Assembly (NCBI RefSeq): GCF_030253575.1
Contig: NC_080558.1
Coordinates: forward strand, 6,830,001 to 6,894,000
Length of the DNA: 64,000 nt
From: Rhododendron vialii
Taxonomy: Eukaryota > Streptophyta > Magnoliopsida > Ericales > Ericaceae
Reading direction: 5' to 3'
The notes beneath the pieces are model-generated. The model was not told the DNA's origin, did no database searches, and was given only the letters and a program-made list of their open reading frames with translations. The position numbers and the translations under genes were made by a program. Shown here piece after piece: positions 1 to 64,000 of the stretch; position 1 is the first letter of the stretch, and each line of letters begins with the position of its first letter.

Positions 1-499
1 CCAAGCAAAAAAGCACAGATGAAAGCAGCCATAGATTTTCAAACTCATAGAACCAAAACAACAAAATTTATTTGTCCACCATCATCACCCACCAGATCTG
101 GGGAAACCAGACCGGTACCGTTGCCGGACTAAGGAAACCAGCCGTGAGAAAAACCGAGTAAAACCCGGAATAAAATAGCAAACCCTAATCCCCATCTCAC
201 CTTATTGAGCCACCCCACAAACACTGCTCACAGGACCCGGTGGCCTCAGCCACTAGATCTGGGAGACCAAGGATGAGCTACTTCAAACCAGGTTCACAAG
301 CCACCGGCCGGAACTGGATGCCGGATCTCAGCACATGGAAAGCACCCACAACGGAGATAAGGCGAAACTGGACTGGAGAGTTGGGGAGAGGAGAGGGAGA
401 GGAGGGGATTAGGGGAGGAGTAGGATGATTGTTTATTGAGTTGTTTGTGCTGAGAAACGAAACCCTAGCCGCTGCTGAAAACAGGGTTGTATTTCACGG
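1..499. other. Unassigned stretch at window start
   Basis: No convincing gene is seen. A short open frame at 240-428 is low-complexity at its end and matches nothing I recognise. The sequence differs from the paralogous flank that begins near 500, so a duplication or insertion boundary lies close to 480-500. Confidence 0.4.
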
Positions 500-1130
500 T
501 ACCTTTCATTGGTTGTGCACATTATATAGGATGATTGTTTATTGAGTTGCTTATCGAGAAGCTTACAACTTGTTCATGCAATATCTCATACATGTGTTAA
601 CTTACGAATTTGACATGTTTGCAGGAACTGAGAATAAGATGTGTGATTCCCGGAATTGAGATGTGTGAGTACAACTTTGGCATGTAATGAGAGCTATCTA
701 TTTGCTTCGTAATAGTAATGTGACATGGACCTAATCTAGTACTTGCACAACTCTGGAGGGTACCTACAGTCTGGGATGGCTCTTTTGGGAACTGAGTTGT
801 ATAATTATGGCTTCTCTTCAAAAATATATATTTTTGGCATGTTCACTCTTACCAATGGTTGATCTAGTTATTTTTCTACTTTTGGCCATAATTCAATGTG
901 ACTTGATTATCTAGCGAAGTGGCCTTATTACAAACATGAATTCACAACCAAGATCAGTAGCACTCATCAAGATGGCATATCAAGTCACAAACATGCTTTT
1001 GTTTTGCAGTGTTGATAAAACAAGTACATTGTGACCTCAAATTTGAGAGGGGATTGAGAGTGAAAATCAAATACGGAGTACATTACCTAAGCTTGAGAGG
1101 TTGTACTAGTTTTGGACATTCTAAACGCTA
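500..1130 (+). repeat. Orphan alpha-type 3' flank of an F-box unit
   Basis: This segment reads parallel to 28960-29440 and 38500-39130, which lie downstream of the F-box copies at 25863 and 35271. Shared landmarks are the tail 'cggtacctttcattggtt', the block 'caggaactgagaat' near 622 and the block 'ggatggctcttttgg' near 775. No F-box coding sequence precedes it within the window, so it marks a copy whose gene lies outside the window or was lost. Confidence 0.7.
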
Positions 1131-1962
1131 CCATGTTGTTTGATAGGATTACTCACTGAGAATGGAAGATTAGATATTGAATATCTGAGAGTTGGAAAGT
1201 TGTTTAAAGAAAAGAGAAATGAAGTGTTAACATATTTAAGCCAAAGTATTCAAAAATTTGAGAAATGAAGTGTTTACATAGTTAACCCCCATGGTTTGAG
1301 GTACCCATTGACTCATTGAGAAGTGTTCAAAAATGGACAAATGGAAACCTGTCTTTATTTCTCATCCTTCCTGTTCCTGGGTTCTCTTAGCTGTCGATAT
1401 CACCACCGTTTGTTGCAATTTGAAGGCGCTTGGGCTTTAAACACTTCTACCATGCAGCAATCCTAATTCGCGAGAAATTTTTGGGTGCCGAGAGCAGTGG
1501 TGGCTTCAGAATTTTAGTTCAGCGGTGATAAAATTACAAAAAAAAAAAATTGTATGCAAAGCTCTATGAAAAATGCACATATTTATATTTGGATAAAATT
1601 TTAGTAGGCCTAATCTATTATGTATATTTGAGCTGTAGTACCTACACACTTACAAACTTAAGTGATTTTTCACTTACTTTGACTATATATGAATGATTCG
1701 ATGCCAATAGCATTTTTTTGAATCCAGCCCCCTGGAAATCCAGTAGGCCCGCCCCTGGCCGGGAGGGTACCACGTCGCATCCATACATGGTGCCCATTAA
1801 CCAATCAGAGGAAGACAACTATTCTTTGATGCAGTATTCGGTCAACAATTAACCCTTGAAGATAACGAAGAGAATAACAGCAATTTAAATTTCTCTCTCC
1901 ATTTCCGCTTCCCCAATAATAGTCAAAAGGCTCAAAACACAGACAAAGTCAGAGCACCATCT
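1131..1962. other. Upstream region of first F-box gene
   Basis: No gene is seen. Roughly 1490-1765 has the look of a decayed transposon ('gtggcttcagaattttagtt' at one side, 'ggcccgcccctgg' at the other), but I found no clean termini. The last ~120 bp is a pyrimidine-rich leader whose final bases ('agcaccatctatggcg') match the leaders of the other F-box copies. Confidence 0.35.
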
Positions 1963-3153
1963 ATGGCGACCGAAAGCAGCTCCAGTACTTGCCGGCAACT
2001 CAAGAAGACCAAGCAGCCCTCTCATAGCCCCCTCTCGACGGACGATTCTCTCCTACTTCCGCTTCTCCCGCCGGAAATCATCTTTGAGGTACTATCTAGA
2101 CTACCCGTCAAGTCTCTGTTGCGATTCAAGTGCGTTTCTAAATCATGGCGTTCTTTGATATCTCAACCCGAATTCGTGAAAGCCCATCACAGTTTAGCAT
2201 CAGTGAACACTGATTATACCCACCACAGACTCCTCCTAATCTATTTCAAATCCTATCCCCGTGTTGATTTCAAGTCATGCTCCCTTTACTCTGTCGTGAA
2301 TGAGAAATCTGATACCGCTGTTGACCTTGATTGCCCTGTGAGTGTGTATCATAATACAACATGGGTTGTTGGTTGCTGCTATGGCTTAGTGTGCTTCGTA
2401 GCTGGAAAGGAAGTATCGATATGGAACCCGTCTACTAGAAAATCCAAGAGATTGCCGGATGTTGAAATGGTAAACCACTACTTGAAGACGTATGGGTTTG
2501 GATATGATGAGTCTGTCGATGATTTCAAGGTGGTGGGATTCTTTTGTGATCCACGTAATAGTGGGCATGAGGTTGAAGTGAGGGTTTATACATTAAGGAC
2601 TGATTCATGGAGGAGGACTAAAGGCTTTCTTGGCCATCTTCCTCCGCATGTTTCGCAGGCATTTGTGAGTGGGGCGCTCCATTGGTTTTCACGTGGCAAT
2701 GGCAGTAGGGTTATTGTTTCTTTTGATCTGTTGAAGGAAACGTTTGGAGAGGTTGCGGAACCTGATTATCAAGATGGTCTTCATCCGGCCAGGTTGGATG
2801 CTTTAAATGGATGCCTCTGTATACTTCGTACCTTCAAAGATTTTCTTGATGTATGGGTAATGAAAGAATATGGAACTAGAGAGTCTTGGACCAAGTTGGT
2901 GGTCATACCTTATGTTTCAGGTCCATATTATGTGTGTTTTCCACTATTGTGGACTTCGAAGATCGGTGAAGTCTTATTGGGTATCCAGAAGCAATTAATT
3001 CGGTACAATTCCAAAGATGGCACATTTAGTTACCCTAAGATTCACAATGGGTCATCGTGTTATATTGTGCATTCCTATGTTGAGAGCCTCTTCTCACCTG
3101 ACATTGATGCTGAGAGTGGGGTTCAATGGCAACAGCTGCAACTCCCATACTGA
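1963..3153 (+). CDS. F-box/FBA (kelch At3g06240/CPR1-like) protein
   Basis: Intronless 396-residue F-box protein, predicted substrate adaptor of an SCF (SKP1-cullin-F-box) E3 ubiquitin ligase. The F-box lies at about residues 34-75 (LLPPEIIFEVLSRLPVKSLL, then the conserved CVSKSWRSLI). The F-box-associated (FBA) domain follows at about 120-340, with the family landmarks VGCCYGLVC, IWNPSTRKSKRLP, YGFGYDESVDDFKVVGF and VWVMKEYG. The start is the ATG in context ctATGGCGACCG, which is shared by the paralogues at 35271 and 41901 and gives the same N-terminus (MAT-SSS). The length is normal for the family and no frameshift or stop is seen. An alpha-type flank follows. The function class is firm from motifs; the target protein is unknown. 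Confidence 0.9.
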   Translation: MATESSSSTCRQLKKTKQPSHSPLSTDDSLLLPLLPPEIIFEVLSRLPVKSLLRFKCVSKSWRSLISQPEFVKAHHSLASVNTDYTHHRLLLIYFKSYPRVDFKSCSLYSVVNEKSDTAVDLDCPVSVYHNTTWVVGCCYGLVCFVAGKEVSIWNPSTRKSKRLPDVEMVNHYLKTYGFGYDESVDDFKVVGFFCDPRNSGHEVEVRVYTLRTDSWRRTKGFLGHLPPHVSQAFVSGALHWFSRGNGSRVIVSFDLLKETFGEVAEPDYQDGLHPARLDALNGCLCILRTFKDFLDVWVMKEYGTRESWTKLVVIPYVSGPYYVCFPLLWTSKIGEVLLGIQKQLIRYNSKDGTFSYPKIHNGSSCYIVHSYVESLFSPDIDAESGVQWQQLQLPY

Positions 3154-3614
3154 AGGAAATGGAGGTAAAATTAGATATTTGATTATGTCTTACTAGCCAT
3201 CCCCAACTCTTTTCAGTCCTCTATGTGTATATATCTGTCCTTGTGTCTTTTTAATCTGTTAGTGATGCATTCAGTGTTGATGTTAAAACCGAAATAGAAA
3301 ATGGTTCTTTTGTTAATATATTTATTGAACTTAACCAAATTTCTGTAGAACCACCCGTTAACCAAATTTTAGTGTTCATATATTATATCTTCGACATCGT
3401 TTAAGGAGAAGATGGATTCTTGAAGTGGCACATGACTATTGTATACCATTACTAGAAATTTGGAGGAATAGGTGGAGGAAAATTTGGAATTTTTTCCAAA
3501 ATTATGGATGAAACTTGAGCCATTTACCAATCCATTAGGATATATCTTGTATATAGATCCCCCGGCCCCACCCCTTTTTCATTAATATATAATGGTCTTG
3601 TAAATGTTTTTTTT

Positions 3615-3804
3615 TCCCATCCGGACAGGGGCCTGTTTGACTTTTCTCAGTCGTTGATCTCGTAAATTAACGACGGAGATGAGCTGATCACTTTTTGCGC
3701 CAAAACGACGTCGTTTAGCTGCAAAAAGTGTTCGGTTTATCTCAGCCGTTGATTTTCGAGATCAACGGCCGAGAAAAGTCGGATAGGCCTCTGTCTGGAT
3801 GGGA
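3615..3804. mobile_element. Fold-back MITE-like hairpin (~190 bp)
   Basis: The left arm starts 'tcccatccggacaggggcct' and the right arm ends 'aggcctctgtctggatggga'. These are inverted complements, and the pairing continues inward through 'gacttttctc', 'cgttgatctcg' and 'actttttgc' almost to a centre near 'aacgacgtcgttt' (~3705-3717), itself a palindrome. The paralogous flanks at 27480 and 36877 lack it, so it is an insertion. I could not settle a target duplication. A transcript of it would fold into one long stem. The short open frame starting at 3728 lies on the right arm and is not credited as a gene. Confidence 0.75.
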
Positions 3805-3899
3805 GTCGAACAGGAGATCCGATCTCGCGCGAGTGTGGATTAGGCATGAGTTAACGACAGTTTTTATTTGCAGAGTCCACCAACTTTCAAATGTAGTTG

Positions 3900-4125
3900 T
3901 GTTTGGTTTGAGTTTTGAAAAAAAATTTGAAAAATAATAGAGGTAATCAGTGGAGAGAGATAGAGAGAAAAATGTTGAAAGTATGAAAAATCTAGGGGGT
4001 ATTTTTTGAAAAATCTAGGGGGTATTTGTTTGGATTGCAATTTGAAAAGTTTTTTGAAAAAAAGTAAGGAGTAACTAGTGGAGAGAGATAGAGAGAGAAA
4101 TGTTAAAAGTAGTAAAAATCTAAGA
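3900..4125 (+). repeat. Local direct duplication, ~120-bp units
   Basis: Two diverged copies in tandem, both opening with 'gtttgg.ttg..(g)tttgaaaa' and containing 'gtggagagagatagagag', 'aaatgtt.aaagta' and 'aaaaatcta'. The first is at about 3900-4015 and the second at about 4027-4125. Short echoes of 'aaaaatctagggggta' lie between them. Confidence 0.6.
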
Positions 4126-4430
4126 GGAATCTAGGGAGATTTTTTTGAAAAATTCTTTTTAAGTTGCAAAGAGAATAAGGCAGTATGCCGCGTTTATGTC
4201 TAAATTCAAGCTTCTATTTAAAGTCCATTTTTCATGGGATTGGGGTGGCCCCATCACCTAATTCTATCTAGCGAAAAGAGTATGGTTGTAGACTTGTAGT
4301 ACCACAGACTACTCCTAGGATTCTTGCGTCTTGACTTGATCACTCATTTAGAACCTTCATCTTTAATATTGGACCATTAGTAGCATGGATAAGGACACTG
4401 AAAAGGACAAATACTAGACAGGGCAACTCT

Positions 4431-5866
4431 CAAAAAATGAAGACACGAATATAGCAGGGGATACGATAATTTTTTTTTTCTTCCAATTTTGTGTTGTTAG
4501 TTGTTACACATACCTACATTATTTTACCACTAAAAATTCAAGTTTTAGGACTCTTATTGAATTCGTTATCGACCGTTTGAGTATGCCTATGTACAAACAC
4601 GTATGTTTATATTACAATCTTGGCCAGAATAAAATCCTCCGACCGGACCAGAAAGAAGATTAGTCGAAGTGCGTTTAAGTCAACCTAACCATCGAACAAG
4701 AAATAAAAACCTTCTCCCTCTTTTATTTTTTTTTTGACCAGTGAAATAAAAACCTTCTAGATCAAGGAAATCACAAAATGTACACACAGCTATACACTAT
4801 ACTATAGCTCAACACTTCAAGCCATAAAAGCATCTCCAGCCTTGACCCATTTTAAAACTCAAATTTAAAAAAGAAATTTTTTATAAACGGTCCCTCTAGT
4901 TTGCACGAGTTTTCATTTTTGTCCCTCTAATATTAATTATATCAATTTTAACCTTATAATTTTCATTCCATCTCAATTTCGTCCCTCTACATGATGTTGT
5001 CAATGAAACAAACGGAATTAAAGGGCAAAATTGAGATTTTATGTAAACCAAAAGGACCATTTCTAAAATTTTACATTTTACTCTCTTTTTTTGCAAATAA
5101 AATAAAAAAAGCCATAAGTAATGTATTTGACAATTGAATTATTTTTTATTGGATAATCAAACTATATTGAAAAAAAATTATTTCCTTACACATAACAAAA
5201 ATATTAAAAAATGCACAAATCAACCCCTTAACTAATGTCTTTGTATTATGTTATTATAATTTCCTTATTTTTTCACCCCGATAAAAAAAATGCTCAAAAT
5301 CTGTGTTTATTTGTTATATGAGTGGTCTTATAAATAAGTCCCAAAATAAATATATTTATACCCATATTTTAATGTATTTGATCTCTTAAAAATCCATTTT
5401 GAATAGACACATCTCTGACCATCAAATTATAATTTTATACAAATATATATACATTTGATTCTTAATGGCATAATGATAAATAAGATAAAACAATTAAATC
5501 CAAAATGAGGAGACCTGCTACCCTTATTTAGAAATCTTGTATGGGAAAATGACGGAAAAAGACGGGCGAAGGCCGGAGATACTAATAACCCTGATCTGAA
5601 ACCCTCTCTCTTGCAAAACTGTATGTGAAGGTTGCTCAACACTCTAGGGTTTGGTTTGGTCTCTCTCTCTCTCTCTCTCTCCCCTTCTTTCTCATGATTT
5701 CCTTCTTGTTTTTGCTCTGAGTGAGAAAATAAGGGTCGTGTTTTCCCACCATTTCTTGCAACCCAAGGGCCTTGGGATTTGAGCACTTCTTCCACTTTAT
5801 GGAAGATCCCGATCGGATTTGTGGAAAATTTGTGAAATGGTTGTAACGTGTTGAGCCTGACTTTTC
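4431..5866. other. AT-rich intergenic region with repeats
   Basis: No gene is supported. About 4878-5067 has inverted ends (left 'aaacggtccctctagttt', right 'aaaccaaaaggaccatttct') and resembles a small TIR transposon; no target duplication was verified. A (CT)n microsatellite lies at about 5660-5682 in the leader of the next F-box gene. Confidence 0.45.
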
Positions 5867-5920
5867 TTGTTTCTTACTCATCCCAAATCCGAAAACAAAG
5901 ACGCGATCACAGCACCATAT

Positions 5921-7090
5921 ATGGCTACCGGAAGCAGCTCCACTTATCCAGAACCCATAAAGACCAATCAGACCCCTCGAAAACCCATTCCGGGCCCGGC
6001 AGAAGTTTCAGCTCCACTTATTGAGAACCTTCTCCCTGAAATCATCTTCGAAATACTTTCGAGACTTCCCGTTAAGTCTCTGCTGCGGTTCAGGTGCGTT
6101 TCCAAATCATGGCGCTCTATGATTTCTGACCCGAAATTCGCCAAAGCCCATCTCAGTCTAGCATCTACGAACCCTGATTATGCCCACCATAGACTCTTAC
6201 TACTAAGCCTTTTGAGTCACGAGTTTGCTGTGAAGTCATGCTCTCTGCACGCTGTTTTGCAAGAGCATTCTGATACTGCTGTTGATCTTGATTACCCTTT
6301 GGAAGCACCTCATTGTAAAGTAAGGATTTACGGTTTCTGTAATGGGTTAGCGTGCATTGGAACTGAACGTATAGTCTTTTTATGGAACCCCTGTACAAGG
6401 AAATCCAAGCGATTGCCTGCTGTTGAAAGGGGAGCCCGATTCATAATGTATGCGTTTGGTTATGTAGAGTCTATTGACGATTACAAGGTGGTGGGATTCT
6501 TTTGTAATGTTGGTACATGCGGTTTTAATGTTGAAGTGATGATGTATACGTTGAAGACCGATTCTTGGAGGAGCATCGTAGAGTTTTCTAATTGTCTACC
6601 TCTGTTCGGTTCAGGAATTTGTGTGAATGGGGTCCTTCATTGGACTGCAAGCGGCGAGTCCCATAAGGTTATTGTTTCTCTCGATCTGTTAAAGGAGACT
6701 TTTGGAGAGGTTTTGCTTCCTGATTATAGAGATGGTCATTCTCAGTTGATGTTGCATTTTGTAAGTGGATGCCTCTGTTTAGTCTGTGATTATGATGGAA
6801 TTTGTGCTGAAGTATGGGTGATGAAGGAATATGGTATAAGAGAGTCTTGGACCAAATTGGTTGTGGTACCTTATGTTGCACATCCATCAAATTGTCCGTA
6901 TTCCGAACCCTTGTGTATTTTGAAGAATGGTGATGTTTTGCTGGATATCCTGACGCATTTAGTTCGCTTCCACCCAAGAGATGGCACCTTTGCTTATCCT
7001 ACGATTCATAACTGTTTCCCGAGATTTAGTGTGTATCCCTACATTGAGAGCCTAGTCTCGTTTGACACAGATGCTAACAATGGAGTGTAG
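5921..7090 (+). CDS. F-box/FBA protein, beta-type copy
   Basis: Intronless 389-residue F-box protein of the same family as 1963-3153. The F-box is at about residues 38-80 (LLPEIIFEILSRLPVKSLL, CVSKSWRSMI), followed by an FBA domain with YGFCNGLAC, LWNPCTRKSKRLP, YAFGYVESIDDYKVVGF and VWVMKEYGIRESWTKLV. The frame is open back to an ATG at 5867, but I choose 5921 because the N-terminus MATGSSSTYPEP aligns with the paralogue starts and the upstream 54 bases resemble their leaders. No disabling change is seen. The downstream beta-type flank differs from that of the 1963 gene. Predicted role is target recognition for an SCF ubiquitin ligase; the target is unknown. Confidence 0.88.
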   Translation: MATGSSSTYPEPIKTNQTPRKPIPGPAEVSAPLIENLLPEIIFEILSRLPVKSLLRFRCVSKSWRSMISDPKFAKAHLSLASTNPDYAHHRLLLLSLLSHEFAVKSCSLHAVLQEHSDTAVDLDYPLEAPHCKVRIYGFCNGLACIGTERIVFLWNPCTRKSKRLPAVERGARFIMYAFGYVESIDDYKVVGFFCNVGTCGFNVEVMMYTLKTDSWRSIVEFSNCLPLFGSGICVNGVLHWTASGESHKVIVSLDLLKETFGEVLLPDYRDGHSQLMLHFVSGCLCLVCDYDGICAEVWVMKEYGIRESWTKLVVVPYVAHPSNCPYSEPLCILKNGDVLLDILTHLVRFHPRDGTFAYPTIHNCFPRFSVYPYIESLVSFDTDANNGV

Positions 7091-7752
7091 TGGCAATAAA
7101 AATTCAAAGAGGAGTGAAAGTAAAATTAAATGTCTTAACTCTTAATTGTGTCTTAATTGCCTTTTGCAACTCTTTTCAATGCATAATGTGTTTATTGTTT
7201 TTCTTGTATCTTGTTATGTCTTAGTGATGTACTCAATATTGATGTCAATACCCAAGAAACGGATTGAAGTTTAGTGAAATTGTGGTTAAACCACTAGTTA
7301 ACTGCGAAAGAAATTCTTAATATGGTTTTACATGATCAAATCTTTGATATGGCTTAATGTGATTCATGTGATGACTGATGATTAGGCATTGATGTGGAAT
7401 TTGATCCTTTATTCATGTCCAGAAATTTGAGGGAGTAGGTTGAGGAAAATTAGGAAATTTTCCAAAGATACATGATAAATGACACTTCCAAACTGCGAAT
7501 GCAGTAGGAACCGACAATTGATAGGAAGACTTCGGCACAGTCTCGTTTGCGTGGAAATCTCATATATTAGCATCTTGGCGAAAATTCTCATTTGACAAAC
7601 CTTTTGAATTGCCCTCGTGTTTGTGTATTGCATTGAAATTGATTCCAAATGTTTCAGTAGACACCTCTATTAACAACAATTCTTCCCAGAGGATAATTGT
7701 TTGATTTAAGTTTTAGTTTTTTACTCTAGTTGAATGCGTCTTGATAAATTTC

Positions 7753-7783
<31 letters not shown>

Positions 7784-8700
7784 AAAATGAACCATCCTTG
7801 TGGTGGGATTGCGAATCATTCATAATGAGGTTGCATTTCTAGTTGTGTGTGTGGATGGGATTTTGAAATACACACCAGCCAGAGAAGTTTGCCAAAAACT
7901 GTGTAGGGTACACATCTGATTCTATGCATATACTAATGAGTAATGACCAATATCACATGTAACACCCCGGACCCTAGTTTTGCCTAACTTGTGGTTTAAG
8001 TTCTTAAATTAGGTCTGAATGCAATAATTAGAATATAATTGCATTTTATTATGTGAACTTATCATTAGTGTTTGTTAGACAACTTGTGATTAGTTGAAAT
8101 CGAGTTATCTATACAAATAACTTGTTACAGGAAGTGTAGTCATCCATGGCACATTGTAAGTATTCTATGCATTATCTCATTCGAGCGTTCCGCCGTTCAC
8201 TTATGTCATGCTTCTACATGATTTTTCAGGAACCGAGAATGAGGAGCTGCTGTGATTCCCAAGAATCGAATCGCTTTTACTGTATTCTTCGTGGAGTCAA
8301 GACTTGTGCTTGCTCTATGTTATAAATTTGGAATGTAAGGAGAGGTACTACTCTTTTGTCTGTGACTGTAATAATTGATGCGTATGGACATAATCTAGTA
8401 GTTGCATAGCTCTGGAAGGCACCTACAGCCTGGGATGGCTCTTTTTGGAAATTTATTTGTACAATTATGGCTTGTCCACTCTTATCAATGTTTAATAGAT
8501 GAATTTTGCTTCCGCTTGAGCTTATGCCCTCTTTAGTACAATAATGGTGTTCAGCGAACCTTTTAGGCTTGAGATGGCAAGGGATTGATCAGGGTCTTGA
8601 CATCAAATGCATTCCAAACAGAAACACAATTAGCCGTCACAAAGCCACGAGTCATGACCAATTTTGAGTCAGATCAATAGCTTGGTATGGAACCCTAGTG
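7091..8700 (+). repeat. Beta-type 3' flank
   Basis: Non-coding sequence parallel to 11584-13130 and, with an interruption, to 43040-47040. Landmarks are 'ttttgcaactcttttcaatg', 'ggaagacttc', 'catgtaacacccc.gaccctag', 'gtcatccatgg' and 'cctacagcctgggatggct'. A (GA)n microsatellite sits at about 7751-7782. Confidence 0.7.
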
Positions 8701-8929
8701 AATGTGTGCGTCGTGCATTAGACTGTTTGGCTTAAAATGGATTTCACATGACGGAGGGACTGAATTTCACAAACCACCTATTCTTCAAGTGTCCATTTTT
8801 AGCTTTGGTTTGGCCGAAATTCTACTGAAGTTTGGTATTTGTAGGTGTCCTGCTGGTTGGTCTCAAGAGATTGATTGGGCTAACTCATCATCTCAATAAG
8901 TCTGACTTACTTTCTTTCTTCTCTATATA

Positions 8930-9070
8930 AGTTGGCTATGGCAGGGGCAATATATCCCATTTGGAGGGCGAAAAATGAATGTGTTTTTGGTAACAAGTAG
9001 CCATTCTCAGAGGTAGTCTATGAGCAGATTATAAAGGATGTGAGGGACAGGGTCTACTATTGTTAGAAAA
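8930..9070 (+). mobile_element. LINE reverse-transcriptase C-terminal remnant
   Basis: Translated on the plus strand, about 8936-9065 reads AMAGAIYPIWRAKNECVFGN, then an in-frame TAG, then EVVYEQIIKDVRDRV. This resembles the region after the zinc-binding domain of plant L1-type LINE polymerases (an aromatic/LWR..N..IF motif, then V...I...VR.R). It is a short, stopped fragment. Confidence 0.5.
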
Positions 9071-9086
9071 TTGGGCTTTGTGTAAA

Positions 9087-9315
9087 GCTTGGAATATCTC
9101 GGAGAAAATCTTGTAGGTATGATGTCTAGGGGCTTTTGTTTTGTTTTTATGTGTTGTATCTCTGTGTAGTTTCAATTTTTTTGGTAACTCGGAAATTAAA
9201 GCTTGGAATGTCTTGGAGAAAATCTTGTAGGTATGATGTCGAGGGCCTTTTGTTTAGTTTTAATGTGTTGTATCTGTGTACTTTCCATTTTTTTTTTTTG
9301 GTAACTCAGAAATTA
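9087..9315 (+). repeat. Tandem direct duplication, ~112-bp units
   Basis: Two near-identical neighbours: 'aaagcttggaatatctcgg' through 'ggtaactcggaaatt' (about 9087-9198) and 'aaagcttggaatgtcttgg' through 'ggtaactcagaaatt' (about 9199-9315). They differ mainly in poly-T length. The position just after a LINE remnant suggests duplication of its 3' tail. A (TC)n run follows at about 9349-9372. Confidence 0.75.
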
Positions 9316-9469
9316 TGTGTAGTTTGATCTGGTTTAAGGGTGTATGCCTCTCTCTCTCTCTCTCTCTCTCTTTTTTCACTTGTAAATTCTCTTTTTTGAT
9401 AATAAAATCCTTCTTTACTAGAAAAAGAAAGAACATTGTTGCATCATGTTTGAAAGCAAAATGGAGAAG

Positions 9470-10362
9470 AAATTAAAATACATTACATAAGCTTGGGAAT
9501 GATAGCATGCGTCACGTGGAATAAGCCCAGTTTTACTTTTGAGGTCATACGCGCACTTGTTTACAACTTGATGTGGCTTTGTGAGTAATTTTTTGAGATT
9601 ATATGAATATTCCTATTGCTGTATTTCTATTGGCAATATTTTACGTTTATTTGGAGATTTATATAAGCTTGGTGAGCATAGACGGATCTACTAATGGGCT
9701 CATTCGTGGAGGAGGAATGGAGGCTTTCCTCATCTTCTTGCTTTGGGTGGTTTAGTGACTTATTTCAATGGCGCCCTCCATTAGACTGCGCATAGGGGGT
9801 CCAATCGTATTATTGTTTCTCTTGTTTTGGCGAAGGAGACTTATGGAGAGGTTTCAGAACCTGATTATCAAGAGCATTATTTGAATAAGAGCTTGTCGGA
9901 TGTTTTAAGTGGATGTCTTTGTATACTCGGTGGCTATCATAATTGCACTAATGTATGGGTGATGAAGGAATATGGTATTAGAGAGTCTTAGACCAAGTTG
10001 GTTGTGATACCCTGTCTGAGATATCCATTGTGCATTTTGAAGAATGGACTGAATGGTGAAGTTTCACTTTATGATTACACACATTTCATTTGGTACAATC
10101 CCAAGGATGGCACATTTATTTATCCTAGGATTCATAATTGTTTAGAGAAATTTATGGTTTATCGACTCTATCCTTACGCTGAGAGCCTTGTCTCGCCTGA
10201 CATTGATGCTGACATTTTGGCTCAGCAGCAATACCAATACTATAGGGGAAAAAATGTAAAAATAGATGTTTGATCGTGTCTTACTAGTCTTCCCCAACTC
10301 TTTTTAATCGACAATGTTTTTATTGATGTTTGTTCTTGTGTCCTTTTGATCTCTTAGTGATG
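9470..10362 (+). pseudogene. F-box/FBA pseudogene, C-terminal half only
   Basis: 9470-9680 is alpha-type 3' flank (compare 39180-39370). It is fused directly to F-box coding sequence beginning near 9685, so the N-terminal half including the whole F-box is missing. The coding remnant runs to about 10220, with recognisable VWVMKEYGIRES, YNPKDGTF and YAESLVSPDIDAD. Two tryptophan codons are TAG stops at 9782-9784 and 9989-9991, in the same frame. Its own 3' flank ends near 10360 at 'ttagtgatgta', where the leader of the next pseudogene begins. It cannot make an F-box protein. Confidence 0.85.
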
Positions 10363-11583
10363 TAATTTGTGAAATGGTTGTATCTGTGGAGCCTGACTAT
10401 TCTTGTTTCTTATTTGTCCCGAACCCAAAAACAAAGACAACCACAGCACCATCTTTGGTGACTGGAAGCAGCTCCACTTATCTAGAGCCCAAAATGACCA
10501 ATTATACCCCTCAAAACCCCATTCTGACTGAAGTTTTAGCTCTAATTGTTGAGAACCTCCTGGCTGAAATCGTCTTTGAAATACTTTTGAGACACCCCGT
10601 TAACTGCGAAAGCCCATCTCAGTCTAGCATCTATGATTACTGATTACACCCACCACAGACTCTTGCTACTAAGCCCTTTTGGTTGCGATTATGCTGTGAA
10701 GTCTCTCTTTACACTGTTTTGCAAGAGCATTCTGATACTGCTGTTAATCTTGATTACCCTTTGAAAGTGCCTCATTGTGAAGTAAGGATTTACGATTTCT
10801 GTGATGGGTAAGCGTGCATTGAAATTGGAATTGAACGTATAACGGTATAATCCTTTTACGATTTCTGTTGATCTTGATTACTTTTCGAAAGTGCCAATTG
10901 TTTAAAGGCAAGCCCGCTTCATAAAATATTATTTTGGTTATGAAGAGTCTATTCATGATTACAAGGCGGTGGCATTCTTTCATAATGTTGGTACAAGCCG
11001 TTTTGATGTTGAAGTGAAGATATATACGTTGAAGACCAATTCTTGCCTTGGAGGAGTATTGTAGACTTTTCTAATTGTCTACCTCCAAGTGGTTCAGGAA
11101 TATGTGTGAATGGAACCCTTCATTGGACTGCAAGCGGCAAGTCCCATGAGATTATTTACCCAAAAAAAAAAAAAAAGTCCCATAAGATTATTGTTACTCG
11201 AGATCTGGTAAAAGACACTTTTGGAGAGGTTTTGCAGCATAATTATAGAGATGGTCATTCTCAGATGGCACTGCATGTTGTAAGTGGATGCCTCTGTGTA
11301 GTCTGTGACTATGATGGAACCTATATATGCTGAAGTATAAGAGAGTCTTGGACCAAATTGGTTGTGATACCTTACGTTACACATCCATCAAATTTTCAAT
11401 ATTCCAAACCCTTGTGTATTTTGAAGAATGGTGATGTTTTACTAGATATTCCAGACACTGCTACTGCCCAAAAGTTGGCACCTTTTCTTATCCTACAATT
11501 CATAATTGTTTCCCGAACTTTGTTGTGTATCCCTACATTGAGAGCCTAGTCTCATTTGACACAGATGTTGACAATGGGGTTTA
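10363..11583 (+). pseudogene. F-box/FBA pseudogene, beta-type, multiply broken
   Basis: The leader (10363-10460) and body follow the gene at 5921 closely. The start codon region reads 'tttggtgactgg' where the parent has 'atatggctaccgg', so the ATG is gone. About 90 bp is missing near 10600, which removes the core of the F-box (LSRLPVKSLL through KFAKAH in the parent). Further indels follow, and at 11155-11190 there is an A-run with a small duplication of 'gtcccat.agattatt'. Fragments of FBA sequence remain readable in changing frames (CVNGTLHWTASGKSHEI, CLCVVCDYDG, PLCILKNGDVLLDI). A beta-type flank follows. Confidence 0.88.
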
Positions 11584-13684
11584 GTGGCAATAAAAATTCT
11601 AAGAGTAGTCCAGGTAAAATTAAATGTCTTAATTGCCTTTTGCAACTCTTTTCAATGCATAATGTGTTTATTGTTTTTCTTTTGTATCTTTTATTTCTAA
11701 GTGATGTCCTTAATATTAATGTCAATACCCCCAAAATGGACAATGTTCCCTGCTCATCTCTACTGAAGTTTAACAAAATTGTGGTAAAACCACTAGTTAA
11801 CTGTGAAAGAAAATCTTGTTATTATGGTTTCCCGTGATTAAATCTTTGATATGCCCTACTATGAATCATGTGATGTTTAGGCGTTGATGTGGAATTTGAT
11901 TCTTTATTCATGTCCGGAATCATGAAGGAGTAGGTTGAGGCTAAATAGGAAATCTTCCAAGGATGCATGATAAATGACACTTGCCAACTGCAAATGCATT
12001 TGGAGCCGGCAATTGATAGGAAGACTTCAACATGATCTAATTTGCGTGGAAATCTCATTTGTTAGCATCTTGGCATGGAAAGATCTCATTTCACAAACCT
12101 TTTGGTAGACACTCTATGAACACCGATTCATTCCAGAGGAGAGTTGTTGGATGGAAGTTTTAGTTTTTTAGTCTGGTCGAATGTGCCTTGATTAACTTAG
12201 GCAGAGAGACAGATAAGTTAAAAATGGAACATCCTTGTTATGCGCCTGTGAATCATTCATGACGAGGTCGCATTTCTAGTTGCGTGTGTGGATGGAACGG
12301 GATTTTAAAAAACACACCAACCAGAAAAGTGTGCTAAAAAATGTGTAGGGTGCACACCTGATTATATGCATATAGTAATGACCAAGATCACATGTAACAC
12401 CCTGGACCCTAGTTTTGCCTAACTTGAGGTTTAAGTACGTAATTAGGTCTGAATGCAATAATTAGACTGTAATTGCATTTTATTATGTGAACTTTATAAG
12501 ATTGTGATCAAAAGCTTAGTATCATTACTGTTTGTTTAGGCTACTTGCGATTAGTTGAAATCGAGCTGTCGTTTCACTTAACTTGTTACGAGAATTGTTT
12601 AGTCATCCATGGTACACTGTAAGTATGTATCGAGCGTTCAGCTGTTTGCTTATGTCATTGTTTTACATGTCTTTTCAGGAACTGAGAATGTGGAGGTGTG
12701 ATTTGCAAGAATTGAATTGCTTTTATCGTAATTTTCTTGGAGTGAAGATTTGTGCTTGCTCTATGTTAAGGAGAGATACTACTCTTTTGTCTGACTGTAA
12801 TATCTATGCATATGGACATAATCTACTAAAATCTAGTACTTGCATAGCTCTAGAGGGCGCGCCTACAGCCTGGGATGGCTCTTTTGGAAAGTCATTTGTA
12901 CAGTTATGGCTTGTCCAGTGGTATTAATGTTTAGCAGATGAATTTGGCTTCCGCTTGAGCTTATGCCCTCTTTAGTACATAGTAAATGAATGGTGTTCAG
13001 TGATCTTTTTAGTCTTGAGTTGGCAAGGGATTGATCAGGACATCAAATGTCATTCCTAAACAGAAATCACAAAGCAACGAGTCGTGACCAATTTTGAGTC
13101 AGGTCAATAGCTTGGTATGGAACCCTAGTGAATGTGTGAGTAGCGCTTTAGGCTTTAGACTGTTTGGCTTAAAAATCGATTTCACGCGACGGCAACCAAT
13201 TTGGCCACCTTCACCTACTCTAGTCTCAAGGATAAATTGAAAGGGTGTTGTTTGTCTTGGGTTCTGTTTGTCTACGGGTCCGAGCAAAATCAAAGCCCTA
13301 CGTTGTGGACTGGCTTTAGGTTTTTTTTTTTGTTGGGGTAATTACTGGCTTAAGGCTTTGTCCATTCTTTTTCAGTATCTTCAGCTTCTAGCAACCTAGT
13401 TGTGCTCTGTTTTGGCTAGTGCTTTATTCATTTCAGCAGAATAAGATTGTTCTTGGAAGAAAAGATTTTTTTAGTTTCTTCTTGTTTGGATGAGAAGGAA
13501 AGAAAGGGAATGATTTCAAAAATTGGTGGTTTGGGGGAGAATCGAATATCTCCAATTTCCGCCGTTTGTTTCCCTTTCTCTCCTCAATATTTAACCAAAC
13601 AAGTGATGAGGGCAAAAAGTCCAACTCTTCCCATCCAAACGGGTTGTTACTGGGTTGGACGGGCATAATGTTGGTAGAGCAACC
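11584..13684 (+). repeat. Beta-type 3' flank, second copy
   Basis: Non-coding sequence parallel to 7091-8900. It continues beyond that into a part shared with 47036-47560 ('gaaccctagtgaatgtgtg' near 13120 and 'ccaaacgggttgtta' near 13637). No independent gene is supported; the open frames here differ between paralogues. Confidence 0.65.
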
Positions 13685-13873
13685 TGGATTCAAGGTAAGT
13701 TTCTGGGTTATATTTCTGGCCACCCAGAATTCATGGCTCCATGCCCACATTTTCTGCCTAAGATCATTGTCAAAACACTCTCAAGACTTCCCATCAGGTC
13801 TCGGCTGCAATTCATGTGTGTTTGCAAATCGTGGCGTTCTTTGATTTTGAAATTGGTGAAAACCCATCTTTAG
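13685..13873 (+). pseudogene. F-box motif fragment
   Basis: About 13725-13873 encodes an isolated F-box (PKIIVKTLSRLPIRSRLQF, then CVCKSWRSLI and VKTHL) and stops at once with TAG; no FBA domain follows. The frame is open upstream to an ATG at 13655, but the preceding residues are flank sequence shared with 47540-47570, so it is a fragment joined to the beta flank. An F-box-only peptide could in principle bind SKP1, but expression is unproven. Confidence 0.7.
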
Positions 13874-13884
13874 TTTATCGATTG

Positions 13885-15780
13885 CGGGTTCCGTCAAGGG
13901 GCAGGTGTTCAAGCTCAACACTATGGAAAAGAAAACATTAGGTATGTGGAACAATATCTGGGTTTGGTTATGAGATTAGTTTAACTTTGGTCTCCCCAGG
14001 AAAGAAACCTACTTTGTTTCAAACTCTCTAACCATTTGGTTACTTAATCCGTAATTTTAATTTCTTGATTTTATCAACAACGTGTTAACGTTTAGAGAGG
14101 GCTGATGGTGGGATTAATATCGCTCAGGCCCCATCCGTGGTACAGGAGAACATGTGGAGCCCCATTTCTTCAAAGGATTAACTAGTCTTACATTTGATGC
14201 GCGGGACTAAAGTTAGGATTGGAGTAGGGGGATTATTTGGCCTCTCAATACCTCATCTAGGAGACTATCAAATGAGAGAAACTACAGTTCCTGTAAACAA
14301 AAAAATGGAGTGTTTGGATCAGCCACCTACACACATCGGATGCTGTTGATTCCCGCGTAGACCCACTCGGTTTTTTTTTATAGAATTTTTGGTCGGCTCC
14401 GATCAGCCGTCTGGTAGCCCGAGTGGGCCTGGCGCAGCGTTGGGAATTCGGTCGGGAACCCCCGGTCGGGATGCTTAGACTTTCTGCTATCAAATACGAC
14501 ATGAGGGAGTGGTATTAGCTAATTCAGATCAAATTTTTTTTGTTTTTTTTGGTAAGTAATTTCATTTCACCAAAAAGGAAAGAAGCTACAAAAACTACGG
14601 GGCATCCCCTGAATAAACACAACAAGAAGCAAAAAAAACCACCTATACAGGAGCTCTATCAACGATTGTTAATGTTGAATATTTTCGAATCAAGTAACCA
14701 ATCATCACAAAGTTCCCTATCGCAAGCAGAAAGCTTGACAGAGGACAAAAGCTAAGTCTAGCTCGGATAGCATCAAGAACAGAGGCAGCTAACCCATTCA
14801 CATCTCTATTCTTGCTTCGGAATATCCTGGTATTGTGCTTCCTCCACAGAAAGTACGTAGTGGCAGCCAGGAAAAGCTTGTATATAATACTACTGAAACT
14901 ACTGCCTTTTCGATGATCAGCAGCCCAAACAAGTTCTTGATCCAAAGGGAGAGAACCTCTGGATATATCATCCATAATCAGCACCCGATTCCAAATCATT
15001 GAGGAAAACTAGCACTCAAAAAAATAAATGAGCATGGGTATCTTTGGGACATACACAGTACTACACAGATAGGATTAATAGAGAGCCCCCAACTAACAAT
15101 TCTATCCTTGGTGCATAACCTTGACAGAATTGCAAGCCAAAGAATGAAACTCCGACGCACATTTTGACTAAACCAAACAATGGAGTGCCAAGGTTTAATA
15201 GGGATACCTGTGCCTGCATGCTTGCCACGGTGTCTTGACAGAATAGCATCCATTCGGAGTAGAAGTAATAAGGGTTTAACGTAGGACAAATCATACCCAA
15301 ATGGAATTTTTGACACAAATTTGATAAATACTTGGATTAAAAAAAAAAAAAGTCTGGCTGCATATTAGGGCTGCACATATATCAGGCCGGGCTTGTACTA
15401 AATAATAACGAGACTTGTGCATGCCCAACACTAACCCATTAATAATCGAGCTTCATTTCATATTCCTGAGCACAACCCTTTTAAAGTATTGTTTCCCCAT
15501 CCCACCCAAGTAAGGCATTTGTTTTCTTTTTAAATTTGAGTTTATAATCCTAATATTTATAGGAATATGATGACCAAGGAATATGTGTGTACGAATGCAT
15601 TAAAAAAAAGGATATTGTGCACATATATAGGTAGTAGTGTAATAGTTTTTTTTTCCCTTCTTAATATTTTTTTGATAGTACAAATATATAATGCATATCA
15701 TTGTCGTAATTTTATCCGGCGGAGCTTAATTTTTAGAGATATTCTCAAGTCAATTACGTTAACGGGAAAATGACAGCCTA
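13885..15780 (+). repeat. Segment duplicated at 30755-32640
   Basis: Shared landmarks in order: 'ggtgttca.gctcaacacta' (13903 and 30773), 'gagagggctgatggtggg' (14095 and 31150), 'ggcctctca' (14239 and 31292), 'caaatggaatttttgacac' (15298 and 32186), 'gcattaaaaaa' (15597 and 32461). The copy here holds a LINE fragment between 14527 and 15300 that is mostly absent from the other. Confidence 0.7.
14527..15318 (-). mobile_element. 5'-truncated L1-type LINE fragment
   Basis: Minus-strand frames encode a reverse-transcriptase zinc-binding (zf-RVT) region: WHSIVWFSQNVRRSFILWLA, ILSRLCTKDRIVSWG and PICVVLC at about 15210-15060. The C-terminal part typical of plant LINEs follows (YFLWRKHNTRIFRSK, DAIRARLSFC) at about 14860-14750. 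Frames change around 15000-15060, so it is decayed. The T-rich left edge (14531-14551 on the plus strand) is the poly(A) tail seen from the other side, consistent with minus orientation. Confidence 0.75.
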
Positions 15781-15892
15781 GGATTAGAATTCCTGCTTAA
15801 TGACCGGTAATGACGTGATTTTCTGTTAATGACCGGTAAAGATTAGTGAGTGTGAAGTCGGTCCTTCTTATTTTGGAAAGAGAACCTTAGCG

Positions 15893-16030
15893 TAGGGTAT
15901 CCTATGGTTTAGGTACTTTTATATGATTTTAGTGGTTTAGATACTTTCATATACAGGGTATCATACAGTTTTAGGCACTTTCGTAAGGTACCCTAGGGTT
16001 TTAGGTACTTTTATAAAGTATCTTAAGGCT
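15893..16030 (+). repeat. Degenerate ~35-45 bp minisatellite
   Basis: Three to four imperfect units of the form 'gg(g)ta(t/c)c(c/a)ta..gttttaggtact' plus 'ttata' or 'tcgtaa', for example at 15893, 15954 and 15986. It lies just outside the left end of the large Mutator-like element. Confidence 0.6.
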
Positions 16031-16250
16031 TGTCCTTGAGTTCAAAAAATAAAAATATGGGGAATCTTCAGCTCCCTTTTGAAAATGGGCTCATCCTTCT
16101 TGATAATTCGGGCCCCCAAAGTGTCGTGGGCCGTCATTTCTCCTAACTAAACGGACTTAAAAACTCAATCAAACCCAACTTAACCACTTAAGGTTGGACT
16201 GGACAGGCTGGGCGGGCTGGCGGCCGGGTGCACCGTCTCCCACCTTTTGG

Positions 16251-16259
16251 TCATCCCAA
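16251..16259. repeat. Left 9-bp target-site duplication of MULE
   Basis: 'tcatcccaa', identical to 25670-25678. Confidence 0.92.
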
Positions 16260-16442
16260 GAGATTTTTATCGAACTAATCCTTTTTTTAGAACTATTAGC
16301 CTGAATACTCTCGTTTTCAAACTATTTTTAAAACTGCTCGGTAGAGCCACTTCAACAAGCGCTACTTGAGTAGCGTCATTACAATTGGCGCTATTTGCCA
16401 TGTGGCGCTCTGTCATGTGCTGTGTTGGTTATATGACGTGGA
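16260..16442 (+). repeat. Left terminal inverted repeat of MULE
   Basis: Pairs with 25497-25669. It is nearly identical over the outer ~115 bp (one clear mismatch in 'cgttttcaaac' versus 'cgttgtcaaac'), then diverges but keeps 'gcgctact.gagtagcg', 'attggcgctat' and 'tatgacgtggac'. Confidence 0.9.
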
Positions 16443-16568
16443 CTAGCGCCACTTGAAGCTGCTCTACCTAATCAGGTAGCGCCACTTGAAGTTGCTCTAC
16501 CTAATCAGGTAGCGCCATTTCAAGTGGCTCTACCTAAATCAGGTAGCGCCTTTTCAACTGGCTCTACC
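16443..16568. repeat. Left subterminal near-palindrome array
   Basis: Four consecutive units of a 25-bp near-palindrome of the form GTAGCGCCACTTGAAG..GC plus TCTAC, spaced by 'ctaatcag'. The units have alternating orientation (cacttgaag and catttcaag). Such arrays near MULE ends are plausible transposase-binding sites; that role is inferred. Confidence 0.8.
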
Positions 16569-16569
16569 T

Positions 16570-17204
16570 TATTGAAACATCTTCCCATTAATTTGATCAC
16601 TTTGTCTTGGTCATGGTGAAAACGAAAGTAAAATCGTTAAAATAAAAATTGCGAACCACTTAGTGTAGAATATTTGGTCATTACAACATGAATAGCGGAA
16701 ACTATTGTATTTTATGCTTAAGAAAAGATAGATTGACAATAACTACTTTACTTAAAATTGAAAAACAAATGATTGTCCAAAATATAACTAATATAGAACA
16801 ATGTTGATGGCACTTTAATTCGCTTTAGGGTTTTTATTAACTTCACTAGAAAAAATTTTATTTATATTTTCAGCTTTATTTTGCTACATATCGTGTATAT
16901 TTATTTTGCTACTGAAGAATTCTAAATATAGTTAACTTTCTCTAATTTATTTTGAAAACCTCATTACAATGTTAACTGTCTTTAATTATGTGGTATTGAT
17001 TTTGTTATTTTAAACGACAATTTAACAGTTGACACTAAAGCACTACAAAAACTAATAACCATCATAACTTCGCATTATATAGCTCTAACAACAATACTTA
17101 TTCTCCAACTTCCATGAAAGAAAATAAAAACTAAACATTGCAAGTTACAGATCCATTTTAGCAATTGAAAAGTCAAACATATACATAATTTTAAACATTA
17201 CAAA
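16570..17204. other. AT-rich non-coding 3' region of transposase gene
   Basis: No coding sequence is seen. About 16700-17110 is repeated, diverged but collinear, at 23940-24100 ('agattgacaataactactt', 'aatataactaat', 'caataatacttattc' versus 'caataatacttcac'). Confidence 0.6.
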
Positions 17205-19908
17205 TTACATATTTGGTACCGAAGATGACGCTTCTCCCCTCTTTGAACATTTTCGCTTGTTATGCCCATGTCCACCACACAAGGTACAAGACTGTTTGTG
17301 TGATGGTTGTGCCTCAAGCCAGTCGTCCATCATATCCATCTCATTTCGAAATCGATTTACTTGTGGACGTCCTCGACCCCTAAGACGTTCTTCATCAGGA
17401 TGAATTATTGGCCCATTGTAGGGAGGCCAATATGATTTGTCATGCAGCGGTATGAACGTTTCAGAGCTATATATGGCTATGTTTGAGTCAAGCCTCCAAA
17501 CATTGCTTATGAATCGTGTAGGGTCCATGGCCATTCTATTACACACTGCAATCACATGCGAGCACGGCATCCTCCATTGTTGCATCTTGTTGCAAGTACA
17601 TGTCTGCTCATTGAAGTGTACTGTGTGCCTGTGATTTCCTTTATATGGGCTAGTTGGATTCATTGGAGTTCGCACCTCTTAGATTCCCGTCTCTCTGTCA
17701 AACTCAATCACTTCGTGCCTTCTTGCTCTCATCCTCCATTCATCGTACTTTTCCGTTGCGAATTTGCTAAATGTTTTACCTGATTCGATCCCTTCCCTTG
17801 CTTTGACGGCATAGTTGTTGAAATACGTAACACATTTATAGAATGTCGTCCTAATTGTGGCCACTATGGGGAGGTGTCTGGCTTCCTTGAGGACCCCATT
17901 AAAGCTCTCAGATAGGTTTGTAGTACGCGATCCGTATCGCCTACCCCCATCGTGTGCATAGGACCACTTACGTAGGGGTAGCTCTTCAAGATCCTTATTT
18001 ACTGCACCGTTGGAAAACCTTTGAAGTTTTTGTAGCTCAATCTTAAACTTTCGAACTTGTATTTCACAGGCTGCTAGTTTTACTTGGTCGCCCACAGTTT
18101 TATTGTACCTTCGTGTGTAGTTTACCCCCAAGTGGCGGGCGCAGTATCTGTGGTATGCCGCCGGGGGTCTCCATTGTGGAGCATCTTTGAGATATGAAAG
18201 AAGACCTGAGTGCCTGTCTGAAATGAGACACAAGCCTTGACGTTGAGTAACGTAAAATCTTATGCAATCAAGGAACCACCCCTAATTTTCCTTGTTCTCC
18301 TTCTCGACGATAGCGAATGCAATAGGAAAGATTTGATTCTCAGCATCTTGACTTACAGCAACAAGCAACGTTCCCTTGTATTTTCCTGTCAAAAAAGTAC
18401 CATCAACACTAATTACTGGGCGACAATGCTTGAATCCTTCAATGGCTGGTCCGAAAGCCCAAAACACAGCATCAAATATAACATGTCCCAGCCTGCCTGT
18501 CTCCTTTGTTATGATATGGGTTTGAGTACCCGGATTCCTTTCTTTAATAGCTTCCAGGTATTGAGGGAGTTCAGCAAATGAGTCTTCCCAGTCACCGTAA
18601 ATGGCTGCTATAGCCATTTGCTTTGCAGCCCATGTCTTTGCATACGATGGGTAGTAACCGTCGCACTTATCTTTTACCATTGCTTGAAAAGCCTTGACCT
18701 TCATACTTGGAGATGCTTCCACGGTTGACATAATCATATTTGCAATGTAGCGAGCGTCGAGCATCTGATGATCTGTGGTGACATTGAAAGCCAAGCAGCT
18801 GTGGGGTCCTGCATATCTCGTAATTTTCCAGACATCCTGATCCGGCTTCCTTATTGCTCGAAGTTGCCACGAGCATGGGTTTTGGTTTGCGCATTTGTAG
18901 ACCAACAAACGGGTTGTGGACTGTTCTGTCTTTGCCACATAATTTCTGTCCATGCTATATTTTTTCACTGTATTTTTAACCTCAAGCTTCGAAAAGAACA
19001 TCTGCGGAAAAAAAATCGATACATGTAAGAGAATGCAATGTTTTCAATGAATACCACATTTTGCCTATGAATTGTATGCTGGAATATAGAGTGGGAGAGT
19101 TCTCTTTTAAAAATACCTGTCCCTCGAAAAGTTCAGACCTCCCGTCCCACCCAGCGTGACTACTCATTGGCATTGGTGGACTAGGGTCAACGAGGTTGGT
19201 CCATGTGTCTTGTGTCATCATGGTGGATGACTTTTCGAACATCCTTATTGGGTCTTGTTCACCTTCGTCGGCCTCTAATCCTGCATCAACATCTTCCTCC
19301 GAGCTCTGTGAGGCCTCATCAATGTCTCTAATATGCATGCCAAACGCTTCGATGTCTGTAATGTCATCATGTACTTCCTCATGTATGATAGGTTCCTCGG
19401 CAACGTCTTCCAAATTCTCCTCGTTTTCAATGAAAGTGTTGTCATTTCGTTGGTGTTGCGAAATATTTGGCTGCGATTGTCGTTGTGATCGATGACTCGA
19501 ACGATGGTGAACGACACTTTCATTTGCTTGGCTACCTATGGCACCCATCGTTTCTGTGAACAAAACGGGGGTGTAGCCGGTGATTTTATCAGATATATCA
19601 AACATCATTCCGATGCTACTATCATCCACGACATCAACTGCGGCGTATTGGTATGTTGCATGAGGATAGCTCATAATTGGGAATGGGTAGGTTATTTTCA
19701 TCATTGTTGCCGGCATACCCGCTGCATTCCAAATCATCTCTTGCAAGTCATTAAGAGTTATCCCTCTCACAATTGATAAGGGGATTGTCCTACCACCGAC
19801 GTAGGACGGGCCGTTTGGTTGTTGGACAACATGCCCACATATGTAAACCAATACGTACATAGGGTTTGAATCGCTCATTTTTAATGGAAGATGAAAATTG
19901 TAGTTCAC
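17205..19908 (-). pseudogene. MuDR-type MULE transposase, two in-frame stops
   Basis: Two-exon transposase gene. Exon 1 runs from 19908 (or the better ATG at 19878, MSDSNPM) to 19117. A 115-bp GT-AG intron spans 19116-19002, phase 0. Exon 2 runs 19001-17205. Exon 1 encodes an N-terminal module and an acidic linker (EENLEDVAEEPIIHEEVHDD). Exon 2 encodes the MuDR DNA-binding domain (MDRNYVAKTEQSTTRLLVYKC), the MULE catalytic domain with acidic residues in VDGTFLTGKYKG and ISDRHSG and a candidate third in NLSESFN, a SWIM zinc finger (CTCNKMQQWRMPCSHVIAVC) and a terminal CCHC knuckle (CTLCGGHGHNKRKC). The frame is kept throughout but is interrupted by TAG at 18284-18282 and TAA at 17681-17679. 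Length (about 860 codons) is normal for the family. As read, no full transposase can be made. Confidence 0.9.
19002..19116 (-). other. Transposase intron (115 bp)
   Basis: On the minus strand the donor is 'gggacag|gtattttta' and the acceptor 'tttttttccgcag|atgttc'. Splicing joins LFEGQ to MFFSKLEV in frame, matching the usual MULE order of an acidic N-terminus followed by the MuDR domain. Both exons read through the junction in other frames, so unspliced RNA would end 30 codons later. Confidence 0.75.
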
Positions 19909-20104
19909 GTTGTGTCTATATTTACTTTGGAGTTGACAGAAATGATTTATATATAGGGACTTGGATTTATAGGGGACTTGGCATTTTGTTCAGTCAAGTA
20001 AAGCCTATCTAAGTAGCTTTACTGAAGTCATTGGTCATGCAGATTGATGGATGGCTGGCAAGATTCGAGTCAAACTGGATCGATCTGTGCATGGGACCCA
20101 GTCA

Positions 20105-20400
20105 GGGTAGCGCCACTTGAAATGGCTCTTCTTAAGTAGCGCCACTTGAAATGGCTATACCGGTATGGCCTACACAAGATTCTATCGGGAGCTAAAGCTA
20201 GCGCCACTTCAAATGGCGCTACTCCATAAGAATAGCGCCACTTCAAATGGCTCTACCAAAGTAGAGCCACTTCAAATGGCTCTACCTAAGCCTGACAAGA
20301 TTCTAATTGGGTAGTCCAATCAGAGTAGAGCCATTTGAAGTGGCTCTACCTAAGCCTGCCAAGATTCTATAGCCATTTGAAGTGGCTCTACCCAAGCCTG
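20105..20400. repeat. Internal near-palindrome array upstream of transposase
   Basis: At least seven units with the core GCCACTTGAAATGGC or its near-complement GCCATTTGAAGTGGC, bounded by GTAG(A/C)G and CTCTAC, at about 20107, 20136, 20199, 20233, 20260, 20325 and 20369. Spacers repeat 'cctgacaagattcta'. The array starts 200 bp 5' of the transposase start, where a promoter would be expected. Degenerate echoes continue to 20995. Confidence 0.8.
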
Positions 20401-20449
20401 ACAAGATTCTATTTGGGTAGTCCAATCAGGGTGTAAGCCAATACGGCCT

Positions 20450-21799
20450 GACAATATTCATTTGAGAACAAACAGTTTATTCATAGGCCGGTTCGGCCGA
20501 TTGAGCTTTAAAAGTGAAATAGTAATTTATTTTCTGTCTTTATACCAAAAAAAAATATATTGCGTTTCTTAGTTTTGCGTCAATTTGTTGTTAATTCGTT
20601 TCAGCGAGAGTAACATCTAACAAGTATAAAAAATTTAGTCGAAACGAATACTGTAATTTTTTTTAAAGACAAAAGAATAAGTTCTAAAAAATTGTTTTTT
20701 TGACTCGCATTTGTCCTTATTTAAAATATTATGAGTTTTGATCATAATTTTTACTTTTTTTATTTCTCTTGTCGAGACGAATCGATAGGTCACAAAAGTT
20801 TCACATAAAATTTACAAATGCAAAAATAAATGAAGTATGTACGTGCAGCAGGATTTCGGCAAAAAATGATCAAAATCTTTTGAAGGGCTTTCCCCCGTCA
20901 CGGGGACAGCTTCCATATTCTATCTCAGGTAGTGCTGCAGGCCTTCCATTTCAAGGAAATCATCCGTGAGATTAATGCCACTTGAAATGGCCCAGTAAGG
21001 TTTTGTCCAATGGCACTATCATTCTTAATTAAATTGATCAAGCTCCACAATTGAAGCAGATGCCAATTAGTCAAACAGAAAACTAAACTAAAACAATAGA
21101 ACAAAAAGAATGAGTCGGGCTGTGACAATATGGATCGTCGCAGTATGTCTTTTCTATCATTTGGGCTACACTCACTTCTTGGCCAAACAAACAGTTTCAC
21201 GTTTTTGCCAAAATAAAAAACATAAAAACAGTCTACACATTGGTGTATTTCATATATCTACTTGAACACAGTTTGAACAAAAAAATCAGTTCCAACACAT
21301 AATATTCAATGCATATACCTGCTTCCCATTGTCTCACAAATCAATCTAAAATCCATGGCACCATTCAAACCCATTGGCCTACTTGCCATTGACCATAATA
21401 TTCAAAAAGCAAAAGTCCGCCTCTACTGCAACCATGCAAACCCATTCAATACATAATACATACTTGCCAAGACAAACAAAGCACCATGCATTACAATAAA
21501 TCAATACCATCCATTTCCTGTTTCGGCGTGTCGGATACGGACACGCCCATGAATTATATTCAGACATTGCTCCACATTATAACACATTTGCCAAAAGATA
21601 AAAATCTCTGAAAACTAATTTGCCTACCTACATGTCTTTCATGCCAAGAAAAGGAGTGTTATCGGAGCACAAACTTAAATTGAGTTCCACCAACATTACG
21701 AATAAAGTCATATCTTCATCTTCAGCAAAAAGTACTAAGTACTAATGTTATCTATATTAAACAAAAAAACCAATAGCATAATATGCACATACCCTACCT
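20450..21799. other. Non-coding MULE interior
   Basis: No gene is supported. About 20576-20830 resembles the fold-back element of the macrosatellite units: 'tttgatcataatttt', 'atttctcttgtcgagacga', and inverted 'gcgtcaatttg' and 'aaatttacaaatgc' arms. Confidence 0.45.
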
Positions 21800-22105
21800 T
21801 TAGTGGCAAGCCCGCTTAGTCTTTTCCCCTCCATCCTTGCACATTGTGCCACCCGTACCACAACGTGGCTTCTTTCTCTGCCGCTTACTCCTACGTTGGG
21901 CAACAACAGGAGTCTTAGTAGTAGACTGAGTGACCTCTCTTCCACCCTCTCTGTCTCCTCCTACAATTGAATCCTGAAAGTCTGCCTCTTCCTCAACCTC
22001 ATCATCCTGACCATCATTATTCGACACAAAATCCAACTCTACCTCTGCCTCGTGTTGCAGGTCAACGTGGAAGTCTTGGGTGTCCAAACCTAACTGAGTG
22101 ATTCT
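21800..22105 (-). CDS. Possible C-terminal exon of PMD gene
   Basis: The minus frame gives an acidic then basic tail (DDEVEEEADFQDS, then RRSKRQRKKPRCGTGGTMC) ending at 21800. Tails of this kind close several plant MAIN-like/PMD proteins. A candidate acceptor 'aatcactcag' precedes it near 22105. No exons carrying the middle of the PMD domain were found between it and 23046, so the link to the PMD exons is inference. Confidence 0.35.
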   Translation of the reverse strand, partial: RITQLGLDTQDFHVDLQHEAEVELDFVSNNDGQDDEVEEEADFQDSIVGGDREGGREVTQSTTKTPVVAQRRSKRQRKKPRCGTGGTMCKDGGEKTKRACH

Positions 22106-22971
22106 AGTGCCGAAAGTTGGAGTCTAGGAACTGCCTCAAAAAAAATCCACAAAATCAAGACAGATACCAAATTTCTCAATTCTGCAGTTTTCCAGAAAAT
22201 TACCCACTGTTCTTCCTGCGATTTTCGACTCTTAAACCCATCCAAACTACTTCCTAGAACATTCAATCAAATGGAAACATGTTTAGACAATACTCAATGA
22301 TTCTATTTATGCTCAATACAATGCCCTAAAAGTGTTTAAGTTCAATTCAATCCAAATAAATCATAACTAATTCAACTAAAACTCAAAAAGAGTAAGATCA
22401 AGACACAAAGATAGCTAGCTCACATTTGTATTCCTAGGAAAACATTAGAGATCAACCCTCCAACTAGATTCATCTCAAGAAAGCAAACCAATATTATTTT
22501 TCAGCAAGAAGCTTCACAGGACAGCCCAACTTTGAAACATCGCTATAAATTGTGCTTTTTACTTTTTTTAGTGATTCTAGTGCCGAAAGTTGCGTAACAG
22601 GATGTACTACAAAAGTTGTGAAGGAACCCAAGTCAGATTCGAACCTAAAGGATGGAAAAATGAGTAAATACTGTTGGTTCGCGAATCTGTCAGGAAACAG
22701 ATTTCCTGGTTTCAACCCAGATTTCGGAAAATCACTATAAATTGAATTCTCAACGGTTTTGGGCAATTCCAGCGGCAAAAGAACAAGCTTTAAGTCTAGT
22801 TTCTAACTTGTGAAGGAACCAATACCTAATTCAAAGTTTTACAAATGAGAAATTACGTAAAAACTGAGACCCAGTTTGCTGTCAGAAAACTGCTATGTAC
22901 ACATGCTACATACACGAAATTCTACTACTCAAATCCAACAAAATTCATCAACTAAACATGAAATACAACTA
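22106..22971. other. Non-coding region with internal diverged duplication
   Basis: The string 'gtgattctagtgccgaaagt' occurs at about 22098 and 22570, and 'atcactataaattg' and 'atcgctataaattg' occur at about 22729 and 22539. This suggests tandem diverged copies of a ~200-450 bp sequence. No PMD-like coding is seen. Confidence 0.5.
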
Positions 22972-23045
22972 CTAAAGCATGGAATTCAACATAAAAGCCC
23001 TACGTTGAACATTTGAAATATTTTCTACAAACGATTGCAACATAC

Positions 23046-23747
23046 CTGAGTGGTCAGCAAATATAGTCTCCCCCATAAGCAACAACAAGTAGCCGCGTGC
23101 CTGGCGCGCAACAACCTCTGGGTCTGCCCCTTCCTCTACTTGGCCAGTGAACCTATCACTTAACCAGCTAGCCTTGACCTTCATCCCGTTTATGTCCGAC
23201 TCTTCTGTAGGTTGTTCCCCCAATAGATGCTTACATAAATCATTAGGCTTCAAATTTGTATTTCCAGTCATAGGTTTACCGTCAACTGGAATGCCTAACA
23301 AAACCTCAACATCTTGTAGCGTGATTGTGGACTCACCGGGCCGCAAGTGAAACGTGTGTGTCTCAGGCCGCCATCGCTCTAAAAGTGCTGTAATGAGACC
23401 CCAATCCACGGACACAAAAGGCAATGAACAAAGGCCCTCTAAACGGGCACGCCGTATCAACTCTAAAACAGGGGGTGATGGCCATGGCAATGCTCGTATA
23501 CCTTTCTTCGCACTACGAACTCTGACTTTTTTTGAATCCACAGGCCGTGTGCGCTAAAATAAATTGTTAATTCATGGATTAGATTGACAAATTTACACTA
23601 AAGTTTATGAAGTACGTACATTATCCAAATGTCACTTACATCAGCTTCCCAGACTTCTCGAGAGCGGTGCTGATGTTGTAAACATAGAATCGACCCATCT
23701 CTGGGCCCCGGGTCAGGCCTACGAAGCGCATTAAGGTTGAGGTCCAT
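23046..23747 (-). pseudogene. Plant mobile domain (PMD/MAIN-like) gene, 5' part
   Basis: Exon 1 is 23747-23640: ATG, then MDLNLNALRRPDPGPRDGS and LCLQHQHRS, ending at a perfect donor gat|gtaagt. The intron is 23639-23554, with acceptor 'ttattttag'. Exon 2 is 23553-23046 and gives RALPWPSPPVLELIRRA, VDWGLITALLERWRPETHTF, ITLQDVEVLLGIPVDGKPM and ARGYLLLLMGETIFADHS, the signature of the PMD fold (PF10536). It ends at a donor-like tcag|gtatg. The usual second half of the domain is not found, so the gene appears truncated or partly captured. PMD genes are often carried by MULE and gypsy elements; MAIN and MAIL1 are the cellular relatives. Confidence 0.78.
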
Positions 23748-25439
23748 AGTATGACCTATATTTTAGATTAATTGTCAATTTCGACATATTATCCACATTG
23801 CTAAACAAAATATAGGCAAATTTATAAAGACTTGAACATGGGGTTTTGCACCTACACAATTTAAGGTGATTTCCAATTTTCCTTGACGTACACTAGCCAA
23901 GGTAAAATAATGCGTATAATGAATAGGAAGTGTATATCTTGCCATTCCATACCTATTGTATTATGTTTAAGAAAAGATGGATTGACAATAACTACTTTGC
24001 TTAAAATTGAACAAAATAAAACGATTGCCCATAATATAACTAATGACCAACAATTCAAAAATTTGCATTACATAGATCAAACAATAATACTTCACTAAGA
24101 ACTTTCTTTAAAAAAAAATACAACAGATTTATGAGTCATAAGTGGCTAGCTTTCCATTTTGCTTGAACTAAGCCAAAAAACTATCTTATCCTCCAATCAC
24201 AAAAGATTGAAGACAAAAAAAATTAAATTCTTTTATGAACTTTCAAGATTGTAAAAGATTTTGAAGCATTAGTTTTATTTTGATTGGCACATGGTATGTC
24301 GAAGACAAAGCTAGAACATAAGAAAAAGATATGTAAATAGCACGCAGTAACAAACAAAGCTGTTTGAAAACAAATCCACTTTAAGCCCAAAGAACTTGAT
24401 GATAATGATTTAGGGTGGAGCACGATTCAGAAAAGGAATTTTATATCCAAGTAGAGTTCTACTGTTGTTGACTGGACCTAAGTTCTACGTATTTTTCCCT
24501 TTCCCCAAAGCCTCACCGCCATTTTCTCATGCTCCTCCTCACTACAGACTCCACTCTCCTACCAGGTAAAAAAGCCATAAACCCACTTCAAAGTCAGAAA
24601 ATTGATTACTAGCCTTTATGTGAACAACTTGGGTGTATAAAGTGCTAAATTGCTCTGGACAAACAAATACTTGCCATATTGTTGTGGGTGTGAGTTGCAT
24701 TGCAACATTTGGGTAGTTTAGCCAGCAACATGAGAGAAATGAACCCTATGCGATGGGTGAAAATAGGTAAACGACCACAAACCCACTTCAGAAAGTCACT
24801 AGATACACATACATTCATAATCTTGGGGTGCATAATGTGCATGAGGAGAGTTATGGTTCCGATTTCACGATAGGATTCATACCAGAAAAACAGCCCCAAA
24901 CCCATTTCAGACAATTCCCTAAAATCTAGAGATGTGCTTATAAAGTGGTGTATGAAGTGCTAAACTTTTATGGGTTTGAATGTAAAATTTGCAGAGATTA
25001 AGCAGCAACGGAAGAGGGATGAACCCTTTGTGGGTGTAAACCTAGGCATGGATGTGTCGAATTTCCTCTCTCCTACCGATTTGGTCGCTTTCTTACACCT
25101 ACAGAAGACCACCCATCTCGCGTGTGGACTGGGCCCATGGATTTTCTTCCTTACTACTCTCCATAAATGCTCGTAATCAGAATAGTAGAGAGTAGAGAAT
25201 GCAAAGAAAGCACAGAGAAAGCCGAAGAGAGAGAGATACATACGGTGAACAGCCAGCGAGTCAGTGACGATTGTTGCCGGTTTTTGACGGCGTCCGTCGA
25301 GCGGTCTCGGCTAGCACGAGGGTGGGTATCGCAGAGAGGGAGGGGAGCAGAGCAGAGGAGAGGAGAGAGGGAGAAGAAGCGCCGTTGGAATTAGATACAA
25401 AAGCCCTAGAGCCGGATCAAAAAAAAAAGAAAGAAAGAG
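23748..25439. other. Upstream region of PMD gene inside the MULE
   Basis: No convincing coding sequence is seen. 23940-24100 repeats 16700-17110 in direct orientation. About 25180-25440 is purine-rich (GAGAG stretches) and more GC-rich, like a 5' untranslated leader; open frames there are low complexity. Confidence 0.45.
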
Positions 25440-25496
25440 CTAGAGCCAGTTCAAGTGGCTCTACTAATTTGAGTAGAGCTATTTCAAATGGCGTTT
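25440..25496. repeat. Right subterminal near-palindrome units
   Basis: Two units, 'tagagccagttcaagtggct' plus 'ctac' and 'gtagagctatttcaaatggc', placed just inside the right terminal repeat. They mirror the array at 16443-16568. Confidence 0.75.
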
Positions 25497-25669
25497 GTCC
25501 ACGTCATACAGCCGCGTGGCACAGGTGTAATTCCATAGCGCCAATCGGAATAGCGCTACTCAGGTAGCGCTTGTTGAAGTGGCTCTACCGAGCAGTTTTA
25601 AAAATAGTTTGACAACGAGAGTATTCAGGCTAATAGTTCTAAAAAAAGGATTAGTTCGATAAAAATCTC
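25497..25669 (-). repeat. Right terminal inverted repeat of MULE
   Basis: Reverse complement of the left repeat at 16260-16442. The inner edge is at 'gtccacgtcata'. The outer edge abuts the right target duplication. Confidence 0.9.
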
Positions 25670-25678
25670 TCATCCCAA
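25670..25678. repeat. Right 9-bp target-site duplication of MULE
   Basis: 'tcatcccaa', identical to 16251-16259. The next bases are the leader of the F-box copy at 25863. Confidence 0.92.
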
Positions 25679-25862
25679 AGTGAAAGAGAGTCCCTTCTAG
25701 TTTCTTTTCTCTTCTCAACGAAATCGCTCAAAGCCTCAAACCAAACGACGTGTACGAAACTCTCTTTTACCAAAGGAAATCCCCGAAGCGTATATACCAG
25801 ATTGCGCCATTCTCCAAAAATTCCTTATCCCTTAAACCACAGACGAAATCACAGCACCATCT

Positions 25863-27035
25863 AAGGCGACCGAAAGCACCTCAACTTGTCGAGAACCCAA
25901 GCAGACCTCTCACTTACTACGGGAGGTACTACCGAACCTCCCGCCCGAAATCATCATCGATATACTACCGAGGCTTCCAGTCAAGTCTCTGCTGCGATTC
26001 AGGTGCGTTTCCAAATCGTGGCGTTCCTTGATTTCTCAACCCGAATTCGCGAAAACCCATCTCAGTTTAGCGTCTAGGAATAACGATAATGGATACCATA
26101 GACTCGTTCTAAGCGATCAGGATGGCTATACTGGAGTCAATTGCTCTCTTTACTCTATTTCGAATGAGCAATCTGATAATACTGCTCTTAAGCTTGATTG
26201 CCTTGTGAAAGGACCTTTTTGTGGAGAAAGGATTGTGGGTTGCTGTAATGGTTTGGTGTGCATTGTTACTGAAAGGGAAGTACGTATATGGAACCCATCT
26301 ACTAGGAAATCCAAGAGATTCCCGAATGTTGGAAAGCAGTACCATTATAGTGGGAGGAATGTGATGTATGGGTTTGGTTATGATGAGTCTATTGATGACT
26401 ACAAGGTGGTGGGATTCTTTCGTAACCTAAATAGTAGTCTTGAGGTTGAAGTGCAGGTGTGTACATTAAGGACTCATTCCTGGAGGAGGATTGGAATTGG
26501 AAGCTTTCCTCTTTGTCTTCCTTCAGATGGTTTAGTGGCAAATTTGAATGGGATATTTGTGAGTGGGGCGCTCCATTGGTTTTTGGGTGGCAGTCGCAGT
26601 AGGATTATTGTTTCTCTTGATTTGGCGAAGGAGACGCATGGAGAGGTTATGGAACCTCATTACCAACGTGGTACTAGTTTGTATAAGATTCGGTTTCGGT
26701 TGGATGTCTTAAATGGATGCCTCTGTATACTCGCTACCTACTATGATTGCACTGATGTTTGGGTAATGAAGGAATATGGTATTAGAGAGTCCTGGGCCAA
26801 GTTGGTTACCATAACTTATGCAGCACATCCTTTTGATGGGTACTTGTACTCCCAACCATTGTGCATTTTGGCGAATGGTGAAATTTTACTCGATATCCAG
26901 TGGCAATTAGCTCTGTACAACTGCAAAGATGGCACATTTAGCTATCCTATGATTCAAATTTTTTCGTCTTTTTCTGTGCATACCTACGTTGAGAGTCTAG
27001 TCTCGCCTGACACTGATGTTGATAGTGGGGTTTAG
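25863..27035 (+). pseudogene. F-box/FBA gene that has lost its ATG
   Basis: The whole coding frame is open from 25863 to the TAG at 27033-27035. It contains an intact F-box (LPPEIIIDILPRLPVKSLL, CVSKSWRSLI) and FBA domain (VGCCNGLVC, IWNPSTRKSKRFP, YGFGYDESIDDYKVVGF, VWVMKEYGIRESWAKLV). At the position where paralogues have ATGGCGACC it reads AAGGCGACC. No in-frame ATG lies upstream before a TAA at 25833-25835, and the first in-frame downstream ATG falls well inside the FBA domain. A 9-bp in-frame deletion near 25900 separates it from the copy at 35271. The MULE right end is only 185 bp upstream. Without another start it cannot make an F-box protein. Confidence 0.85.
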
Positions 27036-29473
27036 TGGTGACACCAACGCTAATGGGGATGAAGGTAAGTTTAGACTTTTGATTATGTCTTACAGTCTTA
27101 CTAGCCTTACCCAACTCTTTTCAATCCGCAATGTTTCTATTTGTTCTCGTGTCATTTTAATCTATTTAGTGATGTTCGATGTTGAAGTTAAAACTAGAAA
27201 AGAAAAAGGTTCCTTTGCTCAGTTTTATTGAAGCTTGATCAAATTTTGGTAAAACCTCCTGTTAACCGCAAAAAGATTTGTGGTAGTATGGTTTCACATC
27301 ATTATATCTTTGACATCGTTTAATGAAATGATGGGTTCTTGAGGTGGCCCTTGAATATTTTATGACATTTCTGGAAACTTGGAAGAATAGGTTTGAGTAA
27401 AATTTGGAAGATCTCCAAACATACATGAGGGATGAGTATATAGTGATATAGATGCCCTTGTCGTTAATCTAATGGTCTTGTAAAGTTTTTTTTTTTTTTT
27501 TCCGCCTTTTTTGGTGTTTCAAAAATGGATATTGGAAGTTATATTGGCTAACATCGTGTTGATTTTGGCGTATTCATTTTGCATGCTTTTAGAGGAGCAT
27601 TAAGTTAAAAAAAACTTGGGGGAACATTGGTATCCTCTTTTTTGGGGAGTGGGAGGAATCAAATATTTCCTTCCTTGGCGAGGCCCATTGCTTGACCTTT
27701 TTTTAATTTTCTTGAGGAAATTGAACTTTTGACTTTTAGCTGTTTGACTTTTGGGGCTTTTCAACTAATTTCGCGATTAGTTACGGCTCAATCAGATTTC
27801 TTGCTTTAAAGTGTTGACCCGAAGTATACTTAATGAAGAAGCAAAATCTCTACAAGAACTTACAGGCCATGCATGTTTAATTCATAATTTATCATTGTGG
27901 GTTTGAGTAGTTTTCGTGTTTTCACTTAAGAGTTGTTGGAAGTATGAGGTTGCTATCAATTGATGAGTTTTTGTGCTTGAATCATTTGAACAAGAGTAGT
28001 CTAATGTGATGATCAAAAGAAAAAAAGAGAGAGTAGTCTAATGTGTTCATCCTTACAATTTTTGGGGGTCATCACCAGCAATCAGCTCTTATCCCTTGGT
28101 GTATATTGAGGCCATGGAGGTTTTTTTGGTGGAATTGTTGTAATCTCTCCCAACTGAGGTTAGGCACGTGTTGGGAGCAAGTTAGTGCCACTGTGCTGTG
28201 TTCTGTTTTATGGTGCACGAGTGCGGATTAGGCATGAGTTATGACTGCAGACTGTCTTTATCTGCAGACTCTACCAACTTAAAATGACTATATCTCCCTA
28301 ATTTGGACCAAGTGTGGGCCGAGTTTATGTCTAAATTCAAGCCCCTGAAGTCTACTTCCCATTGGATTGGTGATGGCCCCATCACCTATTTCTATCTAGT
28401 GAAAAGAGTATGGTCATAGTCCCACTGTATCGCAGACTACTCTTCAAGGATGCATGTGGATTATCGGTAGTTTGTTGCGTTTTGACTTCATCACTCATTT
28501 AGGATCTCCATCTTTGACCTTGGACCATTAGTAGCATGTCGTGTGTCTACGGGACTCCTAGGTATGACTTATGAGTGCTTTTGACGATACCTCGGAGAGT
28601 ATCCTTAGAGCCTTGTGAGGTTAACTGAACTTTGTTATTCGATTGCTTATTCCTGAATGCGTAGAGCTAATGTAGGAGTGTTTGATGGAACTGGGATTCA
28701 AGTGAGTGTTGCATACCTTGGTCACATCACTGTATTGACTCCATTCTTACTTTATGTTTCTATATTTAGTGAGCTGTATCGATGTTAGGCTTTTGATACT
28801 AGATTAAGAATCTATTAGCGGCACTACGGACACCCTCATGTTGGAGGATAATAAGCAGGCTAGGGCTTAGAGGATTGTGCAACCAGCTGTCAACCAGTCA
28901 TATTTCATGGTGCCTTTCATTGGTTGTGCACCACTTAAGAGGATTGTGCAACATGGTGTCAACCGGTCGTATTTCACGGTACCTTTCATTGGTTTTGCAC
29001 CATTATATAGAATGATTATTTATTGAGTTGCTTATTGAGAAACTTATTTTTCGGTTTCTATATTCTGCCTTTTTACTTGAATTTTCCGCTCATCTATAGC
29101 ACATTATACTTTTTGTACGCAGTATCTCATGCATGTGTTAACTTACAAATTTTACATATTTTCAGGAACTGAGGTTGAGATGTGTGATTTCCGAAATCAA
29201 ATTGCATATATGGAAGGCTCCGTGAATTGCTTACGACTTTGGCATCTAATGAGAGCTGGAGTAATACTCTTCATTTGCTTTTATTTGTAATACTTGGGCG
29301 GTTGGCATATTTCTATTATGTACATATTCGTTCCTGAGATTTTTGAAATAATAGTACTGTCATATGGATCTAGTCTAGTACTTGCACAGCTCTAGAAGGA
29401 ACCTACAGCCTGGGATGGTTTTCGGTTAGCAATATTTGACATTTTCTCTGGAGATTTACCTAGGCTTGGGAAG

Positions 29474-29536
<63 letters not shown>

Positions 29537-30340
29537 AGGAGCCCACAAAATACAAAGGCAATTGTGCATTAGACTTTACGAGGAGAAACTGAAAGGAGGA
29601 ATATTGTGTTGAAGAAAGAAAGCTAAAATTTGGCAATTTTTTTTACTGTTTGTGTTATCTTGACCTTGTCTATTTTTCGGCACATCTGCTAGTTCTAGCA
29701 CCGCCCGCTACCTTTTTTCGATGACTTAAGAGTCTTCGCGGCCAACTTATTGCTTCGGCCTACCGATTGCTTATGGTCTTCTTCAGCCTGCTGATTGGTG
29801 CTGTTAAGATTCCCGTTTCGATCTTTTTCCTTCATTCCTCCTTTTCGGTTGGTGATATAATCGAATTTTTGGGCTGGTGGTGAAAGCACGCAATCAACGA
29901 AACCACCACTTTTCCGCTTGCTTATACTGTTGTTACCATCACTAGACCGCCATCGCCACCATCAAGTCATCCCCTAAAGTCAGCACTTTCAATGCTTGCT
30001 ATACCAATTCACACCAGCACCATCCTTCCACCACTACAACTACAAACCATGTCACTCCCAACATACAAAATCAGAAACAAAAAAAAACTAGAATTAGTAG
30101 ATGCTAGATTTTAATTTCTAGCATCGAATACTTTGGCTTGACACATCATTTTTATTTTCTTCCAACTCCAGATATTGAATGTTTAATCTTTTATTCTTAG
30201 AGGGTCTTCAATGGTGTAACCAAAACTAAAAAAATTTTACGTAACCAATGTTGGTCCAAAATATGATTTACAATGGTGTAACCAAACTAGCAATGTCTTC
30301 GGATGGCCAAAACTAGCAACATTTTCTCTTTGGATAATCA
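27036..30340 (+). repeat. Alpha-type 3' flank, long copy
   Basis: Collinear with 36435-40440 at high identity over more than 3 kb ('tggggagtgggaggaatcaa', 'tgcgtagagctaatgtagga', 'agcactttc.atgctt'). It is therefore a recent duplication of gene plus flank. No gene is supported here; the open frames are not conserved between the two copies. Confidence 0.8.
29476..29535 (+). repeat. (CT)n microsatellite
   Basis: Near-perfect CT run of about 60 bp. The orthologous point in the other duplicate (39378-39398) has only 'ctcctcgctttctctctcat', so the tract expanded after duplication or contracted there. Confidence 0.95.
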
Positions 30341-30373
30341 AATTTAACTGGACCTCTCTCTCTCTCTCCTCAT

Positions 30374-30690
30374 TATCAATGGACCTGCCAATTCACATTT
30401 ATGTCAAGTCATGTTTGTGCCTCTGAACTGGTCCCTCCTGGGGAAGTTTCTGCAGTGGTTTGGGACATTAGAAAGATGAGAGAGGAGCTGAACATCAGAT
30501 TTGACTGGGTTAAAAGAACGGCTAACAAGCTCGCTCATGTGGTGGCAAAGAAGACTTTGAAGGGTCTACTTCCTAGGGATTGGGTGGTGATCCCCCCAAA
30601 TTTTGTTTCCACTGCTCTGGTTAGAGTTTCTCTTCATCTTTTGTAAGCCCTGAGGGCGTTTTGATTATCTAAAAAAAATAATAAATTTGT
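30374..30690 (+). mobile_element. LINE RNase H-like 3' end
   Basis: The plus frame reads ELVPPGEVSAVVWDIRKM, then FDWVKRTANKLAHVVAKKTL and LPRDWVVIPP, the C-terminal RNase H-like (RVT_3) end of plant LINE polymerases (conserved RxxN..AH..A). The frame stops at 30644, and a 3' tail with 'aaaaaaaataataaa' follows at 30671. Confidence 0.7.
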
Positions 30691-30754
30691 TTGAGCGGTT
30701 GAGCCGCTGGCTTTGATTACCCTTTCAATCAAACTCCTGATAGAGTTAGGATTG

Positions 30755-32640
30755 AGTGTTCCTTCAAGGGGCTGGTGTTCAGGCTCAACACTACGGAAAA
30801 GAAAACGATAGCCCGACTCGCCGAGCAATTCTACTGATACCGCATTTTATACTCTCTAAATACAAGTGTGGTGGGCTTCACACAATCACTTGTGTCTATG
30901 GATTACAAAATGCGGTATCACTAGACTTTTAATATACCACCACCACGGCATGCACCACCGTATCACAACGTAATACTAGAATTTTTTTGAAAGTATACAC
31001 ACATTTCAGAATTTAATTACTTGTGTCAAATACTTGGTTTTAATTTCATACTTCAGTTTTCTTTGCAAAACTTTCCAGTTTAAAGAGAGCCAACATTCAA
31101 ACCGTAATTTCAATTTCTTAATGTTGTTAACAACGTGAGATAGCGTTTAGAGAGGGCTGATGGTGGGATTATCATCCCTCAGGCCCCATGCGCGGTACAA
31201 GTGAACATGTGGGGGCCCATATCCTTCAGGATTAGCTAGTCTCACGTTTGACATGCAGGACTAAAGTTAGGACCGGAGTAGAGGGGAATTATTTGGCCTC
31301 TCAACACCCCATCTATGAGACTATCAAATACCACCTGAGGGAGTGGTATTAGCTAATTCGGATCATCGGGATTATTTTTCTGTTCGTCTAATGGTAAAAA
31401 ATAATGCTCCACTCCTTATCCCATCATTCATCCCACCCAAATCAAATATGGTACAACTAATCCTGTACTACATACAATCCCATCTATTATCCGAATGACC
31501 CATATGTCATCTTTATCCCCATTGTTACTCTAATGTTTTCTAGTCCTTGCAAAAAATAATCCCGCAATCTAATGTGAATGTCCAAGCACTAGTATAATCC
31601 AGGATTAATTAAATCTTGGTCCGGTACTACCTAAGTTTCCATCCCAATCAATTTGACGGGTAATTTTTCCATTCTTCTAAATTTTAATAATTTTATCAAC
31701 ATCGTGTTAGTGCTTACAATGTCCGAGGAGTCGTATAATCTATCATGAGTGAAGTATTTTTTTATCGAATATCATAAGTGAAGTTTACAAAACGAAAATG
31801 TTGGATGCTGAAGCTGAATTGATGTATATTTAAAGCATCTCCAATTTTTATTTCATATACCCAAATTCAAAATTCAAGTAAAAACACTAAAAACTCATCT
31901 CTAATGCATACCCATTTACATACCCTTTGTTGGTTTTTTCAAAACCTGTAATTTATTTTTTTGTCAAAACTTGTAAAAAACTCATCTCTAGTAAGTTTTT
32001 TAATTGTGCTCACCCAAATGAGGAGAAATCCAAATCCAAACCTTTTTTTCTCTAACACTTCTTTTCACTTTCTTATTACTTTTCAATTTCTTATTACTTA
32101 CAAATGTTCTCTTGGTGGGTAAGAAAAATACGCCAATAGTTTGGGGTAGAAGTAACAAGGGCTTAACATCGGACAAATCATACTCAAATGGAATTTTTGA
32201 CACAAATTTTGATAAATACTTGGATTAAAAAAAATGGGTCTGGATGCAAATTAGGGCTGCACATACATTGGGCCAGGCTGGATTCGAGCCGGGCTAAGTT
32301 TGAGTCTGGCTTGTACTTCTCAGCCCATCCAACTAGTTCATTTATTTTTCTAAAGTATGGGTGTCCATGCATACCTTCATCATTCCCACTATTTTAAATT
32401 TGAGTTTATAATCGTAATAGTTAAAGATATACTATGACCAAGGAATATGTGTGTATGTATGCATTAAAAAATGGATATTGTGCATATGTAAGTATAGAAG
32501 TAGTTTTTTTTTTCTTCTTAATTTTTTTTGATAGTATAAATATATGATGTCTGTCATTGTTGTTATTTTATCGGGCTGGTCTAAACTGGGTTTGAATTTA
32601 GGGGAACTGACTGGCCGGCCCATTTTTGTACCTCTCTACC
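30755..32640 (+). repeat. Segment duplicated from/to 13885-15780
   Basis: The counterpart of 13885-15780 (see landmarks there). Here 31380-32130 is different sequence and only the 5' edge of the LINE fragment remains at about 32135-32200. No gene is supported in the remainder. Confidence 0.65.
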
Positions 32641-32775
32641 TGTTTAGGCCCCTCGTGTGTCTTACACTACCCGTCTAAGCCCTATTTTAAGTGATCTACC
32701 CAAAATACCCCACAAACTGTTCTAAACCCTACCAACAAAGCAATATAGATTTGAGAACACCAAAAGGCGGAGAAG

Positions 32776-33078
32776 ATGGACTCGGATCTGAATTCTGTGA
32801 ATTTAAGCACGACGTCGACGGGGTCTTGGTTCTCCAACATGCTCCCGGCCATCGGAAGAAGCAGTTGGCGTTCAGCCAGAGTATGGGTCCAAACCGCGAT
32901 CGGGGCATGTCTTTGTCTATGGTTTCGGATAATGGCGACGAGGCGGAGTGGCTTGACGGATCGAGCGAGCACTCGTCGTCGACGTCGTCGCAAAGCTAGT
33001 GGCAGAAGCCGAGGAGGGCAGCGGCGGCGTCACGGTGCGGCGCGGCGGCGGAGGAGGACGGCTGAATCAGTCAGGTAG
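32776..33078 (+). other. GC-rich open frame of unknown origin
   Basis: A 100-residue frame begins MDSDLNSVNLSTTSTGSW and becomes arginine-rich at the end. The overlapping frame from 32691 is also open (GMSLSMVSDNGDEAEWLDGS). The island is far more GC-rich than its AT-rich surroundings and has codon-like texture, so it may be a captured exon. I recognise no family and do not call it a gene. Confidence 0.25.
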
Positions 33079-33504
33079 TGCGAGCCCTAATCAACACTGG
33101 AATCGGAAAGAAGTAACGCCAGACTTTCTAATGATAACATAATGCCCCAGATGGGGAAGGTTCATCCACTGCCGTTGGTTTGTCTTTATTCTATTGTGTT
33201 CAACAACAATCAGAGAATGCTTTGCTTCCATTTGTTCTCTTTTAGATCCGCAATTATACTTCGTTTTCTTCTTTCTTTAATTATTGTTGGAGTCGTAGAA
33301 CCCGAAGTGAATTTTGCTACCATCGTTTTTTTTTCTTTCTGGTCCAACCACAATCATAATGGATGCACCGTAATTGCCCTTTGTATTTTTTATTCTCTTT
33401 TTATTTTCTTTCTTTTTCTTTTTCTTTTTTATCCACAATCATAATGGATGCACTGTAATTGCCCTTTGATCCACAATCATAATTAATAGTCTAAATTCAT
33501 AATT

Positions 33505-34500
33505 AAAAGTGTGTGAATTGTGCAGATGAGGTGTGAATTCTGTATTTAGGGGTGTAAATTTTGCATTTAGAGGTGTGAATTTTGTATTTAGAGGTATCGA
33601 TTTTATAATTTGAGGGGTGTAAATTGTGTAGACGGGTGTGAATTCTGTATTTAGAGATGTGAATTATGTAATTCATGGGGTGTGAATTGTGCCGATGGGC
33701 TACATTCAGGGGTGTGAATTCTAGAGGTATGAAAAAAAGCAGATGAGATGTGAATTCTGAGGGTGTGAATTTTTTTGGTGGAGTGAATTCTTTTTTTGAA
33801 TGTGTGAATTCTTAATTTAGTGACGTGAATTCTATCTTTTTCAAGGGTGTGAATTTTTTTTTTTGAATATGTGAATTCTTTTTTTTTGAAGGTGTGAATT
33901 CTTAATTTGGTGGTGTGAATTCTATCTTTTTCGAAGATGTGAATTCTGCAAAAGGGTATGATATGAAATTACCGGGATGTGAATTATGCAAAAGATATGG
34001 AAAGGACTGTAAATTGATATGTGGATTTTAAGGACATGAATTCTGTAAAGGTGTGTGGATTTGTAAATGGTGTATTGGGGCCAAATCCACACACTCAAGA
34101 ATTCACACCAATAATTTATCCAAAATTTTGAGGGCATGAATAGTGCATAGGGGTGTGAATGAGTGTCAATTCAAATGTGTGAATTCTTGCAAATGGATGT
34201 GAATTCTACAAAAGGGATGAATAGTAAAAATGAGACGTGAATTCTGAAGGTGTGAATTTTTGGGGTGTGAATTCTGTGAGGTGTGAATTTTTGGGGTGTG
34301 AATTCTGTGGGGTGTGAATTTCAAATGAGTGTCAATTCAAAGGTGTGAATTCTGCACAGGGGATGAATAGTAAAAATGAGATGTGAATTCTGCAAAAGGG
34401 TGTGAATTCTTGGGGTGTGAATTCTGTGAGGTGTAAATTCTTGGGGTGCGAATTTTGTGGGGTGCGAATTTTGTGGAATGTGAATTCTGTAGGTTGTTGA
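33505..34500 (+). repeat. Degenerate 'GGTGTGAATTCT' minisatellite, ~1 kb
   Basis: Dozens of copies of an 11-20 bp unit with core GTGTGAATTCTG or GTGTGAATTTTG, separated by variable spacers such as 'tatttagag', 'caaaaggg' and 'ttggg'. A short inverted stretch lies at 34087-34110 ('ccacacactcaagaattcac'). Numerous EcoRI sites (GAATTC) result from the unit itself. No coding sequence is claimed. Confidence 0.85.
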
Positions 34501-35200
34501 AAAGTGACAAGAGTAAAATAGTAAAAACATATTTAAAAAGAAGCTGGATGAGATAGCTCTACTAAAAAGGGTTTGCATGGAACTCTAAGCAAAAACTAGG
34601 ACCGGCGAGGAATTTCCCCTTGAATTTTAGGGATATTCTTGAGTCCGTTCCATTATCTAAGCGAGCTTTAAAAACTCGACTTAATCCAATCCGATAGCCT
34701 ATGAGCAACTTTACCAGCTGAGATTAAATAGATTTAAAGCCATTTTAGCTCATCAAAGTAGGACAAATAACCTTACACCAAAGTAGCTAAACAAAGAGCA
34801 AAAATAAATTTGTGAACAGTGCTTCGGCACTTTTGGCTTACAACTGTTCATCAGGTACGTGATATACAACATTATTTTTTCTCTCCTCTCTCCATCCCTC
34901 TCTCTTTCTGTTTCTTCTTCTTTTTTTTTTAATTGTATTTTGTTGTACTATTTGGGAAAGAAAAAAATATATTTTAATAGAAAATAGGTTAAATAGATAG
35001 TGTTTGTATAGTGTTGAAAGGAATATGAGTAGATAAAATAAAAATGTACACTATTCACAAGATTTTTTACGTAATTATTGATAAAATTGTTCTAAGTACA
35101 TACCCCAAAACCTTGTAAAATAGCGGATCCACCCAGAGGCACGGTACCGAGAGAAGTGGAAGTCTGTTTGTCTTTTTTAGTATTTTGCTCAACTATTCAA
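34501..35200. other. Unassigned intergenic region
   Basis: AT-rich. About 34660-35110 looks like decayed transposon sequence, without clear ends. The F-box leader begins near 35200. Confidence 0.35.
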
Positions 35201-35270
35201 CCACCCAGATTGCGCCATTCTCGGAAAATTCCTTATCCCTTGGAACACAGACGAAATCACATCACCATCT

Positions 35271-36434
35271 ATGGCGACCGGAAGCAGCTCAACTTGTCGA
35301 GAACCCAAAAAGACCATGCAGACCTCTCACTTACTACGGGAGGTACTACCGAACCTCCCGTCCGAAATCATCTACGATATACTATCGAGGCTTCCCGTCA
35401 AGTCTCTGCTGCGATTCAGGTGCGTTTCCAAATCGTTGTGTTCTTTGATTTCTGAACCCGAATTCGCAAAAACCCATCTCAGTTTAGCATCTAGGAACAA
35501 TGTTTATGGCCACCATAAACTCATTCTAACCGAGCAGGATCGCAATGGAGTCGATTGCTCTCTTTACTCTATTTCGAATGAGCAATCTGATACTGCTGTC
35601 AAGCTTGATTGCCTTGTGAAAGGACCTGATTGTGGAGAAAGGATTGTGGGTTGCTGTGATGGATTGGTATGCATTGTAAGTGAAAGGGAAGTACGTATAT
35701 GGAACCCATCTACTAGGAAATCCAAGAGATTCCCGAATGTTGAAACGCAGAACCTTTCAGTCGGGAGGTATGTGAGGTACGGGTTTGGTTATGCTGAGTC
35801 TATTGACGACTACAAGGTGGTGGGATTCTTTCGTGACGTAAATACTGGTCTTGAGTTTGAAGCGCAGGTGTGTACATTAAGGACTCATTCATGGAGGAGG
35901 ATTGGAAGCTTTCCTTTTTGTCTTCCTTCAGATGGTTTAGTGACAAATTTGAACGGTAGCGGTATATTTGTGAGTGGTGCGCTACATTGGTTTTTGGGTG
36001 GCAATGGCGGTAGCATTATTGTTTCTCTTGATTTGGTGAATGTGACGTTCGGAGAGGTTTTGGAACCTCATTATCAACGTGGTAGTTTGGATCAGATTGG
36101 GTTGGATGTCTTAAATGGATGCCTCTGTACACTCGCTACCTACGATGATTGCACTGATGTTTGGGTAATGAAGGAATATGGTATTAGAGAGTCCTGGGCC
36201 AAGTTGATTACCATAACTTATGCAGCACATCCTTTTGATGGTCAGTACTCCCAACCATTGTGCATTTTGGCGAATGGTGAAATTTTACTCCATATCCAGT
36301 CGCAATTAGTTCTGTACAACTACATAGATGGCACATTTAGCTATCCTATGATTCATATTTTTTCGTCTTTTTCTGTGCATACCTACGTTGAGAGTCTAGT
36401 CTTGACTGACACTGATGCTGATAGTGGGGTTTAG
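35271..36434 (+). CDS. F-box/FBA protein with altered F-box
   Basis: Intronless 387-residue protein, closest in the window to the copy at 25863. The start ATGGCGACC matches its paralogues. The F-box is at about residues 28-66 (LPSEIIYDILSRLPVKSLL). However, the motif CVSKSWRSLI of the other copies reads CVSKSLCSLI (TGGCGT to TTGTGT): the near-invariant tryptophan and adjacent arginine are lost, which could weaken SKP1 binding. The FBA domain is intact (VGCCDGLVC, IWNPSTRKSKRFP, YGFGYAESIDDYKVVGF, VWVMKEYGIRESWAKLI). The open frame is otherwise undamaged. Predicted SCF adaptor; the effect of the substitution is inferred. Confidence 0.87.
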   Translation: MATGSSSTCREPKKTMQTSHLLREVLPNLPSEIIYDILSRLPVKSLLRFRCVSKSLCSLISEPEFAKTHLSLASRNNVYGHHKLILTEQDRNGVDCSLYSISNEQSDTAVKLDCLVKGPDCGERIVGCCDGLVCIVSEREVRIWNPSTRKSKRFPNVETQNLSVGRYVRYGFGYAESIDDYKVVGFFRDVNTGLEFEAQVCTLRTHSWRRIGSFPFCLPSDGLVTNLNGSGIFVSGALHWFLGGNGGSIIVSLDLVNVTFGEVLEPHYQRGSLDQIGLDVLNGCLCTLATYDDCTDVWVMKEYGIRESWAKLITITYAAHPFDGQYSQPLCILANGEILLHIQSQLVLYNYIDGTFSYPMIHIFSSFSVHTYVESLVLTDTDADSGV

Positions 36435-39400
36435 TGGCGACACCAACACTAAAGGGAATGAAGGTAAATTTAGACTTTTGATTATGTCTTACTAGCCTTA
36501 CCCAACTCTTTTCAATCCGCAATGTGTTTCTATTTGTTCTAGTGTCATTTTAATCTATTTAGTGATGTTCTCGATGTTGAAGTTAAAACTAGAAAGAAAA
36601 AGGTTCCTTTGCTCAGTTTTATTGAAGCTTGATCAAATTTTGGGAAAACCTCCTGTTAACCGCGAAAGGAGTTGTGTAAGTATGGTTTTGCATCATTATA
36701 TCTTTGACATTGTTTAATGAGATGATGGGTTCTTGAGGTGGCACTTGAATATTTATGACATTTCTGGAAACTTGGAGGAATAGGTTGAGGAAAATTTGGA
36801 AGATCTCCAAATATGCATGAGGGATGAGTATATAGTCATGTAGATGCCCTTGTCGTTAATCTAATGGTCTTGTAAAGTATTTTTTTCCCGCCTTTTTAGG
36901 TGTTTCAAAAATGGATATTGGGAAGTTATATTGGCTAACATTGTGATCATTTTGCGTGCTTTTGACTTAGAGGAGCATTAAGTTGAAAAAGACTCGGGGG
37001 AACATTGGTATCCTCTTTTTTGGGGAGTGGGAGGAATCAAATATTTCCTTCCTTGGCGTGGCCCATTGCTTGACCCTTTTTTAATTTTCTTGAGGACATT
37101 GAACTTTTGACTTTTGGGGCTCTTCAACTAATTTCGCGATTAGTTCAGGCTCAATCAGATTTCTTGCTTTAAAGTGTTCACCCCAAGTGTACTCAATGAT
37201 CGAAGAAGCAAAATCTCTACAAGAACTTACAGGCCGGGCATGTTTAATTAATAATTTATAATTGTGGGTTTGAGTAGTTTTCGTGTTTTCACTAAATAGT
37301 TGTTGGAAGTATGAGGTTGCTAGCTATTGATGAGTTTTTGAGCTTGAATCATTCGAACAAGAGTAGTCTAATGTGATGATCAAAAGAAAAAAAGAGAGAG
37401 TAATCTAATGTTCATCCTTACAATAGTTTGGGGGACTGATTTGAGGATAAGTAAGCCACTAAACCCGAGGCGCTATATCACAATTCATTCATTCTCAGGC
37501 ATAGCTGTTCACGAAACATGACATGGGACATCTGTCGGCGGGGAGAGTCTTATATCTGGTGACGTGGCAAATGTTGCTTGATCAAGCGTGGAAGCCGAGT
37601 ACATGCGATGGCTCATATTGAATTCAAGGCTTATATTGAGGCCATGGAGGTTTTTTTGGTGGAATTGTTGAAATCTCTCCCAACTGAGGTTAGGCATGCG
37701 TTGGGAGTAAGTTAGAGCCACTATGCCGCGTTCTGTTTTATGGTGCGCGAGTGCAGATTAGGTATGAGTTACGACTGCGGACTGTCTTTAGCTGCAGACT
37801 CCACCAACTTCAAATGACTATATCTCCCTAATTTGGACTTAGTGTAGGCTGAGTTTATATCTAAATTCAAGCCCGTGAAGTCTACTTCCCGTTGGATTGG
37901 TGATGGCCCCATCATCTATTTCTATCTAGTGAAAAGAGAATGGTCGTAGTGCCACTGTACCACAGACTACTCTTTGGATTCCATGTGGATTATCGGTAGT
38001 TTGTTGCGTTTTGACTTCATCACTCATTTAGGATCTCCATCTTTGACCTTGGACCATTAGTAGCATGTCGTGTGTCTGCGGGACTCCTAGGTATGACTTA
38101 TGAGTGCTTTAGACGATACCTCGGAGAGTATCCTTAGAGCCTTGTGAGGTTAGCTGAACATTGTTATTTGATTGCTTATTCCTGAATGCGTAGAGCTAAT
38201 GTAGGAATGTTTGATGGAACTGGGATTCAAGTGAGTGTTGCATACCTTGGTCACATCACTGTATTGACTCTATTCTTACTTTATGTTTCTATATTTAGTG
38301 AGCTGAATCGATGTTAGGCTTTTGATACTAGATTAAGAATCTTTTAGTAGCACTACGGACACCCTTGTGCTGGAGGATAATAAGCAGGCTAGGACTTAAA
38401 GGATTGTGCAACCTGCTGTCAACCGGTCGTACTTCTTGGTAACTTTCATTGGTTGTGCACCACTTAAGAGGATTGTGCAACATGGTGTCAAATGGTCGTA
38501 TTTCATGGCACCTTTCATTGGTTTTGCACCATTATATAGAATGATTATTTATTGAGTTGCTTATTGAGAAACTTACCGATTGTTTGGTTTATATATACTG
38601 CCTTTTTACTTGAATTTTCCGCTCATCTATAGCACATTATACTTTTTGTATGCAGTATCTCATACATGTGTTAACTAACGAATTTTACATATTTTCAGGA
38701 ACTGAGAATGAGATGTGTGATTCCATTAATCGAATGGCATCTATGGTAGGCTCCGTGAATTGCTTACGACTTTGGCATGTAATGAGAGCTACTCGTAATA
38801 CTCTTATATTTTCTTTTATTTGTAATAGTTCTTTACTTGGGCGGTTTGAATATTTCTATTCCGTACATATTGGTTCCCGAGCTTTTTGAAATAATAGTAA
38901 TGTCATATGGATCTAGTCTGGTACTTGCGCAGCTCTACAGAGTACCTACAGCCTGGGATGGCTTTTGGGAACTTAGTGGTACAATTATGGCTTCAATGTG
39001 TCTTGTTTATCTGGTGAATTGGCCTTGTTGCAAACGTCGGCTGGAGTTCATAACCAAGATCAGTAGCACTCGTGAAAAGGCGACATGAAGTCGTAAATCG
39101 TAAACCAGATTTGTTTTTCGGTGTGGATATAACGAATACATTTTCGCATCATGTTTAAATGAAGATGAAATTCAAATACAACTAAGCTTGGGAAAGATAG
39201 CATGTATCACCCGGATTATCGGGTTTAATTTTGAAGTCGTATGCACACTTGTTTAAAAACCCAATTTGGCTTTGCTACAACCTAACCTCCTGAGACTATA
39301 AGAAATTTCCTGTTTTTCATTTCAGTTAGCAATATTTGACATTTTATTTGGAGTTTTACCTAGGCTTGGCAAGAGTCTCCTCGCTTTCTCTCTCATGAGG

Positions 39401-40440
39401 AGCCCACAAAATACAAAGGCAATTGTGCATTCGACTTTACGAGGAGAAACTGAAAGGAGGAACATTGTGTTGAAGAAAGAAAGCTAAAAATTTGGCATTT
39501 TTTTTAGTGTGTGTGTTATCTTGACCTTGTCTATTTTCCGGCCCGTCTGCCAGTTCCAGCACCACCAGCTACCATTTTTTGATGACTCAGAGTCTTCGTC
39601 GGCCTACTTGTTGCTTATAGTCTTCGTCGGCCTACTGATTGCTTATAGTCTTCTTCCGCCTACTGATTGATGCTGTTAACATTCCCGTTTCGATCTTTTT
39701 CCTTTATCTTCATTTCTCCTATTCAGTTGGTGATATAATCGATTTTTCGGGCTGGTGGTGAGGGCACGCAATCAATGAAACCACCACTTCTCCGCCCACT
39801 TATACTGTTGTTAACCGTCACCAGACCACCATCGCCACTATCAACTCATCCCCTAAAAGTCAGCACTTTCTATGCTTACCATCCCAATTCCCATCAGCAT
39901 GCACCATTCTTCCACCACTGCAACCGCAACCATGTCCCTCCCAACATACAAAAACAGAAAGTAAAAAACTAAAATTAGTAGATTCTAGATTTTGATTTCT
40001 AGCATCGAATACTTTAGCTTTAACACTTCATTTTCATTTTCTTTCAACTCCATATATTCTTTTTTTTTTGGTCATACGGTATACATCAGCGGAGATTAGC
40101 AGGATGTTTGTATGTTAGTCAACGGAGATTTTAGAGGCTATCCATAGCCCTGAACCCCAAACCTAAAAAATTTGACCAATGAGACAATCAATTTGACAAG
40201 CTTGATTTCTCAACTCCAGATATTCAATGTTTAATCTTTTATTCTTAGGGTGTCTTCAATGGCGTAACCAAAACTAAAAAAATTTGAAGTAACCAATGTT
40301 GGTCCAAAATATGATTTACAATGGCATAACCAAACTTAGCAATGTCTTTAAATGATCAAAACTAGTACTGTAACATTTTTTCTTTAGATAATCAAATTTA
40401 ACGGGGATCTCTTTTTCTCTCATCACTATCAATGGACCCA
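36435..40440 (+). repeat. Alpha-type 3' flank, second long copy
   Basis: Collinear with 27036-30340. Differences include about 150 bp of extra sequence at 37437-37640, a much shorter CT run near 39380 and the 150-bp insertion at 40060. No gene is supported. Confidence 0.8.
40060..40209 (-). mobile_element. Short retroposon insertion with 16-bp target duplication
   Basis: Flanked by 'tcaactccatatattc' (40044-40059) and 'tcaactccagatattc' (40210-40225), one mismatch. The undisturbed duplicate at 30164 has a single copy. The insert begins with a T-run on the plus strand, i.e. an A-tail in minus orientation. Long target duplications and an A-tail are the marks of LINE/SINE insertion; 150 bp fits a SINE or a severely truncated LINE. 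Confidence 0.8.
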
Positions 40441-40639
40441 CCAATTCACATTTATTCTCAACTCTTTCTATCTTTCTACCAAAAAGACCATTGTGGGACT
40501 TTACATTGTTAATATTAGCAACCCTTAAAATGGATAGCCAAAAGATGAGACGGTAAATCTTGCTTATGTCATTGAATGCATGTATGTACCCCTTATTTAG
40601 TAATCTTATCAAACAACACGGGTAGTGTTTAGAATGTCA

Positions 40640-41700
40640 AAACTAGTAGGTGTTAAAAGAATAGAAGGTGGATCCTCTTCATTAACCCGTCACTTGTGGT
40701 TGTCTAAAAAATTGTGGGTTCTACAATATCTTTCCAAAAAGGTCGTGTTGCACATATTAGGAATGCAAATGAGTACAGCTTTGTAGTATTCGAATTCAGC
40801 TCGTTTACTAAACATGCCCGAAACTCAAGCTCGACTTGTTTGTAAATGAGTCGAGCATTTACAAACGATGCGAGATTTTTTAAGCCGACTCAAGTTTTGG
40901 TGTGTTGAGCTCGATTCGTATACTCAAGGCCGGCTTCGAAATTCGCGGGACCTAAGATGAACTTACGAGGGAAAAAAAATATTCATATGGGGAAGAAAAA
41001 GAAAAAGAAAAGCCCCTTACACTTGAACCATATACCTCTTGGATAGATGAACTAAGCTTTTCCACTAGGTTAGCTAACTTATTTGTTATGTAAGTGCTAG
41101 ATATATACTTATTACATATCTAACTATACCGATCTGTGGCCCTAATTTTGATCCAAAATTTGGGGCTTAAGTCTGCCACCTTACTTGTCTCGGCTCAGAG
41201 CCGGCCTTGCGTATACTAAACGTGCCTATAACTGATGTAGCGGAAGCTAAAGAAGAACAAAACCACTAAATCGAGTCTGAAATCTGTTGATTCGTAACGA
41301 ATACCCGGAGATCAAAATCATTCTCTAAACCTGTTTAGTCAAAGAATATCCAGAAATAAAGGCAACAATAATTGGTTGATTCACACAGAATATCCAAAAG
41401 TTAGCATAAAAGAAAACAATCTTTATAATTTTATTACTAAAAAAAAATAGTTCTAAGACTTATAACTCAATTTATAGTAGAAGAAATCCTACACACTAGG
41501 AAATAAAGAAAAATGAAACTACAAAATTAGAATCTATTTATTCTTTTTGATCAAATAATTCTTAAAAGGAAACTAAATTAAAAAAATAAATAATGTAGAC
41601 ACTTATTTATATAATTATAAGATTTCTAACAAAATATACATAAAACAAAATAAGAAACTTTATATTTTTTTAAATAATAAATATAATCTTTTTATTTTGC
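40640..41700. other. AT-rich region upstream of beta F-box copy
   Basis: No gene. 40790-40924 plus 41218 onward belong to an older repeat rich in 'gctcga' motifs ('ctcgactt', 'gagtcgagc') that is split by the hAT-like element at 40925. 41230-41700 is very AT-rich with nothing recognised. Confidence 0.4.
40925..41209. mobile_element. hAT-type MITE, 285 bp, 8-bp target duplication
   Basis: The terminal inverted repeats are CAAGGCCGGC on the left and GCCGGCCTTG on the right. The perfect target duplication 'cgtatact' is at 40917-40924 and 41210-41217; 8 bp is diagnostic of the hAT superfamily. There is no coding capacity. It sits inside an older repeat. Confidence 0.9.
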
Positions 41701-41900
41701 ATCAATAACTCAACTTGGCGCTTTGTATGATTACTAACAAGTCTAGCGGCGGTGCGGAATCTAAGCTGGACCGAGTGCGGTGGAAGTCCGTTCGGATTCA
41801 AGCCCTAACCATAAATTCTAGCCAACCCGTATTGCACCATGCTCGAATATTTTCCCTATCCCCCAAAGCACAGACGCAATCACAGCACCATCTATCATCT

Positions 41901-43102
41901 ATGGCGACCAAAAGAAGCTCCAATAACCGAGAACCCGAAATGACCGAGCAGACCCCTCATGGCCTCCTCTCGACGGAAGATTCTCTCCTACTGCCGGATC
42001 TCCCGCCGGAAATCATCTTCCAAATACTGTCGAGACTTCCAGTCAAGTCTCTGTTGCGATTCAGGTGCGTTTCCAAATCATGGCGTTCTTTGATTTCTCA
42101 ACCCCAATTCGTGAGAGCCCATCTCAGTTTAGCATCTACGAAAAGTGATTATACCCACCATCGACTCATTCTAACCGAGTGTCCACCCTCTACTGGTGTC
42201 AAGTCATGCTCTCTTTACTCCATTCTGAATGAGCAATCCGATACTGCTGTTGATCTTGACTGCCCTTTGAACGTACCTCGTTCTAGAATAATGGTTGTGG
42301 GTTGCTGTGATGGTTTAGTGTGCATCGCAGCTGGAAACGAAGTATGTATTTGGAACCCGCCTACTAGGAAATCCAAGAGATTACCGAATGTTGACATGAG
42401 GTACCTTTTTTATAGGTATGGGTTTTGTTATGATGAGTCTAGTGATGATTACAAGGTGGTGGGATTCTTCTCTACTGCTGGGGCAAGCGGTGGTGATCTC
42501 GAAGTCAAGTTGTATTCTTCAAAAACAGATTCGTGGAGGAGTATTGTAGACTCTTCTGATTTTATACCTTGGAATGATTCAGGGATATATGTGAAGGGGG
42601 CCCTTCATTGGGCCCCCTGGGGGGAGTCCCATAAGGCTATTGTTTCTCTTGATTTGGCAAAGGAGAAGTTTGGAGAGGTTTTGCAACCTGATTATGGAGT
42701 TGTTATTCTCAGTCGATGCTGGCTGTTGTAAGTGGATGCCTGTGTGTATTTCGCCACTATGATGAAGCTTGTGATGTATGGGTGATGAAGGAATACGGTA
42801 GAGGAGAGTCTTGGATCAAATTGGTTGTTATACCTTATGTTACACATCCATCGAATTATGAGTATTCCCCACCATTGTGCATTTTGAAGAATGGTGATGT
42901 TTTACTGGATATCCGGACGCATTTAGTTCGCTACTATCCAAGAGATGGCACCTTTGCTTATCCTACAATTCGTAATTGTTTTCTGAATTTTGATGCGTAT
43001 CCCTACATTGAGAGCCTAGTCTCGCTTGACACACTGGGGTTCGATTGCGATTTGTCTTCTAAGAGGAGTAAAGGTAAATTAAATGTTTTAATTATGTCTT
43101 GA
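41901..43102 (+). pseudogene. F-box/FBA gene with a single frameshift
   Basis: Start ATGGCGACC at 41901 by alignment with paralogues, although the frame is open from 41715. It has an intact F-box (LPPEIIFQILSRLPVKSLL, CVSKSWRSLI) and the first two thirds of the FBA domain (VGCCDGLVC, IWNPPTRKSKRLP, YGFCYDESSDDYKVVGF). Relative to the 5921 gene one base is missing near 42696-42700, in 'gattatggagttgtt'. The first frame therefore ends at 42731 while the C-terminal third (CLCVFRHYDEACDVWVMKEYG through RYYPRDGTFAYPTI) continues one frame over to 43102. As sequenced the product would lose the last part of FBA. Everything else is intact, so a recent mutation or a base-calling error are both possible. 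Confidence 0.87.
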
Positions 43103-44027
43103 TCGCCTTTCGCAACTTTGTTCAATGCGTAATGTGTTCATACCTTATAGTTTTTCTTTTGTATCTTGTTATGTCTGAGTGATATACTCAATGTAGTTGT
43201 CTATACCCAAAAAATGAACAAAGTTCCCTGCTCATATCTATTGAAGAAAAAAGTTGTGGTAAAGCCTTCTGTTAACTGTGAAAGAAAATCTTGTTAATAT
43301 GGTTTCACATAATTATGTATCTGATTGGGGAAGTGGGAATTTTTTCCAAGCATCATGATAACTGGCAGGCACTTGCGATATGCGAATGCATTAGGAATCC
43401 ACGAGTGATAAGAAGGCTTCTTTTTTCTTTTTCTTTTTTTGTCAACATGATAGGAAACTTTCATTGATAAAACGATCATTGCTGTACATGAAAGAGGATG
43501 ATTATTGTTCCACAGAGGATCCAATAACCAATCAGGAGGTTTATCTTCCTGAGAATGAATACGAGAACCTTGCAAACGCGAAGTTGTCAAAGTTTGTGCA
43601 ACTACATTTACTGATTAACGAATAAAAAGAAAATCGCAAATCCTAAACCGAACTTCTCAGCAAATATCTTCGAATACAACTCTCACTTCTGTAGGGCAAG
43701 ACATCGGTGTAGTCTCATTTGCGTGGAAATCTCATTATTAGCATATTCGCATGGAAAAATCTTATATCAAAAACCTTTTGAATTGCCCTTGTGTTTGTTT
43801 ATCGCATTGAAATTGATTGCAACTGTTTTACTAGACACCTCTATTAACACCAATTCAATCTGGAGTAGAGTTGTTGGATGTGAGTTTTGGTTTTTGACTC
43901 TCATTTTTTTATCGGCTTTTGACTCTCGTTGAATGTGTCTTGATTAATTTAGGGAGAGAGAGATTGTTAAAATGAAACATCCTTGTTGTGGGCTTGGGAA
44001 TAATTCAAGACTTGGTCACATTTTTTA
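43103..44027 (+). repeat. Beta-type 3' flank, first part
   Basis: Parallel to 7091-7830 and 11584-12260. It breaks off near 44027 ('cacattttttagcagtg') where other copies continue 'gcatttctagttg'; the flank resumes near 45790. Confidence 0.7.
43424..43695 (-). mobile_element. LINE 3' fragment
   Basis: Inserted in 'gataagaaggcttc', compared with uninterrupted 'gataggaagacttc' in the two other beta flanks. The T-rich left edge is an A-tail in minus orientation. The minus frame reads LTTSRLQGSRIHSQEDKPPD and WLLDPLW, like the extreme C-terminus of plant LINE RNase H regions. Confidence 0.6.
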
Positions 44028-44503
44028 GCAGTGTTTCAAAAATTGGCCTAGGTGGCCGCCTAGGCGCTTGGCGGTCATCCACCGCCTCGACTAGGGGCCT
44101 AGGAGCTGATTTGCGTTGCAAGACAATACGTCGGCCGCTAGCAGGATTATTGGCAAATAATTGGCTAGGCGGATGGGTCATGGGAGGGATTAATTGGAGA
44201 AATTAGGCAGTTAGGGAGGATTATTTGGGGGTTGAATACATAACTTTGCAAATCTAAAGGTGGAATTAGGCGGCTAGGCGAGATTAATCGGAAGTTAAAT
44301 GCGTAATTTTGCAAAAAGGGTTACATATTGTGGTAATTACTACTAGGGTTTTAGTGTAGTTTTACTATAATATATAGTCATACATTGTACAATATAAACG
44401 ACTTAAATCTAAACCTCATCTTCTCTGCTCGTTGCTGCTGCAAACGAACCTACGGTCCTCTCTCTCGTCTTTCTCTTTGTCGTCTCTTGTCTCTCTCTGT
44501 GTC

Positions 44504-44563
<60 letters not shown>

Positions 44564-45790
44564 GTATGTAGTCACTGTGTTGTTTTTTCATTTGTTTGTT
44601 GTCAAATAAAGTGAAATTATGTGAATATAAGCTTTATTTCCTCTGTTTATATGTAAATTATTGTTTTACTAGTAGATGCCTGTGTGTAAAGGTACGTCCA
44701 AACGAAATACAGTCCCGACTTAAATAAGTTGTCTGTTCTACCTGTCCAATATAACCTACTAACTCTTTGCCTCGCTTTAAAAGGCTCATGCCAAGGTAGA
44801 GAGAATAAATAAAAAAGGCAATAATTTACAGGTTAATTATCAACTCTCTTGAAATAATATCAACTTAAGATGAAAAAAAAACAAAATGTAATAAATTGGA
44901 AAGGAAAGTGTATATATTACCACAACAGCAGATCAAAGTAAGGAAACATTCTTTTAATCGAACGACTACAATCTTATCTTGAAGACAATCAACTACTGTA
45001 GAGGTGCTCATGTTTGTACGTGTAGACAAAAATCGCTCTGTTTGATAATATAGATTCTCCTCATGTTCTACTCCAAGTTTTCAAAGGTGAAAGCGCAAGA
45101 CGAGGTTGTTGACCTGTCATGACTCATGAGGCAAGGCGTAAGCCTTAGAGGCATTGATTGAGGCATAAGCCTTTGGAGTTTTTGCTTTTAATTTATAGAA
45201 AATAATTAAAAACACCATAAAAAGAGTGGTAGTGTTTGCGGCTTTGCGCCAGGCAAAGGTACCTCAAAATAAATAAGAAAATAGTTGATAAAATTTCCCG
45301 AAAACCATGTGAAGGCATAAAACATAAAGCATTGATAGATTCAACTTTTATTAGCACTCTCAGTTGTCTCGCAAGTACACAAAAACCCGGCGTCTTTGGC
45401 CCGACAACTTTAAATGAACCGACTCTTTTACTTAAAAAGAAAGAACCGACTCTTCTAAGGCGTTCGCCTCCATCATCTAGGTGAAAAAAGTGTGAAAGGC
45501 ATATGCCGCTTTTGTGGTTCTCTGCCCAAACAGTAACTCCAAGAGGCATTTTTTGCTGTGCCTTGCCTCAAGGCGAGCCCCAGAATCGCCTTTGGAAACA
45601 TTGGACTTCTACTTACTCATAACTTGGGGATGGGGGAGGAAATTTTTTTAAAAAAAATATATGAAAAAACCGACTAATCTCTAGGCGCCAATTAATCAGC
45701 CTAGGCGCTAGACAGTGCCCGGCCGCCCGACTAGTGCCTAGCGCCTTTTAGAATATTATTTTCTACTTGCATGCATTTAAAGGTTTTTAT
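44028..45790. mobile_element. ~1.76-kb transposon block splitting the beta flank
   Basis: The left part has 'ggcctaggtggccgcctagg' and further CTAGGCG motifs. The right part (45682-45757) has the same motif family ('cctaggcgctag', 'gtgcctagcgcc') in roughly inverted arrangement. A second element with inverted ends 'ttttcaaaggtgaaagcgc' and 'tcgcctttggaaac' seems nested at about 45078-45600. No open frame of transposase type is seen, so these are non-autonomous. Exact ends and target duplications were not resolved. Confidence 0.55.
44505..44560 (+). repeat. (CT)n microsatellite
   Basis: Near-perfect CT run inside the transposon block. The three overlapping 'serine/leucine' open frames across it are artefacts of the repeat. 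Confidence 0.95.
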
Positions 45791-46258
45791 AATAGACATC
45801 ACTTAAAAACATGTGGTAAACAGTGTATATGAGGAACACCTGATTACATCATATATTAACAAGCAAGAGCACACATACCACCCAGCAAGAGCACATATAC
45901 TAATTAATGCAATAATTAGTTATGAATTGCATTTTATTTTGTGAAGTTTAAAGATTTTGATCAAAAGCCTAATATCATTACTGCCTGCGAAACCATATAC
46001 CCCTAATTAGACTGACGTTCAAAGACCACTTGTGGTTATTTTGAATCGAGTTTAGTCATCCATGGCACATTGTAAGTATTCTATGCACTATCTCATGTGA
46101 GCTTTCCGCCGTATGCTTATGATTTTGTTTATACCTGTTTTTTCAGGAACTAGGAATGAGGTGTGATTCCCCAGAATTGAATCGATTTTATTCTAGTCTT
46201 GGCGGAGTGAAGACTTGTGCTTGCTCTATGTTATAAATTTGGAATGTAAGGAGAGCTA

Positions 46259-46498
46259 GGCTCCGTTCCGGAAATGGAAAAAAGCCCTTATTTTTTAAGA
46301 AGGTAATTTCAAGCTCAAAAATTATAAACTTATTGAAATCTAAAAATATGCAATATGGATCTTGTTGAAAAGATCTAATCGAAATCTTTTATACGATACA
46401 AAAAAAAATTGAAAAATTATTTTTCATTTTTATTATTTTTTAGTTTGAAAATGTAAAATAAGCTGCTTATTTTTTAAGAAAGTTTCTGGAACGGAGCC
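46259..46498. mobile_element. MITE, 240 bp, TA target duplication
   Basis: Inverted ends GGCTCCGTTCCGGAAA and TTTCTGGAACGGAGCC, flanked by TA at 46257-46258 and 46499-46500. Subterminal 'cttattttttaagaa' is repeated near both ends. The paralogous flanks at 8340 and 12768 lack it. The TA duplication fits the Tc1/mariner group. Confidence 0.85.
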
Positions 46499-46554
46499 TA
46501 ATTTTTTTTTTCTTTTAATGACTGCAATATTGATGCATATGGACATATCTAGTA

Positions 46555-46790
46555 CTCCCTCCGTCCCATTTTTATTGTCCATTTTCGTTTTTCGTGTCTT
46601 TCTTTCAACGCTTATATTTCCCAATCTAAAATGTTTTTCATAATTTTGAAAATTTTGTATTATAAATCTAATCGAGAACTATCAAACAAGATCCATATTG
46701 CATATTTTTTGAGATTCATATTGGAAGATATAAGCGTTGAAAGAATGGCACGAAAAACGAAAATGGTCTATAAAAATGGGACGGAGGGAG
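46555..46790. mobile_element. Stowaway-type MITE, 236 bp
   Basis: Inverted ends CTCCCTCCGTCCCATTTTTA and TAAAAATGGGACGGAGGGAG with TA target duplications at 46553-46554 and 46791-46792. CTCCCTCCGT is the hallmark terminus of Stowaway (Tc1/mariner) elements. Confidence 0.95.
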
Positions 46791-47588
46791 TACTTGCATA
46801 GCTCTAGGAGCACCTGCAGCCGATGGCTCTTTGGGAAACTTATTTGTATGGTTATGGCTTGTTCAGTGTTATCAATGTTTAATGGATGAATTTTGCCTCC
46901 GCTTTTGCTTTTGCCCTCTTTAGAACATTAATGGTGTTCAGTGATATTTTTAGTCTTGAGATGGCAAGAACTTCAAATGCATTGCCAGACACAAAGCCAC
47001 AAGTTGTTACCGATTTTGGGTGAGATCAATAGCTTGGTATGGAATCCAAGAGAACGTGTGCGTAGTGCATTAGGACTGTTCGGTTCAAAAATGGATTTCA
47101 TGTGCTCCCCTTCAATTTGGCCACCTCCACCTACTCTAGTCTCAACTCTATAGAAGTTGAAAGGGTGTTCTCTATGTGTTTGTCTGTGGGTTCGAGAAAA
47201 ATCAAAACCCTACACTGTGGACGTGGCTCAAGGCTTTGTTCATTTTTATTCAGCATCTTTAAAGATGCATCTAGCGCCCTAGCTGTGCTCTGTTTTGGCT
47301 TGGGCTTGATTGGTTTCAGCAGAATAAGATTGTGTTTGGAATAACTGGAAAAAGGTCCTCAAATGTAGTTCATTGGATTTATTTACTGTACTTTTGGTAA
47401 CTTGATTGAGAGAGAGAAAGAGAGAGAGATTTCAACACTGTTGGTTTGAGGGAGAATTGAATGTCTCAATTTTCCTTGTAGGGAGAAAATTATTTATTTT
47501 CTTTTCTTTTCTCTCCATTTCTTCCTATCCAAACGGGTTGTTAGTGGGTCAGACAGGCATAAAAATCATCACCAATAGAGATTTTATG

Positions 47589-47855
47589 GGGTTTGAGTCT
47601 CGAAGGCTTATTATGGAAGAAATCATTAAAGCTCTAGAGCATGATGAGATCAACATTATTGGGGTTTGCGGGATGGGCGGTGTGGGCAAGACAACTATGG
47701 TAAATGAAGTTGCAAAAAGATCAAAAGAAGATAATCACTTTGACGAAGTTGCAATAGCCGTCGTTAGCCAAGAGCCAAACCTAACCAATGTTCAGGCTTG
47801 CATTGCAGACATGCTTGGTTTGAAAAATCTTTGTGACGTGGAGAGCCCGATAGCC
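47589..47855 (+). pseudogene. NB-ARC (NBS-LRR resistance gene) fragment
   Basis: The plus frame encodes about 85 residues of a CC-type NBS-LRR protein. It starts with FESRRLIMEEIIKALEHDEI, then IIGVCGMGGVGKTTMVNEVA with an intact P-loop (GMGGVGKTT), then FDEVAIAVVSQEPNLTNVQ (RNBS-A-like). Coding ends abruptly around 47855, before kinase-2, where macrosatellite sequence begins. No coiled coil precedes it; upstream is F-box flank shared with 13640. So both ends are severed and a functional immune receptor is impossible. In full-length family members this region binds ATP/ADP. Confidence 0.88.
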
Positions 47856-47926
47856 GACAGCTGATCTCCTAATTAGAAGCCCGACGCTCCGGCCAAAATG
47901 ATGGGTATACTAATCCCGCTTTAAGA

Positions 47927-48205
47927 AAATCGCAGCCAAGTGTCAAAAGAAGCGGCCAAGAGTAAAAAAAAGTGGCCAAGTGTACTAAAGCGCGGCCAAG
48001 AGTAATAACAAGCGAAATGGAGCAATAAGAAGCGGCCAAGTGTAATAAAACGCGGCCAAGTGTAATAAGACGCGGCCAAGAGCAATAACAAGCGGCTAGG
48101 ACCAATAACAAGCGGCCAAGAGTAATAAAAACTGGCCAAGTGTCAAAACAAGCGGCTAAGAGTAATACGATTCGGCCAAGTGTAATATGATGCAGCCAAG
48201 ATATC
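47927..48205 (+). repeat. 20-21 bp minisatellite, unit 1
   Basis: About 13 tandem copies of the form GCGGCCAAGAGTAATAAGAA, alternating in part with GTGTAATAA and GAGCAATAA variants. Minus-strand open frames across it (LLLLAASYYSWPL-type) are products of the period and are not genes. Confidence 0.88.
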
Positions 48206-48412
48206 TGAAAACAAATCATACACTAAAACGCGTGTTCAGTAACCACTCTTTAAAAAATAGCGGGCAGATGTCAAAACATGCTGCCAGGAGTAATAAGATG
48301 CGGCCAAGATGTCCGAAAACAGATCATACGCACACTAATCGCGCTTTTACCAGTAGTAAGCAAGAAGAAAACACATGAATGACAACGATTTGAGCTTCAT
48401 GCTTTGTATTGT

Positions 48413-48793
48413 TCAAGCTGTTGTTGAGAGGCGGGATGGAGTTGAAGAACTACGGAGATGTATGAACGACAATGATTTTACTGATGAAGCCGGGGTGGAG
48501 CAGCGTTGAAGCCGAAGGTTTGATCCATGCTTTTGCTTCTGGAGATCGATCACACCCTCAAATGTAAGAAATCTATGAGCCCGGCCATGGATGTCATATG
48601 TAGGAATAAAATTGTTCTTTTTCCATTTGAAAGTGCCTCGAGGCCCAATTTTTTGTTCAAGATTTGTCTCATATACAAATAAATATGGGCTAACACAAGA
48701 ACCAATGACCTTTGGATTTTTTTTTTGTTGATCCAAAATTATGGAGTTCACAGTTAGATTTTGCACTTTTGAAAATGTTGGCATGGAATTCAA
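48413..48793 (-). other. Conserved 126-codon open frame, unknown
   Basis: The minus frame contains CVSPYLFVYETNLEQKIGP and KKNNFIPTYDIHGRAHRFL. Unit 3 (56130-56510) keeps the same 126-codon frame with about a dozen substitutions; unit 2 does not keep it. I recognise no family. It may be a captured exon or chance. Confidence 0.2.
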
Positions 48794-49407
48794 TGATTCA
48801 TTACATCAAAAAAGAAAAAAGTGAATGCTCCCAAGTAGCAATTCAAATTGCGCCTGAGACACTTTACAAGAAGAGAGAAAATGTGGAAGCGCCCGAGCAC
48901 AACTTATATACACCTGGGGGGCACGCGAATTGCGCCTGACGTGCATGTGATGCAGCAAATATTTTTAATTTATTTTTTTACCTCACTTTTTCTAGTCCGA
49001 ATTGGCAGGAGACTAAAAAAAGGCAATCCTTTAAACATTATAAGGATTGTTAAAGCATAAGAGAGGCACAAGAAGGTGGTACAAAGTGATTCCATGAGAT
49101 CCATCCATGATGATTTCATTGGCATATGTTTTTTTTTTTAGGTATACATGATTCAAAAGTAATCTGTGATTCGTGGTTTGGGCCGCCGGTTGGTTGGTGT
49201 ACTTATTCTTGTAAACTGGGTCAGTAACATGAGAGTTCACTTTGATGAAACATAATTCCTTGATGTGCTTTCACTGTTATTGGCTTTTGTTGCAATTCCA
49301 ACGGTAAATTCTTAGAAATCCGCAAGCAAATAGGACCTGGAATATGTGAATGTATACGTCTAGGAGTATAATGCATTTAGATGTGCATTTCTGAATCCCA
49401 GCAGTGG

Positions 49408-49509
49408 ATGGAGGTGGCATTTGAGCGAAAAGATGCAGACGATTGGATTTATATAGGGAAAGGAGCTGCCAATCTCGTTCTTGCTCACTCCGAATCCTCT
49501 CCTGTATTT
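49408..49509 (+). pseudogene. IPK1: IPK1 (inositol-pentakisphosphate 2-kinase) exon-1 fragment, unit 1
   Basis: The ATG opens a frame encoding MEVAFERKDADDWIYIGKGA followed by ANLVLAHSESSPVF. This matches the N-terminus of plant IPK1, which starts with ME....KDA.DWIY.GEGGANLVLAY..SSP.F and contributes the glycine-rich ATP loop. IPK1 makes phytate (InsP6) from InsP5. A plausible acceptor 'tgaatcccagcag' lies 3 bases before the ATG and a donor 'gtgtct' follows codon 34. No later IPK1 exon is found in the unit, so this is a captured fragment, not a kinase. Family assignment rests on one 34-residue match seen in three copies. Confidence 0.72.
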
Positions 49510-50404
49510 GTGTCTTCATTTATGCTTCACCTTTTTGATCATTTCTTTGTGCCTCTTCTTTTAATTTTTGATTATACAATAATTCAACTGAGAATTTTTC
49601 CAAACTCCAAAAGCAAAGCAAACAATTAAGTTCTTCCTTCTAAGAATTGGGATTTTCCTTTTGGAGAGTTGTTTGGATTTGCAAATGCATCCTTGTACTT
49701 TGTAAAATGAACTTAAATTCTAGAATAAAATGGAGATTAAAACGAGTTAGTTGACACTTAACATGCTTCACTAAGAAGACGGTGCAATGTACCTACATTA
49801 ATTACTTATGACATTTGCTTTGATTTTGAGTAAACAATTTGATTTTGTCGGATTATTTTTACGCCCTCATGGAACTAAATCTTGATGGACTATCTTTAAA
49901 TGAATATGTGTTGCATAATTGCAAAGCTGCATGTAGACTTACTGTTTTTTTTTTTTGGGGAGGGGGCCAATTAATGTAGATTTATTGTTGGTTAATAATA
50001 CACTACTATCCTTGGGATTTGGACATGCCTGTGCTTGGCAGCGGCACTGCAGAGCGGCCGATCCGACCATTCATCTCGGCGATCGACTGCTCGAATATTT
50101 ATCAAGCAATGAAAGGTTTAGATTTATATGCAATCAAATTCAGTCTGAATGATCTGTACCGAAATGAACGATCGGATGCCGCTCGTCAACCACTTGGCAC
50201 CGGGGTGCTTGGCGGCATCCTTTGGCCCCGTTTGTGATCCATTGACTCCATTCAAGCAAGAAATTGGAAGGGCCCAAAGATTGAGGTGTATGCTTAGACA
50301 GTCACTTGGACACATCTCTATATTAAAATATTAAATGATTGCAGACATTTTTATTTTCCTGCCAAACGAAAATTTCTTTTTGTCTCTATTCATTTTTTTT
50401 TTTT

Positions 50405-50680
50405 TTGCATTTGTTAGTTTGCGTCAAATTTTTGATAACTATTGATTCGTCTCGACGAGATGAGTCAGAGAAACAGAAAATTATGACCCAAGCTCAATTA
50501 TTTTTGGAAAAATAAAAAAAAAGGCCAAACAATATTCAGACTTTTCGAACTTTTTCTTGGCTTTTTTAAAATAATATTTGAGTTTGGGTCATAATTTTAT
50601 GGTTCTTCGATTTCTCTAGTCGAAACGATCCAATAATCCATAAAAGAAAACTTTGACGCAAAACTAACTAACACAAAAGA
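50405..50680. repeat. Fold-back element, unit 1
   Basis: The left arm 'tgcatttgttagtttgcgtc', through 'cgtctcgacgagatgagtc' and 'aaaattatgaccca', pairs with the right arm 'tgggtcataatttta', 'tctctagtcgaaacgat' and 'gacgcaaaactaactaac'. The whole element would form a ~120-bp stem with a short AT loop. Confidence 0.8.
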
Positions 50681-50969
50681 AAATAGAATAAAAATAAAAA
50701 ATAATTAGAAAAACATTATTATGCTTGTAAAAGTATAAAATCCCCAAAAGAGAGCCAGGAAAATATTTTGGGTCAACTGAAAGATTCTTTAAAAGTTTTT
50801 TTTCCTGTTGAGATTTTTTATATGGGTTTCGACTTAAAATGAGGTGGGCCAGCTGGTAAGCTCAATTCAGTCCCCTAACTCCTAGAGCCCCGCTTCAAAA
50901 CCAAAATTCATGATTAGAAGCCCGACGCTCCGGCCAAAATGACGGGTATACTAATCCCGCTTTAAGAAA

Positions 50970-51391
50970 ATCGCGGCCAAGTGTCAAAAAAAGCGGCCAA
51001 CAGTAATAAAAAGCGGCCAAGTGTAGTAAAGCGCGGCCAAGAGTAATAACAAGCGGTTCGGAGCAATAAGAAGCGGAAAGAAGTGGCCAAGAGTAATAAA
51101 AAGCGGCCAAGTGTAATAAAGCGTAGCCAAGAGTAATAACAAGCGGTTTGGAGCAATAAGAAGCGGCCAAGAGCATTAAAAAGCGGCCAAATGTAATACG
51201 ACGCGGCCAAGAGTAATAACAAGCGGCCAAGTGTAATAAGACGCGGCCAAGAGCAATAACAAGCGGACAGGAGCAATAATAAGCGGCCAATAGTAATAAG
51301 AAGCGGCCAAGATTAATAACACCTAGCCAAGTGTCAAAACAAGCGGCTATGAGTAATACGATTTGGCCGAGTGTAATAAGATGCGGCCAAG
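50970..51391 (+). repeat. 20-21 bp minisatellite, unit 2
   Basis: About 20 copies of the same unit, with a short break 'gcggaaagaagtgg' near 51072. Confidence 0.88.
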
Positions 51392-52343
51392 ATATCTGGA
51401 AACAGATCATACACTAAAACGCGTGTTCCGTAACCTCTCTTAAAGAAATAGCGGGCAGATGTCAAAACATGCTGCCAGGAGTAATAAGATGCGGCCAAGA
51501 TGTCCGAAAACAGATCATACGCACATTAATCACACTTTTACCAGTAGTAAGCAAGAAGAAAACGCATGAATGACAACGATTTGAGCTTCATACTTTGTAT
51601 TGTTCAAGCTGTTGTTGAGAGGCGGGATGGAGTTGAAGAACTACGTAGATGTATGAACGACAATGATTTTACTGATGAAGCCGGGGTAGAGCAGCGTTGA
51701 AGCCGAAGGTTTGATCCATGCTTTTGCTTCTGGAGATCGATCACACCCTCAAATGCAAGAAATCTATGAGCCCGGCCGTGGATGTCATATGTAGGAATAA
51801 AATTGTTCTTTTTCCTTTTTAAAGTGCCTCGAGGCCCAATTTTTTGTTCAAGATTTGTCTCATATACAAATAAATATGGGCTAACACAAGAACCAATGAC
51901 CTTTGGATTTTTTTTTTTGTTGATCCAGAATTATGGAGTTCACAGTTAAATTTTGCACTTTTGAGAATGTTGGCATGGAATTCAATGGTTCATTATATCA
52001 AAAAAGAAAAAAGTGAATGCTCCCGAGTAGCAATTTCAAATTGCGCCTGAGACACTTTACAAGAAGAGAGAAAATGTGGAAGCGCCCGAGCACAACTTAT
52101 ATACGCCTGGGGAGCACGTGAATTGCGCCTGACGTGCATGTGATGCAGGAAATATTTTTAATTTATTTTTTTACCTCACTTTTTCTAGTCCGAATTGGCA
52201 GGAGACTAAAAAACGGCAATCCTTTAAACATTGTAAGGATTGTTAAAGCATAAGAGAGGCACAAGAAAGTGGTACGAAGTGATTCCATGAGATCCATCCG
52301 TGATGATTTCATTGGCAATTTTTTTTTTTTTTAGGTATACATG

Positions 52344-53678
52344 TGATAGGTGCATAAATGTGCCTATTTACGCCCCTTAATTTACTCTTGTTATGTCCGT
52401 TTATTATATTATTTAGAGTTTGATACTCGTTTTTATTTATTTCAGAACCTACGGAGCCGTTGGATAATATTTGAAGCTAAATCGATATAAAAATAATTAA
52501 CGATGCAAAGCGAGCTCGATGTCATGCTTAGAGAATGTTATCCTTGCCGATCAAAAATCAACAAGTTGGACCAAGCTTATAATGGATGGAAAGAGAGAAG
52601 CACCCAATAAAATTCCTACAAGATGAATAATTATGTGCATAATGATGGGCCAGTAATTAAAAAGGTCGGCGCCTCCTTTCTCATGAAGATTATTTTCGGC
52701 ACTTATAAAAGGGCTGCAAGGGTTTTTGCTTGGGGATCCGATTGTCTCGCAGAAACGGAAACAGCGGGGGCTGCCAATATATCATATTTTCCCACGGCAG
52801 AAACGGGAGAACGGTGGTGGCCATTAGGATACTTTTTCATCACGCGAAAATAGAGAACTGGGCAGCAATCACCACGCCTCGCGAATCACGGCCAAACCGA
52901 CACAGGAGCTTTGGGTTTTATTCTTTTACTATTTATTAGAAAGCTTTCAGTTTGTTGTTCAATGGAGTTTTGTTCTTACATGATTATTTGTTCTCACTCC
53001 ATGAACGGCTAATCTACTCGGCTAGGGTAATGAGGAGGTCTCTCCAAGTAGCATAGTTGTCTGATTCTAGGGTTTTATGTTCAACTTGATTGTGTGACTT
53101 GATCGATTCATAACTTTTTATGAAGTTTGATATTTTTATGACATTCGAATGTGTTTGTATCCATGGTTTCAAGCACTGTCATACAATGATTTTTAATATT
53201 TCAGGATAGGTTTTGAGATAGACTATACGACGTGAGACGGATCGTGCCGTTGGTTAAATCCAATGAGACGATCTGTGCCATGTTGAGATAGCCTATATGG
53301 AGTGCGAATCTTGATTATCTTTTTGGGAATTATCGATAGGAATTGCTACCCTACGGTAATCTGGTTGAATGTTGAATATGAACACTAGGTTTCGAAACAA
53401 TTGCGTTACAGAGGGAGACTGAATCGGAAACCCTAGTCCCATCTCTCATCAGTTTACAACTCCTTTAATCTGCTTTCTAGTTTAGTTTTAGTTTAATCAA
53501 TCCAAATCAAAATCCAACTTCTCTTTACTTTCTGAATTAAATTAGAAATTAATTGAAACTACTGCAACTCAGCTTTTTACTCCCTGCGGACGATCCTGGA
53601 CTTAACAACTGTTCTTCGGAATACTAGTTAATTCCTTGGTTTTATAAATTATATTTTTGGTGCGAAAACGACAGACCA
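52344..53678 (+). mobile_element. Solo LTR (Ty3/gypsy-like), 1335 bp
   Basis: Starts TGATAGGTGCATAAATGTGC and ends GGTGCGAAAACGACAGACCA, i.e. TG...CA. It is flanked by a perfect 5-bp target duplication 'acatg' (52339-52343 and 53679-53683). Units 1 and 3 show the uninterrupted site 'tacatgattcaaaag' (also 'tttacatgattc'). No internal retrotransposon sequence is present, so it arose by LTR-LTR recombination. The long LTR and its end sequences resemble Athila/Tat-type Ty3/gypsy elements; family is inferred. Small open frames at 52623-52939 are LTR sequence. Confidence 0.93.
52704..52710 (+). promoter_or_regulatory. TATA box of solo LTR
   Basis: TATAAAA in 'cacttataaaagggctgcaa', about 360 bp into the LTR, where the U3 promoter is expected. 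It may still drive outward transcription into the rest of unit 2. Confidence 0.55.
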
Positions 53679-53940
53679 ACATGATCCAAAAGTAATCTGT
53701 GATTCTTGGTTTGGGCCGCCGGTTGGTTGGTGTACTTATTCTTGTAAACTGGGTCAGTAACATGAGAGTTCACTTTGATGAAACATAATTCCATGATGTG
53801 CTTTCACTGTTATTGGCTTTTGTTGCAATTTCAACGGTAAATTCTTAGAAATCTCCAAGCAAACAGGACCTGGTATATGTGAATGTATACGTCTAGGAGT
53901 ATAATGCATTTAGATGTGCATTTCTGAATCCCACCAGTGG

Positions 53941-54042
53941 ATGGAGGTGGCATTTGAGTGAAAAGATGTAGACGATTGGATTTATATAGGGAAAGGAGCT
54001 GCCAATCTCGTTCTTGCTCACTCCGAATCCTCTCCAGTATTT
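53941..54042 (+). pseudogene. IPK1: IPK1 exon-1 fragment, unit 2 (stopped)
   Basis: Same sequence as in unit 1, but codon 7 is TGA (53959-53961) where units 1 and 3 have CGA, and codon 10 is changed (GTA for GCA). The remaining frame (DDWIYIGKGAANLVLAHSES) is intact. Confidence 0.7.
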
Positions 54043-54534
54043 GTGTGTTCATTTATGCTTCACCCTTTTGATCATTTCATTGTGCCTCTTCTTTTAATTT
54101 TTGATTATACAATAATTCAGCTAAGAATTTTTCCAAACTCCAAAAGCAAAGCAAACAATTAAGTTCTTTCTTCCAAGAATTGGGATTTTCCTTTTGAAGA
54201 GTTGTTTGGATTTGCAAATGCATCCTTGTACTTTGTAAAATGAACTTAAATTCTAGAATGAAATGGAGATTAAAACAAGTTAGTTGACACTTAACAGTGG
54301 GTAAATAGAGGAGGCCATAGTAACATGCTTCGCTAAGAAGACGGTGCAATGTACCTACATTCATTACTTATGACATTTCCTTCGATTTTGAGTAAACAAT
54401 TTGATTTTGTCGGATTATTTTTACGCCCTCATGGAACTAAATCTTGATGGACTATCTTTAAATGAATATGTGTTGCATAATTGCAAAGCTGCATGTAGAC
54501 TTATTGTTTTTTTCTTTCTTTCTTTTTTTTTTGT

Positions 54535-54568
<34 letters not shown>
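54535..54568 (+). repeat. 34-base homopolymer G tract
   Basis: Uninterrupted G34 following a T/C-rich run. Unit 1 has only 'ggggaggggg' here and unit 3 has C4-G19. Such a tract is prone to G-quadruplex formation and to assembly error. Confidence 0.9.
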
Positions 54569-54570
<2 letters not shown>

Positions 54571-55007
54571 GGGGGCAAGTAATGTAGACTTATTGTTGGT
54601 TAATAATTCATATCTATCCTTGGGATTTGGACATGCCTATGCTTGGCAGTGGTACTTCTGAGCGGCTGATCCGACCGTTCATCTCGGCGATCGACTGCTC
54701 GAATATTCATCAAGCAATGAAAGGTTTAGATTTATATGCGATCAGATTCAGTCCGAGTGATCTATACCGAAATGAACGATTGGACGCCGCTTGGCACCCA
54801 TTTGGCACCGAGGTGCTTGGCGGCAACCTTTGGCCCCGTTTGTGATCCATTGACTCCATTCAAGCAAGAAATTGGAAGGGCCCAAAGATTGAGGTGTATG
54901 CTTAGACAGTCACTTGGACACATCTCTATATTAAAATATTAAATGATAATATACATTTTTATTTTCCTGCCGAACGGAATTTTCTTTTTGTCTCAATTCA
55001 TTTATTA

Positions 55008-55280
55008 TTTTTGCATTTGTTAGTTCGCGTCAAATTTTTGTCAACTATTGATTCGTCACGACGAGATGAGTCGGAGAAATAGAAAATTATGACCCAAGTA
55101 TTTTGGGAAAAATCCAAAAAAAAGGCCAGACAATATTCAGACTTTTCGGACTTTTTCTTGGCTTTTTAAAAATAATATTTGAGTTTGGGTCATAATTTTA
55201 TGGTTCTTCAATTTCTCTAGTCGAAACGATCCAATAATCCATAAAAAAAACTTTGACGTAAAACTAACTAACGCAAAAGA
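55008..55280. repeat. Fold-back element, unit 2
   Basis: Same inverted arms as at 50405-50680, with small indels. Confidence 0.78.
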
Positions 55281-55557
55281 AAATTGAATAAAAGAAAAAA
55301 ATTATTAATCTTGTAAAAGTATAAAATCCCCAAAAGAGAGCCAGGAAAATATTTTGGGTCAACTGAAAGATTCTTTAAAAGTTTTTTTTTTCTGTAGATA
55401 TTTTTTAAATGGGTTTCAGCTTAAAATGAGGTGGGCCAGCTGATAAGCTCAATTCAGTCCCCTAACTCCTAGAGCCCCGCTTCAAAACACAAATTCCTGA
55501 TTAGAAGCCCAACGCTCCGGCCAAAATGACGGGTATACTAATCCCGCTTTAAGAAAA

Positions 55558-55907
55558 TCGCGGCCAAGTGTAATAAAGCGCAGCCAAGAGTAATAACAAG
55601 CGGTTCGGAGCAATAAGAAGTGGCCAAGAGCAATAAGAAGCGGCCAAGTGTAATAAGACGCGGCCAATTGTAATAACAAGCGGCCAAGTGTAATAAGACG
55701 CGGCCAAGAGCAATAACAAGTGGTTAGGAGCAATAACAAGCGGCCACTGGCAATAATTAGCATCTAGGAGCAATAACAAGCGGCCAGAGGCAATAATAAG
55801 CGGCCAATAGTAATAAGAAGCGGCCAAGAGTAATAACAACCGGCTAAGTGTCAAAACAAGCAGCTATGAGTAATACGATTCGGCCAAGTGTAATAAGATG
55901 CGGCCAA
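55558..55907 (+). repeat. 20-21 bp minisatellite, unit 3
   Basis: About 16-17 copies of the same unit, more diverged in the middle ('gcggccactggcaataatta'). Confidence 0.88.
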
Positions 55908-57128
55908 GATATCCGGAAACAGATCATACACTAAAACGCGTGTTCTGTACCACTCTTAAAAAAATAGCGGCCAGATGTCAAAACATGCTGCCAGGAGTAA
56001 TAAGATGCAGCCAAGATGTCCGAAAACAGAACATACGCACACTAATCATGCTTTTACCAGTAGTAAGCAAGAAGAAAACGCATCATGAATGACAACGATT
56101 TGAGCTTCATACTTTGTACTTTGTACTGTTCAAGCTATTGTTGAGAGGCGGGATGGAGTTGAAGAACTACGTAGATGTATGAACGACAATGAATTTATTG
56201 AAGAAGCCGGGGTGGAGCAGCGTTGAAGCCGAAGGTTTGATCCATGCTTTTGCTTCTGGAGATCGATCACACCCTCAAATGCAAGAAATCTATGAGCCCG
56301 GCCGTGGATGTCATATGTAGGAATAAAATTGTTCTTTTTCCTTTTGAAAGTGCCTTGAGGCCCAATTTTTTGTTCAAGATTTGTCTCATATACAAATAAA
56401 TATGGGCTAACACAAGAACCAATGACCTTTGGATTTTTTTTTTGTTGATCCAAAATTATGGAGTTCATAGTTAGATTTTGCACTTTTGAGCATGTTGGCA
56501 TGGATTTCAATGGTTCATTACATCAAAAAAGAAAAAACTGCGTGCTCCCGAGTAGCAATTCAAATTGCGCCTGAGACACTCTACAAGAAAAGAGAAAATG
56601 TGGAAGCGCCCGAGCGCAACTTATATACGCCTGGGGATCGGAGCACGCGAATTGCGCCTGAGGCGCATGTGATGCAGCAAATATTTTAATTTATTTTTTT
56701 ACCTCACTTTTTCTAGTCCGAATTGGCAGGAGACTAGAAAAAGGCAATCCTTTAAACATTATAAGGATTGTTAAAGCATAAGAGAGGCACAAGAAGGTGG
56801 TACGAAGTGATTCCATGAGATTCATCCGTGATGATTTCATTCGCATATGTTTTTTTTTTTAGGTTTACATGATTCAAAAGTAATCTATGATTCTTGGTTT
56901 GGGCCGCCGGTTGGTTGGTGTTCTTATTCTTGTAAACTGGGTCAGTAACATGAGAGTTCACTTTGAGGAAACATAATTCCTCGATGTGCTCTCACTGTTA
57001 TTGGCTTTTGTTGCAATTCCAACGGTAAATTCTTAGAAATCTGTAAGCAAACAGGACCTAGTATATGTGAATGTATACATTTAGGAGTATAATGCATTTA
57101 GATGTGCATTTCTGAATCCTTGCAGTGG

Positions 57129-57230
57129 ATGGAGGTGGAATTTGAGCGAAAAGATGCAGACGATTGGATTTATATAGGGAAAGGAGCTGCCAATCTCGTT
57201 CTTGCTCACTTCGAATCCTCTCCTGTATTT
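57129..57230 (+). pseudogene. IPK1: IPK1 exon-1 fragment, unit 3
   Basis: Open copy: MEVEFERKDADDWIYIGKGA then ANLVLAHFESSPVF, with acceptor 'gaatccttgcag' and donor 'gtgtgt'. Later IPK1 exons are absent. Confidence 0.72.
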
Positions 57231-57710
57231 GTGTGTTCATTTATGCTTCACCCTTTTGATCATTTCTTTGTGCCTCTTCTTTTAATTTTTGATTATACAA
57301 TTATTCAACTGAGAATTTTTTCAAACTCCAAAAGCAAAGCAAACAATTAAGTTCTTCCTTCCAAGAATTGGGATTTTCCTTTTGAAGAGTTGTTTGGATT
57401 TGCAAATGCATCCTTTTACTCTGTAAAATGAACTTAAATTCTATAATAAAATGGAGATTAAAACGAGTTAGTTGGCAATTAACAGTGGGTAAATAGAGGA
57501 GGCCATAGTAACATGCTTCGCTAAGAAGACGGTGCAATGTACCTACATTCATTACTTATGACATTTGCTTCGATTTTGAGTAAACAATTTGAGTTTGTCG
57601 GATTATTTTTACGCCCTCATGGAACTAAATCTTGATGGGCTATCTTTAAATGAATATGTGTTGCATAATTGCAAAGCTGCATGTAGATTTATTGTTTTTT
57701 TTTTTGCCCC

Positions 57711-57729
57711 GGGGGGGGGGGGGGGGGGG
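57711..57729 (+). repeat. 19-base G tract preceded by CCCC
   Basis: 'gcccc' followed by G19, at the same point of unit 3 as the 34-base tract in unit 2. Confidence 0.9.
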
Positions 57730-58154
57730 AATTAATGTAGACTTATTGTTAGTTAATAATACACTACTATCCTTGGGATTTGGACATGCCTATGCTTGGC
57801 AGCAGTACTTCTGAGCAGCCGATCCGACCGTTCATCTCGGTGATCGACTGCTCGAATATTCATCAAGCAATGAAAGGTTTAGATTTATATGCGATTAGAT
57901 TCAGTCCGAGTGATCTGTACCGAAATGAACGATCGGATGCCGCTCGGCACCCACTTGGCATCGGGGTGCTTGGCGGCATCCTTTGGCCCCGTTTGTGATC
58001 CATTGACTCCATTCAAGCAAGAAATTGGAAGGGCTCAAAGATTGAGGTGTATGCTTAGACAGTCACTTGGACACATCTCTATGTTAAGATATCAAATGAT
58101 CGCAGACATTTTTATTTTCTTGCCGAACGGAATTTTCTTTGTCTCTATTCATCG

Positions 58155-58420
58155 TTTTGTTTTTTGCATTTGTTAGTCTGCGTCAAATTTTTGTTAACTA
58201 TTGATTCGTCTCGACGAGATGAGTCGCAGAAATAGTTATTTTGGGAAAAATCCAAACAAAGGCCAAACAATATTCAAACTTTTCAGACTTTTTCTTGGCT
58301 TTTTTATAATAATGTTTGAGTTTGGGTCATAATTTTATAGTTCTTCGATTTCTCTAGTCGAAACGATCCAATAATCCATAAAAAAAACTTTGACGCAAAA
58401 CTAACTAACGCAAAAGAAAA
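58155..58420. repeat. Fold-back element, unit 3
   Basis: Same inverted arms. The left arm lacks the segment 'aaaattatgaccca', so pairing is less complete. Confidence 0.75.
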
Positions 58421-58649
58421 TTGAATAAAAATAAAAAAAATTAGAAAAACATTATTAAGCTTGTAAAAGTATAAAATCTCCAAAAGAGAGCCAGAAAAAT
58501 ATTTTGGGTCAATTGAAAGATTCTTTAAAAGTTTTTTTTCCTGTTGAGATTTTTTAAATGGGTTTCGGCTTAAAATGAGGTGGGCCAGCTGGTAAGCTCA
58601 ATTCAGTCCCCTAACTCCCTGAGCCCCGCTTCAAAACCCAAATTCCTGA

Positions 58650-59136
58650 TTAGAAGCCCGACGCTCCGGCCAAAATGACGGGTATACTAATCCCGCTTTA
58701 AGAAAATCGCGGCGAAGTGTCCAAAGAAGCGGCCAAGAGTAATAAAAATCGGCTAAGTGTAATAAAGCGCGGCCAAGAGTAATAACAAGCGGTTGGGAGC
58801 AATAAGAAGCGGCCAAGAGCAATAAGAAGCGGCCAAGTGTAATAAGACGCGGCTGAGAGTAATAACAAGCGGCCAAGTGTAATAAGACGCGGCCAAGAGC
58901 AATAAGAAGCGGCCAAGTGCAATAAGAAACGGCCAAGAGCAATAAGAAGCGGCCAAGTGTAATAAGACGCGGCTGAGAGTATTAACAAGCGGCCAAGTGT
59001 AATAAGACGCGGCCAAGAGCAATAACAAGCGGCCAAGTGCAATAATAAGCGGCCAAGAGTAATAAGAAGCGGCCAAGAGTAATAACAACCGGCCAAGTGT
59101 CAAAACAAGCGGCTATGAGTAATACGATTCGGCCAA
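58650..59136 (+). repeat. Macrosatellite unit 4, truncated
   Basis: Starts 'ttagaagcccgacgctccgg' and holds only the minisatellite, about 430 bp long. It stops at 'gattcggccaa' (59136), where other units continue 'gtgtaataagatgcgg'. Unrelated sequence follows. Confidence 0.88.
58707..59136 (+). repeat. 20-21 bp minisatellite, unit 4
   Basis: About 20 copies, with a recent internal duplication: the run 'gcggccaagtgtaataagac' plus 'gcggctgagagt' occurs at about 58836 and 58947. Confidence 0.88.
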
Positions 59137-59981
59137 ATAGCTTAGCCCACCGTCAAATCGTTACAGCTTAATATCGGCAAAATAGTTTAGTTCTCTCTGA
59201 CCGCCATCAATCCCTCCACGATTTTTGGTAAATCGAAGTATTCATAGTTCAAAACAAGATTTAGCCCTCATCTGCAAGGGATGATGACTATGCCACATGT
59301 GCCAATAATTTATCGCCACCCATACTAAGTGGGTCAACCCTTGTCCCCCAACCACCCAACAAGGGATGACGACCATGTGCCACCCATAAAATTTCCCGCT
59401 AAGTGATAGGTTGGGAGCACCACTTGGACATGCCACATGGTAGTCTAGGACAATTGTATAATTACTCCATTTGCAATCCGTTTTCGAATCACTCCCTTTG
59501 TGCAGATTAAAATAGCTTCTTATTTCGTCACATATGTAGTTTGGGTTTCTCTGGTTGTGCCCCTTATCTGCTAAGTGATCTCCAACAAACGGATCTAACA
59601 CTTCATCATCACCATTTCCATATTAGTTGTGGAACTTTCCCAATTCAATCTCCAATTCCATCCACCTTTCTCTTATGTGGGAAGCCGTCCATATATTGTG
59701 TGCACTCATATCAGGACCAGATTTTCCCATTTTGTAATGCTAGACGGTGCTTGTGATCAGATCTCCAACCCAATCTCCATGTTTCGCAGCATCATATGTA
59801 CCTTGGATGGGAGGGCTTGAAGATCAACGTTTCTATGTGCAATTTTGAATACAATGTATGCTATGTAAGTTTTTTTTTTTTTTGAGGATAGCAATCGAGT
59901 ATCTATCTCACCCTTGAATTCAAACCAAGTCACAGCCAGAACTGGACGACCTCGGGAAATCTTAACATAGTTGTGAATTTT
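59137..59981. other. Region between macrosatellite and retroelement PBS
   Basis: Should contain the 5' LTR of the retroelement if it is complete, but I found no TG start or target duplication at 59137 and no similarity to the solo LTR at 52344. 'cttaaca' ending at 59967 could be the LTR end. Open frames on both strands here match nothing known to me. Confidence 0.35.
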
Positions 59982-59998
59982 TGGCGCCGTTGCCGGGG
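59982..59998 (+). promoter_or_regulatory. Primer-binding site complementary to tRNA-Asp
   Basis: TGGCGCCGTTGCCGGGG is the reverse complement of the 3' end of plant tRNA-Asp(GTC) including CCA. This is the usual primer for minus-strand synthesis in Athila-type elements. Confidence 0.88.
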
Positions 59999-60248
59999 AG
60001 TTAAAACACGGTTGCGTATTTTCAATTTGTTTTTAGTTTAATTCTTTGTTTTATTTAATTTTTTTTTCTTTCCTGTTAGTCTGTTTCAGCATTGCCAGGT
60101 TTTTGAACATCACAAGGATTGTGAAGTTGAATTTATTGGTGGCCAGGCAGATCAAAGCGATTTCGTTTACCCACTGTGAGTTCTCTTTTCGATTACTTTA
60201 TTGTTGGATCGCTGAAATGGTAGTGGAATTAGGGTTTTTGGGATATTT

Positions 60249-61935
60249 ATGCGTCGATATCGGTCGTTATCACCTGAGACAGCGTCTGATACTGATCCTG
60301 AATTTGAGAAAACCCTTCGATCTTTTAGGAATTCTCTTAAAGCAAAACGTGAACGCCCAATTGCTCGTAATATAAACTTTGACGTAATGGGCGACCAAAC
60401 AGGAGCAATTGGTGGGGAACAGGGCTCCCCATTGGTGGAGTGTTTTATTCCAAATGAGTATGAGTCCACTTCGTGCATAGTCATGCCCACGGTAAGAGCC
60501 AACCAATACGAGATAAGGCCAGGCACTTTACAGATGTTGCCCTCATTTTATGGGAAACCAAACGAGGATCCTTATGATAACTTGAACCAATTCATGGAAA
60601 CGAGCAAAATTATTTGCATTCGTGACTTTGATAAGGATGCATTGAAATTACTCCTTTTCCCATTCTCGTTGAAGGATAAGGCCAAACAGTGGTTGAACTC
60701 CTTACCGGCAAACTCCATCACCTCTTGGACTCAGATGTGCGAAGAGTTCCTAAAGAAATATTTCTCCATCGGTAAGACAACCCTTCATAGACAAGAGATC
60801 ACCGGATTTACCCAACACGATGGAGAACAGTTTCATGAATCTTGGGAGAGATTCAATGACCTTCTTAGGACGTGTCCTCACCATGCTATCCCCAAGTGGC
60901 AGCTTGTTCAATCTTTTTACCAGGGTTTGATGGAACCACATCGCCAACTGGTAGATTCTTCTAGTGGTGGGACCTTCCTGCATAAGAATGTGAACGATGC
61001 ATGGAAGTTATTCGAAAACCTTAGTGAAAACTCTCAACATCGTGCATCTTCCCTTAGACATTCGAGAGGGGCAGCGTCTAGTTCTTCCAAACAGAGAGGG
61101 GTCTATGAGGTTCAGCCCTCTAATGACCTTACACATCAAGTAGCTGCCTTGACCAAAACATTGAAAGAATTAATCACTTCGGGTCAACATCCTCTCCCTG
61201 TGGGACATCATCCACCCACTTTTCAGGAGGTGTGTGGGATTTGTGCTAGTCCCATGCATTACATCACTGATTGCCCCTCTGCCTCCCAATATCCAGAGTT
61301 TGTGCAAGAGCAAGTTAGTGCTGCACAAGGGTTCTCCAGGCCAGGCTACGACCCATTTTCTCCCACATACAATGCTGGTTGGAAAGATCACCCAAACTTT
61401 TCTTGGAGGACGCAAAATCAAGGCAGTTCCTCCTCTTTGCAACAGAGACCGCACAACCTAAGTGGTTTCAACCAACCAAAGCCCAATTACCCAAGCAAAT
61501 TTAATCAAATGGCTTCCCAAAGGGCACCACAGCCCTTCCAACAAGCACCTCCTCCTTCTCAGGTGCCCCAGCCTCAACGGTCTCCCAATTTTGACGAGAC
61601 CATGTGACAAGGGATGCAAACAGTGCTCCAAAAACTGCAGGGATTAGAGAGTACCAGCCAACAATGTAATTCCAATACTCAATCCATAGTGCAGTTAGAA
61701 TCCCAAATCGGCCAACTGGCCAATGCGCTTAGCAAGAGAGAGGAGGGTAAGCTACCTAGCCAACCAGTTTCCAATCCTAGGGGTCAATTCCAAGTTGACG
61801 AGCAGCACGCTCCTAACCATCACCAGGAGCAAGCTAAAGCAGTTGTGGCCCTTCGATCGGGCCGAATTGTAGAGACTAGGCCAACAGATGACACTTCGAA
61901 AAAGCAAGATGCTCGATCTTCTGTTTTTAGGCCTA
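60249..61935 (+). pseudogene. gag of Ty3/gypsy element, stopped
   Basis: The first 452 codons hold the retrotransposon gag domain at about residues 85-270 (LPSFYGKPNEDPYDNLNQF, KAKQWLNSLPANSITSW, QFHESWERFNDLLRTCP, QSFYQGL) and a Pro/Gln-rich tail with a cysteine motif (CGICASPMHYITDC). A TGA at 61605-61607 interrupts it. The same frame then continues with the downstream gag part (QLESQIGQLANALSKREEGK, AVVALRSGRIVE) until a frameshift near 61930. Confidence 0.85.
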
Positions 61936-62857
61936 AGGAAAGGACAAGATCCTTGAAGAGGAGGATGCGCCTCCTTTTGTTACTGATACCACTTCACCTA
62001 CTTCTCCTTCCACCAGTTCCGCCATGGTACCACCAAGTGTACCACGTGTCCCTTTTCCAGCGGCTCTTAATTCACAATATCCTTATACTAAGAAAGCTGC
62101 TGTGATGGAAGATATGATTGAGACTTTCAAGCAAGTCAAGATAAATCTTCCTCTTCTGGACGCCATTCGGCAAGTCCCCTCATACGCTAAATTTCTTAAG
62201 GACCTTTGCACTCAAAAGCGTAGAACTCGAACCAATGTTACAAAAAATGTCCTTCTAGCTGACGGTGTCTCCTCTGTTTTCCACACTTCTACTGCCCCTA
62301 AGTTGCCCGATCCAAGGACCCCCACAATTTCATGTGTCATAGGTGACCACATTATAGAAAGGGCACTTCTGGATCTCGGGGCCAGTGTTAATCTTATGCC
62401 ATACTCTGTGTATGAGCAATTTGGGTTTGGAGAGTTGAAACCCACCTCGGTGACTTTACAGTTGGCGGACCGATCCATTAGAATCCCAAGGGGCATTGTC
62501 GAGGATGTATTGGTGAAAGTTGACCAATTTCTCTTCCCTGCAGATTTTATCATCCTTGACACAGAGCTTGGCCAAGCATCCATGCAATCCACCACCATCA
62601 TACTTGGTCGTCCTTTCTTGGCTACAGCTAATGCTAATATCCATGTCAAGGCCGGGGTGATGGATGTGTCTTTTGGAAACATGAATGTTAGGCTTAATAT
62701 TTACAATTCCACCAAGTACCCTTCCACGGACGAAGACTGTTTCGCAGTCGATGTCATAGATGATGTCGTGGAGGAAGCTCTTCCCTACATTCTCACTAAG
62801 GACCCTTTAGAGGCATGTTTGGCCCATTATGGCCATAAGCAGTATGAATTAGGTTAA
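61936..62857 (+). pseudogene. Aspartic protease region of Ty3/gypsy element
   Basis: After the frameshift the frame reads QVPSYAKFLKDLCTQKR and then the protease with the Athila/Tat-type active site ALLDLGASVNLMP (DLG in place of DSG/DTG), followed by LGRPFLATANANI. It ends with TAA at 62855-62857; the same frame stays open beyond that stop. Confidence 0.82.
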
Positions 62858-62878
62858 ACCATTACAGAGGTCAACTCA

Positions 62879-64000
62879 GTGCTTAATCATGCACCTCCAA
62901 CATGGCAAGCCAAGTTTGAACCATTACCACCATTGTCACGTGAGCCTGCGCTCCCTTCTATAGAGGCCCCTCCGAAGCTTGAGCTGAAGCCACTCCCGGC
63001 CAATCTCAAGTATATCTTTTTAGGGCCTACAGATATTCTTCCTGCGATTATCGCGTCTGACCTTACTGTCGTGCAGGAGGGTCAGCTTGTTAATGTGCTT
63101 GGGAGGCACAAGGGTGCCTTAGGGTGGTCGGTAGCGGACCTCAAGGGGATAGACCCCTCCGTTTGCATGCATCGTATAAATTGTGAGGAAGATGCCAAAC
63201 CATCTCCAGAGATGCAACGGATATTAAATCCCAACATGAAAGAGGTGGTAATGAAGGAGGTGGTCAAATTGTTAGATGCAGGTATCATATACCCCATCTC
63301 TGATAGTAAATGGGTGAGTCCCACGCAGGTGGTGCCTAAGAAGTCAGGCATCACTGTGGTGAAAAATGATAAGGGTGAATCTGTCCCCACTCGCATGACC
63401 ACAGGTGGCGAGTGTGCATTGATTACCGGAAGTTGAATTCCATGACTAGGAAGGATCACTTTCCACTTCCATTTGTGGATCAAATCCTAGAACGGTTGGC
63501 AGGCCAGAGTTACTATTGTTTTCTTGATGGCTATTCAGGCTATAATCAAGTATCCGTTGACCCCGCAGACCAATAAAAGACCACGTTCACCTGTCCATTT
63601 GGCACCTTTGCCTATCGGCGTATGCCTTTTGGTTTGTGCAATGCACCTGCGACCTTTCAACGGTGCATGATGGCAATATTCTCCGATATGGTGGAGAATT
63701 TTCTTGAGGTCTTCATGGATGACTTCTCGGTTTTTGGGAAGTCTTTCGAGAGTTGTCTCCATAATCTTGAGAGGGTGCTTAAGCGCTGTTTGGAGACCAA
63801 TTTGGTGTTAAGTTGGGAGAAGAGCCATTTTATGGTTCAAGAGGGAATTGTGCTAGGTCATGTCGTGTCTGAAAGGGGGATCGAAGTCGATAAAGCTAAA
63901 GTGGACCTTATCTCTAACTTCCTCCCCCTTCTACCGTCAAGCAAATTCGCTCATTTTTAGGGCATGCAGGGTTTTACCGCCGTTTCATCAGAGACTTTAG
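62879..64000 (+). pseudogene. Reverse transcriptase of Ty3/gypsy element, partial
   Basis: The N-terminal RT part reads GWSVADLKGIDPSVCMHRI, LLDAGIIYPISDSKWVSP and VVPKKSGITVV. A one-base loss near 63407 shifts the frame, and a TAA lies at 63574-63576. The core RT then continues with FGTFAYRRMPFGLCNAPATF and the catalytic FMDDFSVFG box (63709-63740). A further shift near 63925 precedes sequence still recognisable as RT/RNase H connection at the window end. Confidence 0.85.

Follow-up and report, generated by a model that had tools for sequence, protein, structure and literature searches.

In the macrosatellites D4Z4/DUX4 and RS447/USP17, the repeat unit holds a complete open reading frame. 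How satellite families originate is an open question, because their parent sequences are usually unrecognisable. Here, we describe an array in Rhododendron vialii that resembles D4Z4/DUX4 and RS447/USP17 in having a kilobase-sized unit, repeated head to tail, with gene sequence inside, but differs from them in that its unit consists of an upstream region, one exon and introns, with no intact gene. The array also resembles satellites with higher-order repeats, as these are generally known, in having a period of 15.4-15.9 kb with 11 copies on C2, but on C2 a Gypsy element with its coding frames is part of the higher-order unit. The gene concerned is IPK1, which encodes the phytate-making kinase, and none of the top-ranked titles listed in searches of open-licence literature names the present array or any IPK1 satellite. 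We propose that the array is, very probably, a gene-derived macrosatellite made of tandem copies of a truncated IPK1 paralogue. A further set of related systems is found in transposons with multiplied gene fragments, such as the CACTA element Tgm-Express of soybean. Pack-MULEs, gene-carrying Helitrons and Tgm-Express are like our array in that the multiplied gene fragments keep their exon/intron borders (PMC1947982), but here we found no element ends, and the copies are tandem units rather than single insertions.

The window is the whole 64,000-nucleotide stretch analysed (all coordinates are those of the window, and features lie on its forward strand except the fold-back and the solo LTR, to which no strand is assigned). 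Self-alignment shows head-to-tail units at 47867-59136, three of about 3.1 kb and one partial, in agreement with the first-pass annotation: U1 (47867..50907), U2 (50908..55494), U3 (55495..58643) and the partial U4 (58644..59136), which stops within its own minisatellite of 20.6 copies. Outside the minisatellite, U1-U3 are 94-95% alike. U2 is longer than U1 and U3 because a solo LTR (52344..53678) has inserted in it, with the 5-bp target duplication ACATG on both sides. The order of elements previously described (minisatellite, short frame, IPK1-like exon, G tract, GC-rich block, fold-back) recurs in all three full units. The 20-bp minisatellite has 13 copies in U1 (47935..48201), 21.5 in U2 (50973..51392) and 17.5 in U3 (55560..55909). 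It is followed in U1 by a spacer (48202..49365), a contiguous stretch of IPK1 homology that takes in 39 bp before the exon, the first coding exon and intron 1 up to the exon-2 boundary (49366..49832), a remnant of IPK1 intron 2 lying directly after intron 1, with exon 2 missing (49837..49946), the GC-rich block (49975..50300) and a MITE-like fold-back (50389..50692), of which a 70% relative lies at 20656-20830. The spacer includes a 44-codon “unknown frame” that we rejected as coding: it can be read through in U1 and U2, but U3 and the three other C2 copies interrupt it and one C3 copy has a frameshift in it (26 matches, 7 of them translated). To the left of the array, an NB-ARC fragment of an NLR resistance gene (47406..47864; Pfam PF00931, E 6e-14, profile positions 5-78 of 248) terminates at the array's edge. 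To the right, the flank with a Gypsy gag frame (59137..61607; Pfam PF03732, E 9e-22) is part of a 15.8-kb higher-order repeat.

The exon of each full unit (49405..49509 in U1, MEVAFERKDADDWIYIGKGAANLVLAHSESSPVF; 53938..54042 in U2; 57126..57230 in U3) matches the first 34 residues of IPK1. Searched against the PDB sequence set, the U1 exon corresponds to Arabidopsis IPK1 residues 1-35 (E 7e-9); there were nine matches up to E 1, of which eight were IPK1 (E about 1e-8 or better) and the ninth (E 0.62) was unrelated to it. The IPK1 identity given by the first-pass annotation is confirmed, as are the kept splice borders (acceptor AG and donor GT in 3/3 window copies), but not the name “exon 1”: this is properly the first coding exon, and the acceptor before it suggests a non-coding exon upstream. 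IPK1 in this species does have such an exon, as residues 1-37 and 33-107 match separately, 0.66 kb apart, in the C6 gene. With the Arabidopsis protein as query, tblastn (E up to 1) gave only the first exon, and no later one, in the window and in 26 stretches of 10 kb; the unit has the N-terminal 34 residues of an IPK1 gene and lacks the remaining exons and the catalytic domain.

Our proposal is based on a shared order of parts between the unit and the 5' end of the genome's own IPK1 genes: the two run colinearly from an upstream region with 20-bp repeats through the first coding exon and intron 1 into intron 2, of which the unit keeps a part. The genome has an intact-looking IPK1 gene on C6 and a cluster on C7 with eight first exons (94 of 108 candidates scored). 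Alignment with C7 covers exon 1 and intron 1 in one order and stops at the exon-2 boundary (E 9e-99 for U1, 1500-1966 of the unit against C7 L037:1150-1658; E 3e-118 for U3). The intron-2 remnant matches a site 161-171 bp after exon 2 in all eight C7 paralogues; with 39 of 39 candidates scored, it was found in 31 array units (23 on C2, 2 on C3, 6 on C11) and the eight C7 genes but not in the C5 and C9 copies, an absence that counts against a gene-derived reading. Upstream of exon 1, where the comparison covered two of the eight C7 copies and the C1 copy, all three have a few copies of a 20-bp motif resembling the unit minisatellite. Homology to the IPK1 upstream region runs over the U1/U2 junction (50822..51060), through the end of U1, the head of U2 and the first 20-bp repeats. 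Aligned with the C7 upstream region, 50840-51060 scores 98, the maximum in 1000 mononucleotide shuffles being 27, and the match begins 1.2-1.5 kb before exon 1 in at least five of the eight C7 copies (40 of 147 candidates scored). The C1 IPK1 copy and the end of U1 share 82% identity. A piece at the unit end, suspected by eye as a tRNA-derived SINE, also lies upstream of that C1 copy; ARAGORN, a tRNA-gene finder that a SINE could escape, found no tRNA there.

Against the proposal, exon 1 and intron 1 are only 74-77% identical to the C7 stretches, and the head and tail pieces 67-73%; hence no IPK1 copy compared is the direct parent. A two-exon fragment on C6 retains exon 2 between the same flanks as in the unit, with the GC-rich block coming after it, and on C3 the GC block likewise comes after an exon-2 match. 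Also against the proposal, neither of the two C7 stretches compared contains a counterpart of the spacer (48202-49365; genome-wide, 40 of 374 candidate places were scored), the GC block and fold-back were found on C7 in none of 40 scored candidates (of 201), and about 800 bp of C7 between the upstream region and exon 1 have no match in the unit.

What the window shows is no more than the left end of a 169-kb domain on C2 in which this kilobase unit, head to tail as in a macrosatellite, carries 23 exon copies: by position, one U1-like, 11 U2-like and 11 U3-like. All but one of them (22/23) belong to the 15.8-kb higher-order repeat with the Gypsy element, which is recent. In the higher-order copies, an LTR of the type in U2 comes after the Gypsy coding frames. 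The right flank follows the partial U4 in all three later copies compared and gag is present in two, the last copy, at the domain's right edge, being without it. Further array copies lie on C3, C5, C9 and C11, and exon and flanks are clustered on several chromosomes. Eight stretches on C3, C5 and C9 (type A) share the upstream region and spacer and then have other DNA in place of the exon, which suggests that what multiplies may be the upstream block and not the gene.

The array copies carry marks of decay. The U2 exon has an in-frame TGA at codon 7, found in 11/11 U2-like copies on C2, and the U1 and U3 exons are open. Among nine aligned copies, five are broken (one stop, four frameshifts) and four open, and four of the five substitutions between the U1-U3 exons are non-synonymous or nonsense. 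C-to-T changes affect 31/151 CG, 22/128 CHG and 32/709 CHH sites, making them roughly four times as frequent at CG and CHG as at CHH (Fisher P 2e-9 for CG and 2e-6 for CHG, each against CHH). Such a bias is as expected of methylated DNA and, as a mutational footprint, suggests that the array is methylated.

Could the exon have been carried in from elsewhere? The first-pass annotation was right that a macrosatellite contains the first coding exon of IPK1, but it took the exon to be captured, and capture into a foreign unit was not borne out: IPK1-gene DNA in native order also makes up the minisatellite, the DNA preceding that minisatellite, intron 1 and part of intron 2, and the C6 intermediate is IPK1-colinear too. 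Capture by a Helitron, Pack-MULE or CACTA-type element followed by tandem amplification is, in our view, very unlikely, even though plant transposons are well known to capture gene fragments (PMC13317346 and PMC1947982), array copies are found on several chromosomes, and the units contain a fold-back and a solo LTR. None of the inverted pairs of at least 14 nt joins the unit ends in U1 or U3-U4 (13 and 5 pairs, all internal), where a Pack-MULE or CACTA element would have terminal inverted repeats, and the two array edges, inspected by eye, have no clear target duplication. Under capture, the spacer, GC block and fold-back could be what is left of the carrier. The search for terminal inverted repeats, together with the inspection of the edges, did not support it.

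Two other readings would give the array a role. By analogy with Arabidopsis, where truncated FOLT2 copies are reported to express siRNA that silences FOLT1 (PMC8042742, citing Durand 2012), small RNAs from the array might silence IPK1 genes in trans. The two cases are alike in having truncated gene copies and an intact copy elsewhere in the genome, and the upstream-region homology in the units and their CG and CHG mutation pattern would fit, but no unit in the window shares a perfectly matching run of more than 12 nt with the 5' 2.3 kb of the C6 gene. With exon 1 of two C7 paralogues the longest such run is 16 nt, although one 2-kb C7 stretch as a whole reaches 22-24 nt. Hence, of the earlier suggestion of small RNAs against the true IPK1 gene, those directed at the intact-looking gene on C6 seem improbable judging by these matches, the C7 stretch leaves some room for silencing of C7 paralogues, and trans silencing overall appears quite improbable. 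Splicing of the exons into a chimeric transcript, or into a short functional one, we consider extremely doubtful: AG/GT borders are retained in the window copies and two exons are open there, but the U2-like copies share a stop, most aligned copies are broken, and no exon 2 follows the first coding exon.

Returning to a truncated paralogue multiplied in tandem, the starting point would have been a tandem duplication of IPK1 paralogues that, as on C7, had short 20-bp repeats upstream. Exon 2 and everything after it may then have been lost from one copy, and unequal exchange between repeat tracts could have amplified the resulting fragment, lengthened the tract and dispersed the fragment. The array copies would be silent, methylated, non-coding and freely decaying, making no kinase, and the array most likely has no function of its own. 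A more far-reaching combination, which we think unlikely, is that IPK1 paralogues seeded a self-spreading satellite family with the upstream 20-bp repeat as exchange point, in which 5' ends multiplied, exons were lost stepwise (several, two, one, none) and several chromosomes were colonised, and that promoter-homologous array small RNAs keep the C7 cluster silent, limiting phytate-kinase dosage.

For annotation, the array is a warning that pseudo-exons inflate IPK1 first-exon counts in this genome. More broadly, it illustrates a gene degenerating into satellite DNA. The apparent stages stand side by side in one genome: an intact-looking gene, a tandem gene cluster with a short upstream repeat, a two-exon fragment, one-exon array units, exon-less units and, later, a higher-order repeat with a retroelement. 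Thus, both a minisatellite and a macrosatellite can be traced here to their origin in a gene.

We propose that the array unit is a fragment of an IPK1 gene rather than a satellite with a captured exon, as the first-pass annotation had it; this is based on two stretches of the unit being colinear with an IPK1 paralogue on contig C7 (L037). The array itself is real, with three full units (U1, 47867-50907; U2, 50908-55494; U3, 55495-58643) and a partial fourth (U4, 58644-59136) lying head to tail. Outside the minisatellite of 20-bp repeats the window units are 94-95% alike, and U2 is longer than U1 and U3 because it holds a solo LTR (52344-53678) with an ACATG duplication at either side. The G run reaches 34 nt in U2 (54535-54568), whereas U3 has a shorter one and that of U1 is interrupted. 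The exon was also rightly assigned to IPK1 (U1 frame against Arabidopsis IPK1 residues 1-35, E 7e-9).

The genome (G000; 533 Mb, 13 contigs, the window being C2:6830001-6894000) holds an IPK1 gene on C6, whose exon matches span residues 1-155 and 167-406 of 451 with no stop. There, residues 1-37 and 33-107 lie on separate exons, which bears out the exon structure first assumed. A cluster on C7 (2.168-2.229 Mb) has at least eight first-exon and at least eight second-exon matches (94 of 108 candidates scored) and is a tandem amplification of IPK1 genes; its three longest matches contain 1-2 stops each, some of which may fall in introns read through.

The first colinear stretch runs from the end of one unit across the head of the following one into the 20-bp repeats. 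Its counterpart on C7 begins about 1.1 kb upstream of exon 1 and includes a few occurrences of the 20-bp motif (window 50840-51060 scores 98; 1000 mononucleotide shuffles of the C7 sequence gave at most 27). This upstream region precedes exon 1 in at least five of eight C7 copies (genome search; 40 of 147 candidates scored) and, with its motif, is also found in the C1 IPK1 copy. The second colinear stretch takes in the exon with the 39 bp preceding it and extends through intron 1 as far as the exon-2 boundary (E against C7: U1 9e-99, U3 3e-118); identity to C7 in exon 1 and intron 1 is 74-77%. Past that boundary the unit goes straight on into a piece of intron 2, which on C7 lies 161-171 bp after exon 2 in all eight copies. 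With all 39 candidates scored genome-wide, this piece was found on C2 (23), C3 (2), C11 (6) and C7 (8), and was not found in the C5 and C9 copies. A fragment at C6:3726981-3728200 keeps exon 1, intron 1 and exon 2, followed by the unit's GC-rich block, and at C3:3.22 Mb an exon-2 match precedes that block at the same distance; exon 2 was thus lost in the course of the unit's formation. Neither of the two C7 stretches compared contains an equivalent of the spacer (48202-49365), nothing in the unit corresponds to some 800 bp of C7, and the C6 gene's 2.3-kb stretch matches the unit only at exon 1 and its borders.

Capture of the exon by a transposon is not supported, since no inverted pair of at least 14 nt joins the unit ends in the regions scanned (U1 and U3-U4). 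Because the array ends inside a 20-bp repeat tract and these tracts range from 13 to 21.5 copies between units, we infer that unequal exchange at the tract would have been the driver. The order of events is likewise inferred, whereas colinearity with IPK1, exon-2 loss, presence on several chromosomes, higher-order amplification and decay are shown. No function of the array was found. Truncated copies were able to silence a gene in the FOLT case (PMC8042742). Silencing of the C6 IPK1 gene in trans is unlikely because the matches are short (at most 12 nt within the 2.3-kb stretch compared); silencing of the C7 paralogues is a possible but weak reading, the longest match being 16 nt in exon 1 and 22-24 nt over 2 kb.

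The fragment copies are decaying. The three window exons differ by five substitutions (three missense, one nonsense, one synonymous), and among nine aligned array or fragment exons (three in the window, six elsewhere) five are broken and four open. Counted from array units alone, in gap-free columns outside the minisatellite and polarised by majority, C-to-T changes hit 31 of 151 CG, 22 of 128 CHG and 32 of 709 CHH sites (Fisher against CHH, P 2e-9 and 2e-6, respectively). Elevated decay at CG and CHG sites is expected of plant heterochromatin, and this signature suggests that the array is methylated.

To the left, an NB-ARC fragment ends at the array edge; to the right, a gag frame (60216-61607) leads into a Gypsy element, whose reverse transcriptase and integrase domains are present in the next higher-order copy. 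Within the gag frame, an Rfam snoR71 match (60787-60889, minus strand; 43.5 bits, cut-off 40) may not truly belong to the family, or may be a snoRNA-like stretch carried by the retroelement. F-box genes flank the C2 array on either side and an F-box-associated (FBA) frame adjoins the C5 copies (F-box/FBA frames: window 1801-3153 and 41709-42731; in fetched stretches, L013 1217-2491 and 7207-8496, L032 8313-9575). The window also holds an inverted repeat (16259-16394/25535-25670; 136-nt arms, 96% complementary, 9.1 kb apart), a plant mobile domain (PMD) fragment (22972-23553, minus strand) and several overlapping minisatellites (33511-34494; basic motif GTGTGAATTC).

On C2, units span 6877867 to 7046809 with 23 exon copies, and 11 U2-like copies are spaced 15.4-15.9 kb apart (mean 15.76 kb). 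All three later copies read have the order LTR, half of U2, U3, partial U4 and right flank, with gag following in two; the one without is the last copy, which lies beside F-box genes where the array ends on the right. The window shares 98.7-99.0% identity with two later copies in right flank and U4, and 96.1-98.4% in the U2 part (U2b) and U3. The same TGA is common to all 11 U2-like copies, so the higher-order amplification is later than this mutation.

Exon 1 with its flanks is present on several chromosomes, in at least 23 copies on C2, 5 on C3, 3 on C5, 7 on C11 and 2 on C9 (40 of 80 candidates scored). On C9 (38.03-38.14 Mb; L015-L025), IPK1-derived blocks are interleaved with several nested tandem repeats, among them a module of about 1.4 kb. 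The spacer is very common (374 candidate places genome-wide, 40 scored), and eight stretches on C3, C5 and C9 carry the upstream block and spacer, then other DNA in the exon's place. Hence the upstream block of the gene, rather than the exon, may have been its best-spreading part.
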